Shown: positions 1 to 64,000 of the stretch, one piece after another
Position numbering within the stretch: the first letter of the stretch is position 1
How the letters are laid out: each line of letters begins with the position of its first letter
The notes under the pieces: generated by a model
What the model was told of the DNA's origin: nothing
Databases searched by the model: none
The model's input: the letters and a program-made list of their open reading frames with translations, nothing else
Assembly: GCF_014695575.1 (NCBI RefSeq)
Contig: NZ_JACJOO010000019.1
Location: 62,001-126,000, forward strand
DNA from: Leptolyngbya sp. FACHB-8
GTDB lineage: Bacteria > Cyanobacteriota > Cyanobacteriia > Elainellales > Elainellaceae
Reading direction: 5' to 3'
Length of the DNA: 64,000 nt
Program-made: the position numbers and the translations under genes

Positions 1-129
1 GCTCTGCATCCGATGCTGAAATCGCCGCATCAGAGTCGAGTGTTTATAGCCCGTCAAGTCACATCCCCGGTTGTGCTTGAGGTAGTCTAATAAGGCTTCA
101 AATTCAGAATTGGTTTCCGGGGGAGCCAT
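1..129 (-). CDS. CheR-type methyltransferase, N-terminal fragment (runs off the left edge)
   Basis: An ATG on the minus strand at 129 opens a frame of 43 codons that stays open to the window edge. The protein begins MAPPETNSEFEALLDYLKHN and continues with a GCDLTGYKHSSLMRRFQHRM stretch. This matches the start of the CheR N-terminal helical domain, which in chemotaxis-type methyltransferases precedes the SAM-binding domain and contacts the receptor helix. In cyanobacteria such domains are often part of CheB/CheR/PAS/kinase hybrids, so the complete protein could be large. The SAM-binding part is outside the window, so activity cannot be judged. Confidence 0.72.
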   Translation of the reverse strand, partial: MAPPETNSEFEALLDYLKHNRGCDLTGYKHSTLMRRFQHRMQS

Positions 130-382
130 GGAAGGTCGTGAGGTAATGAATGGGCTGATGTCCTGATACGGGTGTTTGAGTTGCCAAAATAGTGCCGAAC
201 CGGGCAGTTATTGCTGATGAGCGAATCGGATGTGTGGACGATACGTTTGATGGGTGTCAGTCAAAGGAAAATGTAACGTAAACTCCTTAATGGGCGAGCG
301 CTTCCTCCTACGTCTTTGTCCACTTCTTCTTTTCTTCTTACTGTATCACTCCCCTTTCTTTCCTCCTGCTGGGTGCATCCCA

Positions 383-425
383 GTTTTGTTAATGTGGCGG
401 GCTTCGCCCGCCACATTAACAAAAC
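383..425. repeat. Perfect 20-bp-arm hairpin inside an outer inverted repeat
   Basis: Arms 383-402 and 406-425 are perfectly complementary around a TTC tip. An outer pair, 371-388 against 441-458, is complementary with two mismatches and carries the words GGGTGCATCCCA and TGGGATGTACCC. The same outer word recurs at 52817-52883, so this is a dispersed family. The stretch 130-796 otherwise has no convincing intact gene. Its minus strand at about 458-613 reads like a coding remnant cut at the right by a stop and at the left by this repeat. Confidence 0.75.
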
Positions 426-680
426 CGAGTTTTCAATCTGCAAAAGTGGGATGTACCCCTCCTGTTCCTCCGGATCGAGCCGCCAGATCAGGAATAGATT
501 TTCTGCATCAGTCGTTCTTCTGAGGACATGGATCGCTGCGCCGCGAACCCGTGCAGCGACGTATACAGAAAGCCCGATGTCGCCCCCTTGGCCTTCTTCC
601 GCACGTTCAAGCTAAATTGTTTCGTTGTGAAGTTATACTAAGCGCGATCGCCTATCCCCACTCGCTTCTCTGTATGTAGA

Positions 681-715
681 AGTTATTTTTCCCGTGTGAA
701 CGTATAAAAAATAAC
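681..715. repeat. AT-rich hairpin, 10-bp arms
   Basis: AGTTATTTTT at 681-690 pairs with AAAAATAACT at 706-715 across a 15-base loop. It could serve as a weak bidirectional terminator between the two gene remnants. No gene ends close enough to prove this. Confidence 0.4.
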
Positions 716-796
716 TGCTAAAACAGCCCTTTATGAGAGGGAAATGTCCAATCATTATTTGACCAGTGGCGAGGGCCCGATAGAGGTTCCCTTTTC

Positions 797-1120
797 TTAG
801 TCTTCAGCCTTATCCCTACCACTACGTCTATAGCAACGTGCGAGTGCGTTAAGTACAGCAACGGTGGTGTGGGGCACGAAGTGCCCCACACCACCGTACT
901 TAATCAACCCGCACATTGCTGTAGCTAATTGCGCCACTATCTCAACCCACTCATCGGGTTGAGCCAGCTTGTGTAGATGAGCTTCGAATCCAGCAGCCAA
1001 AGCCTTTTCCCGATCCTCTCCCAAATATGCTGTAATCGCGGCAGCAGGAATAGGTCTGCCTTGTTTCAACTCCATGGCTCGCACCTGGCGAATCAGCGTG
1101 TAGCCATCTCCTCCAGGCAT
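797..1120 (-). pseudogene. Truncated response-regulator receiver domain
   Basis: The frame reads MPGGDGYTLIRQVRAMEL, then PAAAITAYLGEDREKALAAG and FEAHLHKLAQPDEWVEIVAQ. This is the second half of a CheY-like receiver: the MPGxDGY loop after the phosphorylated Asp, the conserved Thr and the Lys/Pro region, here Lys-Leu-Ala-Gln-Pro. A TGA stop lies two codons upstream of the first Met, so the first half with the acidic pocket and phospho-acceptor Asp is missing. The normal end (about LATA) runs on into a palindrome at 861-897. It is a decayed receiver, perhaps once the C-terminal domain of a hybrid kinase. It cannot be phosphorylated as drawn. Confidence 0.7.
861..897. repeat. Perfect 17-bp hairpin with GAA tip
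   Basis: Arms 861-877 and 881-897 are perfect complements around GAA. The hairpin lies inside the read-through tail of the broken receiver gene, consistent with insertion of a palindrome at the original gene end. Confidence 0.75.
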
Positions 1121-1213
1121 ATAGTTTCATGTCCTACGCGGGGAAAATCAAACCATATTTGAAGGTGGAGAGTGCCCAGTAACCCACTTTCGAACCAATC
1201 TAAAGTGTTCATT

Positions 1214-1260
1214 GTAGTGTCCGTAGAGCTAGCTTCCTTCGCTAGCTCCACGGGCACTAC
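1214..1260. repeat. Two successive hairpins upstream of the histidine kinase
   Basis: Arms 1214-1233 and 1241-1260 pair with two mismatches (G-U type) around TTCCTTC. A second hairpin follows at once: CACCTGTTGAAT at 1275-1286 with ATTCAACAGGTG at 1297-1308. Apart from these, 1121-1623 shows no gene I can support. Confidence 0.6.
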
Positions 1261-1623
1261 TTCACCAAGAAAAGCACCTGTTGAATGAGCAACGAAATTC
1301 AACAGGTGTTCTGTACGGTTCTGTTCGTATCACTAAAAATGTTGGCAGATTATATTTTTCGCATGAAGCATACTGAGAAAATGCGTTTCTCCATCACGAA
1401 CTGGGCATCCTGTAAGACGATCATGTTTGTCCCTGAGCAGGTTGGATACAAGCCATCGTCGGTATTGTGAGGAAACATGTTCAGGCTGCATGTGCTGCTT
1501 TGGTACGAAAACGGGAGGTGTGAAATCATCCATGCTGTCGGTTTTGTCCCTAATGGTGATGCATGCCGCTATATCATGCATAACAGCGCGTAAGGGTGTC
1601 GTGATATGAGGGAGGGGAGCGGC

Positions 1624-3873
1624 ATGGCTGGACAAAGCCAAGTTCTAGAGATGATCGCCCAGGGGGCGATTCTGCCCGCAGTCCTTGCATCGATTGCTCA
1701 GCTTGTTGAATCCCAGGGGCAGGATTTGTATTGTTCCTTTGCGTTGGTCGATGAAGATGGCCAGCGATTACACCTGGGCGCGGCCCCCAGTTTTCCAGAA
1801 CGTTACTGGGAGGAAATTGGTAGTATATCGGTTGCTCCAGCGACGGGGCCATGCGGTGCTGCTGTCTACTGGAAAGCTTCCATCATCGCAGACGATATTC
1901 GTACCGACTTTCGCTGGCCTCACCTGCGTGAGGTTGCCTTGAACTATGGGTTACGAGCCTGCTGGTCTACCCCCATCCTGAGTATGGAAGGGCAGCCTTT
2001 GGCAACCTTTGCGATTTACCACCCCTACCCCCGTCGACCAACTCAACATCATGGATACCTCATTTCTCAGGCTACCCATTTGGCCCGTGTTGCCATTGAA
2101 AAGCATCGAGCTGAGGTAAAGGCTCAGAGAGCTGCCCAAGCCCTGGAAGACGCAAACAATGTGCTGGAACTGCGGGTGGCTGAGCGTACCCGAGAGTTGT
2201 CTGCTCTAGTGGGGCGCTTGCATCAGGAGATTAACGAGCGCAAACAAGCTGAAGCGGCCCTCCGTCAGAGCGAAGCTACAAATCGTGCGTTAATTGCGGC
2301 AATTCCCGATATGCTGATTCGTACTCGCAATGATGGGACGTATCTCAATATTCTGGGGCGCGATCGCTTCACCGTTCATAATAATGAACAGTTTTTAGAA
2401 AATACGAATGTCTATGATTCTTTGCCTCCCCAGCTAGCCCAGGCCCGGATGCAGCACATTCACAATGCGCTAGAAACGGGTGAAGTTCAACGCTATGAAC
2501 AACGATTTAACACGAATGGCCAGGTGCAGGACGAAGAAGTGCGGGTGGTCGTAAGTGGTGAAGATGAGGTACTCATTATTGTTCGGGATATTACTAACCT
2601 GAAACAAGTGGAGAATGCCTTATACCAGAGTGAAGTACGAAATCGAGCTTTAATCAACGCACTTCCCGATCTGATGATTCGGATGAGCCGAGATGGGGTG
2701 TATTTAGATTTTATTCCGGCTAAAAGTTTCAGACACATTCTCGGTGGCTTGGATGTGATCGGCAAAAAAGTCTTTGATGTGCTGCCTCCTGCACTGGCGC
2801 AGCAGCGGATGGAATATGTTGAAAAAGCGCTTCAGACGGGAGAAACTCAGGTTTACGAACATCAGTTTTTAGTCGCCGGAGAACTGCAAGCAGAAGAAAC
2901 GCGGATTGCCGTGTGCGGGGAGGATGAGGTTCTGGTGATTGTGCGAGACATTAGCGATCGCAAACGCGTAGAAGAGAAAGAACGCCAGAAGGCCTTAGCT
3001 CTAGAACAAGCCCTGCGAGAGCTTCAGCTGACCCAAACCCAGCTCATCCAAACTGAGAAGATGTCGAGCTTAGGGCAATTGGTGGCAGGGGTTGCCCATG
3101 AAATTAATAATCCGGTTAATTTCATCTACGGCAACATCGTTTACATGAATGACTATGTCGACAATTTATTAAAGTTAGTCAGTTATTATCAGCAATCCTA
3201 CCCTCAGCCTGCGCCTCTCGTGGCGAATTATCTAAAGGATATTGATTTTGGGTTTCTTCAGGAAGACTTACCCAAAACCCTGACATCCATGAAAGTAGGA
3301 GCCGATCGCATTCGTCAGATTGTGCTGTCATTGCGTAACTTCTCCCGCCTGGAAGAATCTGCAATGAAGCCTGTCGATATCCATGAAGGGTTGGATAGCA
3401 CATTGCTGATTTTGCAACATCGATTCCGTCCTCAATTTACCCTTACGGGTATTCAGCTCGTAAAAGAGTATGCTGAGCTACCCAAAGTAGAATGCCTGGC
3501 GGGGCAGATCAATCAGGTGTTTATGAATATTTTGGTGAATGCTTTGGATGCTCTGGATGAAGCCTACGAGCGATCGGTTGATCAGCCTGCCATCCACCCC
3601 GGTGAAGTGCGCATTCGCACAGAAGTCAGCCGAGATGGATGGGTTGCCATTCGCATTGCCGATAATGGACCGGGGATGAGTGAGGAAATACGATCGCACA
3701 TCTTCGATCCCTTCTACACCACTAAACCCGTAGGTAAGGGTACTGGGTTAGGCCTCTCCATCAGCTACCAGATTATCGTTGAAAAACATAAGGGAACCCT
3801 TCACTGTGTTTCTATTCCTGAGCAGGGCACAGAATTTATCATTGAAATTCCAATCTGTGCGACAGCCTCTTGA
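1624..3873 (+). CDS. GAF-PAS-PAS sensor histidine kinase
   Basis: A 749-residue cytoplasmic-looking kinase without membrane segments. Order: GAF domain (about 10-160), coiled coil (about 165-215, ending ERKQAEAALRQSE), PAS 1 (about 220-325) and PAS 2 (about 340-450), each ending in a (I/V)VRDI motif and a repeat of the same module, then a HisKA-like dimerisation domain with GVAHEINNP (His about 492), and a HATPase_c domain with the N box near 630, DNGPGM near 680 and GKGTGLGLS near 704. All catalytic motifs are present. No receiver or DNA-binding domain is attached and no partner regulator is adjacent. The start at 1624 is preferred over an in-frame ATG at 1606 because GGGAGGGG lies 6 bases upstream. 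The signal it senses is unknown. Confidence 0.93.
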   Translation: MAGQSQVLEMIAQGAILPAVLASIAQLVESQGQDLYCSFALVDEDGQRLHLGAAPSFPERYWEEIGSISVAPATGPCGAAVYWKASIIADDIRTDFRWPHLREVALNYGLRACWSTPILSMEGQPLATFAIYHPYPRRPTQHHGYLISQATHLARVAIEKHRAEVKAQRAAQALEDANNVLELRVAERTRELSALVGRLHQEINERKQAEAALRQSEATNRALIAAIPDMLIRTRNDGTYLNILGRDRFTVHNNEQFLENTNVYDSLPPQLAQARMQHIHNALETGEVQRYEQRFNTNGQVQDEEVRVVVSGEDEVLIIVRDITNLKQVENALYQSEVRNRALINALPDLMIRMSRDGVYLDFIPAKSFRHILGGLDVIGKKVFDVLPPALAQQRMEYVEKALQTGETQVYEHQFLVAGELQAEETRIAVCGEDEVLVIVRDISDRKRVEEKERQKALALEQALRELQLTQTQLIQTEKMSSLGQLVAGVAHEINNPVNFIYGNIVYMNDYVDNLLKLVSYYQQSYPQPAPLVANYLKDIDFGFLQEDLPKTLTSMKVGADRIRQIVLSLRNFSRLEESAMKPVDIHEGLDSTLLILQHRFRPQFTLTGIQLVKEYAELPKVECLAGQINQVFMNILVNALDALDEAYERSVDQPAIHPGEVRIRTEVSRDGWVAIRIADNGPGMSEEIRSHIFDPFYTTKPVGKGTGLGLSISYQIIVEKHKGTLHCVSIPEQGTEFIIEIPICATAS

Positions 3874-3899
3874 TCGAAGATGGGAACGGCTATTGAATA

Positions 3900-5528
3900 T
3901 TAAAGGTTGCCCTGTACAGCACGAGCAATACTGCACGTATGAGAAAGAATCCGCCCTATTGCATTCACCGTTTCTAAATGAATGGCGCTGGCATCGAGGC
4001 TGATAGGAGTGCCAGAAGTCAGATTTTGTAGATGGCGTAGATGAATATCCCGTTTAATTTCGTTGAGGTGCTGTCGATGGGAAAGAACTTCATTGGCGAT
4101 CGCTACATCCTGGGTAGCCAGCCCGGCTAAGACCTGTTGCAGTAACCCTACCACCTCACGATGGTAAGCCACTACATCGCTCCATTCGGGTTGAGCAAAG
4201 GCAATTTGCTTTCGTCGTTTGCGTCGAGCAAGCCGCATAAGTTGGCGATCGATAATATCGCCAATGGCTTCGAGTTCTGTACTGATATGCAGCAGGGATA
4301 ATTCCCGTTGTGCTTGCTCATCGGTCAACGTCTCATCATTTAATTGAATGAGATAGTTTTTGATTGCAGTTTCTAAGTCGTCGAGTTGATCATCCAGTTT
4401 GCCAATGCGTTTGGGTAAATTCTCTGTGCTCTCATCAAAGGCCTGAATGCTGAGTTGCAACATTTCCGTCGCGAGGTCCGCCATCCGTAAGACTTCTCGC
4501 ATCGCCTGTCCCAAGGCAACTGCAGGCAAGGTTAAGGCATTGGGGTCTAAGTAACGAGGCCCATGCTTTTTGCTTCCTCCGAGTTCTGGTAGTAGTTGAA
4601 TTGACCAATCGGCCAACTTGTTGGCCAATGGAGCAAAGACAATCGCCAGGATAAGGTTAAAACCCAGATGGGCCAGGGATAGTTGAGCGGCTGGCTGTGG
4701 AATGAAATGGGTGAGCAGCGTAGCAATTGGGTGCAGAAGAGGGAGGGCGATCGCCACTCCTATCAATCGAGTTCCGGTATAAATGATCCCCAGTCGTCGT
4801 CCTGCAACGTTGCTTTGACTGAGCGCACTCAGTAATGGTGTAAGAGTCGTTCCGATGTTAGCTCCCAGGATAACCGCCAGCGCACCTGTCAGGGGCAGTG
4901 CACCTCCTGCCGTTAATACGATGACGATACTAATGGCTGCAATACTCGAAACAAATACCGCTGCCAGCAATATCCCCAGTAATAAGAGCACGATCGGCGA
5001 TTGCGCCAGGGATTGCATGATGGCATTAGTGATGGCATTATCGGCGATCGGCGTACTGCTTTCGCCAATCATGGCTAGACCGACCAGCACCAGCCCAAAG
5101 CTAAACACCCCCCGCCCGACATCTTGCAATTTAGTGCGCCGAGACAATAGGGCCAGGGCAGCCGCCAATCCTAAAAACTCAAGGGCATAGTCTGTAATGT
5201 GAAAGGCCAGCAGTTGTACAACAAGCGTTGAACCAACCGCGGCTCCTAACAACATCACGACAGCCGCCGATAACGGAACCAGTTGGGCACTGACCAGCCC
5301 AATCATCACGGATGCGGTTGCCGTAGAACTTTGGGTGAGTAGGGTAGCGACAATACCCGATCCAAACGCCGCCAAGGGACGTCTTGCTAAGGCCATCATA
5401 GTCAACTGCAACCGTGCACCCAATGCCCGTTCCATGGCATCCGTCACAAGCTTTACTCCATAGAGGAGCAGCATGGACCCACCCACCAATAAAACCAGTA
5501 AATGGGTCGGATCGTGCGTTTTGAGCAT
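3900..5528 (-). CDS. Na/Pi cotransporter family protein with PhoU-like C-terminus
   Basis: About 542 residues. The N-terminal 320 or so form two repeated halves of hydrophobic helices; the first carries LLTQSSTATA (QSS near residue 66), the signature of NptA/YjbB-type sodium-phosphate cotransporters, and the second carries GANIGTT. The remainder (about 340-540) is soluble, helical and PhoU-like, as in many bacterial members. The expected role is sodium-coupled phosphate transport; some bacterial relatives export phosphate. GGGAGG lies 7 bases before the second ATG at 5528, so that start is preferred over 5534. It converges with the histidine kinase gene, 26 bases apart. Confidence 0.9.
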   Translation of the reverse strand: MLKTHDPTHLLVLLVGGSMLLLYGVKLVTDAMERALGARLQLTMMALARRPLAAFGSGIVATLLTQSSTATASVMIGLVSAQLVPLSAAVVMLLGAAVGSTLVVQLLAFHITDYALEFLGLAAALALLSRRTKLQDVGRGVFSFGLVLVGLAMIGESSTPIADNAITNAIMQSLAQSPIVLLLLGILLAAVFVSSIAAISIVIVLTAGGALPLTGALAVILGANIGTTLTPLLSALSQSNVAGRRLGIIYTGTRLIGVAIALPLLHPIATLLTHFIPQPAAQLSLAHLGFNLILAIVFAPLANKLADWSIQLLPELGGSKKHGPRYLDPNALTLPAVALGQAMREVLRMADLATEMLQLSIQAFDESTENLPKRIGKLDDQLDDLETAIKNYLIQLNDETLTDEQAQRELSLLHISTELEAIGDIIDRQLMRLARRKRRKQIAFAQPEWSDVVAYHREVVGLLQQVLAGLATQDVAIANEVLSHRQHLNEIKRDIHLRHLQNLTSGTPISLDASAIHLETVNAIGRILSHTCSIARAVQGNL

Positions 5529-5727
5529 TGGCATCCCTCCCGTTGCCAGACATCACAATTCCAGCAATTTCATAAAACTACCGCTTATTAAGGATAGGTT
5601 AAAAACAGGTTAAGTCAATATTATTGCTCGTTCAGCGACTGGTTTTGTCATCGCTGTTCCATGGCACAATCAGGAGTCTAAAGTTGTAGCGGGATCACTA
5701 TGATTCATGATTTACCTGGGAGCCATC

Positions 5728-6441
5728 ATGCCTGATGGTGTTCTGGTGGTTGGTATTATTTTCCTGGCGGCGATCGCCCAAAGTATTACCGGTTTTGGTT
5801 TTGCATTAATAGCAGTATCACTACTCACGACTGTACTGGGTTTGCAGACCACGGTTCCTCTGGTGTCAGTGATGTCGCTCTTCAGCAATGGGATTCTGTG
5901 GTACTTTTACCGCCATGAGTTTGATCGCCCGATGGTTTTGCGGCTTTCTCTGGCAGGTATGGTTGCTATGCCATTAGGGGTTTTGGCTCTCCGCCATGTT
6001 CCACAACATCTGGCGATTCAGGTGCTTGGAGTCGTCATTGTTGCCTATGTTCTGTACGACTTCTGCAATCTGGCACTGCCGCCACTGAAAGCGCAGGCGT
6101 GGGTTTATGGCATTGGCTTTTTAGCTGGCCTCTTGACAGGGGCCTACAATGTTGGTGGGCCACCTGTAGTGCTTTATGGGAATTGTCAGAAATGGACGCC
6201 TCAGATGTTTCGCAGCAACCTGCCTGCTTTCTTTCTGATTAATTCAGCGATGGCGATCGTGGTGCACCTGTTGCAGGGAAACTACACGGCTGAAGTCTGG
6301 CGCTATGCGCTCTATTCCACACCGCTTTTTATCTTGGGGCTGGGTATGGGAGCAGCGATCGCTCGCCAGCTAAACCCTGCTCTTTTCCGCAAGGTTGTGC
6401 TGGTGCTCCTCTTCTTGACTGGCTTAAATCTTCTTCGGTAA
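5728..6441 (+). CDS. TSUP (TauE/SafE) family permease
   Basis: About 237 residues and seven to eight hydrophobic segments. It has the two half-repeats of the family, with ITGFGFALIAVSLL near the start and YNVGGPPVVLYG in the second half. TSUP proteins export or import small sulfur-containing or other anions such as sulfite, sulfoacetate and thiosulfate. It is the first of four in this window and the most remote from the sulfur block, so its substrate is open. GGAG at 5719-5722 favours the ATG at 5728 over the in-frame ATG at 5707. Confidence 0.88.
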   Translation: MPDGVLVVGIIFLAAIAQSITGFGFALIAVSLLTTVLGLQTTVPLVSVMSLFSNGILWYFYRHEFDRPMVLRLSLAGMVAMPLGVLALRHVPQHLAIQVLGVVIVAYVLYDFCNLALPPLKAQAWVYGIGFLAGLLTGAYNVGGPPVVLYGNCQKWTPQMFRSNLPAFFLINSAMAIVVHLLQGNYTAEVWRYALYSTPLFILGLGMGAAIARQLNPALFRKVVLVLLFLTGLNLLR

Positions 6442-6486
6442 TTTTGGTTACTTTAACGTAACGATCAAAATGTGTTCACGTCTTTT

Positions 6487-6550
6487 ACCAAAACCCAGAT
6501 GTTGTTTTTTGCTGTGAAGCAACGAAAAAACAACAATTCTGGGTTTTGGT
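6487..6550. repeat. Imperfect long hairpin downstream of the TSUP gene
   Basis: ACCAAAACCCAGA at the left pairs with TCTGGGTTTTGGT at the right, and inner arms continue through GTTGTTTTTT against AAAAAACAAC. It begins 45 bases after the TSUP stop and could terminate transcription. Positions 6442-7315 otherwise hold only repeats and AT-rich DNA with no supported gene. Confidence 0.6.
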
Positions 6551-6555
6551 TTTAG

Positions 6556-6640
6556 ATAACCTGAGTTTGAGTTAAGGGCATTTTCGAATGCCACGCAGCG
6601 CACGCCAAAACGAGTACTTTAGCTTATCCGAAACTGAGTT
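6556..6640. repeat. Degenerate copy of the 126-bp palindromic element (family C)
   Basis: It begins TAACCTGAGTTTGAGTTAAG and ends CTTATCCGAAACTGAG, matching the ends of the intact element that follows directly. The internal hairpins are worn. Confidence 0.5.
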
Positions 6641-6644
6641 TAGG

Positions 6645-6770
6645 TAACCTCAGTTCGGGTTAAGGGTTTTTTCGAGTGCCGCGCGAAGCGCGGCACTCGA
6701 AAAAACCCATTATTGCGTGCGCGCCGCGCACGCAATAATGGGCGGTTCGGCTTATCCCGAACTGACGTTA
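6645..6770 (+). mobile_element. 126-bp palindromic element, family C copy 1
   Basis: The ends are near-inverted (TAACCTCAGTTCGGG against CCCGAACTGACGTTA). Inside are two perfect hairpins: arms 6664-6684 and 6688-6708 around GAA, and arms 6706-6723 and 6725-6742 around one base. The 7-mer TAGGTAA lies at both edges (6641-6647 and 6769-6775), as a target duplication would. A second copy of the same 126-bp length, in opposite orientation, is at 52622-52747. Confidence 0.72.
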
Positions 6771-7315
6771 GGTAAGGCACAGAATGTAAACATGAGCTGG
6801 AATTAGAAAATCAAGGAATTCAGCTATCTAGCCTTTCTTCCGTAAGTCTTTATGAATAGGAAAAAATTTATACGTCAATACTTAGATAAAGTGCGGCAGA
6901 TACGGATTTTATAAGTATAAAGTTTTGGTGAAGTCAGTACTATCTCGGGATACTTGGTGAATACTATTTGTTACGAATCAGGATTTATACCTAACTTTTC
7001 TTGATTTCGTTTTTTCCTGGTTAGAGAGTGCATCGCCTTCGTTTCCTTCTAAGACGACAGAACGATGAGTTGGAATCCATATAAATGGAAATCCTCTAGG
7101 AATTACCCATCTCTTCTCGCTATTGAGCTGTAAGTAGCAAAGCTACTAAGGTTTTGTTGAATTGCAGATCGCCTAACTTGTCCACGCTTGTCCAACGCAT
7201 TTACTGCACCAAGTTTTCATATCTTCTGACTCCCTGACCCCCGAAAGATCGTCTCTACCGTCGCTTGGTAATAGCCCCCCTAAGAGCTAGAGCTGCATCT
7301 AACCAAGGTACTGAT

Positions 7316-8803
7316 ATGAATTTGACATTTCTTAAGCTCACCAACTTATCCCTACCCGAAGCGTCTACCCCTCGACGAGTAGATATTGCTGTTGGAGTTC
7401 TCATGGCGATCGCCCTAGGTGTTTTGGTCTACCAGGGTGCTAACCTGATCGATCCATATTTTTATGAGAAACGGGTCGATGCCTGGTTTCAAGGAGATTT
7501 GCCCTATCGGTTTGAGATGATCACCGATTACACAGGCCATTATGCCCACGACAAAAGCCACCCTGCCTTCTCGCCCCTAGGCTTTGTTCCAACAACACTG
7601 CTGCGTCTGCTAGGCCTGGATGCAATTCATGCTGCCAGAACCGTTATGTCGTCCCTCGCTGGGTTATGGGTCGTGACCATGTTCCTGGTACTCCGGGGGC
7701 TTGGAGCTCGATTATTGGATGCTGTCCTATTTACTTTGCTGGGCGCTAGCAGTGCATCCTTTATCTTCTGGTATACCGTTCCAGAAACGTATCCCTTTGG
7801 TTCCTTAGCTTACTTATTGACCCTGGGGTTGGTATTGCAATCAGAGCAGCACGTTCGTTCCTGGGTTTGGTTTGCTCTGAGTGGAGCTTTCAATGTCGGG
7901 ATCACATTAACAAACTTTATGGTTGCTATCTTTGCAACCCTGGCTAATTTTTCCTGGCAGAGAGCCATCTTTATTTTAGGTGCTGGCCTGGTGCTGGCAG
8001 CTACGGTGGCGGTTATGGTAATTCTCCAACTGCATCCTTTCACTTATATTGGATTTGCGATCGCCCTTTACATTGCGTTTCGTCTCTGCCTACCCAGGAT
8101 TGAACGGATTGCAGGCCAGTTAGAAGGATCTGCAACCTTTCAAAAATTATTCCGTTTGGCACTAGCCCTGGCCGCTATTCTAGGCATTGCAGCCATCACC
8201 GTTATCATGGTAATTCCTTCGATTCGGGGCTATTTAGTCGAAGAACTGGGCCAGGAGCTGCAATACATTTTTCCTGTGTTTGCGGGAGGGCCGTTTATTA
8301 TTCTCCGGTCTATCTTTGCCCACACGATTGTGATGCCTGCTCCTCAACTCTTGATTAATTCCTGGCATCCAGAAACCGGGCTACTGCTGTTGCTGACGCA
8401 GATGTCTGCAGCGGGTTCAGGGAGTAGTTGGGGGGCGATCGCCGTAGGCCTGTGGATGGCATTGCTGGGTTTGGGATTTTGGGGGTTCTTTAGGAGCCGA
8501 GAGCATACCAAGTTTCGTCTTGTTCTGGGTTTATCTTTAGCGGGCCAGGTATTGTTGCATCTTATCTATGGAGAGGAAACATTTCTCTATTCCCTCCACT
8601 TTTTGCCGTTATTGATCTTGGTAGCGGCATGGAGTGTATTTACCCGGGCTCGTGTTGTAGCGCTTGTGCTCGCTGGTTTGTTGGTTGCCACACTCGCAGC
8701 GAATAACATTCAGCAATTCGAATCAGCTGCTGCAACACTCAATTCACTTCCTCAAATCAATCCGTACGTTTCTCCATCCCAGAATCCTCCTCAGGGAAGT
8801 TGA
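7316..8803 (+). CDS. Polytopic membrane protein, possible GT-C-like glycosyltransferase
   Basis: About 495 residues with roughly ten hydrophobic helices. After the first helix comes a long extracytoplasmic-type loop with acidic and aromatic residues and the words DKSHPAFSPLG and YTVPETYPFG, the layout of GT-C fold membrane glycosyltransferases that use lipid-linked sugars. I do not recognise a named family. AAGG at 7305-7308 supports the ATG at 7316 rather than an upstream TTG. It lies upstream of the sugar-modification block on the same strand, although about 930 bases of non-coding DNA separate them. The glycosyltransferase role is inference from topology and neighbourhood. Confidence 0.75.
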   Translation: MNLTFLKLTNLSLPEASTPRRVDIAVGVLMAIALGVLVYQGANLIDPYFYEKRVDAWFQGDLPYRFEMITDYTGHYAHDKSHPAFSPLGFVPTTLLRLLGLDAIHAARTVMSSLAGLWVVTMFLVLRGLGARLLDAVLFTLLGASSASFIFWYTVPETYPFGSLAYLLTLGLVLQSEQHVRSWVWFALSGAFNVGITLTNFMVAIFATLANFSWQRAIFILGAGLVLAATVAVMVILQLHPFTYIGFAIALYIAFRLCLPRIERIAGQLEGSATFQKLFRLALALAAILGIAAITVIMVIPSIRGYLVEELGQELQYIFPVFAGGPFIILRSIFAHTIVMPAPQLLINSWHPETGLLLLLTQMSAAGSGSSWGAIAVGLWMALLGLGFWGFFRSREHTKFRLVLGLSLAGQVLLHLIYGEETFLYSLHFLPLLILVAAWSVFTRARVVALVLAGLLVATLAANNIQQFESAAATLNSLPQINPYVSPSQNPPQGS

Positions 8804-9737
8804 GAATAGCTTTCCTTGAATGAACGGTTTCTGAATATCCTAAAACTTGCAGGATAGCGTGCATGTCAAAACCAAACTCACCCTATTTCTGGATGCGTTC
8901 ACTCAATTTCTGTGTCGTAGTCATTATCAATCTCTATCCGAGGGTTGATTAAAAACTACGTCTATTTGAGTAGAAATACGGTTGATGCAGTGCAAAAATT
9001 TAAAGCTCCAGTAAAGCTGATCCTATTCCAATAGCTGTCTGAATTCTCTTGTGCAACAATCCTCGCAGATTAAAGTTTCTCTGATCCTGGTGAGTTTCCG
9101 TTTTTGTAATGTACGTGCTGCATACACCTTTAGGAAATCATGGAGACATGGTATTTCGATGAATAACCTGCACTCATCCCCTTTCACCCTTATATGGTGA
9201 GTCTCCTAACCCGGAGGGATTCAGGCTTTTGATAACTTTTGCCTTCGAAATCTTTCCCATTGGCTATTCATACAGCTTTTCAGAAAGTAGCTGGAATCTC
9301 TGAAAGACTTGTGCCAGTCAATCCATACTTCTCCAATAGTTACTGGAAAAAATGCCACAAGGTTGTTCATAGAATTCTGGAGTACCTTGTTGACCCCGTT
9401 TTTGTGAGCCGTTCTTGCCATCTAGCGTTTGCTAATAGCAAGGACATCGTTGACTACTTTTTCCCAAGAGATCAGCGTTTGTCTTCTAGCTGTTGTTTTG
9501 ATTTGTACTGGGTGTGGCTTTAAGTCTGAAATCTTCGCACCAGTAAACTACTTTTCTTTCAGTTTCTGTAGACGTCTACATAACCTATGAAGTCGTACAA
9601 ACTGAGGTCTAACCTATGGAAGTTTTTCTCATTCCACCCCCATTTTACCTTCATTACATTCCGAGCTATTTCGTGAGTACCGTTGATACCCGTAGCCGTG
9701 AAACCCGTAGCAATCTTGAAGTAGGAGTTAACCCACC
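8804..9737. other. Long non-coding stretch before the sugar block
   Basis: No frame here has convincing protein character. The longest, at 9239-9523 on the plus strand, lacks a good ribosome binding site and is compositionally unlike the neighbouring genes. No strong palindrome is seen. AGGAG shortly before 9738 is the ribosome binding site of the next gene. A long leader or promoter region for the sugar operon is plausible. Confidence 0.4.
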
Positions 9738-10979
9738 ATGACGCAATGCAGCTGCCGATTCTGTGAACTTCCTTTGCAACACACGTTTGTTAACCTGGGC
9801 ATTTCTCCTATTTCTAATGACATTTTGAGCGTAGAACAGTTAAATCGAGCCGAAAAGTTCTACCCTCTGCACACCTACATCTGTGAGAAATGCCTACTGG
9901 TTCAGTTGGATGTGTTTGAATCCCACGAGCATATTTTTGGGGATGGCGATTACTCCTACTTTTCTTCCTACTCTGACAGTTGGTTACGCCATGCCAAAGC
10001 CTACACGGATCTGATGGTTCAACGTTTTGGCTTTAACGAGAACAGTCAGGTCATTGAGATCGCCAGCAATGATGGCTATTTACTCCAGTATTTTGTAGAA
10101 AAGGGTATTCCAGTGCTAGGAATTGAACCTGCCTCGAATGTGGCTCAGGTTGCCCTTGAGAAAGGAGTTCCAAGCCTGGTCAGATTCTTCGGCGTTGAAA
10201 CCGCTAAAGAGTTGGTATCAAAGGGAAAGCAAGCAGATTTGCTATTGGGCAACAATGTGCTGGCCCACGTACCCGACCTGAATGACTTTGTGGCAGGGAT
10301 GAAGATCGTCTTGAAGCCAAACGGCACCTTGACGATGGAGTTTCCACATCTGTTACAACTCATTGAACAGAACCAATTTGACACCATTTATCACGAGCAT
10401 TTCTCCTACTTCTCGTTCCTGGCCGTTGAACAGGTGTTTGCAAAGCATGGCTTAACCCTGTTCGATGTTGAAGAAATTCCCACTCACGGTGGATCGTTAC
10501 GAATTTATGGGAAGCATAGTGATGCTCCTGGCTTAGAGGTAAGCGATCGCGTCACCCAACTTAAAGCGAAAGAAATTGAGGCAGGGCTAGACAAGGTAGA
10601 AACTTACCTGACCTTTGGCGAAAAGGTCAAGGCAACGAAGTGGAAGCTGCAAAAATTCCTGGTTGAAGCTAAGACGGCCGGTAAGACGATTGTGGGCTAC
10701 GGTGCCCCAGCAAAGGGCAACACGCTGTTAAACTACTGCGGCGTTGGAGCAGACGCCATTGATTACACCGTCGACCGTAACCCCCACAAACAGGGAATGT
10801 TCCTTCCCGGCACCCATATTCCCATTTATGCCCCCGATAAGATTAACGAAACAAGACCTGACTACGTGTTGATTCTGCCCTGGAACCTCAAGGAGGAAAT
10901 CATTACACAGATGTCCGGTATTCGGGACTGGGGTGGAAAATTCGTAGTGCCTATCCCTGAAGTACAGGTTTACGAATAA
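9738..10979 (+). CDS. Class I SAM-dependent sugar C-methyltransferase
   Basis: 413 residues in the three-part layout of nucleotide-sugar C-methyltransferases (NovU/TylC3 type): an N-terminal zinc-binding segment (Cys6, Cys9, Cys49, Cys52), a Rossmann SAM domain with VIEIASNDGYLL near residue 103, then IYHEHFSYFS near 217, and a C-terminal domain with YGAPAKGNTLLNYCG. These enzymes methylate a carbon of a dTDP- or CDP-keto sugar to make branched deoxysugars. The sugar nucleotidyltransferase and epimerase downstream fit this role. An 18-bp-arm perfect hairpin begins 10 bases after the stop. Confidence 0.9.
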   Translation: MTQCSCRFCELPLQHTFVNLGISPISNDILSVEQLNRAEKFYPLHTYICEKCLLVQLDVFESHEHIFGDGDYSYFSSYSDSWLRHAKAYTDLMVQRFGFNENSQVIEIASNDGYLLQYFVEKGIPVLGIEPASNVAQVALEKGVPSLVRFFGVETAKELVSKGKQADLLLGNNVLAHVPDLNDFVAGMKIVLKPNGTLTMEFPHLLQLIEQNQFDTIYHEHFSYFSFLAVEQVFAKHGLTLFDVEEIPTHGGSLRIYGKHSDAPGLEVSDRVTQLKAKEIEAGLDKVETYLTFGEKVKATKWKLQKFLVEAKTAGKTIVGYGAPAKGNTLLNYCGVGADAIDYTVDRNPHKQGMFLPGTHIPIYAPDKINETRPDYVLILPWNLKEEIITQMSGIRDWGGKFVVPIPEVQVYE

Positions 10980-10989
10980 AAGTTGCTCT

Positions 10990-11029
10990 GAGCCAATAGA
11001 TATTCGCGCTAGCGAATATCTATTGGCTC
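10990..11029. repeat. Perfect 18-bp-arm hairpin at a gene end
   Basis: Arms 10990-11007 and 11012-11029 pair perfectly around GCTA, between the methyltransferase stop and the next start. No T-run follows, so it is a structural palindrome more than a classical terminator. Confidence 0.7.
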
Positions 11030-11066
11030 TATTACCTGTTGTTTAAAGCGCCTGGAATTTACTAAC

Positions 11067-11996
11067 ATGACCAGTGTTTTCTTTGATTCAACCCTGAATG
11101 ATGATGCGAGACGATCGCACCTTTTCAAAGGGGAAATTTTTGTCTACGCCCCTTGTGCGAGTGCGATCGCTCTCTGTGAGTTTGCCCGCGAGTTACTCAA
11201 GGAAGCTTTCCATCCATACGACCCTCGTACGGCTCAGCATGAACTATCCGTCGAGGAATACGCTGCTATCTTGTCTAAGGTAAAGCCTCTCTTTATTAAC
11301 CATCCCACTTCCAAGAAGTATGTCCAGGGCGTTCTGAAAGACCTGGGCTGTGATGTCACCAAAACCTATTTCGATGTGCCCCGAATGCGCAGTGCCACCA
11401 GCGATGGATACCTGACATCAGGGATTGCCTTTGCGTTTCACCCCCATCGTGATACCTGGTATTCTGCAACCCTTAACCAGTTGAACTGGTGGTTTCCCAT
11501 TTATGACGTGGAGCCTGATAACGTCATGGCATTTCATCCCCGCTATTGGGATCAGGCCGTGAAGAACAGCTCTAGCTGCTACAACTACTACCAGTGGAAT
11601 CAGAACAGTCGCCAGAGCGCGGTCAAGCACATCAAAAAAGATACACGGGTTCAGCCCTACCCCGAGGAACCCGTAGAAATTGATCCACAAATCCGCGTGG
11701 TCAGTAAGCCTGGTGGTGTCACCATTTTCTCGGCGGCACAACTGCACTCAACGGTACCGAATACCTCGGGTTATACCCGCTTTAGCATTGATTTTAGGAC
11801 CGTACACCTTGACGATCTGATCGCCAAACAAGGTGCGCCCAATGTTGATTCCTCTTGCACAGGGCATCCATTGCGTGACTTCCTGCGAGCCGATGACCTG
11901 TCGAATGTTCCTGATGATGTGATTGCCCTCTATGATGATGGCACTGAGAAGGATGGGGTTTTGGTTTACCAACCCCCTGAATTAACAACAGCCTAA
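11067..11996 (+). CDS. 2-oxoglutarate/Fe(II) oxygenase-like protein of the sugar cluster
   Basis: 309 residues, soluble. A candidate iron-binding facial triad is visible: His127-Arg-Asp129 in FHPHRDTWYSA and His227 in FSAAQLHSTVPNTSG, followed by an Arg (238) in YTRFSIDFRTV that could bind the 2-oxoglutarate carboxylate. The spacing fits the phytanoyl-CoA dioxygenase-like superfamily. It sits between the sugar C-methyltransferase and the nucleotidyltransferase, which suggests hydroxylation or oxidation of a sugar or glycan intermediate. No named family is recognised and the substrate is unknown. The ribosome binding site is weak. Confidence 0.72.
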   Translation: MTSVFFDSTLNDDARRSHLFKGEIFVYAPCASAIALCEFARELLKEAFHPYDPRTAQHELSVEEYAAILSKVKPLFINHPTSKKYVQGVLKDLGCDVTKTYFDVPRMRSATSDGYLTSGIAFAFHPHRDTWYSATLNQLNWWFPIYDVEPDNVMAFHPRYWDQAVKNSSSCYNYYQWNQNSRQSAVKHIKKDTRVQPYPEEPVEIDPQIRVVSKPGGVTIFSAAQLHSTVPNTSGYTRFSIDFRTVHLDDLIAKQGAPNVDSSCTGHPLRDFLRADDLSNVPDDVIALYDDGTEKDGVLVYQPPELTTA

Positions 11997-12084
11997 ACAC
12001 AGGTTGAAGGGGTTGGTTTTTGTGGGTTAATTCCATAAAAAATTAACCCCTTCTAACGTTCTTGAAATCTGTATAAAAGTTGAT

Positions 12085-13002
12085 ATGAACCATCCTTTGT
12101 CGACTACAAACGAAGTTATCGGATTATTACCCGCAGGGGGACAGGCGACGCGCATTAGCCCTCTGCCATGCAGTAAAGAGTTATATCCTATTGGCTTCCG
12201 TACTGTGGGAAACCCGCCCACCACGCGGCCCAAAGTAGTTTGCCACTATTTACTGGAAAAGATGCAATTGGCAGGCATCAGCAAAGGTTATGTGATCGTG
12301 CGTCCCGGTAAGTGGGATATTCCTGCCTATCTGGGAGATGGCAGTTTGGTGGGGATGAATCTGGGATACCTGACGCAGGGGTTGCCCTATGGTGCACCCT
12401 TTACGCTGGATCAGGCCTATCCCTTTGTGAAGCATGCGCGGGTGGCAATTGGTTTTCCCGATATTCTGTTTCAGCCCGATGACGCCTTCTCTCGCTTGCT
12501 GGCCCGTCAGTCTGCGACGGAGGCAGATGTCGTAGTTGGCGTTTTACCCTTTGAAAATCCTCGCAAAGGCGGCATGGTGGATTTTGACGAAGCAGGCCGG
12601 GTTCGCTCCATTATTGAAAAGCCTGAGCAAAGTGATTCCTGCTATAGCTGGTGCATTGCGGTCTGGACGCCTGCCTTCACGGAGTTTATGCATGAGTATC
12701 TGGAAACGCGACTGCTCCAACAACTGGGGGGCGATCGCACCCTCTTAGAACAGGTACGACAGGAAGGCCACCAGACAAAGGCATTACCCAAGTTTGAAAT
12801 TCCCATGGGGGATGTGATTCATGCAGCGATCGCCCACGATCTCCGCGTTGAAGCTGAAATCCTGCCAGGTCCGGGTTATCTCGATATTGGCACGCCCAAT
12901 GATTTAATGCGTGCGGTGCGGGATTATGCCCAGCCTGCCCCAGAGCAATCGGCTACTCCTGTCTTGCCACAAACCTCCTCCATACCCTCCAGTTCCAATT
13001 AG
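12085..13002 (+). CDS. Sugar-1-phosphate nucleotidyltransferase
   Basis: 305 residues. The N-terminus reads LLPAGGQATRISPLPCSKEL, the nucleotide-binding signature of glucose-1-phosphate thymidylyltransferase-like enzymes. A later VIEKPEQSDSCYSW gives the conserved Glu-Lys-Pro, and GYLDIGTPNDLM closes the domain. It should activate a sugar-1-phosphate as an NDP-sugar for the enzymes encoded around it. The next gene starts 9 bases after the stop, so the two are likely co-translated. Confidence 0.9.
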   Translation: MNHPLSTTNEVIGLLPAGGQATRISPLPCSKELYPIGFRTVGNPPTTRPKVVCHYLLEKMQLAGISKGYVIVRPGKWDIPAYLGDGSLVGMNLGYLTQGLPYGAPFTLDQAYPFVKHARVAIGFPDILFQPDDAFSRLLARQSATEADVVVGVLPFENPRKGGMVDFDEAGRVRSIIEKPEQSDSCYSWCIAVWTPAFTEFMHEYLETRLLQQLGGDRTLLEQVRQEGHQTKALPKFEIPMGDVIHAAIAHDLRVEAEILPGPGYLDIGTPNDLMRAVRDYAQPAPEQSATPVLPQTSSIPSSSN

Positions 13003-13011
13003 AATTGCACC

Positions 13012-14349
13012 ATGACGCCAACCAATAGCCTTCCCAGTCTTGATGTTTCCGAGTTGGAGCGACAGCTTAGCTCCTCGGATGTAGGACAAGCCCTGCATCA
13101 ATTAATGACTCGGCTTTATCCCATCTGCCGCAGCATTACGGGAAACGGGGTACGAGAAACCCTATCCATTCTTCAGGAATCTATTCCACTGACGGTACAC
13201 GAAGTGCCCAGTGGAACAGAGGTGTTTGACTGGACAGTTCCGAAGGAATGGAACATTCGTGATGCCTATATCAAGAACTCCAAGGGAGAGAAGGTCGTTG
13301 ATTTTAAGAATTGCAATTTGCACGTCTTAAACTACAGCGTACCCATTCATCAAACCGTCAGTCTGGATGAACTCAGGCCCCACTTATTTACGCTTCCGGA
13401 TTACCCGGAGTGGATTCCTTATAGAACGTCTTATTACAAGGAAAATTGGGGTTTTTGTTTAAGTCATAATCAGTATTTGTCATTACAAGATGATAGCTAT
13501 GAGGTCTATATTGATTCATCCTTGGAGGATGGTCATTTAACCTATGGGGAATACTACATCCCTGGGGAAAGCCGCGAAGAGGTGCTGATTTCCTGCCACA
13601 CCTGCCACCCTTCCCTGGTGAATGATAATCTTTCGGGTATTTCCATTGCGGTATTTCTGGCACAACAGCTGAGCCAGCGACCGCCCCACTATTCCTACCG
13701 TTTTCTCTTTATCCCAGGAACCATTGGCTCCATCACCTGGTTAGCGCTCAATGAAGCTAAAGTTGCCAATATCAAACATGGGTTGGTGTTGACCTGTATT
13801 GGAGATTCAGGCAAGTTCACCTATAAAAAGAGCCGCCGTGGAGAGACGACGATTGATCAGATTGCAGCTTATGTGCTTGAGCAATCGGGGCATCCTTTCG
13901 AAATCACTGATTTCATTCCCTACGGTTATGATGAGCGGCAGTATTGTTCACCTGGGTTCAACTTAGCGGTCGGTTGCATGATGCGATCGCCTCACGCCAC
14001 TTTCCCTGAATACCATACGTCCGCTGACAATCTACAGTTTGTCACCCCCGAGAATTTGGCCACCTCTTTTTCGGTTTGCGCTACGGTTTTGCAAGTGCTC
14101 GATCAGGACCGGATTTATCTGAACCAGAATCCCAAGTGTGAACCTCGGTTGGGTAAACGCGGTCTCTATCGTAATGTCGCAGGGCAGGCAGAAGCCCAAC
14201 TGAATGAGATGGCGTTGTTGTGGGTACTGAACTTATCCGACGGAAGCTATAGCTTGTTGGATATTGCACAGCGATCGCAACTGCCCTTTGACACCATCAA
14301 GCAGGCGGCAGATGCTTTGCTCCAGGTGGGTCTGCTGGTTGAGGTGTAA
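13012..14349 (+). CDS. DUF4910 (M28-like aminopeptidase) protein
   Basis: 445 residues. The middle has the M28-type zinc site: SCHTCHPSLVNDNLSG from residue 194, with His and Asp ligands, and later ATFPEYHTSADN with a further His. The C-terminal 90 residues look like a winged-helix module. This is the DUF4910/DUF2172 architecture that often sits in polysaccharide or nucleotide-sugar clusters; it may remove or add an amino-acyl group on a sugar rather than digest protein, but that is inference. It follows the nucleotidyltransferase closely on the same strand. Confidence 0.85.
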   Translation: MTPTNSLPSLDVSELERQLSSSDVGQALHQLMTRLYPICRSITGNGVRETLSILQESIPLTVHEVPSGTEVFDWTVPKEWNIRDAYIKNSKGEKVVDFKNCNLHVLNYSVPIHQTVSLDELRPHLFTLPDYPEWIPYRTSYYKENWGFCLSHNQYLSLQDDSYEVYIDSSLEDGHLTYGEYYIPGESREEVLISCHTCHPSLVNDNLSGISIAVFLAQQLSQRPPHYSYRFLFIPGTIGSITWLALNEAKVANIKHGLVLTCIGDSGKFTYKKSRRGETTIDQIAAYVLEQSGHPFEITDFIPYGYDERQYCSPGFNLAVGCMMRSPHATFPEYHTSADNLQFVTPENLATSFSVCATVLQVLDQDRIYLNQNPKCEPRLGKRGLYRNVAGQAEAQLNEMALLWVLNLSDGSYSLLDIAQRSQLPFDTIKQAADALLQVGLLVEV

Positions 14350-14454
14350 GAACCCCTGGTAGAAGGTTGAGTTTTCACGCTCGCAGCGCCCAAAAATTCA
14401 ACCTTTTCATCAAACAGATTCAACGGGTTTTAAGTGGTTAAAAAGGATGCCTCT

Positions 14455-15375
14455 ATGACGAACACATTGGATTCCCTGTCACAACAACGCATTTTGGTGA
14501 CAGGAGCCAGTGGTTTTTTGGGATCTCACCTGTGCGATCGCCTCAGTCAGTTAGGGGCTGAAGTTCATGCTCTATCCCGCACCCCGAAGCAGGATAGTGG
14601 CTCTCTGCGTTGGTGGCAGTCCAACCTGGAAAGCCTGGAGGAGGTCCAGCAACTCTTCCGGACCCTCAAACCCGATCTCGTATTTCACCTATCCGGATAT
14701 GCAACGGGCGCGGCAGATCTGAAGCAGGTGCTTCCCACGTTCCACAGCCAGCTTGTCAGTAAAATCAATCTTTTAATGGCAGCTACGGAATTGGGGTGCC
14801 AGCGGCTCGTTTTTACAGCTTCCTTAGAGGAGCCACAATCCGAAGCAGGGGAGATCACACCCGCTTCTCCCTATGCCGCATCGAAATGGGCTGGGGGTGC
14901 TTACTCCCGGATGTTCCATAAGCTCTATCAGACCCCCGTTGTGCTGGCCCGTCCCTTTATGACTTACGGTCCCCGGCAAAACGCCAATAAGATTATCCCC
15001 TCAGTCACACTGTCCCTTCTACGAGGCGAAGCACCCCGGCTGGGTAGTGGCTTGCGCCTGGTGGATTGGATTTATGTTGATGACGTGATTGATGGTTTTT
15101 TGGCGATCGCCCACACCCCCGGCATCGAAGGCTTAACCTTTGATCTGGGCTCTGGGGATTTAGTCTCCATCCGTGCTGTTGTGGAACAGTTGGTGGCACA
15201 CGTCGACCCTCGTATCCAGCCACAGTTTGGTGCATTGCCCGATCGCCCCGTCGAAACGGTGCGAACCGCAGATACTGCCTTTGCTTATGCAAAGCTAGAT
15301 TGGAAACCTGCTACGTCTCTAACAGATGGTTTGGCACAAACGGTTGCCTGGTATCGCGATCATGCAGGATATTAG
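14455..15375 (+). CDS. NAD-dependent epimerase/dehydratase
   Basis: About 306 residues, extended short-chain dehydrogenase fold. Visible are VTGASGFLGSHLCDRL (NAD-binding glycine motif), a TASLEEP segment, the YAASK catalytic Tyr-Lys, and RPFMTYGPRQ. It should epimerise, dehydrate or reduce an NDP-sugar. AAGGA 7 bases before the ATG at 14455 marks the start; an in-frame GTG at 14434 is less likely. It is part of the sugar block. Confidence 0.9.
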   Translation: MTNTLDSLSQQRILVTGASGFLGSHLCDRLSQLGAEVHALSRTPKQDSGSLRWWQSNLESLEEVQQLFRTLKPDLVFHLSGYATGAADLKQVLPTFHSQLVSKINLLMAATELGCQRLVFTASLEEPQSEAGEITPASPYAASKWAGGAYSRMFHKLYQTPVVLARPFMTYGPRQNANKIIPSVTLSLLRGEAPRLGSGLRLVDWIYVDDVIDGFLAIAHTPGIEGLTFDLGSGDLVSIRAVVEQLVAHVDPRIQPQFGALPDRPVETVRTADTAFAYAKLDWKPATSLTDGLAQTVAWYRDHAGY

Positions 15376-15522
15376 GGAGGTTTAGCGAGTGATAGTCATA
15401 CAGCGACTTCTACAGAATTTAGAACAGGTTTCGTATTCCCCTGCTTCTGAGTAGCAATACTCTCTATTCGAACTATCTACTTTGGACGTTTAGCCTCGCT
15501 ATTACGAAGGTTCTCACCCATA

Positions 15523-15858
15523 ATGCCTTTCTATCTTTTATCAGGATTACTCGTTCTCATTACCGTTGCACTGAATACCCTGGCTCAAGCCTTGTTGAAA
15601 CTGGGTTCAGGACAAAATCCTGTAAACCCCTACTTATTGGGTGGCATTCTAGCCTATGGGTTGAGTACAGTTTTTTATATCGCTGTTTTAGGCAAATTCA
15701 ATTTGTCCGTTGCCTATCCCATCATTATCGGATTAACGGTTCTATCAACAACGGTAACTGGGGCTTTCCTGCTGGGCGAAAAGGTTGCAACCGTTCATTG
15801 GCTTGGCATTGGATTGATGCTGAGTGGCATATCTGCGATCGCCGCTGGAACAAAATAG
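15523..15858 (+). CDS. EmrE/ArnE-like small membrane protein (SMR/EamA superfamily)
   Basis: 111 residues with four hydrophobic helices, including LAQALLKLGSGQN in helix 1, SVAYPIIIGLTVLSTT in helix 3 and GIGLMLSGISAIAAG in helix 4. The size and pattern fit the small multidrug resistance family. In a glycan cluster an ArnE/ArnF-like role, flipping a lipid-linked aminosugar or monosaccharide, is more likely than drug efflux. GAAGG lies upstream at some distance. A family A palindrome starts one base after the stop. Confidence 0.82.
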   Translation: MPFYLLSGLLVLITVALNTLAQALLKLGSGQNPVNPYLLGGILAYGLSTVFYIAVLGKFNLSVAYPIIIGLTVLSTTVTGAFLLGEKVATVHWLGIGLMLSGISAIAAGTK

Positions 15859-15859
15859 G

Positions 15860-15957
15860 CTAGTACGCTGAGGCGTAAATATATAACCTATTTGTCTGTG
15901 GGGATGCTTCGCACCCCCACAGACAAATAGGTCACGGACTAGGCTGTAGCCTACTAG
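15860..15957 (+). mobile_element. 98-bp palindromic element, family A copy 1
   Basis: It begins CTAGTACGCTGAGGCG and ends TAGCCTACTAG. The ends form imperfect terminal inverted repeats of about 20 bases, and the core is an almost perfect hairpin with a TTC tip. Other copies are at 35171-35269 and 36433-36531. The core arms differ between copies but stay complementary within each. Confidence 0.75.
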
Positions 15958-15971
15958 GGTCTGCTCTGAAG

Positions 15972-16008
15972 GTGAGTTTTTTGGGCGTGAAGCGCCCAAA
16001 AAACTCAC
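15972..16008. repeat. Perfect 16-bp-arm hairpin
   Basis: Arms 15972-15987 and 15993-16008 pair perfectly around TGAAG. Together with the preceding family A element this marks the end of the sugar block. Confidence 0.65.
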
Positions 16009-16214
16009 AGGCAACTTTCAGATATATCCAAAGATGGGAGGTGTGTTGTGCACCTCTCATCTTTTAGCTTGATGCAAAAGTTTGTTGTTTAAAAAGTTTT
16101 CAAATGTTTTTTGAAACACTTGTAACAAAATTCAGGTTGTGAGATCGTAATAAGTAGATAAATACGGTAAGCCGACCGAGTTACCGGAAAATACAATTAT
16201 CCACGAGAGCCTCT

Positions 16215-16439
16215 ATGACATCCCTGCAACTGTTGGCCCAAGACCTGGGGGATATTCATTCACCTGTTAGTCAAAAAACTCGTCGTCCCTTAAAAACTCG
16301 CTGGCATTATGGGCGAGGTTATGTCGTCATTGCAGCGATCGCCCCTTTTGTTCTGATAAGTCTTTTGATGGTTCATCTACACTCACTGGGCCAGCAGTGG
16401 ACTAGCTCCCTGGAGCGCTGGGTTAGTGCCAAGCGGTGA
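16215..16439 (+). CDS. Small single-pass membrane protein
   Basis: 74 residues: a basic, soluble N-terminal half (about 1-34) with several Arg and Lys, then one hydrophobic segment (about 37-55, VVIAAIAPFVLISLLMVHLH) and a short tail. I do not recognise the family. It ends 34 bases before the TPR gene start, which suggests a two-gene unit. The upstream ribosome binding site (GAGAG) is weak. It could also be a non-functional frame; conservation would decide. Confidence 0.45.
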   Translation: MTSLQLLAQDLGDIHSPVSQKTRRPLKTRWHYGRGYVVIAAIAPFVLISLLMVHLHSLGQQWTSSLERWVSAKR

Positions 16440-16473
16440 GCGCCTCATCGTCGTAAACACATGGAATAAAGAC

Positions 16474-17754
16474 ATGCTGAATGATATTCAGGGACTTCCA
16501 GTCTCAACGGATTCTCCTGAAGCGATCGCCGCTGTCAATGCATACATCGAGCAATCGCTTCAGTATGGCCGTGACGCAGAAACGGTTATCCTTAAAGGCA
16601 TTGAGGCTGATCCGCAGTGTGCGATCGCGCATGCCTATGCAGCCGCTTACTACCTCAGCCAGGAGAATCATCTGGATCGGGTGCAGGCCATTCTCCATAT
16701 CCGGCAGGCTCAGCGTCATTTACACAAACTTTCCCGACGGGAGCAATTGTTTATTGGAGCAATTACGGCCTGGTCGAACGGTAATATTGAGCAGGCGATC
16801 GCCTACCATGAAGCCCTGGCCCAGGCTTTCCCCCAAGATTTGTTGTCAGTGCAACAGGGGCAGTATCACTACTTTTATCAGGGAGATAGCGATCGCCTCC
16901 TGCGCATTGCTGAAGCAGCGTTACCCTTTTACGAAACCCAGCCGTTACTGCCCTATCTTTACGGAATGATCGCCTTTGGTTTAGAGCAATGCCACCAGAT
17001 GGAACAGGCAGAAGCCATGGGGCGGTTTGCAACCCAACTACACGCTCAGAATCCCTGGGCCCACCACGCCGTCGCTCATGTACTCGAAGCCCAGGGTCGC
17101 CACTCCGAGGGTGCTGCCTGGATGGAGTCTGTGGCGGAGAGTTGGAAGCATTGCAACTCGATGCTGTACACCCATAATTGGTGGCATGTTGCCCTGTTTT
17201 ATCTAGCTCAGGGTGATGCTCAAACTGTTCTAAAACTTTACGACCAGCATGTTTGGGGTGGTGCGCGTCAACATTCACCGAAAGATCAGGTAGGTGCTGT
17301 TTCCCTCCTGTTGCGGCTGGAATTGCTTGGAGCAGATGTGGGCGATCGCTGGGATGCCCTGGCACAGCATCTCCGCGCCCGTGTCTCGGAGCATGCATTG
17401 CCATTTCAAGATTTGCATTACGTTTATGGTCTGGCTCGGGGAAATGAACTTGCTCTGGCAGAAACAATGGTGCAAGATATGGCACGCTATGCTCAAACCC
17501 TTAATCCAGCGCATAAACATCTCTGGCTTACCCTGGCCCTTCCTGCCGCTCAAGGAATTCTGTTTTACGCTAAGCGTAATTGGGGACGAGCGATCGCCTA
17601 TCTTCAACCCGTACTACCCCACCTCTATCAATTGGGTGGCAGTCATACCCAACGGCTTCTTTTCCAGCAGCTTTACCAACATGCTTTAATGCAGCAAAAT
17701 AGCGGTAATCCAAGAATTCAAGTATCCAATCATTTAATTGCAGCGAAGCGATGA
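16474..17754 (+). CDS. TTC38-like tetratricopeptide repeat protein
   Basis: About 426 residues made of helical repeats from end to end, with no signal peptide. Signature stretches include HNWWHVALFYLAQGD, VSLLLRLELLGADVGDRW and HALPFQDLHYVYGLARG, characteristic of the TTC38 (tetratricopeptide repeat 38) family found in bacteria and animals. The molecular role of that family is not established; a scaffold or binding role is likely. The ATG at 16474 is preferred over an upstream in-frame GTG at 16426, which would overlap the small membrane protein gene. Confidence 0.82.
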   Translation: MLNDIQGLPVSTDSPEAIAAVNAYIEQSLQYGRDAETVILKGIEADPQCAIAHAYAAAYYLSQENHLDRVQAILHIRQAQRHLHKLSRREQLFIGAITAWSNGNIEQAIAYHEALAQAFPQDLLSVQQGQYHYFYQGDSDRLLRIAEAALPFYETQPLLPYLYGMIAFGLEQCHQMEQAEAMGRFATQLHAQNPWAHHAVAHVLEAQGRHSEGAAWMESVAESWKHCNSMLYTHNWWHVALFYLAQGDAQTVLKLYDQHVWGGARQHSPKDQVGAVSLLLRLELLGADVGDRWDALAQHLRARVSEHALPFQDLHYVYGLARGNELALAETMVQDMARYAQTLNPAHKHLWLTLALPAAQGILFYAKRNWGRAIAYLQPVLPHLYQLGGSHTQRLLFQQLYQHALMQQNSGNPRIQVSNHLIAAKR

Positions 17755-17919
17755 AGGCGATCGTTCTCATCGGCTGATCACTGCAATGGTTAGTCGCTCA
17801 ACTCAATGAAACATAAAATCCAAAAGGCTACGCCGCTCATATCGTGGGTGGCGTAGCTCATCTGCTGATAGCGTGTATCTGTTGTGAATTAATTTGGTTT
17901 CACCTTTCAACAATATTCT

Positions 17920-17994
17920 GGACAGTTTTTGTGAAACCCTTGATTTTGCGTGCGTGAAGCGCACGCAAAATCAAGGGTTTCACAAAAACTGTCC
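17920..17994. repeat. Perfect 35-bp-arm hairpin
   Basis: Arms 17920-17954 and 17960-17994 pair without a mismatch around TGAAG. It separates the convergent TPR and PhnD-like genes and could block transcription from both sides, although no T-tract follows. Confidence 0.8.
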
Positions 17995-18006
17995 GAACTA
18001 ATGCTT

Positions 18007-18834
18007 TCAAGATACTGATGATTGAATCAGGTAACTTTCCATTTCATGTGCGGTTGTGTATATTTCCAAAATTGGCTTATAGAAATTCGAATCTACGGGC
18101 ACAAAGCGTTGAATTTTAGCTTGCTCTATCTGTTCTCGGAGAATGACATCGGGTTCTAAAAGAACTGTTTGAATAGCTTGGATGACTTGCTCCCCAAGCC
18201 TTTGTGAAACGGCGATCGGTGGCATTGGTGAAGGGCCAAGGGAGGTAATCACACGCAATTGTTTTGCAAGTTCGGGTTTATCTTGAATGGCTTGTTCCAG
18301 AACGGTACTATCAATGGCTGCACAATCTGCTTTTCCTTCAACAATCCATTGAAGCGATCGCCCATGAGAACCGGACTGTATTACCTGCCGGAAAAAGCCC
18401 TGCACCTGCCCCTGTTTTAGTAACTCATAACGCATCAAGTTATAACCACTGTTCGATCCTAAATCGTTGTAGCAGAAAGTAGTTCCTGCCAGATCTTCCC
18501 ATGTGTGCAATGCACAGTCGGCTCGCACAACCACATCGGAAAAATAAATTGGATTGTTCTCATACCGTTCTGCTTGCATCACAGGGGCAACCAGAGGTTT
18601 TAGTTGATGGGGGGCAGTTTGCCCAAAGCGCATCAGAGGCAGGCCACAAATGAAGAGAAGGTCGTAGCGATCGCTCTCCAAATCGGGATCATCTAACGGA
18701 TCAAACTCCCCCTGGGCAATGTGTACATCCACCCTCAAGCTACGCTGCAAAGCATCGCTGACAGCCTTATAGAACCAGAATAGATTTGGAGCCAGGTAGG
18801 AAACGAGCCGCATTTGTTTACATTCATGCATCAC
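18007..18834 (-). CDS. PhnD/SsuA-like periplasmic-binding-fold protein without signal peptide
   Basis: 275 residues with the fold of phosphate/phosphonate ABC binding proteins (PF12974-like): an N-terminal RLVSYLAPN strand, a middle YNDLGSNSGYNLMRYEL region and GSHGRSLQWIVEGKADCAAI, a usual ligand-site loop. No signal peptide or lipobox is present at the annotated start and no permease or ATPase gene is adjacent. It may be a cytoplasmic or solitary binding protein. The substrate is unknown. Confidence 0.78.
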   Translation of the reverse strand: MMHECKQMRLVSYLAPNLFWFYKAVSDALQRSLRVDVHIAQGEFDPLDDPDLESDRYDLLFICGLPLMRFGQTAPHQLKPLVAPVMQAERYENNPIYFSDVVVRADCALHTWEDLAGTTFCYNDLGSNSGYNLMRYELLKQGQVQGFFRQVIQSGSHGRSLQWIVEGKADCAAIDSTVLEQAIQDKPELAKQLRVITSLGPSPMPPIAVSQRLGEQVIQAIQTVLLEPDVILREQIEQAKIQRFVPVDSNFYKPILEIYTTAHEMESYLIQSSVS

Positions 18835-18966
18835 AAACTTCTGTACCGCTAGGGTCTGCTTTAAAGGTCAGTTAGGCATGTGAAATCAAAGATTCGAGTA
18901 TTACACACAAGAATGTGCAGGAGAGGGTCTTTAGAACCGCTCCTGCACAAGCATCCGATGAAATTC

Positions 18967-19569
18967 TTAAATCTCGTAGTGCCAGTGCTTCGACTCTTGC
19001 GCTAATACTAACTGACGGGATAAACGGTAAATCAAACCTTCCTCTTCAAAGCGCCCTAGTAGGCGGGTAACCGTAACCCGGGTCAAGCCGCAGAGGTCGG
19101 CTAAATCTTGATGGGTCAACCGCACATTGATCAAGCAACCCCGCTCGATTTGCTGACCAAAGCGACAGGCCAACCACTTCAAAACTCCTTGTAGCACTGC
19201 ATCAGCCCGTCGATTGGCACGAATGAGTAGCAATGCTTCAGTTTGCTGCCAATAACTCAGCAGTACATCTGCTGGAGGTTGCCATTCTGTTGCAGTAATG
19301 GGTTCTACCTGAACGCTGGAGATTGTTTCGATAATCAACGGTTGCGCCATCGAGAGTGGCTCACCGACTACGTCACCCGCGCCCCAAATACCCAGGGTAA
19401 CAACGCTGCCATCCTCTAAATAACAGATAGACCGAACGACACCTGACTTGATCAACCAGTACAGATCCTTCTTAAGGGGCAACGATGTTCGGCTAGAGAA
19501 CATCTTGCTTGGCGCAGCGACGGGCAACGAAAGAATTGGGTTGGCTTGTGTTTCAGTCAATGCGCTCAT
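18967..19569 (-). CDS. Crp/Fnr family transcriptional regulator (CysR-like candidate)
   Basis: About 200 residues: an N-terminal cyclic-nucleotide-binding-type beta barrel without an obvious cAMP pocket, then a Crp-type winged helix (about 140-195) with LTHQDLADLCGLTRVTVTRL as recognition helix-turn-helix. Cyanobacterial CysR, a Crp-family protein needed for responses to sulfate limitation, has this size and build. Its position 0.7 kb upstream of, and divergent from, a TauD/AtsK-type dioxygenase gene at the edge of the sulfur block supports a sulfur role, but orthology is inference. The ATG at 19569 is preferred; a longer frame from 19641 adds 24 residues with no family character. Confidence 0.82.
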   Translation of the reverse strand: MSALTETQANPILSLPVAAPSKMFSSRTSLPLKKDLYWLIKSGVVRSICYLEDGSVVTLGIWGAGDVVGEPLSMAQPLIIETISSVQVEPITATEWQPPADVLLSYWQQTEALLLIRANRRADAVLQGVLKWLACRFGQQIERGCLINVRLTHQDLADLCGLTRVTVTRLLGRFEEEGLIYRLSRQLVLAQESKHWHYEI

Positions 19570-20281
19570 TCTGGTTAGCCTATATCTGGTTGGGGTAAGC
19601 CTATTTCTGCCTATGATGGCATATAACAAAACAAAGTTCAATCAAGATTGTATTCAAATTGAATTGCAATGCAACTGAAATTAAGATGATCGTAAATAAG
19701 CGGCCTGGCGCACTTTGTGCGCAAAAACAATACGTTTAGCTAAATAGGCCTGGCGTAAAAGACTTGGATCTCTGGTTTTTCTAAAATGGTCGTAAAACTA
19801 TTTCTTGCTTTTCTTAAATCAGTGTGATAATTTGCACAGGAATCCTCTAAATACTGAAAGTCAATCGACTTATAGGGGATTCAGGTTTTTCCAGGTTTCT
19901 TCTGATAGCTGTAAACTTTCTAGGATGCTCAGTAAAAACCTAAATGACATCTCTTGCTCCAGCCATACTTTTATGCGCAAGCGCGTATTAACGATGGCAA
20001 TCTAGCTCGCCGCTTACGCTACTCACCATTCTCAAACTGGCTAGAAAGTTGTCTGGTTATAGAAATCTGGTGGAGTAGAACTGCCTGGAATGGTGAGGCT
20101 CATGGCGAAGCAGTGATATACGGGGTAAAGCAACTTTTTTCAGAAGTGGAAGTATTGGGTACTCGTTTCTTCGGCTGCAACCTATTGCCTTAATGAGCCA
20201 GACCCGCTAGTTAACCAAAACATTTGGTTAATCAGTTTAGCCAGAGTTTGGCTAGCTTTTTCCTTTGGAGGCTGTGTACTT
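19570..20281. promoter_or_regulatory. Divergent intergenic region between the Crp-like regulator and the dioxygenase
   Basis: About 710 bases without a supported gene. It must carry the promoters of both divergent genes. The word GGCCTGGCG occurs twice, near 19701 and 19749. No binding site can be named with confidence. GGAGG at about 20265 precedes the dioxygenase start. Confidence 0.4.
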
Positions 20282-21193
20282 ATGAGCTTTTCATCCTTCG
20301 ATACTAAGCAATTGACCGGTCGTATCGGAGCCGAAATTTTAGGGCTGAATCTGAGCGCTAACCTTAGTGATGAAGTCATTGCTGAAATTCGTGAGGCTCT
20401 GGTCCGTTACAAGGTGATTTTCTTTCGTAACCAAACCCTAGATGGGCCAGGGCAAATTGCCTTTGCTCGTCGATTTGGTGAATTGACGAAAGGCCATCCC
20501 ACTCTGCCCACGGTTACGGATCAACCCGAGATCCTTGACCTTGACTATGGGCGTACCGCAACCCGCGCCAACAATTGGCATACAGACGTGACCTTTGTGG
20601 ATCGGCCGCCCCTAGGTTCTATCTTGCGTACCCTTGAGCTTCCGTCTACCGGAGGCGATACCTTGTGGGCGAATACTGTTGCCGCTTATCAAGATTTGCC
20701 TGCTCCCCTACGGGCACTGGCCGATCAACTTTGGGCTGTTCATACCAATGACTACGACTATATAGAGACTGCCAGTACGCTCTCAGAAGCAGAAGCCAGC
20801 GAGTATCACAAAACATTTATTTCAACCCTTTATGAAACCCTTCATCCGGTCGTGCGGGTGCATCCAGAGTCGGGTGAGCGTGGCCTGTTTATTGGTGGGT
20901 TTGCCCAGAAAATTCAGGGTTTCTCAAGTAGTGAATCAGCAGACCTGCTTCGGATGTTTCAAAGCTATGTGACGCGCCCTGAAAATACAGTGCGCTGGCA
21001 TTGGCAACTGGGGGATGTAGCTTTCTGGGATAACCGCTCGACGCAGCATTATGCTACCTATGATTATGACGGGCAATTGCGGCGGGTACAACGGGTGACC
21101 ATTGCAGGCGACGTTCCGTTTGGCATTGATGGCAAGCGTAGCCATGCTATCAAAGGCAACTCTGCGGCTTATACTCCATCTGTTGCAACATAA
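20282..21193 (+). CDS. TauD/TfdA family 2-oxoglutarate dioxygenase, AtsK-like
   Basis: 303 residues, close to the family length. The iron ligands are visible: His100 and Asp102 in NNWHTDVTF and His256 in NRSTQHYATYDY, with Arg267/Arg271 for 2-oxoglutarate. The tail RVTIAGDVPFGIDG and the GGDTLWANT segment resemble the alkylsulfatase AtsK more than taurine dioxygenase TauD, so the substrate may be alkyl sulfate esters; taurine or other sulfonates remain possible. The reaction hydroxylates the carbon next to the sulfur group, releasing sulfate or sulfite and an aldehyde. The protein has no cysteine and one internal methionine. A GGAGG lies upstream. Confidence 0.9.
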   Translation: MSFSSFDTKQLTGRIGAEILGLNLSANLSDEVIAEIREALVRYKVIFFRNQTLDGPGQIAFARRFGELTKGHPTLPTVTDQPEILDLDYGRTATRANNWHTDVTFVDRPPLGSILRTLELPSTGGDTLWANTVAAYQDLPAPLRALADQLWAVHTNDYDYIETASTLSEAEASEYHKTFISTLYETLHPVVRVHPESGERGLFIGGFAQKIQGFSSSESADLLRMFQSYVTRPENTVRWHWQLGDVAFWDNRSTQHYATYDYDGQLRRVQRVTIAGDVPFGIDGKRSHAIKGNSAAYTPSVAT

Positions 21194-21290
21194 TTCACCT
21201 TGTCCTGGATATTGATGTTCCGTGGGCAAAGCGTACGGAACATCAACTTCTCTAAAAAGTTCTAAGGAGGTTTCCAACAATGAAATTACC

Positions 21291-21343
21291 CCCAGGATGT
21301 TGGTGCTTTGCCCGCGAAGCGGGCAAAGCACCAACATCCTGGG
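21291..21343. repeat. Perfect 25-bp-arm hairpin with GAA tip, plus flanking hairpins
   Basis: Arms 21291-21315 and 21319-21343 pair perfectly around GAA. A smaller hairpin (arms 21212-21223 and 21235-21246) lies closer to the dioxygenase stop, and AGGAGGTTT (about 21265) can pair with AAACCTCCT (about 21360), enclosing the perfect hairpin. Another hairpin, TTTGTTGTAAG against CTTACAACAAA, follows near 21400-21445. The rest of 21194-21882 shows no supported gene. Confidence 0.7.
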
Positions 21344-21882
21344 TAGATTCTTATGCAGAAACCTCCTAAAACACATGAGTGCTGTTTTGGGTGTGTAGGT
21401 GTTTGTTGTAAGAAGGGTGCTCAGTTCCCCTCTTACAACAAACATCTATCCTCAGTAGATCGCAAATTCTCTCAAAATCCAACAAAAAGGCACGCTTCAC
21501 ACGCCTCTTCTTTGGGTTTTGGGTGCTTTAAGCTGCAAAGCGCTCAAAGCACCCGTTTGTGATCTACTGCTCCTGGGATTTGGAAAAGAACCTCTATGTT
21601 AAACTCCGCCTCACTTCAAGAGAGGGAGATGTGAGTAAAGCTTATACCTCCCCCTCCGGATGTTTAGAGTTGTTGACCGAAAGAGCGATCGCTCCGACAA
21701 CGAACTGAGACTTGCGGACAAAGTCTAGACTCCATCGTAAGATTTCTTGCTTTTGATGCAAATTTCAAATGATTTACAATGCAATTTTGCATAAAATTTA
21801 AAGCAATGCAAATCTATATCTGCTCTATTTTGATGCCTGGAATGATAAAATCCGGTAAATACGTCGAGTTGTCGTAGATTTA

Positions 21883-22362
21883 ATGAATGAGTTGCCCAAA
21901 ATTGGTAAATTAGGCTCAACTGAGCCTAATTCCCTTAGCGTCGGTTATCCTTCCCTGCTAAAACGCTTGCGGGGTAGCTTCTTCTTTGTGGTAGGGTATT
22001 TGCTTTCGCCCCTCTCCTGGTGGAATGACATTTTTTTCAATCTGCCGGTCGCTTATGGAGTGGGTTGCTTAGTGAGCATCTTTTTCCCTCATCTATTCTT
22101 GCCAGCGGCGATCGCAGGCTACTGGCTCTCCAATGTTTTAGGCATCCTATTAATGCAAATGGGCCTTATCGATGTGGTGCAAGGGGAGGCAAAAGAACGC
22201 AATTTTAAGAAGGAATTGCTGACGGGTGTAGCCTCTTCGACGGTCTACACCCTTTTTATTTTGGGCCTCATCCACTTCCACATTTTGGAAACCCCACAGT
22301 TCGCTTTTGAGAATGGCGGGTTGGATCTAAAGGCATGGCTACCGTTTTGGGGCGATCGATAA
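21883..22362 (+). CDS. Conserved-looking membrane protein of unknown function
   Basis: 159 residues with about four hydrophobic segments: SFFFVVGYLLSPL, GVGCLVSIFFPHLFL, AIAGYWLSNVLGILL and SSTVYTLFILGLIHF. There is no signal peptide cleavage site and no family I recognise. It lies 120 bases upstream of a TSUP permease gene on the same strand and may be co-transcribed with it and the PAP2 gene. Confidence 0.6.
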   Translation: MNELPKIGKLGSTEPNSLSVGYPSLLKRLRGSFFFVVGYLLSPLSWWNDIFFNLPVAYGVGCLVSIFFPHLFLPAAIAGYWLSNVLGILLMQMGLIDVVQGEAKERNFKKELLTGVASSTVYTLFILGLIHFHILETPQFAFENGGLDLKAWLPFWGDR

Positions 22363-22482
22363 CTTCTATCTCTACTTCTTGTTTGTGCCTCTAGCTTTCT
22401 CTTCGTAATGTGCCAATTCCTGTAAGCCGTTGAATATCGCGTTAGTAGGAGTTGGTCATCAACCGTTCACCCTTCCCACCCC

Positions 22483-23277
22483 ATGAACTATCTGCTCCTT
22501 TCCTCACTCAGTTTTATCGTTGGTATCGTGGTTGGGCTGACCGGTATTGGCGGAGCCTCTCTCATTACACCCATGCTAATTCTGGTGTTTCAGGTACCGC
22601 CCTCTGTTGCCATTAGCTCTGACGTGGTAGCTGCAACCTTAATGAAGGTGGTTGGAGGCATCAAGCACTGGCGGCAGCAGACTCTGGATATCCCCTCGGT
22701 TAAATGGTTGGCTTTTGGGAGTGTACCTGGTTCTTTGATAGGGGTTGGGCTGTTGCATAGGTTACGGCAGTCAGGCTTTAATCTGGATGCGATTTTACTG
22801 CGCTTACTTGGCTTCGCCATTTTAATGATTACTCTGGTGGCCCTGGTGCAGTTAATTCTGAAGATGATAGCTCCGTCTCTACGGCTCCCCACTTTACCCA
22901 AGCTAGATTTGCAGACTGGTAAGGGTCGGGTGATCGCTATCTTCATTGGAGCCATCCTCGGCTGTATTGTGGGCATGACCAGTGTTTCATCGGGTTCCAT
23001 GTTTGCCCTCGTGCTGATTGCCCTGTTCCAGTTGAATGCTCAGAAGTTGGTCGGTACCGATTTGACCCAGGCCGCTATCTTGCTGAGCGTGACCTCTCTG
23101 GGGCATCTGACTCTGGGTACTGTGGATTGGAACATTGTCATTCCGATTTGGGTTGGCTCTATCCCCGGTGTGCTTTTAGGAGCAAAGCTATGCCAAATCG
23201 CTCCTCAGAGGGTGTTACGATTTGCGATTTACGTCATTTTAGTAATGGTGAGTTGGAAACTGGCCCATACCGCATGA
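22483..23277 (+). CDS. TSUP (TauE/SafE) family permease
   Basis: 264 residues, eight hydrophobic segments in two half-repeats. Signatures are VGLTGIGGASLITPML near the start and VGMTSVSSGSMFALVLIAL in the middle. It is expected to move sulfite, sulfonate-derived or related anions across the cytoplasmic membrane. Its stop overlaps the ATG of the next gene by four bases (ATGA), so the two are translationally coupled. Confidence 0.9.
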   Translation: MNYLLLSSLSFIVGIVVGLTGIGGASLITPMLILVFQVPPSVAISSDVVAATLMKVVGGIKHWRQQTLDIPSVKWLAFGSVPGSLIGVGLLHRLRQSGFNLDAILLRLLGFAILMITLVALVQLILKMIAPSLRLPTLPKLDLQTGKGRVIAIFIGAILGCIVGMTSVSSGSMFALVLIALFQLNAQKLVGTDLTQAAILLSVTSLGHLTLGTVDWNIVIPIWVGSIPGVLLGAKLCQIAPQRVLRFAIYVILVMVSWKLAHTA

Positions 23278-23975
23278 CTCGTTTGACAAGTTTCTCCAAA
23301 TTTCTCAAGCTCTGGTTTCAGGCGAACGGGCGATCGCTCCTCTACCTGATTTTGGGAGTCTACATTCCGCTGCAAATCTTCGCGGTACTGGCCCTTAAAA
23401 TATGGGGTCTTGAAGGTGGATTATCCTGGGATGTGACATTGATTACGGCTATCCATCAATCCGCTGATGCAAGTCTAGATCGGGCGGCTTCATGGCTCAC
23501 TCATTTGGGATCGGCAAAAATTGTTGCACCGTTTACCCTAACCCTGGTGCCTATCTTGGTGGTGCAGAAGCGGTGGCGATCGCTCATCTACCTCGTCATG
23601 ACCTTGGGAGGCGGAGGTGCTTTGAATGTGGTTGCCAAAACGATATGGCGACGTGCCCGCCCGAGTCTCTGGGAAGGAAGCTATCCGATACCCTCTGATT
23701 TTTCTTTTCCTAGCGGCCATGCTATGACGAGCTTTCTTCTGGTCACAGCTCTGACAATTTTGACCTGGAAGACTCGTTGGAACCCGTTGGTCATCATTTT
23801 AGGGGTGGTTTACGTAGTGACGATTGCGTGGACTCGGGTTTACCTTGGGGTGCATTACCCCAGCGATATTGTGGCGGGTTGGATGCTGGCTCTGGCATGG
23901 GCGATCGGTATTAGTGTGCTGGTAAAACCGATGCTGTCTCCTTCTAAAGTCAAGGGGGAGGCACCCCATCATTAA
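23274..23975 (+). CDS. PAP2 superfamily membrane phosphatase
   Basis: 233 residues and about six hydrophobic helices. The three PAP2 phosphatase motifs are present: KTIWRRARPS, FPSGHAM and TRVYLGVHYPSDI, giving the catalytic His pair and the phosphate-binding Arg residues. Typical substrates are phosphatidic acid, undecaprenyl diphosphate or other lipid phosphates. It starts at 23274 inside the stop of the TSUP gene; a longer frame upstream only reads through that gene. The functional link to TSUP is unclear. Confidence 0.9.
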   Translation: MTRLTSFSKFLKLWFQANGRSLLYLILGVYIPLQIFAVLALKIWGLEGGLSWDVTLITAIHQSADASLDRAASWLTHLGSAKIVAPFTLTLVPILVVQKRWRSLIYLVMTLGGGGALNVVAKTIWRRARPSLWEGSYPIPSDFSFPSGHAMTSFLLVTALTILTWKTRWNPLVIILGVVYVVTIAWTRVYLGVHYPSDIVAGWMLALAWAIGISVLVKPMLSPSKVKGEAPHH

Positions 23976-24048
23976 TTAGGGATGTTAATGGCTGTATTGG
24001 ATGAAGCATGACATTTTTTGCCTAGCACGTAGATGCTTTTGATAATGT

Positions 24049-24180
24049 CAGCAATTCTCAGTATGGAATCAGGTCCAAAAGCCGCTTACCGAAGGCAAGC
24101 GGCTTTTGGGCTTCAAAGCCAAGATTGCGCACCCGTCGGGCGCGCAATCTTGGCTTTGAAGCTCATAATGAGAACTGCTG
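24049..24180 (+). mobile_element. 132-bp miniature element, family B copy 1
   Basis: The ends are CAGCAATTCTCA and TGAGAACTGCTG (12-bp terminal inverted repeat, one mismatch). Inside are two tandem hairpins. It is flanked by TGATAATGT (24040-24048) and TGATTATGT (24181-24189), a 9-bp target duplication with one difference. Copies 2 and 3 are at 32446-32577 and 34769-34900, all exactly 132 bp. Confidence 0.85.
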
Positions 24181-24380
24181 TGATTATGTAAAATATCCTG
24201 ACACTGAAATTACTTTGTGCACACTTAAGAAATACGTCTAAACTAATAAAAAGAACAGAGCTAAATAAATACAACCGTCTCATCTCGTTGTAAAACGTTT
24301 TTCTGGCTCAAAGATTAGCCTTTCAACCGGGTTCTTGGAGATTTGATATTAGCTGTCAAAAGCGATAAGTAGATCAACTC

Positions 24381-24457
24381 AATTAAGCATAAAATCCTCA
24401 AAGGCTGTGCCACCTGTTTTGCAGGCGGCACAGCTTTTGGAGATTTTATGCTTAATT
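24381..24457. repeat. Long imperfect hairpin upstream of the APC permease
   Basis: AATTAAGCATAAAATC at the left pairs with GATTTTATGCTTAATT at the right. The arms (24381-24416 and 24422-24457) continue through AAAGGCTGTGCC against GGCACAGCTTT with a few mismatches. A shortened relative sits at about 17812-17865 (CATAAAATCC, then GGCTACGCC and GGCGTAGCT). With family B copy 1 it fills most of 23976-24536. Confidence 0.65.
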
Positions 24458-24536
24458 TCGCCCACTTACTGATTAGACCATTTACAGTAATAGAGCTGTG
24501 TTCTAGCTATAAGCTCTCTCAATGAGGAGTAGGGGT

Positions 24537-26480
24537 ATGGGTCGCACGATCAACTCAAATAGTAACTACCGTAAATTGATGCGTTGGTTGTTTGAGGAAG
24601 ATAGGCATACCAAGGAAGGCCCCTACCCCAAAGAGCATTCACATCCAACTCATATTTGGTGGCAGGTCATGTGCCTGACAGGGGTTGATTATTTTTCAAC
24701 ATTGGGCTATCAGCCTGGTATTGCAGCCCTGGCGGCAGGTTCTCTTTCCCCACTAGCGACTTTAATTCTGGTGCTCTTGACCCTATTTGGCGCACTCCCG
24801 ATCTATCGGCAGATCGCGGCTCAAAGTCCTCGTGGGGAAGGTTCAATTGCCATGCTGGAGCATCTCCTTCCCTGGTGGCAAGGGAAGTTTTTTGTCCTGT
24901 GTTTATTGGGGTTTGTTGCGACAGATTTCATTATTACCATGACGCTTTCAGCCGCGGATGCTACCGCTCATATTCTTGAAAATCCTCTGGCACCAAGCTT
25001 TCTGGAGGGGCAGGCGATCGCCATCACCCTCGTTCTCATTACCTTACTGGGAGCTGTATTTCTCAAAGGATTTCAGGAGGCGATCGGCTTGGCCGTTTTC
25101 CTGGTCGGTGTGTACTTATTGCTCAATCTCATCACAATCGGGGTGGGTGTGTCCCACATCCTGTCACAACCTGCTGTCATTACAGACTGGCAGCATGCTC
25201 TGCTGACCAGCCATAGTAATCCGTTAACCATGATAGGGATAGCTGTTCTGCTATTTCCAAAACTGGCTCTTGGCTTGTCGGGTTTCGAAACGGGGGTTGT
25301 CGTGATGCCGTTGGTTAGAGGAAGCGGCAGTGATACGGAGGAATACCCAACAGGACGTATCCGCAATACTCGAAAGTTACTGACTACAGCGGCACTCATT
25401 ATGAGTTTTTTCCTGCTGAGCAGTAGCCTGGTGACTACACTACTGATTCCACCCGCAGAATTTAAAACAGGTGGTGAGGCCAGTGGTCGTGCTCTAGCCT
25501 ATATTGCCCACCATTACCTGGGAAGCGCTTTTGGTACAATCTATGACTTGAGCACGATCGCCATTCTATGGTTTGCAGGCGCTTCTGCGATGGCGGGATT
25601 GTTAAACATTGTGCCCCGCTACTTACCTCGATATGGCATGGCACCAAACTGGACACGAGCAACGCGACCGCTCGTTTTGGTCTACACTACTATTGCTTTT
25701 GTTGTCACCATCCTTTTCAAGGCAAACGTAGAAGCACAGGGAGGAGCTTACGCTACAGGAGTATTGGTACTCATGACTTCTGCGGCATTAGCGGTAACGT
25801 TATCATCTCGTCGCCAGAATGCACGACGAGCGGCCTTGACTTATAGTGCAATTACCTTAGTTTTTGTTTATACAACGATTACCAATATTATTGAGCGACC
25901 TGAAGGGATTAGAATTGCGGGCTTTTTCATTGGAACGATTGTTGTTACCTCTCTGGTTTCACGGGTATGGCGATCAACCGAGTTGCGGGTGGAACAGGTC
26001 GATATGGATGAAACGGCTCGCTGCTTTATTGCCGAAGCAAGCCAAAACACAATACGGTTGATTGCTAATCGCCTGAATGCTGGGGATGAGGATGAATATT
26101 CCTTTAAGGAGAAGGAAGTACGGGAAGACAATCATATTCCAGCCACAGAGCCTGTTCTATTTCTAGAAATTCAGATTGCTGACGCATCCGATTTTGCAGA
26201 GGTTATCCGGGTTAGGGGTGTTACGGTTGGAGAATATCGTATTTTGCGAGCTGAGAGTGCTTCGGTTCCCAATGCGATCGCCGCCATTCTCCTCTATGCT
26301 CGCGACCAAACTGGTCAATTGCCTCATGCCTATTTTGGTTGGGTAGAAGGCAATCCCATTCAATACTTGTTGCGCTTCATTTTGTTTGGAGAAGGAGATA
26401 TTGCGGTTGTGACCCGCGAAGTGCTGCGAAAAGCTGAACCCGATCCTGAATTGCGACCTGCAATTCATGTTGGAGGCTAA
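24537..26480 (+). CDS. APC superfamily amino acid/organocation permease
   Basis: About 647 residues: an N-terminal basic region, about twelve hydrophobic helices (residues 40-480) and a soluble tail of about 150 residues. [16 protein letters not shown] in helix 1 has the unwound Gly-rich pattern of APC transporters, and [17 protein letters not shown] is a second landmark. The soluble tail is an addition of unknown role. GAGGAG at 24525-24530 supports the ATG at 24537 instead of 24522. The substrate cannot be read from sequence; an amino acid or thiol is possible in this sulfur context. Confidence 0.85.
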
Positions 26481-26516
26481 CAATTGTGCCATGTTAAACG
26501 CTATTCAAAACGTTGC

Positions 26517-27008
26517 CTAAATATATGCCCCTAATAAGCTATAGATGAGGCCACTCATCACTAGAGACGTGATCAGAAGATATTTGAAGTCGCGCTTTGA
26601 GATAAAAAATAGCAGTGACAAGACAACGCGAAGAACAGGGGTCGCGATTAGAATGAGTAACCCAAACTGAATCATCCCTCGTCCCCGACCGGATAAAACG
26701 GCGTCTACAATGCCGGAAGGGTTGCAAAATGCTGCAGGTTCACCATGAAAAATTTGATAATCAACGGGTTCCATTCCATGGCGGATTAAGTAGAGAATGC
26801 CACCCAGGAAGACAGTAATACTGGCGAGCCATACGCCATAGCGCAATAGGTTACTAATCCACAACCCCAATTTTTGGTCGCGCGATCGCCCTTCCACTGG
26901 TACGGCTGGGTAATCCTGACAGCTTACTGACAGGTCCGCAATCACGTCGGAGGAGGAAGGCTTGAGTGCTACGGAAATGCTCTGAACTTGATCTAGGGGG
27001 GGATTCAT
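26517..27008 (-). CDS. DUF1634 membrane protein paired with TSUP permease
   Basis: About 163 residues: a 55-residue soluble start, then three hydrophobic segments with LLRYGVWLASITVFLGGILY, RGMIQFGLLILIATPVLRVV and YLLITSLVMSGLIYSLL. This is the DUF1634 pattern, and DUF1634 genes are usually next to TSUP permeases, as here. GGAGGAG overlaps the stop of the TSUP gene and sits 7 bases before the ATG at 27008. It is probably an accessory subunit of the permease. It is the last gene of a six-gene operon. Confidence 0.85.
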   Translation of the reverse strand: MNPPLDQVQSISVALKPSSSDVIADLSVSCQDYPAVPVEGRSRDQKLGLWISNLLRYGVWLASITVFLGGILYLIRHGMEPVDYQIFHGEPAAFCNPSGIVDAVLSGRGRGMIQFGLLILIATPVLRVVLSLLFFISKRDFKYLLITSLVMSGLIYSLLGAYI

Positions 27009-27010
27009 CG

Positions 27011-27961
27011 TCACACTCCTCCGAACGCGTTATAAACCATCTTGAAGGACATCACAACCAAAACAACACTAAAGACGACCCGCAATACACTTACCTTCGT
27101 CCCCATCAATACTTTCGCTCCCAACAGGGCTCCCGGAAATACCCCTAGCATGACGGGCATTGCAAGACCCGGATCAATATAGCCCCGAGACAGGTAAACT
27201 CCAGCAGATACGGCAGCGGTGACCCCAATGGTGAAGCTACTGGTGGTCGTCGATACCTTGAAGGGGAGCCGCATGACCTGATCCATGGCCAAAACTTTGA
27301 GCGCACCGGAGCCGATACCCAGCAGCCCCGATAGTACCCCTGCCACAGACATGAGACTGAAGCCCAGAGGAACAGAATACACTTGATAAGCCATTTGCCC
27401 ATCTGGCGTTGGATAGGTACTACTAAGCTGCAACTCATCAGTGAGGGGATCCGCAGCCTGATCCGCGATCGCTTCCTCACGCGACTGTTGGGCCAGATAA
27501 GCAGAGTACAGCAGCACGATCGCTAACACCAGGGTCAAGAGCTTAACGGATATCATCGTGGCTAGCATGGCCCCAACGATCGCGCCGATGGTTGTTGCGA
27601 CTTCCAGAAACATGCCCAACCGCAAGTTGGTATACCCTTGCCGAATGTAAGTTGCTGCAGCTCCACAGGAGGTGGCAATGACGGAAACCAAGGATGCACC
27701 TATGGCATAGCGAATATCTACCCCAAATACAGAGGTCAACAATGGCACGATTACCACGCCGCCCCCCAATCCGGTGAGGGCTCCCAGAAACCCTGCCAGG
27801 AACGACCCCACCCATACTAATAAAGAGAACTCTAGAACGTTCAGATGCCAACTCCTGGGTAATAAATCTAATTTTCTTGGAGGATTGCCGAAATGGGTAT
27901 GTTTGACAACACTCTTTAACAGTCTGTAGACGGTTTTAGCCACCGGGTGTCTTGCAGACAC
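27011..27961 (-). CDS. TSUP (TauE/SafE) family permease
   Basis: The open frame is 316 residues; eight hydrophobic segments follow a non-membrane start. Signatures are LTGLGGGVVIVPLL and LLGIGSGALKVLAMDQV. The true start is uncertain: the GTG at 27961 lies inside a hairpin (27938-27970), and AGGAG with 7-base spacing precedes a CTG about 40 codons downstream. The segment before LLVWVGSFLAGFLGAL may thus not be translated. Its stop lies in the ribosome binding site of the DUF1634 gene, which indicates coupling. Confidence 0.85.
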   Translation of the reverse strand: MSARHPVAKTVYRLLKSVVKHTHFGNPPRKLDLLPRSWHLNVLEFSLLVWVGSFLAGFLGALTGLGGGVVIVPLLTSVFGVDIRYAIGASLVSVIATSCGAAATYIRQGYTNLRLGMFLEVATTIGAIVGAMLATMISVKLLTLVLAIVLLYSAYLAQQSREEAIADQAADPLTDELQLSSTYPTPDGQMAYQVYSVPLGFSLMSVAGVLSGLLGIGSGALKVLAMDQVMRLPFKVSTTTSSFTIGVTAAVSAGVYLSRGYIDPGLAMPVMLGVFPGALLGAKVLMGTKVSVLRVVFSVVLVVMSFKMVYNAFGGV

Positions 27962-27970
27962 CCGGTGGCT
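27938..27970. terminator. Perfect 14-bp-arm hairpin between two operon genes
   Basis: Arms 27938-27951 and 27957-27970 pair perfectly around TTGCA. On the plus strand it is followed by TCGTTTTT, so as a terminator it would work for plus-strand transcripts. On the minus strand no T-run follows, so it would not stop the operon and may instead stabilise or process the mRNA. Confidence 0.55.
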
Positions 27971-27976
27971 TCGTTT

Positions 27977-28591
27977 TTAATCTAACGGTGCTGCAGGAAT
28001 CGTAGCCAAATCAGCCTGTGCCAGATCGGGAATTTCCCAATTCACATCACCAGCCTTGAAAACACCAGCCGGGGGAACATTCAGTTCAATGACGCCCGTA
28101 TCAGGATTTTCGTTTAAAACCAGCTGAGTACCACTGAGGACTTTGACGGCGGCAGCACGGCCTGCATCTAAACCATCCACTTTGGCATCGTTAGGCACGT
28201 ACAGGCCACTGCAAGCCCAATCATCATCCGTTTCTTCGCCTGCGGGCAGGAGATAGAGAACCTGCTCAAATTGGGAGGTGGATTTCTTGCCAGGAGTGCC
28301 GTAGACGGCAACGGGTTGGGTCGTATCATTCCGGCAAATGGTATCTTTGCCGGTTTCCATGATGTATTTCTGGTATTGCAAGGTAGTAATTTTTTGATCT
28401 GCATCTGCCAGGGTTATGCCTTTGGGAAGGGTATTCGTTTCCTTGGCCTGGAGCAGATTGGTGAGGGCGTTGGTGATCTCAACGTAGTCTGGATTTTCCG
28501 TCAGAGGAGGGCGATCGGCGAGGGCCGGACGCACTACCAGTAAGTTGACGAAACAGAGAAGGGCAATCAGTAAAACTTTGAGAACTTTCAT
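27977..28591 (-). CDS. Secreted protein of unknown function
   Basis: About 204 residues. It opens with a clear signal peptide (MKVLKVLLIALLCFVNLLVV, cleavage after RPALA). The mature part has two cysteines (in DTICRND and DWACSGL) that could form a disulfide, and no internal repeats. I do not recognise the family. AAGGA 7 bases before the ATG at 28591 favours this start over a GTG at 28606. Its place in an operon of transporters suggests a periplasmic binding or sensing role, which is inference. Confidence 0.72.
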   Translation of the reverse strand: MKVLKVLLIALLCFVNLLVVRPALADRPPLTENPDYVEITNALTNLLQAKETNTLPKGITLADADQKITTLQYQKYIMETGKDTICRNDTTQPVAVYGTPGKKSTSQFEQVLYLLPAGEETDDDWACSGLYVPNDAKVDGLDAGRAAAVKVLSGTQLVLNENPDTGVIELNVPPAGVFKAGDVNWEIPDLAQADLATIPAAPLD

Positions 28592-28624
28592 CACAGTTTC
28601 CTTCACTACAACAGAACAGAATAA

Positions 28625-29281
28625 CTATGCAAAACCGAATAGCCGATAGGTCTGGTTTTCAATCAAAATATACAAGCCCAGACCAATGAGTATGAAGGGA
28701 ACGAGCCAATGGCTATAACGGGTAAGTACATGGGCGATCGCTGGAAAACGGGCTAGGCGATAAGCAATTCCACACCACACGGCAATTAATGCAAAAAACA
28801 CGCTCAGGGTTATGCCTAGAGTCACCAGATTTGAACTGGCGAAGAGTGGAACATAAATGCCAATGTTGTCTCCTCCATTGGCTACGGTGACAGCGGCGAC
28901 ACCGTAGGTCTGGGGGTCAATGAGGTTGACTAATCTCCCTAGAAATGAGCGTTTGATAAGGGCCGGTTCTAGCTCACAGGCCACTCCCTGTACATCTGCC
29001 TCATCGTCCTCAGAGCTCAGCAACTGCTTGGTGCCAATGATGATGGGGAGAATTCCCAACAGTCCGATCCATTCCTGAGAAATTAACATCCCACCGAAGA
29101 ATCCGGGGAGGCTTGCCAGGATGAGTGCCACAAATCCGAGATATTGGCCGATGACGATGTGATGGGGGCGAAAGGTTGTATTAGCCTGCGCGAAAAACAA
29201 CATCAAAATTAGAATGTCATCGATATTTGTGGCAACAAATGCAGCGGCAGCGGTGATGATAGCTTGAGCAATCCAGCCCAT
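28625..29281 (-). CDS. CadD family membrane transporter, copy 1
   Basis: 218 residues and about six hydrophobic helices. TAAAAFVATNIDDILILMLF near the start and VTVANGGDNIGIYVPLF in the middle are the hallmarks of the CadD cadmium-resistance family (LysE-like fold): an Asp-Asp pair and a Gly-Gly-Asp-Asn motif within the membrane. The family is named for cadmium efflux, but its substrates are poorly defined. Copy 2 is directly upstream in the operon. Confidence 0.87.
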   Translation of the reverse strand: MGWIAQAIITAAAAFVATNIDDILILMLFFAQANTTFRPHHIVIGQYLGFVALILASLPGFFGGMLISQEWIGLLGILPIIIGTKQLLSSEDDEADVQGVACELEPALIKRSFLGRLVNLIDPQTYGVAAVTVANGGDNIGIYVPLFASSNLVTLGITLSVFFALIAVWCGIAYRLARFPAIAHVLTRYSHWLVPFILIGLGLYILIENQTYRLFGFA

Positions 29282-29310
29282 GATTAAATCTAACGCGTCA
29301 TAACATCTCC

Positions 29311-30036
29311 TTAATTTTCCTTGACTTTGGGTACTGAAAGCGCCAGAGTTCGTCCTGCACTGCGAAACAGGTGCAAAATGCAGAACCCGCTAATAACCAG
29401 GGTTAGTACTGCTAAGCCGCGATTTTCCAGGGTGTGGCTATCAAGCAGAATGAGGATGCCCAAGCCAATGAGGACGAAGGGGACGAGCTGATTACCGTAA
29501 TAGGTGAGAGACTCGGCGATCGCAGGCACTTGGGTTAACCGATAGGCGGTGAAACACCATACACCTACCAGAGTGAAGAAGACTGCCAGAATTACCATGA
29601 GGCTAGCTCCCTGGCTACTGGCAAAGAGTGGAACATAAATGCCAATGTTGTCTCCACCATTAGCAAAGGTCACGGCTGCAACGCTGTAGGACTGGGGTGA
29701 GAGCAGGCTGCCCATCCACGAGTTTTGGGTGGTGGGAAAAATGTCTTCCTCGTCTTCCTCAACGTCAGCGCATATCAGACGGCTGGCCCCAATCGCGATA
29801 GGGACGATGCCTAACATGCCAATCCAGGGACGTGGCAGCAGCATGCTACCAAAAAAACCGGGAAGGCTGATGGCAACCAGAGCCGCGAAGCCGAGATACT
29901 GCCCAGCAACGATGTGTCGCCGCCGAAACAGACTGTTTACCTGGGAGAAAAACAGAAGCAGGATTAAGATGTCGTCTAGATTCGTAGCCGTAAAGGCTGT
30001 AAAACCTGTTGAGATGGCTTTTAGTAAGTCAGGCAT
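29311..30036 (-). CDS. CadD family membrane transporter, copy 2
   Basis: About 241 residues, clearly a paralogue of copy 1: TAFTATNLDDILILLLFFSQ and VTFANGGDNIGIYVPLFASS match it residue for residue in places. It has a longer C-terminus with one extra hydrophobic segment. Two adjacent CadD-like proteins may form a heteromer or have diverged in substrate. The ATG at 30036 follows the APC permease stop by 11 bases. Confidence 0.87.
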   Translation of the reverse strand: MPDLLKAISTGFTAFTATNLDDILILLLFFSQVNSLFRRRHIVAGQYLGFAALVAISLPGFFGSMLLPRPWIGMLGIVPIAIGASRLICADVEEDEEDIFPTTQNSWMGSLLSPQSYSVAAVTFANGGDNIGIYVPLFASSQGASLMVILAVFFTLVGVWCFTAYRLTQVPAIAESLTYYGNQLVPFVLIGLGILILLDSHTLENRGLAVLTLVISGFCILHLFRSAGRTLALSVPKVKEN

Positions 30037-30047
30037 CGTTTCACTTC

Positions 30048-31559
30048 TCAATCATCGTGCGGTGTTGGAAAAGAGGTGGATTCGCCCATAACGGAGGGTA
30101 CGGTTACCGCCTCAAAGGCAAATCGCTCGTGGATCTCGTCAATGCGGCTTGCGATTATACCCACCAGCCGTGGGTAACGGATCCGTTGGATCATGAACCA
30201 TCCACAGGTCACTGCGAGATAGCTCAGAAACAGGTAAGGGAATAAGTTGTAGGGGGCTTCTGGAACGGGGAATAGGCGGCTACCGGGAATGCCAATGCTT
30301 CCCAAAATGGGCAATCCCATGAAGGCAATCCCCAACACTGAAAATAGGACATCGCGCGATCGCAACACGTTCAACCGCAGTAGATAAACTGGAGCTGCAA
30401 TCGAGATCAAGACATAAACGGTGAGGAAGCCGTAGCTGGCGATCGCTCCCAAATATCCCATAGTGGCAAACAAGGGCACATGAGCCATTGCCAACACCGC
30501 AGGTACCAAAAACATCAGCACGGAACAAACTGTAACGGCTACATGAGGTGTGCGATTAAAGGTATGGGATTCCCCTAACATGGAGGGAAACAACCCGTGG
30601 CGTGCCATCGTAAAACAGATCCGAGCTGCTGGATTAATGCTTCCCAGGACACAGGCAAAGAAGCTGAACAAGGCACTGATGGTGACTAAATCGCCCAGGA
30701 AACCCAGGCCGATGTGGTGTGCCAAGAAGCCTAAAGGTTCCTCAGTTGTAGCAATATCCACACCGGCCTTATGAAATCCGAGAACTTCGATATAGGCAGT
30801 CGACATGAAGAACAACCCGGCCATAATGGCACTGCCCATGACGGCTCGAGGAATGGTTCGCAATGGATCCTTTGCTTCATCTCCCAAGGAAGTTGGGCTT
30901 TCAAAGCCTGAAAAGGCAAAGAGCACGAGTACCAATCCCATAGCGATCCCACCGGGTGTTACGTCATGTAATGCCAACTGGGACCAATCCAGGGCAAACC
31001 CGGTGTGTGCCCAAATCAGAAAGCCCAGTCCTAGAATGAGTGCAATGGATAGGCCTTCCATCCATAGCATGGCTATGGCTGAAAGCTGCACATCTTTGTA
31101 GGCGGCGTACCAGGCAATAACAGCGCCAATGGTGAGCCAGGTAATGGGAGCTAAGTGGATTCCCAGGTAGCTCAGCAACACATCACTGAAATTGGCAAAG
31201 CCGCAGAGCACTGACATTCCCGTAAATAAATAGGCCAGGACCAAACTCCAGCCGCACATCACTCCGGCGGTTGGTCCCAACCCTTTGGCAATATAGGAGT
31301 AGAGAGAACCTGGCGAAGCCGAACGGCTAGCAAATTGATTGATATTAATGCTGACAAACAGCAATCCCACTAGCCCTATTAAAAAGCTAAGCCAGGTGCC
31401 ATTGCCCGCCAGAGCCACAACCAGGCCGATGTTAGAGGCGGGAATTGTGGTGGGTGCAATCACTGCAAACGATTGCGCCAAAACTTCACCAAAGGGAAGG
31501 CATTCTGGTTTTAAGCCATGGGCACTGCGAGTTGCTGTTATCGGTAAATCACTAGACAT
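30048..31559 (-). CDS. APC superfamily amino acid permease
   Basis: 503 residues, about twelve hydrophobic helices. Landmarks are APTTIPASNIGLVVALAGNG in helix 1, ASRSASPGSLYSYIAKGLG in helix 2-3 and FAFSGFESPTSLGDEAKDP in helix 6, the usual APC motifs. It is the first gene of the minus-strand operon that continues with two CadD-like proteins, a secreted protein, a TSUP permease and DUF1634. The substrate is unknown; cysteine, methionine or another sulfur amino acid would suit the operon but is not shown. Confidence 0.88.
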   Translation of the reverse strand: MSSDLPITATRSAHGLKPECLPFGEVLAQSFAVIAPTTIPASNIGLVVALAGNGTWLSFLIGLVGLLFVSININQFASRSASPGSLYSYIAKGLGPTAGVMCGWSLVLAYLFTGMSVLCGFANFSDVLLSYLGIHLAPITWLTIGAVIAWYAAYKDVQLSAIAMLWMEGLSIALILGLGFLIWAHTGFALDWSQLALHDVTPGGIAMGLVLVLFAFSGFESPTSLGDEAKDPLRTIPRAVMGSAIMAGLFFMSTAYIEVLGFHKAGVDIATTEEPLGFLAHHIGLGFLGDLVTISALFSFFACVLGSINPAARICFTMARHGLFPSMLGESHTFNRTPHVAVTVCSVLMFLVPAVLAMAHVPLFATMGYLGAIASYGFLTVYVLISIAAPVYLLRLNVLRSRDVLFSVLGIAFMGLPILGSIGIPGSRLFPVPEAPYNLFPYLFLSYLAVTCGWFMIQRIRYPRLVGIIASRIDEIHERFAFEAVTVPSVMGESTSFPTPHDD

Positions 31560-32141
31560 CAGGCAAATCTCAGTTAATGGAACGTCGTGCGGAGCGCGAA
31601 TGGCTTTACCGCCTTAAATAGGCCGCCCCAAAGCACGCGGGTTAGTTGCTCGGCAAGGATTTTGCAAAGAGCACAATTTCAATCTATGGAGACATACCGA
31701 TAGAATCAAATACTCTTTCTTGTCGAGATGATAAATTGAATTTATTCAAGCCTTAGAAACCAAAATTTAATGAGCTTTTCAAGTCATGAGGAAATCATCA
31801 AAGGCGCACCAGCAAGGCTTCTGAGATTTCCGCATTCTCCCACCGGAAAACTGTATTATTAAATGTGTTTTTTTAATGACAAAGTTAAAGCGCTATTAAA
31901 TTGTAGTTGTAGAGTCTGAAAAATGGCTTTTCTATGTCTTTCCAAGAAAACTACTTTGGTGTTAAGGAATAGGAGGATGAAACAGAATGTAAAACTATAA
32001 TCTAAAGTTCTATTTCATACCCTTATTCATTCTGTATGACGTTAATTCTTAGCTTTCAGGAAGTAGAAAAATTACTTCCTGAGTTCTACAACCGCAGCAA
32101 TTGCTGTTTGAATTTAGCTCCATAGGAATCGTTTATTCAAT

Positions 32142-32206
32142 AATCTGTGCTTCTTTTTGTGGGAGTAGCAGTGAGACCACCACTCCTACAAAAAGAAGCA
32201 CAGATT
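32142..32206. repeat. Hairpin with 25-bp arms (one mismatch)
   Basis: Arms 32142-32166 and 32182-32206 pair around a 15-base loop. It lies in the long intergenic region upstream of the LysR gene. Confidence 0.7.
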
Positions 32207-32364
32207 GTTTTATGGATACCCTATAGAAATTAACTTAAATGTTTAAAGGGTTTGCCAAAAAACTTGAAATTCATTACAACATTTTTTCGAGTTGATAGAT
32301 ACAAGAAATGGGTGTGTAGCAGAGCTCTATATTTATCTCTTGTGCCTAATTTTAATGTTGGTAG

Positions 32365-32423
32365 CTACAGAAAAGATTATTTTCTCGTAGGTGAAACACA
32401 CGAGAAAATAATCTTTTCTGTAG
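32365..32423. repeat. Perfect 24-bp-arm hairpin
   Basis: Arms 32365-32388 and 32400-32423 pair without mismatch around an 11-base loop, 22 bases before a family B element. Confidence 0.75.
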
Positions 32424-32445
32424 AGCAAGTATAGTGTAATTCAAA

Positions 32446-32577
32446 CAGCAATTCTCAGTATGGGCATCAAAGCCAAGAGTTCACGCCCGTAGGGCGTGAA
32501 CTCTTGGCTTTGATGCCCGAAAACCGCGCGCCAAAGGCGCGCGGTTTTCGGGCCTAATTTCAAAATGAGAATTGCTG
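32446..32577 (-). mobile_element. 132-bp miniature element, family B copy 2 (inverted)
   Basis: The ends are CAGCAATTCTCA and TGAGAATTGCTG, a perfect 12-bp terminal inverted repeat. The order of the internal hairpins is reversed relative to the other two copies, so this one is inserted in the opposite direction. It is flanked by perfect 9-bp direct repeats TAATTCAAA at 32437-32445 and 32578-32586. Confidence 0.88.
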
Positions 32578-32786
32578 TAATTCAAATTTAAGTTTTGCAA
32601 GAGACTGAATGTCCGTCTATAATCTCCTCAATGAAGTTCCAGCGTTAATGGGATGAGCAAAATTATGTTCATCCGGTGAAAGAGGATCAAACCTTGGCCC
32701 TGAGTCGCTCCGGGTTGAACCACAAAGATGTGTACAGCTATGGCGGTTTTTTGCTGAGCTTGGTTTGGCAAAGATTTGGCATAGAT

Positions 32787-32802
32787 GTTGTACGTATACA
32801 AC
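32787..32802. promoter_or_regulatory. Inverted repeat GTTGTA-N4-TACAAC upstream of the LysR gene
   Basis: A perfect 6-bp inverted repeat with 4-base spacing lies 82 bases before the LysR start. It could be an autoregulatory or Crp/NtcA-type site, though the spacing does not match the NtcA GTA-N8-TAC consensus exactly. Confidence 0.3.
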
Positions 32803-32884
32803 ACCTATAGCGGTCCTCATCACATTTATCCCAGTGGTTAAGGAGCCTTACTCGAAAGGCTTAAGCGTCGTGGAACCGTAACGA

Positions 32885-33850
32885 ATGACCCTTGAACAAC
32901 TCCGAATTTTTTTGGCGGTGGTTAAACATCGTCACTTTACCCGTGCGGCGGAAGAGCTTTATATTACACAGCCAGCGGTGAGTGCAGCTATCAATACTCT
33001 GGAGAAAGAGTATGGAGTCAAGCTCTTTCACCGTATTGGTCGGCATATTGAAATTACCGAAGCTGGGAAGTTTCTGGAACTGGAGGCCCAAAAGATCCTG
33101 GATCAAGTGATTTTGACGGAGCGGGGTCTACGGGAACTAAACAACCTGAAGCGAGGAGAAGTGCGCTTAGGCTCCAGCTTGACCATTGGCAATTACTGGC
33201 TACCCAATTGGATTAGCCAGTTTAAGCAAAAACATCCTGGTATTGCAGTGACATGTACTTTGGGGAATGCCGAGGAGATTGGTGAGGGTACTGTGTCAGG
33301 GAGGTTTGACCTGGGCCTGGTAACGGGTAGTGTCAAAGCGTCGCTACAAAGCACGCTCAAGCAGGATGAGGTAGGGAGCGATCGCATCCAGATTGTCGTA
33401 GGCCGTTCTCACCCCTGGTACAAACGCGGCACCATTGTTGTTGATGAGTTGCGCGAAACTTCCTGGGTGATGCGGGAGTCGGGTTCTGGTGTGCAGCAGG
33501 TATTTGAGGACATGCTCAGACACCTGGGCATTGAACCTTCTAAACTTCAGGTAGAACTCATCTTGAACAGCAGTGAGATGGTGAAATCTGTCGTAGAGGG
33601 AGGCCTGGGTGCTGCTGCTGTGTCTGAGTTGATGCTGCAAAAGGAACTGAAACTGGGTACGTTGCGAGCTATTAAGGTGTTGCATCTACCAGCCGAGCGC
33701 GGTAATCGCGTGCTGGATATTATCCAACCCGTACTGATGGTGTGGCATCGGGAACGGTTTCAGAGCCGGGCGGCGATCGCCTTCCAAGAACTTCTGCTAC
33801 GGGACAACCATCAACGCCGGGGAGAACCGGACACATCTGCGGCTTGCTGA
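32885..33850 (+). CDS. LysR family transcriptional regulator
   Basis: 321 residues. The N-terminal winged helix-turn-helix (1-65) reads MTLEQLRIFLAVVKHRHFTR followed by AAEELYITQPAVSAAINTLE; the rest is the effector-binding domain (about 90-295). The closest general types are CysB/CysL/CbbR-like activators. It lies divergent to the APC/CadD/TSUP operon and is a candidate for its control. The 3' end overlaps the convergent prohibitin gene by 40 bases. Confidence 0.92.
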   Translation: MTLEQLRIFLAVVKHRHFTRAAEELYITQPAVSAAINTLEKEYGVKLFHRIGRHIEITEAGKFLELEAQKILDQVILTERGLRELNNLKRGEVRLGSSLTIGNYWLPNWISQFKQKHPGIAVTCTLGNAEEIGEGTVSGRFDLGLVTGSVKASLQSTLKQDEVGSDRIQIVVGRSHPWYKRGTIVVDELRETSWVMRESGSGVQQVFEDMLRHLGIEPSKLQVELILNSSEMVKSVVEGGLGAAAVSELMLQKELKLGTLRAIKVLHLPAERGNRVLDIIQPVLMVWHRERFQSRAAIAFQELLLRDNHQRRGEPDTSAAC

Positions 33851-34686
33851 AGTAGCGCGTTGATGTCTAACACTTTGTTGGTGTCATTGCCCATCACCAG
33901 AGGGAGGCTGCCATTCCACTTGTCGATGGCCTGCTTTTGTAGTAATTCGGAAGTGAGGGTTTCTTTGAGCAAACGCTGGGCTTCGGCTTCGCCCCGCGCT
34001 AAATTGACCTTGGCTTCTGCTTCTTTGGATGCTTTCAGAGCGACAAATTCCGCGCGTTTTGCATCCTGCTCAGCAATTTGTTTGGCTTCAACGGCATCAC
34101 TAAAGCGGTTCGTAAAATGAACATGGACAAGGGAAATATCATCTACGTCTATGTAATAGGGTTTTAAGCGGGTTGTGAGCAATTCATCCACTCCAGATTT
34201 CACTTCTCCGCGCCGGGTAATGATTTCTTCTGCGGTGTATTTTGCCATCACGGCTTTCAGCACTTCCTCAACAGCCGGATTGATGATGCGCAACACGATC
34301 GCCTGCTCATCCCCCACCTCTTGAAATACCCGGTTCGCCTGCGGCGGGTTGATATGCCAGTTCAGGGCAACATCGGTGTAGACCTCCTGCAAATCTTTAG
34401 AGGATGCTTCTGCAGAGATCTCCTGGCTTTGCACCCGCACGCTAAGCTTCTGCACCGTATCTACGAGTGGGATGATGACATGGATACCTTCATCAAGAAC
34501 CGGCTCCTGCACCTTCCCGAATCGCATCCAAACGCCACGTTCTCCGGCACTGACGATGACAAAAAAGCTAGAGAGAAACAGCAGCGCTAGTAATGTAAAA
34601 AAAATATTTCTGGCAGCATTAAAATCACGTTTTGAACGAGAACTAATGTTGCGTTGGGTGATTTGATCTGGCGTTTCCAGAACCAT
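33811..34686 (-). CDS. Prohibitin/SPFH (Band 7) family membrane protein
   Basis: 291 residues. One N-terminal hydrophobic segment (about 27-47, NIFFTLLALLFLSSFFVIVS) is followed by the Band 7 domain (about 48-215) with ERGVWMRFGKVQEPVLDEGI and an alanine/glutamate-rich coiled coil (about 215-265). Prohibitins form membrane-anchored ring assemblies that act with proteases or as membrane organisers. No partner protease is adjacent. Its 3' end overlaps the LysR gene tail to tail. Confidence 0.92.
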   Translation of the reverse strand: MVLETPDQITQRNISSRSKRDFNAARNIFFTLLALLFLSSFFVIVSAGERGVWMRFGKVQEPVLDEGIHVIIPLVDTVQKLSVRVQSQEISAEASSKDLQEVYTDVALNWHINPPQANRVFQEVGDEQAIVLRIINPAVEEVLKAVMAKYTAEEIITRRGEVKSGVDELLTTRLKPYYIDVDDISLVHVHFTNRFSDAVEAKQIAEQDAKRAEFVALKASKEAEAKVNLARGEAEAQRLLKETLTSELLQKQAIDKWNGSLPLVMGNDTNKVLDINALLQQAADVSGSPRR

Positions 34687-34768
34687 ACTTGCTAAGAACG
34701 CGGGTTTCCATATAACCCTGCATCATAACGCACAAGCACCTGTGTTCCCATGCATGGATGTTGTAATC

Positions 34769-34900
34769 CAGCAATTCTCAGTATGGAATTAGGCCCGAAA
34801 ACCGCTTGCCTTCGGCAAGCGGTTTTCGGGTTTCAAAGCCAAGATTGCGCGCCCGTCGGGCGCGCAATCTTGGCTTTGAAGCTCATAACGAGAACCGCTG
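34769..34900 (+). mobile_element. 132-bp miniature element, family B copy 3
   Basis: The ends are CAGCAATTCTCA and CGAGAACCGCTG, with two internal hairpins nearly identical to copy 1. It is flanked by perfect 9-bp direct repeats GTTGTAATC at 34760-34768 and 34901-34909. Just beyond the right repeat, CAGCAGTTCTC (34911-34921) resembles the element end and may be a relic of another insertion. The rest of 34687-35329 has no supported gene. Confidence 0.88.
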
Positions 34901-35170
34901 GTTGTAATCGCAGCAGTTCTCCTTTTGGTAGGATCCGTTTAGGATCGAGCGCCATCATGAACTGTAGGGGCGGGTCTAGCAGACTATCCTTGCTTGTGTC
35001 ATTAACTCTTTGGCAAAACCTGCCCTCACAGGCGATGGGCGATCGCACCCTCAGGCAAGAACGCGTTTGCATGATGGGGTAGGTTGTGTGGTTGAAATAA
35101 CGACAAACCTGTCCCCTACGGAAGACCATCATGGAATAAATATAGGTTGCTAACTGAATTTGATATAACA

Positions 35171-35269
35171 CTAGTAGGCTGCGGCCTAAGTTCACAACCT
35201 ATGTTTTGTGTGGGGTGCTTCGCACCCCACACAAAACATAGGTGATGGATTTCCGCCTCAGCGTACTAG
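35171..35269 (-). mobile_element. 99-bp palindromic element, family A copy 2 (inverted)
   Basis: Read on the minus strand it begins CTAGTACGCTGAGGCGGAAA and ends GCAGCCTACTAG, matching copies 1 and 3. The core hairpin is perfect with a TTC tip. It sits 60 bases upstream of the pRiA4b ORF-3-like gene, and copy 3 lies just after that gene in the opposite orientation. Confidence 0.78.
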
Positions 35270-35329
35270 GATGAATGGAGTTGTGTCTTTGACCTTCCTG
35301 TATCCAAGTTCCTTCTGAAAACCAGCGTT

Positions 35330-36427
35330 ATGGCAAAATCCCAGAAGTCTGAAAATGTGCCTAAGGCTATGGAAGAGAAGTTCAACAGCATTGTTGCACT
35401 GACCGATGAATTTGCTCGTCAACGCCTCAATGATGAGTATGCTCAGCTCTTTCGTAAGGCCACAGCAGCTCTGTGCCGTAAGCGGCCTTCCCCCCTCGAA
35501 AGTGGACAGGCCAAGACCTGGGCGGGAGGTATTGCCCATGCCATTGGCATGGTTAACTTCCTCTATGACAGCTCTCAAAACCCCCACATCACGTCAGCGG
35601 ACCTCTACAAATGGTTTGGCATTGGGGCCAGTACAGGACAGGGAAAGTCGAAACTGGTGCGAGACACGTTGAAGATGCAGCAGTTTGACCCTGAATGGTG
35701 TTTGCCCAGTCGCATTGACGATAATCCTTTGGTTTGGATGCTGTCAGTGAATGGGTTGATTATGGATATTCGGCGTGCTCCGTTGGGGGCACAGGTTGAG
35801 GCCTATCGCAAGGGGCTGATTCCTTATATTCCAGGGCATAAGGAGGATAGTGAGGCGATCGCCGCTCAAGTGCTAGGCATCTCTTCCCAGGGTAGCCCTG
35901 CATCGCGTAAGACTACCAAGACCAAGGCTACCAAGAAGAAGCAAGCCACTTCTCCAGAAGCGCTTCAGGCTCTCTATGTTATAGATGTCATATTAATTGA
36001 TGGCCCGGTTACGGATAAGTTTCTCAATAAGAACCCGCAGGTGATTCGCACGATTGAAATTCGGGGTGATCAGACATTGGCAGATCTCCATGCCATTATC
36101 TTTAAAGCATTCAACCGAGAAGAAGAACATCTGTATGAGTTTCAGCTCAGGGGAGAGCGACCCAATGACCCCAATGCTGAGCGGTATGGGCTTGTAATGG
36201 ATGGCGACGATGACATGGGTATCCCCCCTGCGGAGGATGCTTCTAAAGCTCAAATTGGAGCATTAGGTTTGGAAATTGAAGAACCCTTTGGTTATTGGTT
36301 TGATTTTGGGGATGACTGGTGGCATCAACTGGAGATTACAGCGATCGCAGAACCTCAACCGAAGGTGAAATATCCGCGCATTACTCAGCGGATTGGAGCC
36401 AGCCCTCCACAGTATGCTGACTTTTAA
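35330..36427 (+). CDS. Plasmid pRiA4b ORF-3 family protein with DUF6398-like N-terminus
   Basis: 365 residues. Residues 1-180 form a helical domain with a Cys-Arg-Lys-Arg-Pro stretch, WAGGIAHAIGMVNFLYD and a GIGASTGQGKSKLVRDTL segment, like DUF6398/DUF6398-type proteins. A Lys-rich linker (about 190-210) leads to a C-terminal pRiA4b ORF-3 domain (about 220-350) with FGYWFDFGDDWWHQLEI. That domain is common in accessory DNA and was first noted as a transposon or plasmid passenger. The function is unknown. The gene is bracketed by two inverted family A elements. Confidence 0.83.
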   Translation: MAKSQKSENVPKAMEEKFNSIVALTDEFARQRLNDEYAQLFRKATAALCRKRPSPLESGQAKTWAGGIAHAIGMVNFLYDSSQNPHITSADLYKWFGIGASTGQGKSKLVRDTLKMQQFDPEWCLPSRIDDNPLVWMLSVNGLIMDIRRAPLGAQVEAYRKGLIPYIPGHKEDSEAIAAQVLGISSQGSPASRKTTKTKATKKKQATSPEALQALYVIDVILIDGPVTDKFLNKNPQVIRTIEIRGDQTLADLHAIIFKAFNREEEHLYEFQLRGERPNDPNAERYGLVMDGDDDMGIPPAEDASKAQIGALGLEIEEPFGYWFDFGDDWWHQLEITAIAEPQPKVKYPRITQRIGASPPQYADF

Positions 36428-36432
36428 GACTT

Positions 36433-36531
36433 CTAGTACGCTGAGGCGTAAATAGATAACCTATTTTTCTGTGGGGGTGCGAAGCACCCCCACAGAAAAA
36501 TAGGTTACGGACTTAGGCCGTAGCCTACTAG
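36433..36531 (+). mobile_element. 99-bp palindromic element, family A copy 3
   Basis: It begins CTAGTACGCTGAGGCGTAAA five bases after the preceding stop and ends TAGCCTACTAG. The core hairpin is perfect with a GAA tip. It is in direct orientation with copy 1 and inverted relative to copy 2. Confidence 0.78.
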
Positions 36532-36539
36532 AGCTATAA

Positions 36540-37193
36540 CTAACGCTTGCGAAGGTTATGAGCGATCGCATCCCCTATCCATTGCACAACTTGCACCAGC
36601 ACGATCAACAGCACCACGGTAATGATCATGACCCGTGTATCAAACCGTTGATAGCCGTAGCGAATCGCCAGATCTCCTAAGCCACCGCCACCCACAACTC
36701 CGGCCATTGCCGAGTAACCAATTAAGCTGATGACCATGATGGTGAGTCCCAATGCGAGGGAGGGTAACGCCTCAGGAATCAGCACTTTGTAGATGATTTG
36801 CCAGTGGTTGCAGCCCATCGACTCTGCTGCTTCCACGAGGCCACGATCAACCTCCAATAAGGATGTCTCCGCGACACGGGCATAGAACGGAATGGCAGAA
36901 AGGGTCAGGGGAACCAGGGCGGCTGTGCTGCCAATGGTGGTTCCTACGATGAGGCGGGTCAGGGGAATGATGGCGACTAGCAGGATGATGAAGGGGAGCG
37001 ATCGCCCTGCATTCACGACCGAGCCCAACGCTTGATTGATCGTCGCGTTTGGCAAAAAACCGCGTGGCGCTGTCATCACCAACAGCAACCCCAGGGGCAA
37101 GCCAAAAATTGCCGCCAGCACGGCTGATATGCTCACCATGTAAAGAGTTTCAAGTGTTGCTGTCCACAAGCTGTTCAGAAGCTGAGCGTCCAT
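36540..37193 (-). CDS. metI: Methionine ABC transporter permease MetI
   Basis: 217 residues, about five to six hydrophobic helices, with the permease EAA-type loop VEAAESMGCNHWQIIYKVLI followed by PEALPSLALG. The N-terminus TLETLYMVSISAVLAAIFGL is typical of MetI. It forms the membrane channel of the MetNIQ uptake system for methionine and related compounds. The start lies 44 bases inside metN, so translation is coupled. Confidence 0.93.
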   Translation of the reverse strand: MDAQLLNSLWTATLETLYMVSISAVLAAIFGLPLGLLLVMTAPRGFLPNATINQALGSVVNAGRSLPFIILLVAIIPLTRLIVGTTIGSTAALVPLTLSAIPFYARVAETSLLEVDRGLVEAAESMGCNHWQIIYKVLIPEALPSLALGLTIMVISLIGYSAMAGVVGGGGLGDLAIRYGYQRFDTRVMIITVVLLIVLVQVVQWIGDAIAHNLRKR

Positions 37194-38154
37194 CTTCTAC
37201 CTCAACGGCGATATCTAAACGATGCAAATATTCCAGAGCTGAAGCAACATCGGCCCCCGAAAGTTCTAGTTGTAATTGCCCCACCGATTCGCCTCCAATG
37301 GTCTCGACGCTACCATTGAGAATGTTGACTTCTATGTCATATTGGCGAATCAATGTATTAATGATGGGTTGATTTGCAGTGGTGCCATTGAAGGCGATGG
37401 TCGCGAGCACGGTGCCGGGGTGAGGGTGATATTGCCGGCGTGGAAAAAAGTCTTGAGCGAGCCGTGAACTGGGTTGGGCTGCAAGATCTACAACGCGCCC
37501 CTGTTCAACCACTTTGCCGCGTTCTAGGATGGCAACGCGATCGCAAATATGTTTCACGACCCCCATATCGTGAGTAATCAGCAGAATCGTCAACCCCATC
37601 TGCTGGTTCAAGTTCTTCAGCAAATCTAAAATCGAACGCGTTGTTTGGGGATCAAGTGCGGAGGTCGCTTCATCGGATAGGAGCACTTTAGGATTCGCGG
37701 CTAGCGCACGCGCAATCCCCACCCGTTGCTTTTGTCCACCAGAAAGTTGTGCTGGGTAGTTATCCCCCTTTCCCTCTAAATCCACCAGGGAAAGTAGCTC
37801 CTCAACCCGTGCTTTCCGCTTGAGCCGACTGTATCCCATCACCTCCAGCGGCAAAGCAATGTTTTCAGCAGCAGTGCGACTACTCAGCAAATTGAAATGT
37901 TGAAAAATCATGCCAATGCGTCGCCGCGCTCGCCGTAAGTCAGGCCCCGAAAGCGCGGTAATATCCTGCCCATCGACCACAATGCTTCCCGAGGTGGGTT
38001 TTTCTAAGCGGTTGATGCAGCGAATCAGGGTACTTTTTCCCGCACCACTCTGACCGATCACGCCAAAAATCTCACCCTTAACGATGTCTTCACTGAAACT
38101 CTCCAGGGCGACAAAGGAACCATATTGTTTACGCAACTCGCGGATTGAAATCAT
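37150..38154 (-). CDS. metN: Methionine ABC transporter ATPase MetN
   Basis: About 334 residues. Walker A GQSGAGKST near 37, signature LSGGQKQR near 138, Walker B VLLSDEATSALD near 160, and a C-terminal NIL regulatory domain (about 255-325) that in MetN binds intracellular methionine and inhibits transport. The ATG at 38154 is preferred over a GTG at 38166. It lies downstream of metQ with a 241-base gap that includes a 16-bp-arm hairpin. Confidence 0.93.
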   Translation of the reverse strand: MISIRELRKQYGSFVALESFSEDIVKGEIFGVIGQSGAGKSTLIRCINRLEKPTSGSIVVDGQDITALSGPDLRRARRRIGMIFQHFNLLSSRTAAENIALPLEVMGYSRLKRKARVEELLSLVDLEGKGDNYPAQLSGGQKQRVGIARALAANPKVLLSDEATSALDPQTTRSILDLLKNLNQQMGLTILLITHDMGVVKHICDRVAILERGKVVEQGRVVDLAAQPSSRLAQDFFPRRQYHPHPGTVLATIAFNGTTANQPIINTLIRQYDIEVNILNGSVETIGGESVGQLQLELSGADVASALEYLHRLDIAVEVEDGRSASEQLVDSNT

Positions 38155-38343
38155 CGCTTTTTCCACTGGAAAAGACTTGCAAGAGATTGATTTTTCAACG
38201 CTTCTTATTTGATGGATATGAGGCTTGTGGGATGGGCATCTTGCCCGTCTACAAACAGGGCAGGTAAGACGCCCAACCCATAAGATTAGAACCCCTGAAG
38301 CTAATCACCTATTCATAGAATTAACGGTGAAATGATGATAGTT

Positions 38344-38380
38344 GTTGATTTTTCGTGTGTGATGCACACGAAAAATCAAC
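38344..38380. repeat. Perfect 16-bp-arm hairpin between metQ and metN
   Basis: Arms 38344-38359 and 38365-38380 pair around TGATG. It lies just after the metQ stop and may lower expression of metNI relative to metQ, as is common for binding-protein genes. Confidence 0.65.
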
Positions 38381-38395
38381 TCTTTCAATGCTTGC

Positions 38396-39277
38396 TTAAG
38401 CGGGAATAACAGCCCCTTGATATTTGTCCTGAATAAACTTTTTGGTCTCAGGCGATGTCAACAATGTTGCTAACTTCTGGATATTGGGATCTGTTTCTCG
38501 TCCCTTGATTACTGCCAGAATATTCGCATAGGGATTGCCTTCAGCCTTTTCTAACGCAAGGGCATCTTTTGTAGGATTTAAGCCTGTTTCAATGGCATAG
38601 TTGCCGTTGATGATGGCTAGTTCAACATCATCGAGGGCGCGGGGTAGCTGCGCGGCTTCTAACTCTACCAGTTTGATGTTTTTAGGGTTAGCTTCAACAT
38701 CCTGGGAAGTCGCTTCGACGCCAACACCGCTCTTGAGTTGCACGAGTTGGTTGTCTTGAAGGAGTTTGAGCGATCGCCCCAAATTTGTCGCATCATTGGG
38801 AACCGCTAACTGTGCCCCGTCACTTACTTCACTCAGGGACTTAATTTTACGAGAGTATAGGCCCAATGGTTCAATGTGAACGGGCACAACAGCTACCAAA
38901 TCTAATCCCCGTTCCTTCGCAAAGTCTTCCATATAAGGAACATGCTGGAAGAAGTTGGCATCCAATTGTTTGTCATTGAGTGCTAGATTGGGCTGCACAT
39001 AGTCGGTAAACTCAACAATTTCCAGGTCTAGCCCTTCGTTAGCGGCCAGGTTGTCTTTCACAAAACGAAGGATTTCAGCATGGGGTACGGGCGTCGCTCC
39101 CACCGTCAGCTTTGCCGATGCTGAAGAGGCACCTGAAGAGGTTTCGGAGGAGGCAGATTCAGAAGTGTTGGTGCCGCATCCGGCAAACAGAGTCGTTGCA
39201 GCGAAGGAACCTGCTGCAACCAGGAAAAAGCGGCGGTTCAGATGAGTCGAAATAGGGCTGTGAGATGGTGGTTTCAT
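38396..39277 (-). CDS. metQ: Methionine-binding lipoprotein MetQ
   Basis: About 293 residues. A signal peptide ends in the lipobox LFAGC, followed by a Ser/Thr/Ala/Glu-rich linker and an NLPA-type binding domain with VGATPVPHAEILRFVKD and a DANFFQHVPYMEDF ligand-site region. It delivers methionine (or methionine analogues) to MetNI. GAGG lies 5 bases before the ATG at 39277. After the lipid-bearing Cys the mature protein has no other Cys and only one Met. Confidence 0.92.
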   Translation of the reverse strand: MKPPSHSPISTHLNRRFFLVAAGSFAATTLFAGCGTNTSESASSETSSGASSASAKLTVGATPVPHAEILRFVKDNLAANEGLDLEIVEFTDYVQPNLALNDKQLDANFFQHVPYMEDFAKERGLDLVAVVPVHIEPLGLYSRKIKSLSEVSDGAQLAVPNDATNLGRSLKLLQDNQLVQLKSGVGVEATSQDVEANPKNIKLVELEAAQLPRALDDVELAIINGNYAIETGLNPTKDALALEKAEGNPYANILAVIKGRETDPNIQKLATLLTSPETKKFIQDKYQGAVIPA

Positions 39278-39632
39278 AATCCTCAATCTTGTGTTTTTGG
39301 GGTTGGCCATTGCGGTGAGGCACGAACTCCTGACAAACCAATCCACTAAAGCGGTGCAGAAACCTGACCTGCCAGTATATGAGGCTGACTTTGATGGCGT
39401 ATTGTCTGGGGGCGAGAAAGAGTTTTACTGGGAAATGGGGTAGGCGATCGCCGAATCTCCCCTAATCCTACCGGAAAACCATAGTTTATGACCTGATGTC
39501 GGTAATCCTGCGTTGCCGCTGTAACAATTCACATTGCTGTGTGTTAAGCAAGGGTGTGCAGCCCACCATACGAGGCAAATACAACCGTTGAAATCCCACT
39601 TTTGGGTGAGAAGGAGTAACCGATCGGGTTAA

Positions 39633-39759
39633 TTTAGGCTGTGTTCGGGTAAAGATCGTTTTGGGCGCTGCGCAACACGCAACACTTCGAAAGTCCCATT
39701 TTGGCGTATGCTTTGCGCACGCCAAAATGGGCACTTCAGCTTATCCCGAGCCGAGGTTA
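39633..39759 (+). repeat. Worn copy of the 126-bp element, family C copy 3
   Basis: The left end TTTAGGCTGTGTTCGGGT and right end TTATCCCGAGCCGAGGTTA resemble copies 1 and 2. One internal hairpin (CCCATTTTGGCGT with ACGCCAAAATGGG, 39694-39731) is intact and the other has decayed. GTTAATT lies at both edges. No gene is seen elsewhere in 39278-39861, which must also contain the metQ promoter. Confidence 0.55.
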
Positions 39760-39797
39760 ATTAGACCTGACTGAATGTACATAAGAGCGTACATAAG

Positions 39798-39843
39798 AAA
39801 GCAGCTTTATGGAGGTAATACTGCAAGTCCATAAAGCTGCTTT
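39798..39843 (-). terminator. Terminator hairpin after ribBA
   Basis: Arms 39798-39813 and 39828-39843 pair perfectly (16 bp). Read on the minus strand it begins 18 bases after the ribBA stop and ends in TTTCTTAT, a plausible intrinsic terminator. Confidence 0.65.
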
Positions 39844-39861
39844 AGGAACCAGCCTGGTTAT

Positions 39862-41142
39862 TTATTGGGCGTGCAAAAGATGCCCCATCTTCTCAGCCTT
39901 GGTAGCTAAGTAAGGTGCATTAAAATCATTGGCGGGGATCACCAGGGGAACACGATCCACAATGTTCAAATCCCAACCATGCAAGCCAATAATTTTTTGA
40001 GGATTGTTCGTGAGTAAGCGAATATTTCGCACGTTCAGATCTTTGAGAATTTGTGCACCAACACCATAACTTCGCTGATCAGGTTTGAAGCCTAACTTTT
40101 CATTCGCAACGACAGTATCAAAACCCTGATCTTGAAGGGAGTAGGCTTTGAGCTTATTGATCAGCCCGATTCCGCGACCCTCCTGGCGGAGGTACACAAC
40201 AATGCCTTCGCCTTCTGCCTCAATCATTTGCAATGCGGTTTGTAGTTGTGGGCGACAATCGCACCGGAGAGAACCAAAGGAATCCCCTGTTAGACACTCA
40301 GAGTGGATGCGCACCAGAACCGGCTTGTCTGCAAACTGTCTGGGATCACCTTTGACGATCGCCGTAGACTCTGTCCCATCCAGAGCGTTTCGATAACCAT
40401 AGACCTGGAACTGACCGAATTGACTGGGAAGCGCGGCGATTGCCTCCCGCACGACAAATCGATCAGTCTTCAGCCGATAACGCACCAAATCTGCAATGCT
40501 GATTAGCTTTAACCCATGGGTTTTGGCATAACGAACCAACTCCGGTAGCCGCGCCATGGAGCCATTTGGATTCTGAATCTCGCAGATGACTCCGGCTGGA
40601 TATAATCCCGCTAACCGTGCCAAATCTACAGCGGCTTCTGTATGTCCAACCCGCTTCAATACACCTCCTGCTTGGGCGCGCAAGGGAAAGATGTGTCCAG
40701 GGCGGCGCAGATCTTGGGGACGGGTTTGGGGGGCGATCGCTGCCTGAATCGTCTGTGCTCGATCCTGTGCAGAAATCCCTGTACCGCCCCCCGCAGCGTC
40801 AATGCTGACGGTGAAAGCTGTCTGATGGGTATCGGTGTTGTGATTGACCATCAGAGGAAGTTGCAGTTGATCCAGTCGATCACCCGTCATTGCCAGACAA
40901 ATCAATCCCCTTGCATGGGTCGCCATAAAGTTGATCATGGCGGGAGTCGCAAATTCTGCGGCGCAAATCACGTCTCCTTCGTTTTCGCGGTCTTCATCGT
41001 CCACAACGACAACGGCTTGGCCTGCTCTGAGGGCGGCGATCGCTTCAGGGATGGGATCAAATACCGGGTTTGTGCCTGGGAGAAAGGAGGACTCAGCCAC
41101 TGTTGTCGTTAAGTCCGTACTTGGGATGAATTGCTCAAACAT
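39862..41142 (-). CDS. ribBA: Bifunctional riboflavin enzyme RibBA
   Basis: About 426 residues. The N-terminal half is 3,4-dihydroxy-2-butanone 4-phosphate synthase with [23 protein letters not shown] and the [15 protein letters not shown] loop; the C-terminal half is GTP cyclohydrolase II with the zinc site [14 protein letters not shown] and [15 protein letters not shown]. It makes both precursors of riboflavin and hence FMN and FAD. The neighbours sfnG and ssuD use reduced FMN, so it may raise flavin supply under sulfur limitation. The frame is open 117 bases upstream, but [11 protein letters not shown] at 41142 is the likelier start. Confidence 0.93.
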
Positions 41143-41341
41143 AGGTTCAGGGGATTGCAGAAGGAATAAGGGGGTGAGAGAGATTACACGAGGCCGCTCA
41201 AAGTGGTGCTCAGGCGATGCAGGAATGGATTTCGTAAAGAACGGTTGAACCCCGAACACTGGTAATCACCCTTCCATGGGGATGCCGTTCATGAGTAGGT
41301 TGATGCTAGAGCCAAATGGCATTCACCTTTATGGAGGTATG

Positions 41342-42349
41342 CTAGGAGCGGCGTTCTTGCCAGAGGCCAATACCGTCATATAACCCTGGAGCCATCAAAA
41401 AGACTTGAACCCAGAGAATATTGAACCACCAGTACAATCCTTCAATAATGTTGGCTTCGCCAAATATCGAAAGTGTCAGCACGTAAAAGGCGATGCTAAT
41501 AAACAAACTAGCCAATGACGTAATGATACCTTTTGCGGGTTGCACGAGTTGCGTAAACGGCCATAAATTAAATTGCCAGAGTAAGCCTAAACCGACCGTT
41601 GTCCAGATTGCCGCAAACGTAGGGCCAGTTGTCGTGGTGAATAGATCAATCCCTATTTTCTTCAGGACTAATGCCATGATTAACGTCAACAAAAGTACAG
41701 CACCTGTGTGAACAAAGCCTAACTGAGGTTGCTTGAAACTTAGGTTATTCAAAGGCCAGCGTTCAAAGAAGCTACCAAAAACAGTAGAGGTAGGATACCA
41801 ATACCAGGGAATGTAGAACGGATCTAATCCCCACAGTTGTGGAAGAAATGTAAGGGCTGGTGCAATAAAAAATACAGCCAGAAAGATATTGAGAAAACCA
41901 CTAACGGGATCCCAATGACGGGTGCGATCGCTCGTCACAATCGTATTATCAAAGAAGAACAAACTGGCAGCAGCGGTAACAATTGCGGTTTGTCCCCATT
42001 GCCCCACTTGAGTATCGGCCAGAATAGGAGTACCTGCAATGTATTTCCAGGCTTCGCCAGTCAAATAGGACAACACCAGCAATATGACTAAGTTGATGGT
42101 ACCGCGACCGAGGCGAGTGGTGGAGAAGCGATCGCCCGGATACCCATTTAATGAAAACCCTAAATGCCACCACCATACAAAAAAGATGGTGATGTAGATT
42201 AATTTAGATGTAGTATCCAGTTGAAAAATTTGACCTAAAAGTAATTCAAACAACAAACTAATAACAGCAATGAGCCCAATGAATAGAATCCCTTTGTAAG
42301 GTTGGCTTTTCCAAAGGCTTTGCCGAAGGGTTGTGTTTCCAATACTCAT
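41342..42349 (-). CDS. Integral membrane protein of the dimethylsulfone operon, unknown family
   Basis: 335 residues with about nine to ten hydrophobic helices and many Trp residues (IFFVWWWHLGFSLNGYPGD, PFYIPWYWYPT, LYWWFNILWVQVFL). There is no signal peptide, ATP-binding or other soluble domain. I do not recognise the family. It follows the isochorismatase-like gene on the same strand, 222 bases downstream, with a repeat between. Its place in the sfnG-sfnB unit suggests a transporter for the substrate or a product, which is inference. Confidence 0.7.
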   Translation of the reverse strand: MSIGNTTLRQSLWKSQPYKGILFIGLIAVISLLFELLLGQIFQLDTTSKLIYITIFFVWWWHLGFSLNGYPGDRFSTTRLGRGTINLVILLVLSYLTGEAWKYIAGTPILADTQVGQWGQTAIVTAAASLFFFDNTIVTSDRTRHWDPVSGFLNIFLAVFFIAPALTFLPQLWGLDPFYIPWYWYPTSTVFGSFFERWPLNNLSFKQPQLGFVHTGAVLLLTLIMALVLKKIGIDLFTTTTGPTFAAIWTTVGLGLLWQFNLWPFTQLVQPAKGIITSLASLFISIAFYVLTLSIFGEANIIEGLYWWFNILWVQVFLMAPGLYDGIGLWQERRS

Positions 42350-42389
42350 GGCTTTCTCCAGGGAAAAGTTATTTGGTTCTAGCGATCGC

Positions 42390-42520
42390 GCTCAAACCCG
42401 CCCTCCCGCCCTTTTTCAGCAGGGGGAGATCACGCAGAAAAACTTTTCTGGTAACCAGTAAGCTGCTTTTCCGTTTCCCCCTCCCCCAGGAGAGGGGGCT
42501 AGGGGGTGTGGGTTTGCCTT
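42390..42520. repeat. C/G-rich dispersed repeat, family E copy 1
   Basis: It contains AGGAGAGGGGGCTAGGGGGT followed by GTGGGTTTGCCTTTG. Its reverse complement matches 63230-63390 over most of its length, including the CCCCTAGCCCCCTCTCC core. It sits in the gap between the isochorismatase-like and membrane protein genes. Confidence 0.65.
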
Positions 42521-42571
42521 TGGTGTCTGGAGGAGGCTGGTGTACACCGCAGTTCTCCAAAAGGGGGAAGG

Positions 42572-43372
42572 CTACTGGTTACTGGTCAGGCTTAATTCAG
42601 TTTGTTTGGTGCGAGAGTTACGGATGGCGATCGCCCGATCCAACAATGTCACTGCATAATCCGCAGAAATGACTGGAGCGAAGAAAGTATTAATCCGCCG
42701 TAATGCTGCTGGTTCATCTTCCTGAAACTGGCAAGCCGACGCATCTCCAATCACAATTGGATTTAGCCCGTGATCTCGTGCAGAACGGGCATTACCTTCA
42801 ATGCACCAATCCAAATGAATACCGGTGATGATTAGTGTACGAATTCCCCAACGGTTGAGGTAAAGCGGAAGGGTTGTGCCGATAAAAGAGGACTGATGGG
42901 CAGTTTCAAAGAACTCTACATCTTCAGGTTGCTGGAGCGCTTTCAGCTCATCCACCAGAGCCCCATCCCACTGCTTTTTCTCCTCGCTCCAATCTTTGTA
43001 GGGCTCATACCAAGTGCGGTATTGTGCCTCATCCAGTGGGGTTTTCGGATAACTTTGCCGAAATATGTCATAACCAATCCAAAAAAACTTTGCCCCTGCA
43101 CGACGAGCGGCAGTCGCAACTTTAATGGTATTTTCCAGGGTGGGGCGTTCCCACTGTTTTTCTCGAGCTTGCGCTCCCTGAGGGCTGTAAAGGCTGTTGT
43201 TCTGGCTAATGGAGAGAAATGCTGTGGGCTGTGCCAACAGTTCTGCCAGGTTAACGTTATGCCATTGGGGATGGAGTTCGGGAACGGGAGTTGCTGTTTT
43301 GATGACCGAGCTATTTTCTGTTAGTTGGGTTGCGTTACTCGTTACGGTAGATGAATGCTGGGGGAGTGTCAT
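42572..43372 (-). CDS. Isochorismatase-fold protein lacking catalytic Asp and Lys
   Basis: 266 residues; an N-terminal extension of about 45, then the isochorismatase/cysteine hydrolase domain. The nucleophile region is present (GIHLDWCIEGNARSARDHGL). The catalytic Asp position of the family (as in ALLVIDMQNDF) aligns with Ser in AFLSISQNNSL, and the catalytic Lys position before the (S/A)F motif aligns with Thr in ETAHQSSF. Only Cys of the Asp-Lys-Cys triad remains. It lies 39 bases after sfnB. It may be a hydrolase with a changed mechanism or a binding protein. Confidence 0.8.
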   Translation of the reverse strand: MTLPQHSSTVTSNATQLTENSSVIKTATPVPELHPQWHNVNLAELLAQPTAFLSISQNNSLYSPQGAQAREKQWERPTLENTIKVATAARRAGAKFFWIGYDIFRQSYPKTPLDEAQYRTWYEPYKDWSEEKKQWDGALVDELKALQQPEDVEFFETAHQSSFIGTTLPLYLNRWGIRTLIITGIHLDWCIEGNARSARDHGLNPIVIGDASACQFQEDEPAALRRINTFFAPVISADYAVTLLDRAIAIRNSRTKQTELSLTSNQ

Positions 43373-43411
43373 GCTTAAATACCCTCACCGAATGGATTGT
43401 GCTACTAATGC

Positions 43412-44632
43412 CTATAACCAGGGATGCCGAGGCGGATTGGTGCCGTTGAGGTAGTAGTTGCCGATGGCATAGTATTTCCAACGCACAGGGTCGTGTAGGG
43501 TGTGGGCACGGGCATTCCGCCAATGGCGATCGTAGTTGAACTGTTGTAGAGTCGATTTTGTACCAGCCAGTTCAAACAGCTTGTTGGTTGCCAGCAAGGA
43601 TGCTTCGGTTGCTAGAGCTTTCGCTTCTGCCACCGCAATGGAGGATTCGACCACTTTGGCCTCTTCCAATCCAGACTCATAGGCAGCATCAATCGCCAAT
43701 CCAGCACGGGTTAGCAAAGCTTCCGCTGCATGGACCTGGATAATAATGTTACCCAGGTTGTAGAGGGTGAGGTGATCTTCGTAGCCATGCTCCTGGTTGC
43801 TGTCGACCCAGGGGCGAGTGTGATTGCGGACGAAATAGAGCGTATCGCGCAGTGCTGCTTTCGCAATGCCCACATCAACTGCAGCCTGAATAATTTGAGC
43901 GACGGCACCCATTGGCGTCGCCCGCTCAAAGGCAAGGTAGTGGGGAATCACATGGTCTGCCTGCACCTTTACATTTTCGAGAATGGTAGTGCCGCTGGCG
44001 GTAGTGCGTTGCCCAAAGCTTGTCCAGTCGTCTAACAGCGTCAATCCTTCAGCACCTCGCTCGACGAAGGCAACGACGGTATTGCCGTCCTCATTGGCTG
44101 CAATGGTGGGAATCCAGTGGGCCAGCAGCGCACCAGCAGAGTAATACTTTCGGCCATTCAATACATAGCCGTCGCCTGATGGGGTCAGCTTGGTTTGCAC
44201 ATCGGTTACTGACTTGGTGCCAATTTCTGAAAAGGCATTACCAAACCGCTTGCCCTGAAGAACCAGGTCGAAGAAGAACTGCTTTTGTTCCTCAGTACCA
44301 TCCAGACGAATAGCTTCCACCATGTAGAGGTGGTTTTGGGGAATTTGACCCAGGCTGGAATCAGCTTCAGCGATAATTTTGATCACCTCGGCCAGGGTGG
44401 CATTGGAAACTCCTGCTCCACCATATTCTTTGGGTACGATGATGCCCCAAAGACCGCTCTGAGAAAACTTCTTCACTTCTTCGACGGGAAGGCGGCGATC
44501 GCGATCGCGCACCGAATCCTCCTTCGCAAACTCAGCGGCGAGTTCTTTGGCAATGGCGATCGCTTCTTCATCGCTCTGGATTACATGCGCTTTTGGCTCG
44601 GCACTGACATCAATAGGCAAAGTTGTTGTCAT
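43412..44632 (-). CDS. sfnB: SfnB family sulfur acquisition oxidoreductase (acyl-CoA dehydrogenase fold)
   Basis: About 406 residues. The acyl-CoA dehydrogenase/DszC-like fold is shown by PKEYGGAGVSNATLAEVIKI, GNAFSEIGTKSV, the YVLNGRKYYSAGALLAHWI segment and a C-terminal helical bundle ending QQFNYDRHWRNARAHTLHDP. The SfnB group of flavin oxidoreductases is induced by sulfur limitation and works with SfnG in dimethylsulfone/sulfonate use. The predicted protein has no Cys and only two internal Met. AAGGA precedes the ATG at 44632. It is second in the operon, 54 bases after sfnG. Confidence 0.92.
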   Translation of the reverse strand: MTTTLPIDVSAEPKAHVIQSDEEAIAIAKELAAEFAKEDSVRDRDRRLPVEEVKKFSQSGLWGIIVPKEYGGAGVSNATLAEVIKIIAEADSSLGQIPQNHLYMVEAIRLDGTEEQKQFFFDLVLQGKRFGNAFSEIGTKSVTDVQTKLTPSGDGYVLNGRKYYSAGALLAHWIPTIAANEDGNTVVAFVERGAEGLTLLDDWTSFGQRTTASGTTILENVKVQADHVIPHYLAFERATPMGAVAQIIQAAVDVGIAKAALRDTLYFVRNHTRPWVDSNQEHGYEDHLTLYNLGNIIIQVHAAEALLTRAGLAIDAAYESGLEEAKVVESSIAVAEAKALATEASLLATNKLFELAGTKSTLQQFNYDRHWRNARAHTLHDPVRWKYYAIGNYYLNGTNPPRHPWL

Positions 44633-44686
44633 AGGTGAATTGTCCTTATGTAGAGGATTCGATAGCAAAAGATGGATTAGTTGGGC

Positions 44687-45790
44687 TTACACAGTTACCA
44701 ACTCAGGTGCAGGCTGACGGCGATTTTCGAGCTGATGCACCAGCGGAATAACATCGCGACCAAAGGCAGGCAGGTCCTCGGTGTAGTGCAGGAAGCCACC
44801 CAGGATCAGGTCTACGCCTGCTTCATGAAACTGCTGGATCTTCTCGGCTACCTGTTCCTTCGTACCGATAAGACCGGAGCGGAAACCGTCGTTGTATTGC
44901 ACCAAGTCTTCAAAGCTAGAGTTGGCCCACATCCCGGTTTTGTCGCTGGTGGATGCGCCTGCTTCCTTTACGGCTTGTCCAAAGCCTTCAACCGCTTCAC
45001 GATCGGCCTGAGCGATAATTTCTCGCAGGACATCGTGGGCTTCTTTCTCGGTATCGCGCACAATGATGAAGGCGTTCAATCCAAACTTTGGTGGCACTGC
45101 ACGGCCTTCCAGTCGGGATAGAGCTTTGATGTCCTCAATCTGCTCCCGTGCGCCTTCCAGCGTGTTGCCATTCATGAAATACCAATCAGAAACGCGGGCA
45201 GCCATGCGGCGAGCAGCTTTGGAGTTACCTCCCTGGAAGATTTCGGGGTGGGGATTCTGGTTGACAGGGCGGGGCTTCACCCAACCACCATTAATGCGAT
45301 AAAAATCGCCTTTGAAGTGGAACTCATCTTCTGTCCACAAGCCTTTCAGCACCCGAATAAATTCTTCGGAACGGCGATAACGCTCGTCATGCTCCAACCA
45401 TGGCTCACCATAAATGGTAAATTCGCCCTTAAACCAGCCACTCACCACATTCAGGGCGAACCGACCCTTTGACAGGAAATCGATGGAAGCGCCAATTTTA
45501 GCGACAACACCGGGGTGCCACAGACCGGGGTGAACGGCGGCAATGAGCTTAAGTTTTTGGGTGACAGGAGCTAGAGCGGAAACGGTAGTGAGTGCTTCCA
45601 GTTGATACTCGGCTCCATAGCTGGCGATGAATCGTGCTTGGGCGAGAGCATACTCAAAGCCCACCTCTTCAGCGGTCTGTGCCAACCAGGCATTGTAGTC
45701 GTAAGTCCAATCTGTATTTTGTGGAATTTTGCTGACGACTAAGCCGCCACTGACATTGGGAACCCAATATGCAAACTTGACATCTACCAT
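44687..45790 (-). CDS. sfnG: FMNH2-dependent dimethylsulfone monooxygenase SfnG
   Basis: 367 residues, bacterial luciferase-like fold. Landmarks are MVDVKFAYWVPNVSGGLVVS at the start, IAAVHPGLWHPGVVAKIGAS, LNVVSGWFKGEFTIYGEPWL and HDERYRRSEEFIRVLKGLW, the last shared with SsuD-type monooxygenases. It converts dimethylsulfone to methanesulfinate with reduced FMN and oxygen; methanesulfinate or methanesulfonate can then be handled by an SsuD/MsuD-type enzyme. No Cys and three internal Met are seen. It is first in a four-gene minus-strand operon. Confidence 0.93.
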   Translation of the reverse strand: MVDVKFAYWVPNVSGGLVVSKIPQNTDWTYDYNAWLAQTAEEVGFEYALAQARFIASYGAEYQLEALTTVSALAPVTQKLKLIAAVHPGLWHPGVVAKIGASIDFLSKGRFALNVVSGWFKGEFTIYGEPWLEHDERYRRSEEFIRVLKGLWTEDEFHFKGDFYRINGGWVKPRPVNQNPHPEIFQGGNSKAARRMAARVSDWYFMNGNTLEGAREQIEDIKALSRLEGRAVPPKFGLNAFIIVRDTEKEAHDVLREIIAQADREAVEGFGQAVKEAGASTSDKTGMWANSSFEDLVQYNDGFRSGLIGTKEQVAEKIQQFHEAGVDLILGGFLHYTEDLPAFGRDVIPLVHQLENRRQPAPELVTV

Positions 45791-45975
45791 GGTTAAATCC
45801 TCCAGGATGCGGTTTCTCCAAAGGACACAGAATCACAGCCACATCAAAACTTGAGTGTGTTTAGCAGTTAAAAGCCTAAGCTCGCCTAAGGCTGAATATC
45901 CAAAGCCTTCAGGGCTGCTAGGCAAGCTGATGTGCTTAGAACCGGGCTAGTGAAATGTGTATTACCGAAAGGTCG

Positions 45976-45993
45976 ATAAGCCAATCGGCTTAT
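45976..45993. promoter_or_regulatory. 18-base interrupted palindrome upstream of sfnG
   Basis: ATAAGCC and GGCTTAT with AATC between them form a perfect 7-bp inverted repeat 186 bases before the sfnG start, in the divergent region with the IPNS-like gene. It has the size of an operator. The rest of 45791-46315 is AT-rich and holds no supported gene. Confidence 0.35.
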
Positions 45994-46315
45994 GTGGGAA
46001 TGAATTTGTAGAGCTAAAGGTAACGGATTCAGAATTTAAATACAAGTGATCCGGAAAACATTTAGTGGATATTTTTTGAGTTATTTTCTAGCTATTCTTG
46101 AAGTTTCACTGAACACTGAGTCTGATAAAATCTAAGTTCATAATAGTTATTCATTTTGCGCTCATTTTGTGTCTATTTCATCAACATTTTGTCGAGGGTT
46201 CTAACTAGTTGATTATGTCGTAGAAGACTCAAGAAAAGTCTTCGAGGGATTGCTTATATTTGACTGTCTTGTACCGTAAACAGGTATGTGTATAGAGTTA
46301 TTCTGGGTGGCATTT

Positions 46316-47317
46316 ATGGAAGTGAAGTCAACAATAGAAGTTTCGCAAATTCCCATCATTGATATAGCTTCTCTGGTTTCAGGACAGGAATCCGGGGAAG
46401 TGGCTGAACAAATTCGGCAAGCGTGCTGTGATACAGGATTCTTTTATATTGTTGGGCATGGTATTGATACACAACTGCAACAGCGCCTAGAGGATTTGAG
46501 CCATCAATTTTTTGCTCAAGATTTGGATGCAAAAATGCAAATCCGTATGGCTCTTGGAGGGCGTGCATGGCGGGGCTTTTTTCCCGTAGGTGGTGAGCTG
46601 ACCTCTGGGAAGCCTGACCTTAAAGAGGGGATTTACTTTGGCTCAGAATTGGATACCACACATCCGGCTGTCCAGCAGGATTTACCAATGCATGGGGCTA
46701 ATTTGTTTCCAGGCATTCCAGGGTTTCGGGAAACGATTTTAGAATACCTGGATGTGATGACAGAATTGGGACATACATTGATGCGGGGAATTGCTCTGAG
46801 CCTGGGTTTAGAAGCATCTTATTTTCGCGATCGCTACACCACTGATCCCCTTATCCTTTTCCGCATCTTCAACTACCCTCCTGATGCAGCACAAGGCCAA
46901 TCTTGGGGCGTTGGGGAGCATACGGACTATGGGTTGCTCACAATTCTCAAGCAGGATGATTCAGGTGGCTTACAGGTCAAATCTAAGCGAGGTTGGATTG
47001 ATGCCCCTCCCATTTCCAATTCCTTTGTCTGCAACATCGGCGATATGTTGGAACGGTTGACAGGAGGAATCTATCGCTCGACGCCGCATCGAGTGAAAAA
47101 TGTGTCAGGGCGCGATCGCCTATCTTTCCCCTTTTTCTTTGATCCCAGTTTTGATGCTGAACTCCATGCAATTGAGGTGGACGAGCACCTGATCAACGCG
47201 GATAAGGAAGAACGTTGGGATAAGACCAGTGTGCATGAGTTTCATGGCACCTATGGGGATTATGTGTTGAGTAAGGTATCAAAAGTCTTTCCAGAGTTAC
47301 ATCAGGAAGTGTTGTAG
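46316..47317 (+). CDS. Isopenicillin N synthase-like 2-oxoglutarate/Fe(II) oxygenase
   Basis: About 333 residues. The N-terminal DIOX_N domain (IPIIDIASLVSGQESGE, CCDTGFFYIVGHGI) is followed by the catalytic jelly roll with GVGEHTDYGLLTILKQD (His202, Asp204), a distal His in STPHRVKN and an Arg in GRDRLSFPFF. The usual reaction is hydroxylation or ring-forming oxidation of a small molecule; the substrate is unknown. It is divergent from sfnG and may share its regulation. The ATG at 46316 is chosen over 46286 by family length. Confidence 0.9.
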   Translation: MEVKSTIEVSQIPIIDIASLVSGQESGEVAEQIRQACCDTGFFYIVGHGIDTQLQQRLEDLSHQFFAQDLDAKMQIRMALGGRAWRGFFPVGGELTSGKPDLKEGIYFGSELDTTHPAVQQDLPMHGANLFPGIPGFRETILEYLDVMTELGHTLMRGIALSLGLEASYFRDRYTTDPLILFRIFNYPPDAAQGQSWGVGEHTDYGLLTILKQDDSGGLQVKSKRGWIDAPPISNSFVCNIGDMLERLTGGIYRSTPHRVKNVSGRDRLSFPFFFDPSFDAELHAIEVDEHLINADKEERWDKTSVHEFHGTYGDYVLSKVSKVFPELHQEVL

Positions 47318-47546
47318 GGAGTCTACTTCGAAAGCCCTTGCTGTATTTAGGTAGTCATCTTGTAAGGTAAGCATCTTACCCGCCCTGATTTTAGGCGAGC
47401 AAGATGCTCACCCACAGAGGTTGTAGCTAATAAGTTTACTCATTAAAAAATGGTATCGGTTTTCGATAACGAATATCTATACAGTTAAGATTATCCCTGA
47501 TAATATGCGGTTGAAATTAAAGCACATTCTTGGTTGAAGGATATTT

Positions 47547-47972
47547 ATGGGCGAGATCAAGAAGGTCAGTGATCAGTTTTCCTCAGGCAGTCAGCCAAGT
47601 GTTGAGGCTTTGAAACAACTGGCGAATCAGGGATATAAGTCCGTGGTAAATTTGCGATCGCCGGGTGAAACCGGTAGTTTACCCGACGAGCAAGAACAGG
47701 CTGAAGCTAACAATTTGCAATATGCCAATATCCCCTTAAATCCAAACGAAGCGGATGAGAGCCTGACCGAAAAAGTACTGTCAGTGGTCGACGAATTACC
47801 AACTCCCATCTATTTCCATTGCGGAGCAGGAGCACGGGGCGGAGCTTTAGCGCTGATTGCCCTGGCAACTCAGCAACAATTAGGCCGTGAAGCCGTTATT
47901 GAAAAGGCAAAAGAATTGGAGATTAGTCTCGATCAGCCGCATCTCAAACAATTTTTGGAAAGCTTATCCTAA
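47547..47972 (+). CDS. BLH phosphatase-like (DUF442) protein
   Basis: 141 residues. The dual-specificity-phosphatase-like fold shows SSGSQPSVEALKQLANQGYK, VNLRSPGE, then HCGAGARGG with the Cys-X4-Arg P-loop near residue 92. DUF442 domains occur alone or fused to persulfide dioxygenases (Blh/ETHE1) that detoxify sulfide, and an ETHE1-type domain is encoded in this window at 53479-55767. The substrate may be a sulfur-group carrier more than a phosphoprotein. The protein has one Met (the initiator) and one Cys (catalytic). Confidence 0.85.
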   Translation: MGEIKKVSDQFSSGSQPSVEALKQLANQGYKSVVNLRSPGETGSLPDEQEQAEANNLQYANIPLNPNEADESLTEKVLSVVDELPTPIYFHCGAGARGGALALIALATQQQLGREAVIEKAKELEISLDQPHLKQFLESLS

Positions 47973-47982
47973 CAGGTGATCG

Positions 47983-48030
47983 CTGCAACTCTGATAGGAC
48001 ATTGCATGCAATGTCCTATCAGAGTTGCAG
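47983..48030. repeat. Perfect 48-base palindrome
   Basis: Positions 47983-48006 are the exact reverse complement of 48007-48030 with no loop (centre TTGCATGCAA). It lies 10 bases after the BLH stop and 50 bases before the end of convergent cysE, so it can act on both transcripts. Confidence 0.8.
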
Positions 48031-48080
48031 CATATACGATTTTGATGAATGATACAGATAATTTCATGGTGCATGAAAGG

Positions 48081-48914
48081 CTAAATTCCAGCACCGTCCA
48101 GAAAGTCTTGAATGAGGTGATCAGAGTTGGCGATCGCCCCCTTCCCATCCAAAACTTGATCAGTCATCGCCGTAGATTGTTGTAGCTGGTTAATCTGCTT
48201 TTCGAGTTGCTTCACCCGCTCAAACAGTAACCCGATTACTTCTGCTTCTAAGTCACGCTTGTATGGGTAGTCGGAATCTTCGGTGTGCAGGCCGCTATGC
48301 CGCACGATGCGGCCGGGTACCCCTACGACTGTGCTGTAGTCGGGTGTGTCGCGCAACACCACTGAGCCAGCACCAATTCGAACATGGCTTCCGATATCGA
48401 TATTCCCAAGAACTTTTGCACCCGCTCCTACAACAACATGATTGCCTAAAGTTGGATGGCGTTTGCCCCTCTCTTTACCCGTACCACCCAGAGTGGCTCC
48501 TTGATAGATCAAGCCGTAGTCACCAATGATGGCAGTTTCGCCAATAACAATGCCCATGCCATGGTCGATGACCATGCCTTTCCCAATAGTTGCGCCGGGA
48601 TGGATTTCAACCCCTGTCAGCCATCGGCTTAACTGAGAAATAAGGCGAGGCACGAGCGGAATATGAGCTCTATGTAATTTATGAGCAATGCGATGAAAAC
48701 AGAGGGCATGGAAGCCTGGATAACAAAGAAGGACTTCTAGCCAGTTTCGAGCCACAGGATCTCGTTGGAAAATAGCTCGAAAATCTGCTTGTAGAACGGT
48801 GAAAAAAGAATCTTTAGCTCGGTTCCGTGTAGATTTTGCACCGGGTATTTCCCTGGAAGGTTGAATTTGCGAATCAGTCTGAGATCTCTCCAGAGAGGAT
48901 TGGGCCTTTTCCAT
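48081..48914 (-). CDS. cysE: Serine O-acetyltransferase CysE
   Basis: About 277 residues. After a 45-residue low-complexity start come the helical SATase domain ([31 protein letters not shown]) and the left-handed beta helix of hexapeptide repeats with [20 protein letters not shown] and [19 protein letters not shown]. It makes O-acetylserine from serine and acetyl-CoA, the carbon acceptor for sulfide in cysteine synthesis. The C-terminal tail after the helix is long (about 60 residues) and forms a coiled coil. The ATG at 48914 is preferred over the open frame to 49016, with GGAAGC upstream. Confidence 0.92.
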
Positions 48915-49733
48915 AAAGCTTCCTTGTTTTCTACTTATAAGATTGACATGGAAACTTAAAAGTTGGGGAAAGAATGCCTTATGACAGTTAGTGATTAAAC
49001 TAAATTGGTTATTCAAATCACAAATGTTTTCAGAGGCACAATTGTAATGTTTATTTTATTAACGGCGATCGCCAAAATGTTTCTCTAAAGAACATTCAGA
49101 CGGATTGAAAATCCAAAGTCTCACAGCTTAAAACGCTGTGATTATAAGCTTTTGTATTTGCAGTCACAATGGTTACATAAAGTTGAAAGTGGGGAGCGAT
49201 CGCCCTTTTAATGATGAGATAACTCGAATAGTTTTTCTTATTAATTCAATCTATATCTTAGTGCAAGCTTATATTTTATTGAGTCATGATCTAGCCTATT
49301 GGAGTTTTTTCACCAGAAAAATTGATGATTTGTATACGGTGTACCAAAACATTCCGGTTCACTAATTGGAGGGAGGGAAGCTCATTAGTTGTATTAATCT
49401 TTTGAATTGAAACAGAATTTAAATTAGCGAAGCCTTCTAAACATTTTTTAATAGAAAGAAATGGGTCAGCATTGTAAAAATAGCTTGTGGGGATCAGAAA
49501 CAAGTTAGACATCACTAATCTCTGCTTTGTTTAATCGTTATTAAGCCTTTTCCCATTCCTTAAAACCTTATTTTCAGAAGTTGGATTAGTACTTCTGGCG
49601 ATTTGATGTGGAAAGATTCATGGGATTAATAAACCCCTTGTTTCTTAATGGCAGAAAGGCGATCCCCTCCCCTGCAAAAGTATTGGTTTAAATGCACCAT
49701 TACTAACCAAAAAAACGTTAGGAGATTACAATC
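48915..49733. promoter_or_regulatory. Upstream region of cysE and cpcBA
   Basis: About 820 bases without a clearly supported gene. A 74-codon minus-strand frame (49291-49515) and a plus-strand frame (49138-49365) show no recognisable protein. The last 220 bases are the likely cpcB promoter and leader; AGGAG at 49721 is the cpcB ribosome binding site. Confidence 0.45.
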
Positions 49734-50255
49734 ATGGTTCAAGATGCGTTTACTAAGGTTATTGCTCAAGCCGATGTTCGTGGCGCATATTTGAGCAACG
49801 AGCAGTTAGACGGGCTGATTAACCTGGTACGGGATGGTAACAAGCGGATTGACGCGGTAAACCGTATTTCCAGCAACTCCGCAGCCATTGTTGCGAACGC
49901 TGCTCGCAGCCTGTTTGCTGAGCAACCCCAGTTGATTGCACCCGGTGGCAATGCTTACACCAACCGCCGTGCAGCCGCTTGCCTGCGTGACCTGGAAATT
50001 ATCCTGCGCTACGTTACGTATGCTCTGTTCACAGGTGATGCCAGCGTTCTGGACGATCGCGCCCTCAATGGCTTACGGGAAACCTACCTGGCCCTTGGTG
50101 TTCCGGGTGGTTCCGTTGCAGCGGGTATCCAAAAGCTGAAGGAAGCCTCCATTGCCATTGTGAATGATACCAATAACATCACGCGCGGCGATTGCAGCTC
50201 TATTGTTTCTGAGTTAGCAACCTATTTTGATCGCGCATCTTCATCCGTTGGCTAA
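49734..50255 (+). CDS. cpcB: C-phycocyanin beta subunit, sulfur-depleted (Cpc3-like)
   Basis: 173 residues, full CpcB length. It has the [20 protein letters not shown] region with the Asn (73) normally methylated, and the bilin-attaching Cys83 (AACLRD) and Cys154 (GDCSS). These are the only two cysteines, and no methionine follows the initiator. In ordinary CpcB a third Cys lies in DRCLNGL; here it is DRALNGL (Ala110), and conserved Met positions are Ala or Leu ([13 protein letters not shown]). This is the pattern described for the sulfur-limitation phycocyanin Cpc3 of Calothrix PCC 7601. It is a light-harvesting subunit of phycobilisome rods. AGGAG lies 9 bases upstream. Confidence 0.95.
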
Positions 50256-50311
50256 TTCCTTTTAATTCCTCATTTACACACCATTAACTCGTTTTAGGAG
50301 ATCGTTGACCA

Positions 50312-50803
50312 ATGGCTAAGACCCCTTTGACCGAAGCTGTAACCTCTGCAGATTCCCAGGGTCGCTTCCTGAGCAGCACGGAGTTTCAAGTTGCATTTGG
50401 TCGGTTTCGGCAGGCGGCCGTTTCGCTGGAAGCGGCAAAGGCGCTTTCCGGTAAGGCCCAAAGCCTAGCGGAGGCAGCTGCCAACGCGGTATACCAGAAG
50501 TTCCCTTACACCACCCAGTTGCAGGGACCAAACTACGCTTCGGATGAGCGGGGCCGCGCGAAGTGCGTGCGGGACATCGGTTACTACCTGCGGATCATCA
50601 CCTACGCTCTGGTGGCAGGCGGTACCGGCCCCATCGATGATTACCTAGTAGCGGGTCTGTCAGAAATCAACAGCGCTTTTGAACTGTCTCCTAGCTGGTA
50701 TGTCGAAGCGCTCAAGTACATCAAAGGCAATCACGGTTTGTCTGGAGATGCAGCGGTTGAGCTGAACTCTTACATTGATTATGTGATCAATGCATTGAGC
50801 TAA
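50312..50803 (+). CDS. cpcA: C-phycocyanin alpha subunit, sulfur-depleted (Cpc3-like)
   Basis: 163 residues, full CpcA length. The bilin-attaching Cys85 ([13 protein letters not shown]) is the only cysteine and the initiator the only methionine. The rest matches CpcA closely ([56 protein letters not shown]). It pairs with CpcB in the (alpha-beta) hexamers of phycobilisome rods. The gene starts 56 bases after cpcB with TTAGGAG upstream. No linker, lyase or other cpc gene follows; a terminator does. Confidence 0.95.
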
Positions 50804-50948
50804 TCGCATCTCGGATTTCAAGTGGCGAACGCGTCCAACTCTTTGCGTAGAATGTTGAGTTGTTAAAGTTTTAGGTTACTCGTGGGTGATCTAATTTAAT
50901 AAATTAGCGGACTACGCAAGGGTTGTTTCTTCTTTCACTTAATTATTA

Positions 50949-50981
50949 GACACCCGGTGTTTCTAAAAATGCCGGGTGTCT
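50949..50981 (+). terminator. Terminator after cpcBA
   Basis: AGACACCCGG at 50949-50958 pairs with CCGGGTGTCT at 50972-50981, followed by TTGTCTTAG. It lies 145 bases after the cpcA stop and closes a two-gene operon. Confidence 0.7.
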
Positions 50982-51047
50982 TTGTCTTAGGAGATTTCCA
51001 GATAAGAACTTCCCCAATAATGGGGATATTGTTTCTCAGAAATCTCC

Positions 51048-51818
51048 TTAGCTTGCAGCTTGTCTCTGGTAATTGCGCAGAGTGACGCATATTAGGATGG
51101 CAATAACGGTTAGATAGATCCGTTGAATCCAGGCGTTACTCAGTTTGAGAGTGAGATTGGCTCCAATGAGGCCACCAACAAACATGGATGCTCCCAGAAT
51201 AACGCCTAACGGGTAGTCAACCATGCCTTGATGCATGAAGATAAGGGTCGCGATCAGAGAGGAGAAAACGTTGATGAGTTTGGTGGTAGCGATCGCCTCT
51301 ACAAATCTCATTCGAAATAACATGACGTAGGCGGCTGTCAATAACGTGACATAGCCTCCACTGAAGAAGCCGCCATAAATCCCCAGAAGAAATGTGACGA
51401 CATAGCCCGCAATGGCGGCAATACAAGGTGTTTGCCCTTCAACGGTTACGAGTCCGGCTTTCTGATTGATGACCGATAAAATTGACACCGCAATCATCGA
51501 TATCGATACAACGAGGGGAATCGATGTTGAAGGGATAATCAGTACCAATAATGCCCCCAGAATGGAACTGATGAGGGTTAAGCCGATTAATAAAGGAAGG
51601 CGTTTTGTATTGATGACTCCTTTGCCTATAAAGGGGAGTGTGCCGCCGATGCTCATGAAGGTGAGGGCGAACATATTGGTGGCGATCGCCGTCGAAGGCT
51701 CAACTCCAAAAACAAACATTATGGGAACGGTCACCAGAGATGTGCTTCCGGCAATGACACTGATGATGCTAGCGGCCAGAAAAATGGATGCGAGGAGAAG
51801 AATTTCTAGCGGAGTCAT
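51048..51818 (-). CDS. TSUP (TauE/SafE) family permease
   Basis: 256 residues, eight hydrophobic segments. SVIAGSTSLVTVPIMFVFG near the start and LGIYGGFFSGGYVTLLTAAY in the middle mark the two half-repeats. It is the fourth TSUP protein of the window, convergent with cpcBA. A sulfite, sulfoacetate or similar anion is the likely cargo, by family and neighbourhood. Confidence 0.9.
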   Translation of the reverse strand: MTPLEILLLASIFLAASIISVIAGSTSLVTVPIMFVFGVEPSTAIATNMFALTFMSIGGTLPFIGKGVINTKRLPLLIGLTLISSILGALLVLIIPSTSIPLVVSISMIAVSILSVINQKAGLVTVEGQTPCIAAIAGYVVTFLLGIYGGFFSGGYVTLLTAAYVMLFRMRFVEAIATTKLINVFSSLIATLIFMHQGMVDYPLGVILGASMFVGGLIGANLTLKLSNAWIQRIYLTVIAILICVTLRNYQRQAAS

Positions 51819-51904
51819 AAGGTAAGCAAGGGAATTTGAAGCACTCTGTGAGAACTACACTGAGATCCTGAGCTTACTCCGATTTGGTGACATTTATATC
51901 TTCT

Positions 51905-51980
51905 CCATCTGAAGCGGTGCCTAATGCTCTGTGCTATGCCTAAGCATGGTACAAAGCCTCAGGGGCACCGCTTCAGATGG
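51905..51980. repeat. Inverted repeat with 17-bp perfect arms and a 42-base loop
   Basis: Arms 51905-51921 and 51964-51980 pair perfectly. It lies between the divergent TSUP gene and the next membrane protein gene, in 51819-52137 where no other gene is seen. Confidence 0.65.
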
Positions 51981-52137
51981 AATTGGTATCAGAATAATCC
52001 TCACAAGTTCCTCAAGATCCTTGGTTAAGGTCAAGATAGCGCTGTTCAGAGGTAGAGCGGTTCCCCGAATCTATTACGAGAGGCTAGTAAACTGCGCTTC
52101 CCTCAACGGTGCCATTGTTGATGAAGGAACCAATCTC

Positions 52138-52620
52138 ATGGATATGACCCATTACATGGAGCTGATCGCTTCTAATCAGCCCTGGAACCTCATTGTTTTC
52201 ATGGCGATTCCCGTTATTCTGGCAGAGACAGTCGCTATCTCCGAACTCTACATTCTGTTTACGCGAAATTATAAAAGCCCTGTCCGCACTGTGAATAAAC
52301 TGGCGGGAATCTTTGTTGGTTTCTACTTCCTGGTCATTTTCCTGCACCTGTTCTCCAAAGCGGTCATTCCTATTACGATGGCGGGTGAATGGCGAACTAT
52401 TATTGATGTGATCGCAGTTAGCTTTTACTTGCTAGGGGTTGTTCCATTACTGGGAATCGCATTGTTAGAAATCGGGGCGATCTGGCGGAAGAAGAGCGAG
52501 GAATGGAAACTGGGAGCTCATGCAGTATTTGTAGGGCTTTTCCTGCTGGTGGCTCACATCGCCATGATTTTTGGAATGTTAAATCCATCGTTGTTGATGG
52601 GTAATATGCCTGGGATGTAA
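52138..52620 (+). CDS. Membrane protein, possibly DUF6803 family
   Basis: 160 residues with about four hydrophobic segments. It begins MDMTHYMELIASNQPWNLIV and has IPVILAETVAISELYILFTR, then IFVGFYFLVIFLHLFSKAVI. This resembles a family of short bacterial membrane proteins of unknown role (DUF6803 by memory; not verified). AAGGA 9 bases before the ATG at 52138 marks the start; the frame is open further upstream but crosses an inverted repeat. It ends one base before a family C element. Confidence 0.68.
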   Translation: MDMTHYMELIASNQPWNLIVFMAIPVILAETVAISELYILFTRNYKSPVRTVNKLAGIFVGFYFLVIFLHLFSKAVIPITMAGEWRTIIDVIAVSFYLLGVVPLLGIALLEIGAIWRKKSEEWKLGAHAVFVGLFLLVAHIAMIFGMLNPSLLMGNMPGM

Positions 52621-52621
52621 A

Positions 52622-52747
52622 TAACGTCAGTTCGGAATAAGCCGAACCGTCCATTATTGCGTGCGCGTCGCTCACGCAATAATGGGCTTTTTCGAGTGCC
52701 GCACGAAGCGCGGCACTCGAAAAAGCCCTTCACCCGAACTGAGGTTA
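52622..52747 (-). mobile_element. 126-bp palindromic element, family C copy 2 (inverted)
   Basis: The ends are TAACGTCAGTTCGG and CCGAACTGAGGTTA. The two internal hairpins have nearly the same sequence as copy 1 at 6645-6770, with length also 126 bp. TAAATAA lies at both edges (52618-52624 and 52746-52752). It starts one base after the preceding gene's stop. Confidence 0.78.
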
Positions 52748-52816
52748 AATAAATCCAGATCTTGCACAAAAAATAGAAACCTAATTTTTGCTAAGGGATT
52801 CACAAGGGAATAAAGG

Positions 52817-52883
52817 GGGTACATCCCACTTTTGCAGGTGAGGCGGCCATCGCCCACCTCACCTGCAAAAGTGGGATGTACCC
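52817..52883. repeat. Long hairpin sharing the GGGTACATCCCACTTTTGCA word (family D)
   Basis: The arms are perfect for about 26 bases from each end (52817-52842 with 52858-52883). The outer word recurs as TGCAAAAGTGGGATGTACCC at 439-458. Confidence 0.75.
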
Positions 52884-52958
52884 AGAATAAAGTACCTGTT
52901 TTTGAAAGGGAAGGCGGACGAAGTCCGCCTTCCCTTTCAAAAACAGGTACTTTATTCT
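52884..52958. repeat. Perfect 36-bp-arm hairpin with GAA tip
   Basis: Arms 52884-52919 and 52923-52958 are exact complements. It directly abuts the preceding family D hairpin and ends 23 bases from the DUF202 gene stop. It is the longest perfect hairpin in the window. Confidence 0.85.
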
Positions 52959-52980
52959 CAAGCAAAGCGATAAGTTGAGG

Positions 52981-53424
52981 TCAATCAATGAGGAGAGTTT
53001 CTAAAGAGGCGAGAGGAACGGTGAAGACGTAATAAATGACCCCAATGGCAAGCAGTAGAATGGCTAACCCAGATAAAATGACTTCTCGATCAGGTGGGGT
53101 GTAGGTATCGGATTCAATGCTGTTGCGTACGCTGAAGTAGTGCTGGATGGAGAATAGAATACCAAGCAGCCCAACGACGCTAAACGCGAGGCCCAGTTTC
53201 CAGCCAGTACCCGGAGGTTGGGGAGCTATCGGCGGACGTAGAATGCGGAGGCGTACAATGACGACGCCGAGGCCGGTGAGGGCGATCGCACTTCGCATCC
53301 AGGCTAAATAGGTGCGTTCATTGGCGAGGTGATCACGCGTTCGGTTTGGATTCACCGGCTGGGGGCGATCGGGCTGTTCCGGGGGTTTCTCAGGGTCGTT
53401 TTTCTCCCGTTTAATACTCTGCAT
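52981..53424 (-). CDS. DUF202 (YidH-like) membrane protein
   Basis: 147 residues. A hydrophilic Pro/Gln-rich start leads to RDHLANERTYLAWMRSAIAL, the DUF202 signature, and three hydrophobic helices. DUF202 proteins are small inner-membrane proteins of unknown function. It follows the persulfide dioxygenase fusion gene by 54 bases on the same strand and is probably co-transcribed with it. Confidence 0.87.
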   Translation of the reverse strand: MQSIKREKNDPEKPPEQPDRPQPVNPNRTRDHLANERTYLAWMRSAIALTGLGVVIVRLRILRPPIAPQPPGTGWKLGLAFSVVGLLGILFSIQHYFSVRNSIESDTYTPPDREVILSGLAILLLAIGVIYYVFTVPLASLETLLID

Positions 53425-53478
53425 AATGCGTTCTCAAGGATAAGTGCAGCGAATGGGATGAATCAATCGGAGAAGGCT

Positions 53479-55767
53479 CTAAATATACATAGCGAAATAA
53501 CTATTGTAGATCTCTGCATTGGCTGAAAGCATCGATTCTGACTCTTGTTGCGTTTCATCTGGCGGCAGATTTGTGCCATTTTGCGGAATGTAGTCTCCGC
53601 AATACTCATTCGCTGGAACTGCTTCTTTCATCTTTTGAGGATAACTGAGGCCTAAGTGGGCCATGAGTATGATGAACTGGTTGCGGCTCCGATGGGCAAA
53701 TCGGGGGTTCAGTTGTTTTTCTTCACCAATAGTTGAGACAGTATGGCCTTTGTAGTCATGGCCGGGATAAACCAATGTATCATCTGGCAGTGCAAACAAC
53801 CGCTGAGTAACCATATCGTAGAGGGTGCCGGCGTCGCCTCCTTGAAAATCTGTTCGACCACAACCACGAATAAGCAGAGCATCTCCCGTAAGTAGATGCG
53901 TTCCATTGATGAGGTAGGCGAGGTGATGGGACGTGTGCCCTGGGGTAGCGATCGCCTCCACCAACACCGACCCTACGGCCAGAGTTTCTCCGTCCGCCAG
54001 GGAATGATCGGCGGCCTTTACCGTGGCATCCTTGGGCACCATGACCCGACAACCTGTTTGCTGCCTTAGCTTACCTGCCCCCGTGATGTGGTCGGCATGG
54101 AGATGGGTTTCCAGGCAGTATCGCAGCGTTAATCCCAAGTCTTCCAAAATGCTCAAATCTCGTTCTACCTGTTCTAATACCGGATCAACAAGAACGGCGT
54201 CACGGGTCAGTTTATCAGCAACCAAATAGGTGTAGCTGCTAGATTCTGGATCGAAGAGTTGGCGGAACAGTAGGGTGGGGTGCAAGACCTGGCGATCTAT
54301 GGAGCGTTCCCCTAATTTCTTCGAGGCCAGAGGAATGGTAGGGACAGGCCGTACCCGTACGGGAAGCGATTGCAGCACCGTTTCGGCCAGGGATTGGGCT
54401 TGTCGGCGCAATTCGGGTACCGCTACAGTTTCCCACAGATCCCCTTTCCGTGGGGTCCCCAGGGTGTAGAGCAGTGATGACGCATGGCCCTGCGCATCCA
54501 CAACGGCACCATTGGGGGCTGTATCCATGCCCAGGCCAATGCGGTTGGGGCGAATGAGACCCTGCGATCGCAAACTCACAATCAGAGGTTGGGGCGATCG
54601 CCCATAATCCGTCTCGATTCCGGTGCAATTAATGACACGGCTGACGTATAAAACTTTGTCGGCTTTGGACTTGCGTAGGCGCACCGTTACCGTTACGCCA
54701 TCAGGGAGTACCTGATAATTCTGAATGCGCCCGGCGGCGATGATGAGTTGGTCGGAGGCCAGCATTTTGTCGATGCGATCGCCAATGCTGGGGGCGATGC
54801 GATGGCGATGCACTTCCCAATAGGGCCTAGCATGGCGTAGAAAACGCTGCTGCTCTGGAATCGGTAATCCCTGCCAGAGTTGTTGGGTGATCGGACGGAG
54901 GCTATCGGTTACGGCCCGCCAATCTAAATGTTGGGCACTGGCAGCCTGAATCTCGGCCCGAATGCAACGCAGAAGCCCCAACGCTGTTTTAGGGGCGGTG
55001 TCTGGAGTTAGAAATGCTGCATAAGGCTTCGTGGCTTGATGGGGCAGGGGAAATAACCCGCGACGCGAGATGGCATAAATTTGCCCCCGGTGATGACGTT
55101 CGTAGAGAGACACGACCATATCTACCATGGTCAATCCGGTGCCAATGAGAAGCACAGGAGCATCCGGATCTAAATCTGTAAGCGCATCAACAGACCAGGC
55201 ATTACGAATGGGGCCGCTTGCTTCTGGCTGTTCAGAAAGGGGTGTTGTGGGGGCGTTACCCAGGGCCAACACCACCTTATCCACGGCAATTGAGGAGCTT
55301 CGTAGAGTTATGAGGGCACCTCGCTCTGTGGGCTCGATGGCGATCGCCTCATCGTGAACATAGTCCAACCGCACATTGCCCGGAGCGCTTGCCTCTGCTT
55401 CTTCCAAGATGGATTGGATGTACAACCCGTAAACTTTGCGGGGGATAAACGTGCTGGCGTTAATGTCATCGGGCAACAGGCTGGTTAGTTCACTGTGGTT
55501 GTAGCTGAGCCAGCGCAGTAGATGCCCCGGATCATCGGGAAAGGCACTCATGTTGCCAGCCGATACATTCAGCAAATGGCTGGGGGTGTTGGTGCTGTAA
55601 GCTACCCCTTTACCAAAGTCATGGCTACTCTCTATTAACTTGATTGTGAGTGACCGTGTGGCGGTTTTCAGTAAATGGGCCGCCACCAACGAACCACTGA
55701 AGCCGCTGCCAACAATGGCGATTGTCGTGGTGGTGGAAGTCGCAGAAGAGTCGGGTGCGATAACCAT
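53479..55767 (-). CDS. Fusion of FAD/NAD(P)-binding oxidoreductase and persulfide dioxygenase
   Basis: About 762 residues. The first 450 or so form an FAD/NAD(P)-binding protein of the HpnW/COG4529 type (IVGSGFSGSLVAAHLL, GKGVAYSTNTPSHLLNVSAG, LIGTGLTMVDMVVSLYE). From about 490 to 720 comes a metallo-beta-lactamase-fold ETHE1-type domain with ETHLHADHITGAG, ATPGHTSHHLAYL, GDALLIRGCGRTDFQGGD and YPGHDYKG, the iron ligands and the CGRTDFQ stretch of persulfide dioxygenases. ETHE1 enzymes oxidise glutathione persulfide to sulfite; the flavin half could supply or use persulfide, like a sulfide:quinone-type reaction, but that is inference. The start is uncertain: MVIAPDSS at 55767 is chosen over 55860. 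Confidence 0.88.
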   Translation of the reverse strand: MVIAPDSSATSTTTTIAIVGSGFSGSLVAAHLLKTATRSLTIKLIESSHDFGKGVAYSTNTPSHLLNVSAGNMSAFPDDPGHLLRWLSYNHSELTSLLPDDINASTFIPRKVYGLYIQSILEEAEASAPGNVRLDYVHDEAIAIEPTERGALITLRSSSIAVDKVVLALGNAPTTPLSEQPEASGPIRNAWSVDALTDLDPDAPVLLIGTGLTMVDMVVSLYERHHRGQIYAISRRGLFPLPHQATKPYAAFLTPDTAPKTALGLLRCIRAEIQAASAQHLDWRAVTDSLRPITQQLWQGLPIPEQQRFLRHARPYWEVHRHRIAPSIGDRIDKMLASDQLIIAAGRIQNYQVLPDGVTVTVRLRKSKADKVLYVSRVINCTGIETDYGRSPQPLIVSLRSQGLIRPNRIGLGMDTAPNGAVVDAQGHASSLLYTLGTPRKGDLWETVAVPELRRQAQSLAETVLQSLPVRVRPVPTIPLASKKLGERSIDRQVLHPTLLFRQLFDPESSSYTYLVADKLTRDAVLVDPVLEQVERDLSILEDLGLTLRYCLETHLHADHITGAGKLRQQTGCRVMVPKDATVKAADHSLADGETLAVGSVLVEAIATPGHTSHHLAYLINGTHLLTGDALLIRGCGRTDFQGGDAGTLYDMVTQRLFALPDDTLVYPGHDYKGHTVSTIGEEKQLNPRFAHRSRNQFIILMAHLGLSYPQKMKEAVPANEYCGDYIPQNGTNLPPDETQQESESMLSANAEIYNSYFAMYI

Positions 55768-56099
55768 GGTCAGTAAGGTATAGAAGCAGTCACGGCGAAA
55801 TTCGCTTCCGTTTGAGTATGGATGGTTGCGGCCGAGGCTCACATGCCTGGTTGGCAGCAATCCCGTGGGAAGAAATGGAGGAGTTGGTAGCGTTCAGGGT
55901 CTTTTAATCAAGGGTCTAACAGATGAAGTAGTTGTACTGTAACTCAAAGGAACTTTTTTTCAAATTCATTTCTAATTTTAAAGGGATTCAATTTTATTGA
56001 TGTTAATGGTGAGCCAAACTTGTGAGTTTGTGGTATTTCTCCCGGCTCATTGATCTATGGGCTTCTAACATCCAAGCGCTGCCTTTGAACTGTGGCCCT

Positions 56100-56264
56100 A
56101 TGAAGCTGGACGAATTACGCGATCGCATTCAAAACGGCAGCATCGAATTTATCCGCTTTGAACAGGCTGATACCTCCCTCGCTTAGAGCCGCTCTGGGCA
56201 CCTTAGAGCAGAATACGGTGATGCAAACGAATGGGAGCACCACGAAGAGTTCCGCTTCCTCTAA
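56100..56264 (+). pseudogene. Short remnant resembling a glutamine synthetase N-terminus
   Basis: MKLDELRDRIQNGSIEFIRF and then EQADTSLA are followed by an in-frame TAG at 56184 and 25 more codons (SRSGHLRAEYGDANEWEHHE) before TAA. The start resembles the beta-grasp entry of glutamine synthetase-like proteins. The rest is not recognised. It is most likely a relic; 55768-56665 otherwise holds a hairpin and the promoter of the next gene. Confidence 0.3.
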
Positions 56265-56293
56265 CCACTTAGGATCGTGTATTGAATATGAAT

Positions 56294-56358
56294 AACCTGT
56301 AATTCTTTTTGTGAGAGGGGCGGCAAAGCCGCCCCTCTCACAAAAAGAATTACAGGTT
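56294..56358. repeat. Perfect 31-bp-arm hairpin
   Basis: Arms 56294-56324 and 56328-56358 pair without mismatch around AAA, upstream of the sulfonate cluster. Confidence 0.8.
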
Positions 56359-56665
56359 GTTTTATCTGTGATCCTTAACCGGTGGCAAAGCTCGACATGG
56401 GCAAATAACGATTCGTTCTGTCGTCAGAAAGGCGTGACCCAGCATGGCTAGAAAGGCCCTGAACAGCAGAGCGAAGGCCTTTTTGATACCCCCAGAGGAG
56501 TGAATTCTACGTCTAAATGTTTTTGAAAGCACTTGAAATTCACATAAGCACGTGTCATACTGCCGCTACGAATACAATTGTAATCCGGTCGGGTTACCGT
56601 AGATTTTCCAGTTATCGATTCTTTTTCTCTAGAGTCGATGTTCGGGAGCTTTTGGGAGGTTCTCT

Positions 56666-57727
56666 GTGCAGCGCAAACATCATCATCTATCGACATTTTC
56701 AGTGCCTCGCCTGTCACGGCGGCGATCGCTTCAAACTTTTGCTTACCTGTTTGTAACGGGTTTAGGGCTCAGTACAGCCACCGCAGGCTGTAGCCCAACC
56801 TCAGAGTCTTCTGCGCCTACTGCCAGCCCAGCGGCAACCTCGTCTCAGGACTCCGCCGCATCGGCTAAGACTCTACGAATTGGTTATCAAAAGTCGTCAA
56901 CAGCGTTGAATTTGCTTAAGACGAAGCAAAGTTTGGAGCCAAAGCTGGGTAAGGATGGCATTTCGGTCACGTGGAATGAATTCGCTGCTGGCCCACAAAT
57001 GTTAGAGGCTCTGAACGTTGGCAGTATTGATTTTGCCTACACCGGGGAGACCCCTCCTGTATTTGCCCAGGCTGCCGGAGCCCCGTTAGTGTATGTAGCC
57101 TATGAGCCAGTAGGCCCAGCGGCTGAAGCGATTCTCGTTCAAAGTGACTCACCGATTCAGTCGGTTGCCGAGCTAAAAGGTAAGCGTGTCGCCCTGAACA
57201 AAGGGTCGAACGTGCACTACCTGCTGGTGCGTGCGCTGGAGGAAGCCGGATTGAAGTATACCGACATTGAAGTTGCCTATTTGCCACCAGGAGATGCCCG
57301 TCCTGCGTTTGAGCAAAAGTCGGTCGATGCCTGGGTCATTTGGGATCCCTTCCAGGCTGCTGCAGAGACTGCTGTGAATGCGCGCATTCTTCAAGATGGG
57401 CAAGGTTTGGTGGAAAACCGAGGGTTTTTCCTATCGACGAAGTCATTCACAGAAAATAATCCGGCGATTGTGCGATCGCTCCTTGATGAGCTCAATACCA
57501 TCAGTGATTGGGCCAAGGCTAACCCCTCTGAAGTCAGTGCCTTCCTGAACAAAGAATTAGGGATTGATAAAGCCGCTCTTGATAAGGCCGAGAGTCGTCG
57601 CGGCTATGGCGTGAAACCCATGGATGCCACCGTTATTGAAGGCCAACAAAAAATCGCGGATACGTTTCTCGAGTTGAATCTGATTCCACAAAAAATTGAT
57701 ATAGCCAGTGTGATCTGGAATGGATAA
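56666..57727 (+). CDS. ssuA: Aliphatic sulfonate ABC transporter binding lipoprotein (SsuA 1)
   Basis: 353 residues starting at GTG, with GGGAGG 5 bases upstream. A twin-Arg-like SRRRS stretch and hydrophobic segment end in a lipobox (TATAGC); a Ser/Ala-rich linker leads to the NMT1/SsuA-type domain with LRIGYQKSSTALNLLK, ALNVGSIDFAYTGETPPVFA and GKRVALNKGSNVHYLLVRAL. It should bind alkanesulfonates in the periplasm for the SsuBC transporter. Mature sulfur content is the lipid-bearing Cys plus two Met. Confidence 0.92.
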   Translation: MQRKHHHLSTFSVPRLSRRRSLQTFAYLFVTGLGLSTATAGCSPTSESSAPTASPAATSSQDSAASAKTLRIGYQKSSTALNLLKTKQSLEPKLGKDGISVTWNEFAAGPQMLEALNVGSIDFAYTGETPPVFAQAAGAPLVYVAYEPVGPAAEAILVQSDSPIQSVAELKGKRVALNKGSNVHYLLVRALEEAGLKYTDIEVAYLPPGDARPAFEQKSVDAWVIWDPFQAAAETAVNARILQDGQGLVENRGFFLSTKSFTENNPAIVRSLLDELNTISDWAKANPSEVSAFLNKELGIDKAALDKAESRRGYGVKPMDATVIEGQQKIADTFLELNLIPQKIDIASVIWNG

Positions 57728-57739
57728 GGGTTATGAGTT

Positions 57740-57775
57740 GGCGTATTCTCATCATTTTTCTGGTGAAAATACGCC
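57740..57775. repeat. Short hairpin after ssuA 1
   Basis: GGCGTATT pairs with AATACGCC, 12 bases after the stop. It may partly terminate transcription. The remaining gap to 58074 has no supported gene. Confidence 0.45.
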
Positions 57776-58074
57776 ATTTCTAACCTATTCCAATCATGGC
57801 TAAAGTGGTGCACGGCACAGGGGAAGAGGGTAGCTGATGGGATGGGATGTTTATCTCATGGGTTCTACGTTTCGGTCTCCTATCCTGTGCCTTTTCTAAT
57901 GTTCCTGTGTGGTGTGGGGATGCTCTAATTCTCTGGCGGAATTGCTCTGGTGGGTTACGCCTGTAGGGCTGGATACTGCTCCCCATACCTTTCCTAATCA
58001 TTGGGTATTCATCTCGAATTGCTGGTGAAATTGTTCAAAATCTGGCTTTGATATTCTTTGAAGGTTTACATGAA

Positions 58075-59199
58075 ATGACGAGCCGAACTCTAGAGTCTGT
58101 TTTAAAGGGTGTTTTTTCGTCCATACGCACGAAAAAGCAACCCTTCCAGGCAGGCCTAAAACACGTCCTAGTTGATTGGCGCAAGCCAGGGATCATGCAG
58201 CGGTGGTTTCGCCCTCGATATGGGCGAGCGATCGCGCTATTTCTTGCTGGCCTTGCATTAAGTTTTGGGATGGCTGCCTGTGCGCCAACTCCTTCGACAT
58301 CAACGGCTTCACCAGAGGCATCTGCACCGCCATCTGATCGGGTTGTGCGGATTGGTCATCAGAAGTTTGATCCCTTCACGCTGGTCAAAGCGCGGGGAGG
58401 TCTAGAGGAACGCCTCAAGCCATTAGGCGTAACTGTGGAGTGGACTGAGTTTCAATCGGGGCCGCCGATGATGGAGGCCTTGAATGTTGGCAGCATCGAT
58501 ATCGGCCGGACCGGGGATACTCCTCCGGTCTTTGCCCAGGCCGCTGATGCGCCTCTCGTTTATATTGGCAGCGGTTCCCCCAAAGCTTCCTCCTCTGCCA
58601 TCGTGGTGCCCAAAGATTCACCCCTCAAAACAGTAGCCGACTTGAAAGGGAAGAAGGTGGGCTTCCAGAAGGGCTCTAGCGCCCACTATCTAACTGTGCA
58701 GGCTCTCAAGTCAGCCGGTCTGAAATGGGAAGACATTGAGCCCGTCAACCTGACGCCTGCGGATGCCCGCTCAGCATTTTCCCAGGGCGCAATTGATGCC
58801 TGGGGAATTTGGGACCCGTTCTATGCCGCGGCCGAAGCGCAACTGAATGCGAAAACCCTGATATTAAGCGAAGGATTGGCCGCCAATCGAGATTTTTATC
58901 TCGCGTCTAAAACCTTTGCTAACCAAAACGCTGATGTTATTGAGGCGATCGCTCAGGAAACCCGAGAAGTTTCTGAATGGGCCAGTGCGAATCCTGCTGA
59001 GGTGGTGAAGATTCTCTCGCCCATCTTGGGCATTGATCCGCCCATTCTGGATAAGGTGACTCGTCGGCGGGATTACACCTTTCAGGCCGTTAAGCCTGAG
59101 GTGATTGAAGAGCAGCAGGCGATCGCTGACACCTTCTTTGAACTGGGCTTGCTTCCTAAAGCATTGAAAGTGTCTGACATTGTTTGGCAGCCTTCTTAG
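58075..59199 (+). CDS. ssuA: Aliphatic sulfonate ABC transporter binding lipoprotein (SsuA 2)
   Basis: About 374 residues. A long basic N-terminus (about 55 residues) precedes the hydrophobic segment and lipobox (GMAAC). The binding domain closely resembles SsuA 1: VRIGHQKFDPFTLVKARGGL, ALNVGSIDIGRTGDTPPVFA and GKKVGFQKGSSAHYLTVQAL. The two probably arose by duplication and differ in sulfonate preference. AAGG lies 10 bases before the ATG at 58075. Confidence 0.92.
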   Translation: MTSRTLESVLKGVFSSIRTKKQPFQAGLKHVLVDWRKPGIMQRWFRPRYGRAIALFLAGLALSFGMAACAPTPSTSTASPEASAPPSDRVVRIGHQKFDPFTLVKARGGLEERLKPLGVTVEWTEFQSGPPMMEALNVGSIDIGRTGDTPPVFAQAADAPLVYIGSGSPKASSSAIVVPKDSPLKTVADLKGKKVGFQKGSSAHYLTVQALKSAGLKWEDIEPVNLTPADARSAFSQGAIDAWGIWDPFYAAAEAQLNAKTLILSEGLAANRDFYLASKTFANQNADVIEAIAQETREVSEWASANPAEVVKILSPILGIDPPILDKVTRRRDYTFQAVKPEVIEEQQAIADTFFELGLLPKALKVSDIVWQPS

Positions 59200-59347
59200 C
59201 GATTCACAGTTTGTTCTGAATTCTGGCTGTTTATCCTTCTCTCCTGACTGCGAGTGTCTTGTTCAATTCATTCATGATTCTGTGTGAATCAGAATCCTCG
59301 AAGTTGCACCCTTCTGTTCTATTTTTGATTTCAAGGAGCGCACAAGC

Positions 59348-60484
59348 ATGGATATCCTCTGGTTTATTCCAACCCATGGGGATGGTCGTTACCTGGGTAC
59401 CGCGACGGGTGGTCGGGCCATCACTCCCGAATACCTGCGTCAGTTGGCGGGGGCTGTAGACTCCCTCGGTTACGCCGGGGCTCTGCTGCCCACGGGAAAA
59501 TCCTGTGAGGATGCCTGGATCACGGCTGCATCGCTCATTCCCGTAACTCAGCGGATGAAGTTTTTGGTGGCGATTCGTCCCGGTATTTCCTCCCCGACCA
59601 TGGCGGCTCGGATGGCCGCTACCTTCGATCGCATTTCCCAGGGGCGCTTGCTTGTGAACGTAGTGACTGGGGGTGACCCGACCGAGTTAGCGGGAGATGG
59701 CTTACATCTGGATAAAACGGGTCGCTATGAAATCACTGATGAATTTCTCGCGATCTGGCGTGAGGTGATGCAGGGAGAAAGCGTTGATTTTGAGGGTAAA
59801 CACCTCAAGGTCAAGGGTGGAAAGTTGCTGTTTCCGCCTGTGCAAGATCCTTACCCGCCGTTGTATTTTGGTGGCTCATCGGCGATCGCTAAAGATGTCG
59901 CGGCTCGTCATGTAGACCTTTACCTCACGTGGGGTGAACCTCCCGCTCAGGTTGCAGAAAAAATTGCTGAAGTTCGTCAGCTTGCTGCTAAGTATGGTCG
60001 TACTTTGCGATTTGGGATTCGTCTTCATGTGATCGTGCGGGAAACCACAGCCAAAGCCTGGGATGCCGCCAACGACCTGATCCGTTATCTCGATGATGAA
60101 ACCATTGCTGCGGCTCAGGCTGCCCTCTCCCGCGCGGATTCTGAAGGGCAACAGCGTATGGTGGCTCTGCATGGGGGTAGCCGCGACCAGCTAGAAATTA
60201 GCCCTAACCTCTGGGCGGGTGTGGGCTTGGTGCGTGGTGGCGCAGGTACAGCGCTCGTAGGCGACCCCGATACGGTTGCTGAACGCATTCGCGAATATGC
60301 CGATCTGGGCATCGACACCTTTATTTTCTCGGGCTACCCCCATTTGGAGGAAGCCTATCGCTTTGCTGAACTGGTGTTCCCCAAACTGCCACTGACGGGG
60401 CTTCCGAAGGCAGCTCCCAGCCGCTATGTCAGCCCGATTGGCGAAATTATGGCTAATGACCGAGTTCCAACCAGTGCCAGCTAA
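59348..60484 (+). CDS. ssuD: FMNH2-dependent alkanesulfonate monooxygenase SsuD
   Basis: 378 residues, luciferase-like fold. It opens [20 protein letters not shown] and carries [23 protein letters not shown]-less [16 protein letters not shown] and [20 protein letters not shown], all typical of SsuD. It converts an alkanesulfonate to aldehyde and sulfite with oxygen and reduced FMN from SsuE. AAGGAG lies 10 bases upstream. It sits between two binding-protein genes. Confidence 0.95.
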
Positions 60485-60506
60485 AACTCTCCCTTGTATA
60501 ACTGCA

Positions 60507-61541
60507 ATGCGACGTATCCCTTACCTGCGACGATTTAACCCCTTCCGTCTACCCAAGTGGCTCCTGGCCATCACAGCCGTCTTTCTGTTTTCCATTGTGG
60601 GCGGTTGCTCACAGGATGCTGGCAATAGTGCCAGCAATGCTGCGAATCATCCCGATACCATTCGCGTTGACTTTGCCTACTACAACCCCGTTAGTCTGCT
60701 TCTGAAAGATAAAGGCTGGTTAGAGGAAGAACTGGGCAAAGACAATATCAAAGTTGAATGGACGCAGAGCCTTGGCAGTAACAAAGCCTTGGAACTGCTG
60801 AACAGCCGTAGTATTGATTTTGGCTCTACCGCTGGTGCCGCAGCTCTACTCGGTAAAGCGAATGGCAACCCTATCCAATCGGTTTATGTCTACTCGAAGC
60901 CCGAGTGGACAGCTCTGGTGACACGTCCTGACACCGGTATCACCAAAATTGAGGATTTGAAAGGTAAGCGAGTTGCGGCGACGAAAGGAACCGATCCCTA
61001 TATCTTTTTGTTGCGATCGCTCGATAGTGTAGGTCTTTCCGAAAAAGATATTGAACTGGTTCCCCTTCAGCATCCTGATGGTCGGGCAGCATTAGAACGG
61101 GGTGATGTGGATGCCTGGGCTGGCCTTGATCCCCACATGGCAAAAACCGAATTAGAAAACGGCTCCAAGCTGTTCTTCCGCAATGCGGATTGGAATACCT
61201 ACGGCATCCTCAACGTCCGTGAGGAATTTGCTAAAGAGTATCCCGCTGATGTGGAAAAGGTATTAGCGACTTACGAGAGAGCCCGTCAGTTCGCTGTCGA
61301 TAATCCCGACGAATTAAAGGCGATTTTAGTCCGAGAAGCAAAGCTGAGTGATACAGTGGCGGCTCGGCAGTTAGAACGGACTGACCTCTCTAATTCCGTC
61401 ATTGGTGACACCCAAAAGCAAACCATTTTGGCTGCTGGCGATATTCTCAAACGAGGCGGTGTGATTCCCAGCAATATTGACGTACAGCAGACTGTAGATG
61501 CTCTGATTGCACCGCAATTTGCAGAAAAGGTCGCCAAGTAA
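60507..61541 (+). CDS. Aliphatic sulfonate ABC transporter binding lipoprotein, third paralogue
   Basis: About 344 residues. The hydrophobic segment LLAITAVFLFSIVGGC ends in a lipobox. The domain has VDFAYYNPVSLLLKDKGWLE, SIDFGSTAGAAALLGKANGN and GKRVAATKGTDPYIFLLRSL. It is clearly in the SsuA superfamily but more distant from the other two and may bind another organosulfur acid. After the lipid-bearing Cys it has no further Cys and one Met. No ribosome binding site is obvious; the start at 60507 lies 22 bases after ssuD. Confidence 0.88.
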   Translation: MRRIPYLRRFNPFRLPKWLLAITAVFLFSIVGGCSQDAGNSASNAANHPDTIRVDFAYYNPVSLLLKDKGWLEEELGKDNIKVEWTQSLGSNKALELLNSRSIDFGSTAGAAALLGKANGNPIQSVYVYSKPEWTALVTRPDTGITKIEDLKGKRVAATKGTDPYIFLLRSLDSVGLSEKDIELVPLQHPDGRAALERGDVDAWAGLDPHMAKTELENGSKLFFRNADWNTYGILNVREEFAKEYPADVEKVLATYERARQFAVDNPDELKAILVREAKLSDTVAARQLERTDLSNSVIGDTQKQTILAAGDILKRGGVIPSNIDVQQTVDALIAPQFAEKVAK

Positions 61542-61562
61542 CATCTTCCAAACCCAGCCTCC

Positions 61563-62423
61563 ATGTCTTCCCTGCCGACTCCAGATTTGGATACTCGCAT
61601 CCCTCGTATTAAGGGAACACGGCGATCGCAATTGAAGGGCGATCGCCGCCCTTCCGCTCACCGCTGGCCCCTTGGCCTCGTGCTCCCGGTTGTTCTCACC
61701 CTCCTATGGGAACTGCTAGCTCGGGTCGGCATTCTCGCCCCCAACCTGATGCCTGCCCCAACCGTCGTTCTGGCCACCATCGTTGATCTCGCTGTTCGGG
61801 GTGAACTGTGGCAGCACATCGGCATTACGCTTTATCGGGTGTTGTTGGGCTTTCTAATCGGTGGTTCTGCTGCTACCGTTCTGGGTGCGCTCACGGGCTA
61901 TTTCCCCAAGGTCCGTCGCATCCTCGACCCCACTCTCCAGGCTTTGCGGAATATCCCCTCGATCGCCTGGGTGCCTCTATTCATCCTCTGGCTCGGCATT
62001 TACGAACCCTCAAAGATTGCCCTCATTGCCGTTGGCGTCTTCTTTCCCATCTACCTCAACTTAATGACGGGCATCCAACAGGTAGACCGGAAATTGGTGG
62101 AGGTGGGGCGCGTCTATCGCCTTAGCCAATGGCAACTGATCTGGCGTGTCTTCCTGCCAGCCACCTTGCCCTCCTACCTGGTGGGCTTACGGGGTGGCCT
62201 TGGCCTGGGCTGGATGTTCGTGGTTGCTGCCGAACTTATGGGAGCCAGCCGTGGTCTTGGTTTTCTTCTCGTCGATGGTCAAACGACGGGACGCCCCGCC
62301 ATCATTATTGCCAGCATCATTCTGTTCGCCATTCTCGGCAAACTCACTGACTCTGCCCTCGCTGTCCTGACCCATCACCTTCTGAGCTGGCAAGACACCC
62401 ACGGTTCTGAAAAATCTTCCTAA
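61563..62423 (+). CDS. ssuC: Sulfonate ABC transporter permease SsuC
   Basis: 286 residues, about six hydrophobic helices after a 40-residue basic cytoplasmic start. It has the permease loop VGRVYRLSQWQLIWRVFLPA and GGLGLGWMFVVAAELMGASR, typical of SsuC/TauC. It forms the membrane channel for sulfonate uptake. It starts 21 bases after the third binding-protein gene. No Cys is present. Confidence 0.93.
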   Translation: MSSLPTPDLDTRIPRIKGTRRSQLKGDRRPSAHRWPLGLVLPVVLTLLWELLARVGILAPNLMPAPTVVLATIVDLAVRGELWQHIGITLYRVLLGFLIGGSAATVLGALTGYFPKVRRILDPTLQALRNIPSIAWVPLFILWLGIYEPSKIALIAVGVFFPIYLNLMTGIQQVDRKLVEVGRVYRLSQWQLIWRVFLPATLPSYLVGLRGGLGLGWMFVVAAELMGASRGLGFLLVDGQTTGRPAIIIASIILFAILGKLTDSALAVLTHHLLSWQDTHGSEKSS

Positions 62424-62468
62424 CTCCCCCGCGTTCTCCATTTTGCCTCCTTTGCACCTCTGTCACCC

Positions 62469-63215
62469 ATGCTCCACATCCAAAACACCACGAAACAATT
62501 CCCTAACGGTTTCACCGCTCTAGAATCCGTTAATCTGACGGTTTACCCTGGCGAGATCGTGAGTCTGGTGGGTACCAGCGGATGTGGCAAAAGTACGTTG
62601 CTGCGGATTATTGCAGGGCTGGAGCAACCTACCCTAGGCCAGGTAATGTTGGATGGCGAAGCGATCAACGGTCCCCATCCAAAAGTGGGACTAATTTTTC
62701 AAGAACCCCGGCTAATGCCCTGGTTGACGGTGCGCGACAACATTCAGTTTGGCTTGGAGAAACGGAAACTACCTCTCTACAAGGAACGGGTAGAAGCGCT
62801 TCTGGAGCAAGTCGGATTAACCCGGTTTAGCGAAGCGTTACCCCGGCAACTTTCGGGAGGAATGGCTCAACGGGTGGCGATCGCCCGCGCCCTCGTCACC
62901 AACCCAGAAATCCTCCTACTCGACGAGCCTTTCAGTGCTCTGGATGCCTTTACGCGCACCCGCTTACAAGATCATGTGCTGGATATCTGGCATTACGATC
63001 GCCCCACTCTTATCCTCGTCACCCATGACATTGAGGAAGCGTTAGTAATGAGCGATCGCATTATCGTCATGCGATCCAATCCAGGTCACATTCACGACAC
63101 GTTTGAGATTGACTTACCCCGTCCTCGCCGCCGTACCGACGCTGAGTTGCAGCGTTGGAAAGAGCGTTTGCTAGAAACCTTAGACCTGTCGCATTTGCAA
63201 ACCCTGGCTGTTTAG
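62469..63215 (+). CDS. ssuB: Sulfonate ABC transporter ATPase SsuB
   Basis: 248 residues. Walker A GTSGCGKST (35-43), Q-loop FQEPRLMPW, signature LSGGMAQR, Walker B ILLLDEPFSALD and the H-loop LVTHDIEEAL are all present, in the SsuB/TauB/NrtD type. It powers sulfonate uptake with SsuC. It is 45 bases downstream of ssuC. Confidence 0.94.
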   Translation: MLHIQNTTKQFPNGFTALESVNLTVYPGEIVSLVGTSGCGKSTLLRIIAGLEQPTLGQVMLDGEAINGPHPKVGLIFQEPRLMPWLTVRDNIQFGLEKRKLPLYKERVEALLEQVGLTRFSEALPRQLSGGMAQRVAIARALVTNPEILLLDEPFSALDAFTRTRLQDHVLDIWHYDRPTLILVTHDIEEALVMSDRIIVMRSNPGHIHDTFEIDLPRPRRRTDAELQRWKERLLETLDLSHLQTLAV

Positions 63216-63229
63216 GAGCTCCTCAAATG

Positions 63230-63390
63230 AGCAAAGGCAAACCCACACCCCCTAGCCCCCTCTCCCAAGAGAGGGGGAACCAGAGCAGAGGAGCTTATTG
63301 GTTGTTAAAAAAGGCTTTTATGCTCGATCTCCCCTCTCTTGGGAGAGGGGCCGGGGGTGTGGGTTCGAAGGCGATCGCTCGTATCAGTAA
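63230..63390. repeat. C/G-rich dispersed repeat, family E copy 2
   Basis: It contains CCCTAGCCCCCTCTCCCAAG and, near its end, CTCTTGGGAGAGGGGCCGGG, so it can fold on itself. The sequence matches the reverse complement of 42390-42520. It fills most of the 320-base gap between ssuB and ssuE. Confidence 0.65.
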
Positions 63391-63535
63391 CTTATGTATG
63401 CACGATCGCCCCTCCCAAACGTAGAGCAAGAGGACTTATGGAAATTAAACCCTTAATTCTATAAGTCTCTTTCAAAGCTTGTCTCAAAGACAAATTCACA
63501 AGTGCATTATTCGTTCATTTTGGAGATTCGTAGCC

Positions 63536-64000
63536 ATGGCTAAAATCATCGCCATTTCAGGTAGCCCCTCTCATCCTTCCCGTTCCTATGCATTGATCGA
63601 GGAAGCTCAGAAATTGATCCAGGCATCTGATATCAGCTTAGAAATTCTATCCATTCGCGATCTACCTCCTGATGCTCTAATCTATGCAAAGTTCGATAAT
63701 CCAGACATCGTCCAGGCAGCCGCAAAGGTTGAAGAAGCGGATGCTGTAATTATCTCCGCACCTGTTTACAAAGCAGCCTATCCTGGTATTCTCAAAACTT
63801 TCCTCGATTTGTTGCCCCAAAAAGGATTAGTTGGGAAGCCTGTTCTGCCTATTGTGACAGGCGGTACCCTGGCTCACCTGTTGGCGATCGACTACGCCTT
63901 TAAACCCCTGTTCTCCGCTCTAGGAGCTCGTTATATTCACACAGGTGTTTATCTTGTTGACTCTCAATACCAACGTCGTGACACCAATGGCGTTGAGTTT
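63536..64000 (+). CDS. ssuE: NADPH-dependent FMN reductase SsuE (runs off the right edge)
   Basis: The frame opens at the ATG at 63536 with GGAG 10 bases upstream and stays open to the window end (155 codons). It begins MAKIIAISGSPSHPSRSYAL, the flavodoxin-like phosphate loop of SsuE, and contains ISAPVYKAAYPGILKTFLDL and LPIVTGGTLAHLLAIDYAF, which are SsuE signatures. It reduces FMN for SsuD and probably also for SfnG. The C-terminus is outside the window. Confidence 0.93.
   Translation, partial: MAKIIAISGSPSHPSRSYALIEEAQKLIQASDISLEILSIRDLPPDALIYAKFDNPDIVQAAAKVEEADAVIISAPVYKAAYPGILKTFLDLLPQKGLVGKPVLPIVTGGTLAHLLAIDYAFKPLFSALGARYIHTGVYLVDSQYQRRDTNGVEF

What the first reader, a model, noticed from the sequence alone, without database searches (positions are those of the whole stretch)
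49734..50803. Sulfur-depleted phycocyanin (Cpc3-like) encoded inside a sulfur-scavenging island
Seen: CpcB and CpcA together have only three Cys (the bilin-attaching ones) and no Met beyond the two initiators; the usual CpcB Cys in DRCLNGL is Ala. Known: Calothrix PCC 7601 makes such a phycocyanin (Cpc3) under sulfur limitation (Mazel and Marliere, Nature 1989). New here: the genes lie between cysE and a TSUP permease, amid sulfonate, sulfone and methionine acquisition genes, so light-harvesting remodelling and sulfur scavenging may be one physically linked regulon.
Basis: partly seen in the sequence, partly recalled or inferred. Interest (0 to 1): 0.85.

Follow-up and report, generated by a model that had tools for sequence, protein, structure and literature searches.

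The report
Sulfur-sparing phycocyanin among sulfur genes
This cyanobacterium carries, besides two ordinary versions, a spare blue light-harvesting protein stripped of almost all its sulfur, and in many cyanobacteria the genes for this spare version sit near genes for gathering sulfur, which suggests the two were selected together for life with little sulfur.

Summary
CpcB (49734-50255) and CpcA (50312-50803) keep only the three bilin cysteines and no methionine beyond the initiators. The genome has two conventional cpcBA pairs with 14 and 15 non-initiator Cys+Met. This is a Cpc3-type, sulfur-sparing phycocyanin, a known kind, here without adjacent linkers.
The linkage to sulfur genes is not an oddity of this window. 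Sulfur uptake or assimilation markers lie in the held flank (at most 10 kb a side) of 18 of 28 related Cpc3 loci against 2 of 57 ordinary cpcBA loci. A sulfate-binding protein gene lies within 10 kb of 6 of 17 Cpc3 copies against 0 of 27 other CpcB copies of the same genomes, about 0.12 expected. A Cpc3 on a Kovacikia plasmid again has cysK nearby.
'One regulon' is not shown. cpcB3 has its own cpc-type promoter element, and no other place in the window carries it.
Side result: a second, probably independent sulfur-poor phycocyanin in Nostoc, where it is the only CpcB found. Expression was not testable.

The parts
49734..50255 (+). cpcB3: beta-phycocyanin with 2 Cys (bilin sites) and no internal Met
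   Evidence: (TIGR01339, 289.6 bits, cut-off 279.3)
50312..50803 (+). cpcA3: alpha-phycocyanin with 1 Cys (bilin site) and no internal Met
   Evidence: (TIGR01338, 289.9 bits, cut-off 269.45)
49437..49482 (+). conserved promoter-like element CTAAACATTTTTTAATAGAAA-N14-TTGTAAAAATA, beginning 297 bp before the cpcB3 ATG
   Evidence: matrix trained without the window scores it 49.6, best of four random 64-kb nulls 2.6
50948..50981 (+). terminator-like hairpin (15 pairs) after cpcA3
   Evidence: consensus scan only; 5 such sites found in the region, 2.4 expected in shuffles
48081..49016 (-). cysE, serine acetyltransferase, divergent from cpcB3
   Evidence: TIGR01172, 237.1 bits, cut-off 210.65
51048..51818 (-). 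TSUP-like permease, convergent with cpcA3
   Evidence: PRK10621 family, 78.6 bits, below cut-off 383; TSUP name recalled
47547..47972 (+). small BLH-phosphatase / sulfur-transferase-like protein; homologues also near cpc3 in L020 and L167
   Evidence: below the NCBIfam cut-offs
43412..44668 (-). sfnB, sulfur acquisition oxidoreductase
   Evidence: TIGR04022, above cut-off
44687..45790 (-). sfnG, dimethylsulfone monooxygenase
   Evidence: TIGR04021, above cut-off
36540..39346 (-). metI, metN, metQ: methionine ABC transporter
   Evidence: MetI above cut-off; MetN and MetQ best family but below
56666..63215 (+). sulfonate-type cluster: three NMT1-family binding proteins, luciferase-family monooxygenase (70% identical to the L036 protein that passes the SsuD cut-off), permease; the last gene (62469-63215) is taken as the ATPase by position, no family search
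20282..21193 (+). taurine-dioxygenase-like protein (0 Cys, 1 internal Met in 303 aa)
   Evidence: (274.2 bits, cut-off 313)
32885..33850 (+). LysR-family regulator, candidate controller of the sulfur genes; a 54% identical partial relative lies at the Cpc3 locus L036

Best explanation
cpcB3A3 encodes a conditional, sulfur-sparing phycocyanin of the Cpc3 type. When sulfur is scarce the cell would make this version in place of the two conventional ones (inferred), saving 11-12 sulfur atoms per alpha-beta pair (shown from sequence), while neighbouring genes fetch sulfonates, sulfones and methionine (inferred from families). The pair looks like its own transcription unit with a modified cpc-type promoter, and uses rod linkers made elsewhere (inferred; candidates are two sulfur-poor linkers on contig C80). 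It lies in a sulfur island because the two functions are selected together: in this clade the gene pair is repeatedly found in sulfur gene neighbourhoods of different make-up. Physical linkage is shown; shared regulation is not.
For: Cys/Met counts against own and foreign normal copies. Two conventional cpcBA copies elsewhere; 20 of 20 other main-clade genomes tested, some of them near relatives, have two to four CpcB at E 1e-60. Cpc3 clade of 24 rows, support 100/100 with all columns and 97/96 with every Cys/Met column removed. Sulfur markers in the held flank: 12 of 24 Cpc3-class against 0 of 49 normal loci with markers from the window only; 18 of 28 against 2 of 57 with a wider set. Sulfate-binding protein within 10 kb: 6 of 17 Cpc3 copies against 0 of 27 other CpcB copies of the same genomes, 0.12 expected, P about 1e-9 for random placement. 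NCBIfam confirms neighbours in other loci above cut-off: SsuD, SbpA, CysT, CysK, NtaA/DmoA family. Found afterwards in another collection: Kovacikia minuta plasmid pA, Cpc3 with cysK and a BLH-like gene. Linkers in the main-clade Cpc3 operons counted have 0 Cys and 0-1 internal Met, and the CpcD-like proteins read in L023, L032, L034, L035 have 0 Cys and 0 internal Met.
Against: No expression data. 5 of 17 hand-collapsed Cpc3 lineages show no marker, and the window's own genome has no sulfate-binding gene near cpc3. The marker set was partly drawn from Cpc3 loci. In one search one of the 12 (L021) rests on a 23% match to SfnB that is not seen at the stricter limit, where L021 counts through SbpA instead. 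The promoter element is at no sulfur gene of the window, is absent from three Cpc3 loci (L028, L036, L037), and in some Cpc3 loci scores no higher than ordinary cpcB promoters. No sulfur-free linker lies beside cpcA3 here, and the C80 linkers do not group clearly with Cpc3 linkers. The other member of the genus found (G443) shows no Cpc3-type CpcA at E 1e-80, so the gene is patchy.
Confidence: 0.82

Rival explanations
1. One regulon: cpcB3A3 and the neighbouring sulfur genes are switched on by one sulfur-starvation regulator (for example the LysR protein at 32885) through a common operator.
For: Recurrent linkage; a LysR relative (54%) also lies at the L036 Cpc3 locus with ssu genes; several sulfur-uptake proteins of the window are themselves poor in Cys and Met.
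Against: cpcB3 keeps a cpc-type promoter; no other place in the window carries its element; no second site in 17 loci apart from ordinary cpcB promoters. Another operator could have been missed: my search was for enriched words and dyads upstream of cpcB only.
Confidence: 0.35
2. Neutral hitch-hiking: Cpc3 is an accessory, horizontally moving gene pair that landed in gene islands rich in accessory uptake genes, with no functional link to sulfur.
For: Patchy distribution (only G000 and G420 of 36 family genomes show a match from residue 1); a plasmid copy; mixed taxonomy in the Cpc3 clade.
Against: The sulfate-binding gene, 1-4 copies per genome above cut-off, is near 6 of 17 Cpc3 copies with 0.12 expected and near none of 27 other CpcB copies. 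The residue pattern itself is a sulfur pattern. Enrichment of non-sulfur uptake genes was not tested.
Confidence: 0.06
3. Loss of Cys and Met protects against oxidation or thiol chemistry rather than saving sulfur.
For: Met and Cys are the oxidisable residues (general knowledge); the Nostoc sulfur-poor version is the only CpcB found in its genomes, which fits a permanent stress adaptation at least there.
Against: In the main clade the sulfur-poor form is an extra copy lying among sulfur genes, and Tolypothrix PCC 7601 makes sulfur-depleted antenna proteins at low sulfate (PMC4424289, passage).
Confidence: 0.1

Closest known systems
Cpc3 phycocyanin of Calothrix / Tolypothrix / Fremyella PCC 7601 (Mazel and Marliere 1989; Gutu et al. 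2011)
   Same: Phycocyanin without dispensable Cys and Met, as an extra cpcBA beside conventional ones (details recalled). PMC4424289 (passage) says that strain acclimates to low sulfate by making antenna proteins depleted in sulfur amino acids; the two primary papers were not read, only their reference entries seen.
   Different: Here no linkers lie beside cpcBA (Calothrix cpc3 is recalled as cpcB3A3H3I3D3; relatives with linkers after cpcBA were found). Its placement among sulfur genes I have not seen described (searches).
Sulfur-poor sulfur-acquisition proteins (cost-saving in assimilatory enzymes; Baudouin-Cornu et al. 2001, recalled, not read)
   Same: Several window sulfur-uptake proteins are poor in Cys+Met, e.g. 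TauD-like 0.33%, SfnB 0.72%, SfnG 0.82%.
   Different: Those are uptake enzymes; phycocyanin is a bulk light-harvesting protein.
Conventional cpcBA operons with rod linkers (contig C30 in this genome)
   Same: Family, bilin Cys, gene order B-A; related promoter architecture in many ordinary cpcB genes, though not at this genome's own C30 and C16 copies (full matrix -1.1 and -1.7).
   Different: 14-15 non-initiator Cys+Met in the own copies; two rod linkers adjacent in C30; no sulfur marker found in the held flank of 55 of 57 normal loci.

Membership tests
Cpc3-type sulfur-sparing phycocyanin | Alpha and beta C-phycocyanin subunits | tested here: met
   both above NCBIfam cut-offs.
Cpc3-type sulfur-sparing phycocyanin | Only bilin-attaching Cys kept and no internal Met | tested here: met
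Cpc3-type sulfur-sparing phycocyanin | Additional copy beside conventional cpcBA in the same genome | tested here: met
   three cpcBA pairs.
Cpc3-type sulfur-sparing phycocyanin | Sulfur-free rod linkers in the same operon | tested here: not met
   No linker near 50803; hairpin at 50948. I take this as a feature of the Calothrix operon (recalled), not of the subunit class: several clade members also show no adjacent linker (L020, L021, L022, L027, L028, L030, L036, L037; L134-L137). Two sulfur-poor linkers (0 Cys, 1 internal Met each) lie on contig C80.
Cpc3-type sulfur-sparing phycocyanin | Common descent with other Cpc3-class CpcBA | tested here: met
   24-row clade 100/100, and 97/96 without Cys/Met columns; the four Nostoc rows of the class fall outside it.
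Cpc3-type sulfur-sparing phycocyanin | Orthology to the sequenced Calothrix PCC 7601 cpc3 | not tested
   The PCC 7601 sequence was not among the loci listed.
Cpc3-type sulfur-sparing phycocyanin | Expression on sulfur limitation only | not testable with these tools
   No expression data held.
Single regulon with the neighbouring sulfur genes | Shared cis-element or shared transcript | tested here: inconclusive
   Separate unit by gene order and hairpin; the one conserved cpcB3 promoter element is at no sulfur gene of the window; other operators not excluded.
Single regulon with the neighbouring sulfur genes | Co-induction by sulfur starvation | not testable with these tools
   Needs RNA measurements.

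The most novel reading that the evidence does not exclude
Cyanobacteria have spared sulfur in phycocyanin at least twice by two different routes. In the main Cpc3 clade an extra, partly mobile gene pair moves in and out of sulfur-acquisition islands and is used on demand. In a Nostoc lineage the only phycocyanin of the genome has been purged of Met and dispensable Cys step by step, a permanent economy with living intermediates.
Probability: 0.55. Interest if true: 0.72.

Novelty: new variant of a known kind. Interest (0 to 1): 0.66.

Why it matters
Phycocyanin is (recalled) one of the most abundant proteins of a cyanobacterial cell, so its sulfur content is a large budget item. The standard sulfur-sparing example, as far as I know, rests on one strain. 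Here the trait is tied, across many lineages and with within-genome controls, to the genes that gather sulfur, so that gene neighbourhood may predict the condition of use. The Nostoc series, with the depleted form as the only CpcB found, would make the cost and benefit of sulfur sparing testable by comparing living strains.

Tried and rejected
A shared operator between cpcB3 and the sulfur genes: words and dyads enriched upstream of Cpc3 cpcB genes gave a ribosome-binding site and the cpc-type promoter element. That element turned out to be a variant of an arrangement seen at many ordinary cpcB genes, so I dropped the first idea that it marks a sulfur regulon. A structured 5' leader: no consensus structure in 13 leaders; no Rfam match in 32000-64000. 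A detached Cpc3 linker operon on C80: the linkers are sulfur-poor, but their tree position is unresolved and the neighbours scanned are not sulfur genes, so it stays a candidate. One origin for all sulfur-poor phycocyanins: the first tree said one clade (SH-aLRT 97); removing Cys/Met columns and adding L142 and others (both column sets) moved L042, L084, L095, L142 to Nostoc, but the AU test did not reject one clade (p 0.373) and 18-19% of bootstrap trees keep one. Sulfonate-type markers alone understated the linkage: sulfate transport and cysK were added after looking at Cpc3 loci.

Full report
What is there. The window (G000, contig C11, 62001-126000; 6.93 Mb, 95 contigs, 99.5% complete) holds cpcB at 49734-50255 and cpcA at 50312-50803, both + strand. 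CpcB has two Cys and CpcA one, and neither has a Met after the initiator. The same genome has two further cpcBA pairs: on C30 (CpcB 3 Cys + 6 internal Met, CpcA 2 + 4, followed by two rod linkers) and on C16 (3 + 6, 2 + 3, no linker seen adjacent). So the window pair saves 11-12 sulfur atoms per alpha-beta unit.

Class and descent. Among the 80 loci kept of 362 related ones found with CpcB, 24 are of this class (0 internal Met; 3 Cys in all, L095 4; L034 judged on CpcB alone because its CpcA was not paired in my extraction), 7 Nostoc loci are intermediate and 49 are ordinary. In the rows used for trees, non-initiator Cys+Met is 3-4 in 28, 6-7 in 7 and 9-17 in 51 (the classes were defined by these counts). 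With all alignment columns, 24 rows (the window, 20 of the loci, L134, L140, L141) form one clade at 100/100; with all 24 columns that ever hold Cys or Met removed it stands at 97/96. Left out of the trees: one divergent normal row (L039_12387), rows of 320 residues or fewer, L034, and most near copies of L134. Of 386 genomes drawn evenly from the phylum, 16 had a CpcA at E 1e-84, ordinary ones included; 10 of these (the own genome, and nine whose loci L134-L142 I counted) carry the class, one of them (G068) of the Nostoc type. That is a lower bound.

Linkage. With markers taken from the window alone (SfnB, SfnG, SsuD, SsuA, TauD, MetQ; blastp 1e-8) a marker lies in the held flank (at most 10 kb a side) of 12 of 24 Cpc3-class loci, 0 of 7 intermediate and 0 of 49 ordinary loci (Fisher 1.5e-7, not corrected for kinship; L021 counts there through a 23% match). 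With sulfate transport, cysK, cysE, rhodanese and DMS-monooxygenase-type proteins added, a limit of 1e-15 and the window left out, it is 18 of 28 main-clade loci, 1 of 4 Nostoc loci, 0 of 7 intermediate, 2 of 57 ordinary loci (SbpA at L080; a 25% rhodanese match at L145). The added references came partly from Cpc3 loci, which favours the result. Collapsing near relatives by hand gives 12 of 17 lineages, the window included, with a marker; without: the L031/L035/L040/L041 group, the L038/L140/L141 group, L027, L029, L034. TSUP-like permeases were not counted; homologues lie at L035 and L037, 2 of 29 Cpc3 loci against 0 of 63 others. NCBIfam names above cut-off: SsuD (L036), NtaA/DmoA family (L020, L025, L028, L037), SbpA (L021, L022, L037, L045, L134), CysT (L045), CysK (L045, L134, L167); TauD-like proteins (L020, L028, L030) score below that model's cut-off, and the TauD-like protein of L023 gave no match at the strict limit used.

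Two genome-wide nulls. NMT1-family genes number 3-27 per genome in 20 genomes; 7 of the 20 loci have an SsuA homologue in the flank against 0.68 expected, 5 of 15 after dropping near relatives against 0.50 expected, P about 8e-5. Sulfate-binding protein genes (TIGR00971, 1-4 per genome above cut-off) lie within 10 kb of 6 of 17 Cpc3 copies, 0.12 expected, P about 1e-9 under random placement, and of 0 of 27 other CpcB copies in the same 17 genomes (Fisher 0.0018). The 17 are the own genome, G095, G340 and 14 of the 20 genomes (five near relatives and one Nostoc left out). The own genome is among the 11 without one. A later look in the plasmid collection gave two hits; one, Kovacikia minuta CCNUW1 plasmid pA (1.2 Mb), holds CpcB with 2 Cys / 0 internal Met and CpcA 1 / 0, with cysK 1.3 kb and a BLH-like gene 0.8 kb upstream. 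The other (Pseudanabaena PCC 7367) was not examined.

Promoter. In 13 of 16 non-redundant main-clade loci an element, CTAAACATTTnTTAATAAAAA-N14-TTGTA(A/T)AAA in consensus, lies 265-341 bp before cpcB when sought at 250-345 bp (weakest in L021 and L035, 11 of 16 letters; missing in L028, L036, L037). A matrix trained without the window gives the window site 49.6 bits, with 1.7 the next best place in 64 kb and 2.6 the best of four random nulls. Many ordinary cpcB genes have a related arrangement (nnTAATAATTTGTAATAAA-N14-TTGTATAAA) with full scores up to 32.6, mostly without the CTAAACAT half; the own C30 copy has a near match to the first half only. In loci not used for training, L137, L140, L141 and L167 score 34.2-44.1, above every ordinary promoter scored, but L134, L135 and L138 score 19.7-29.2, inside the ordinary range, as do the trained locus L035 and its relative L041 (28.4 and 21.5); L140 and L141 are close kin of the trained L038. 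No other place in the window and no second place in 17 Cpc3 loci carries it, apart from ordinary cpcB promoters in L029 and L034. So cpcB3 appears to be under a cpc-type promoter of its own. A common regulator for cpc3 and sulfur genes is not excluded, but I found no sign of it.

Linkers. The rod linkers counted in main-clade Cpc3 operons (L023, L025, L032, L034, L035, L041, L045, L140, L141) have 0 Cys and 0-1 internal Met, and the CpcD-like proteins (name recalled) of L023, L032, L034 and L035 have none of either. The window pair has no linker beside it. Of the other rod linkers in the genome, a tandem pair on C80 has 0 Cys and 1 internal Met each (C30 pair: 1 + 5 and 0 + 3); whether it serves CpcB3A3 is open.

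A second route. L042, L084, L095 and L142 carry equally depleted CpcBA (L095 keeps the third CpcB Cys), but in both trees they nest in Nostoc with intermediates of 6-7 Cys+Met, and linkers of L042 and L084 sit among Nostoc linkers on starred branches (L142's linkers were not in that tree). All four genomes have one CpcB at E 1e-60, as do the two intermediate genomes tested, whereas 20 of 20 main-clade genomes have two to four. G068 (L142) is 99% complete in five contigs, so a missed copy is unlikely there; the other three are drafts or MAGs. One of the four (L084) has an SsuA homologue in the flank. One clade for all is not rejected by the AU test (p 0.373, before L142 was added). I read this as probable convergence: an extra copy in one case, a permanent change in the other. 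That the remaining CpcB copies of main-clade genomes are conventional was checked by counts only where I held them (own genome and the normal copies at L029, L034, L047, L074, L075, L140, L141, L146).

Sulfur content of the neighbours. Of the window's own proteins, TauD-like, SfnB, SfnG, SsuA1, BLH-like, DUF202 and two neighbours of SfnB (41342-42349, 42572-43372) have under 1% Cys+Met; 12 sulfur-uptake proteins are lower than 18 others (Mann-Whitney P 5e-4; grouping made afterwards; TSUP-like, CadD-like, CysE, BLH-like, the two neighbours of SfnB and CpcBA left out). CysE and the permease next to cpcBA are not depleted.

Literature. I found no primary paper on Cpc3 in the library. PMC4424289 (passages) states that Tolypothrix PCC 7601 acclimates to low sulfate by making antenna proteins depleted in sulfur amino acids and cites Mazel and Marliere 1989 and Gutu et al. 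2011; PMC12269360 (passages) repeats the point, citing Mazel and Marliere. The other papers were seen as search listings only; none of those listings bore on the sulfur-gene linkage or on a sulfur-poor Nostoc phycocyanin. The library lacks most subscription journals.

Noticed in passing
L042, L084, L095, L142 (Nostoc lineage); L033, L043, L051, L053, L061, L066, L087: Sulfur-poor CpcBA that is the only CpcB found in its genome (first four), with close relatives holding an intermediate count of Cys and Met; probably a second origin.
   Followed up: partly
L167 (Kovacikia minuta plasmid pA, 97702-118202): A Cpc3-type cpcBA on a 1.2 Mb plasmid, near cysK and a BLH-like sulfur-transferase gene.
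   Followed up: partly
L112 8059-8925 and 9008-9823 (G000 contig C80): Tandem rod linkers with 0 Cys and 1 internal Met each, beside a CpcG-like gene and with no cpcBA on the fetched stretch; candidate partners of CpcB3A3.
   Followed up: partly
41342-42349 and 42572-43372: A protein without NCBIfam or Pfam match and an isochorismatase-like protein between SfnB and RibBA, both under 1% Cys+Met; candidates for sulfur-starvation genes.
   Followed up: no
16426-17754, 18007-18834, 28625-29281: orf16426 (no Pfam match), a PhnD-like binding protein and a CadD-like transporter recur near Cpc3 in other genomes (3, 2 and 2 of 24) and near none of 49 normal loci; CadD also near 1 of 7 intermediate loci.
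   Followed up: no
about 280-330 bp upstream of many ordinary cpcB genes (e.g. L055, L065, L068): A conserved cpc promoter arrangement, nnTAATAATTTGTAATAAA-N14-TTGTATAAA, shared by ordinary and Cpc3 operons.
   Followed up: partly
family f1 genomes: A Cpc3-type CpcA (judged by a match from residue 1) is seen only in G000 and G420 of 36 family genomes and not in the same-genus G443: patchy gain, loss or transfer.
   Followed up: no
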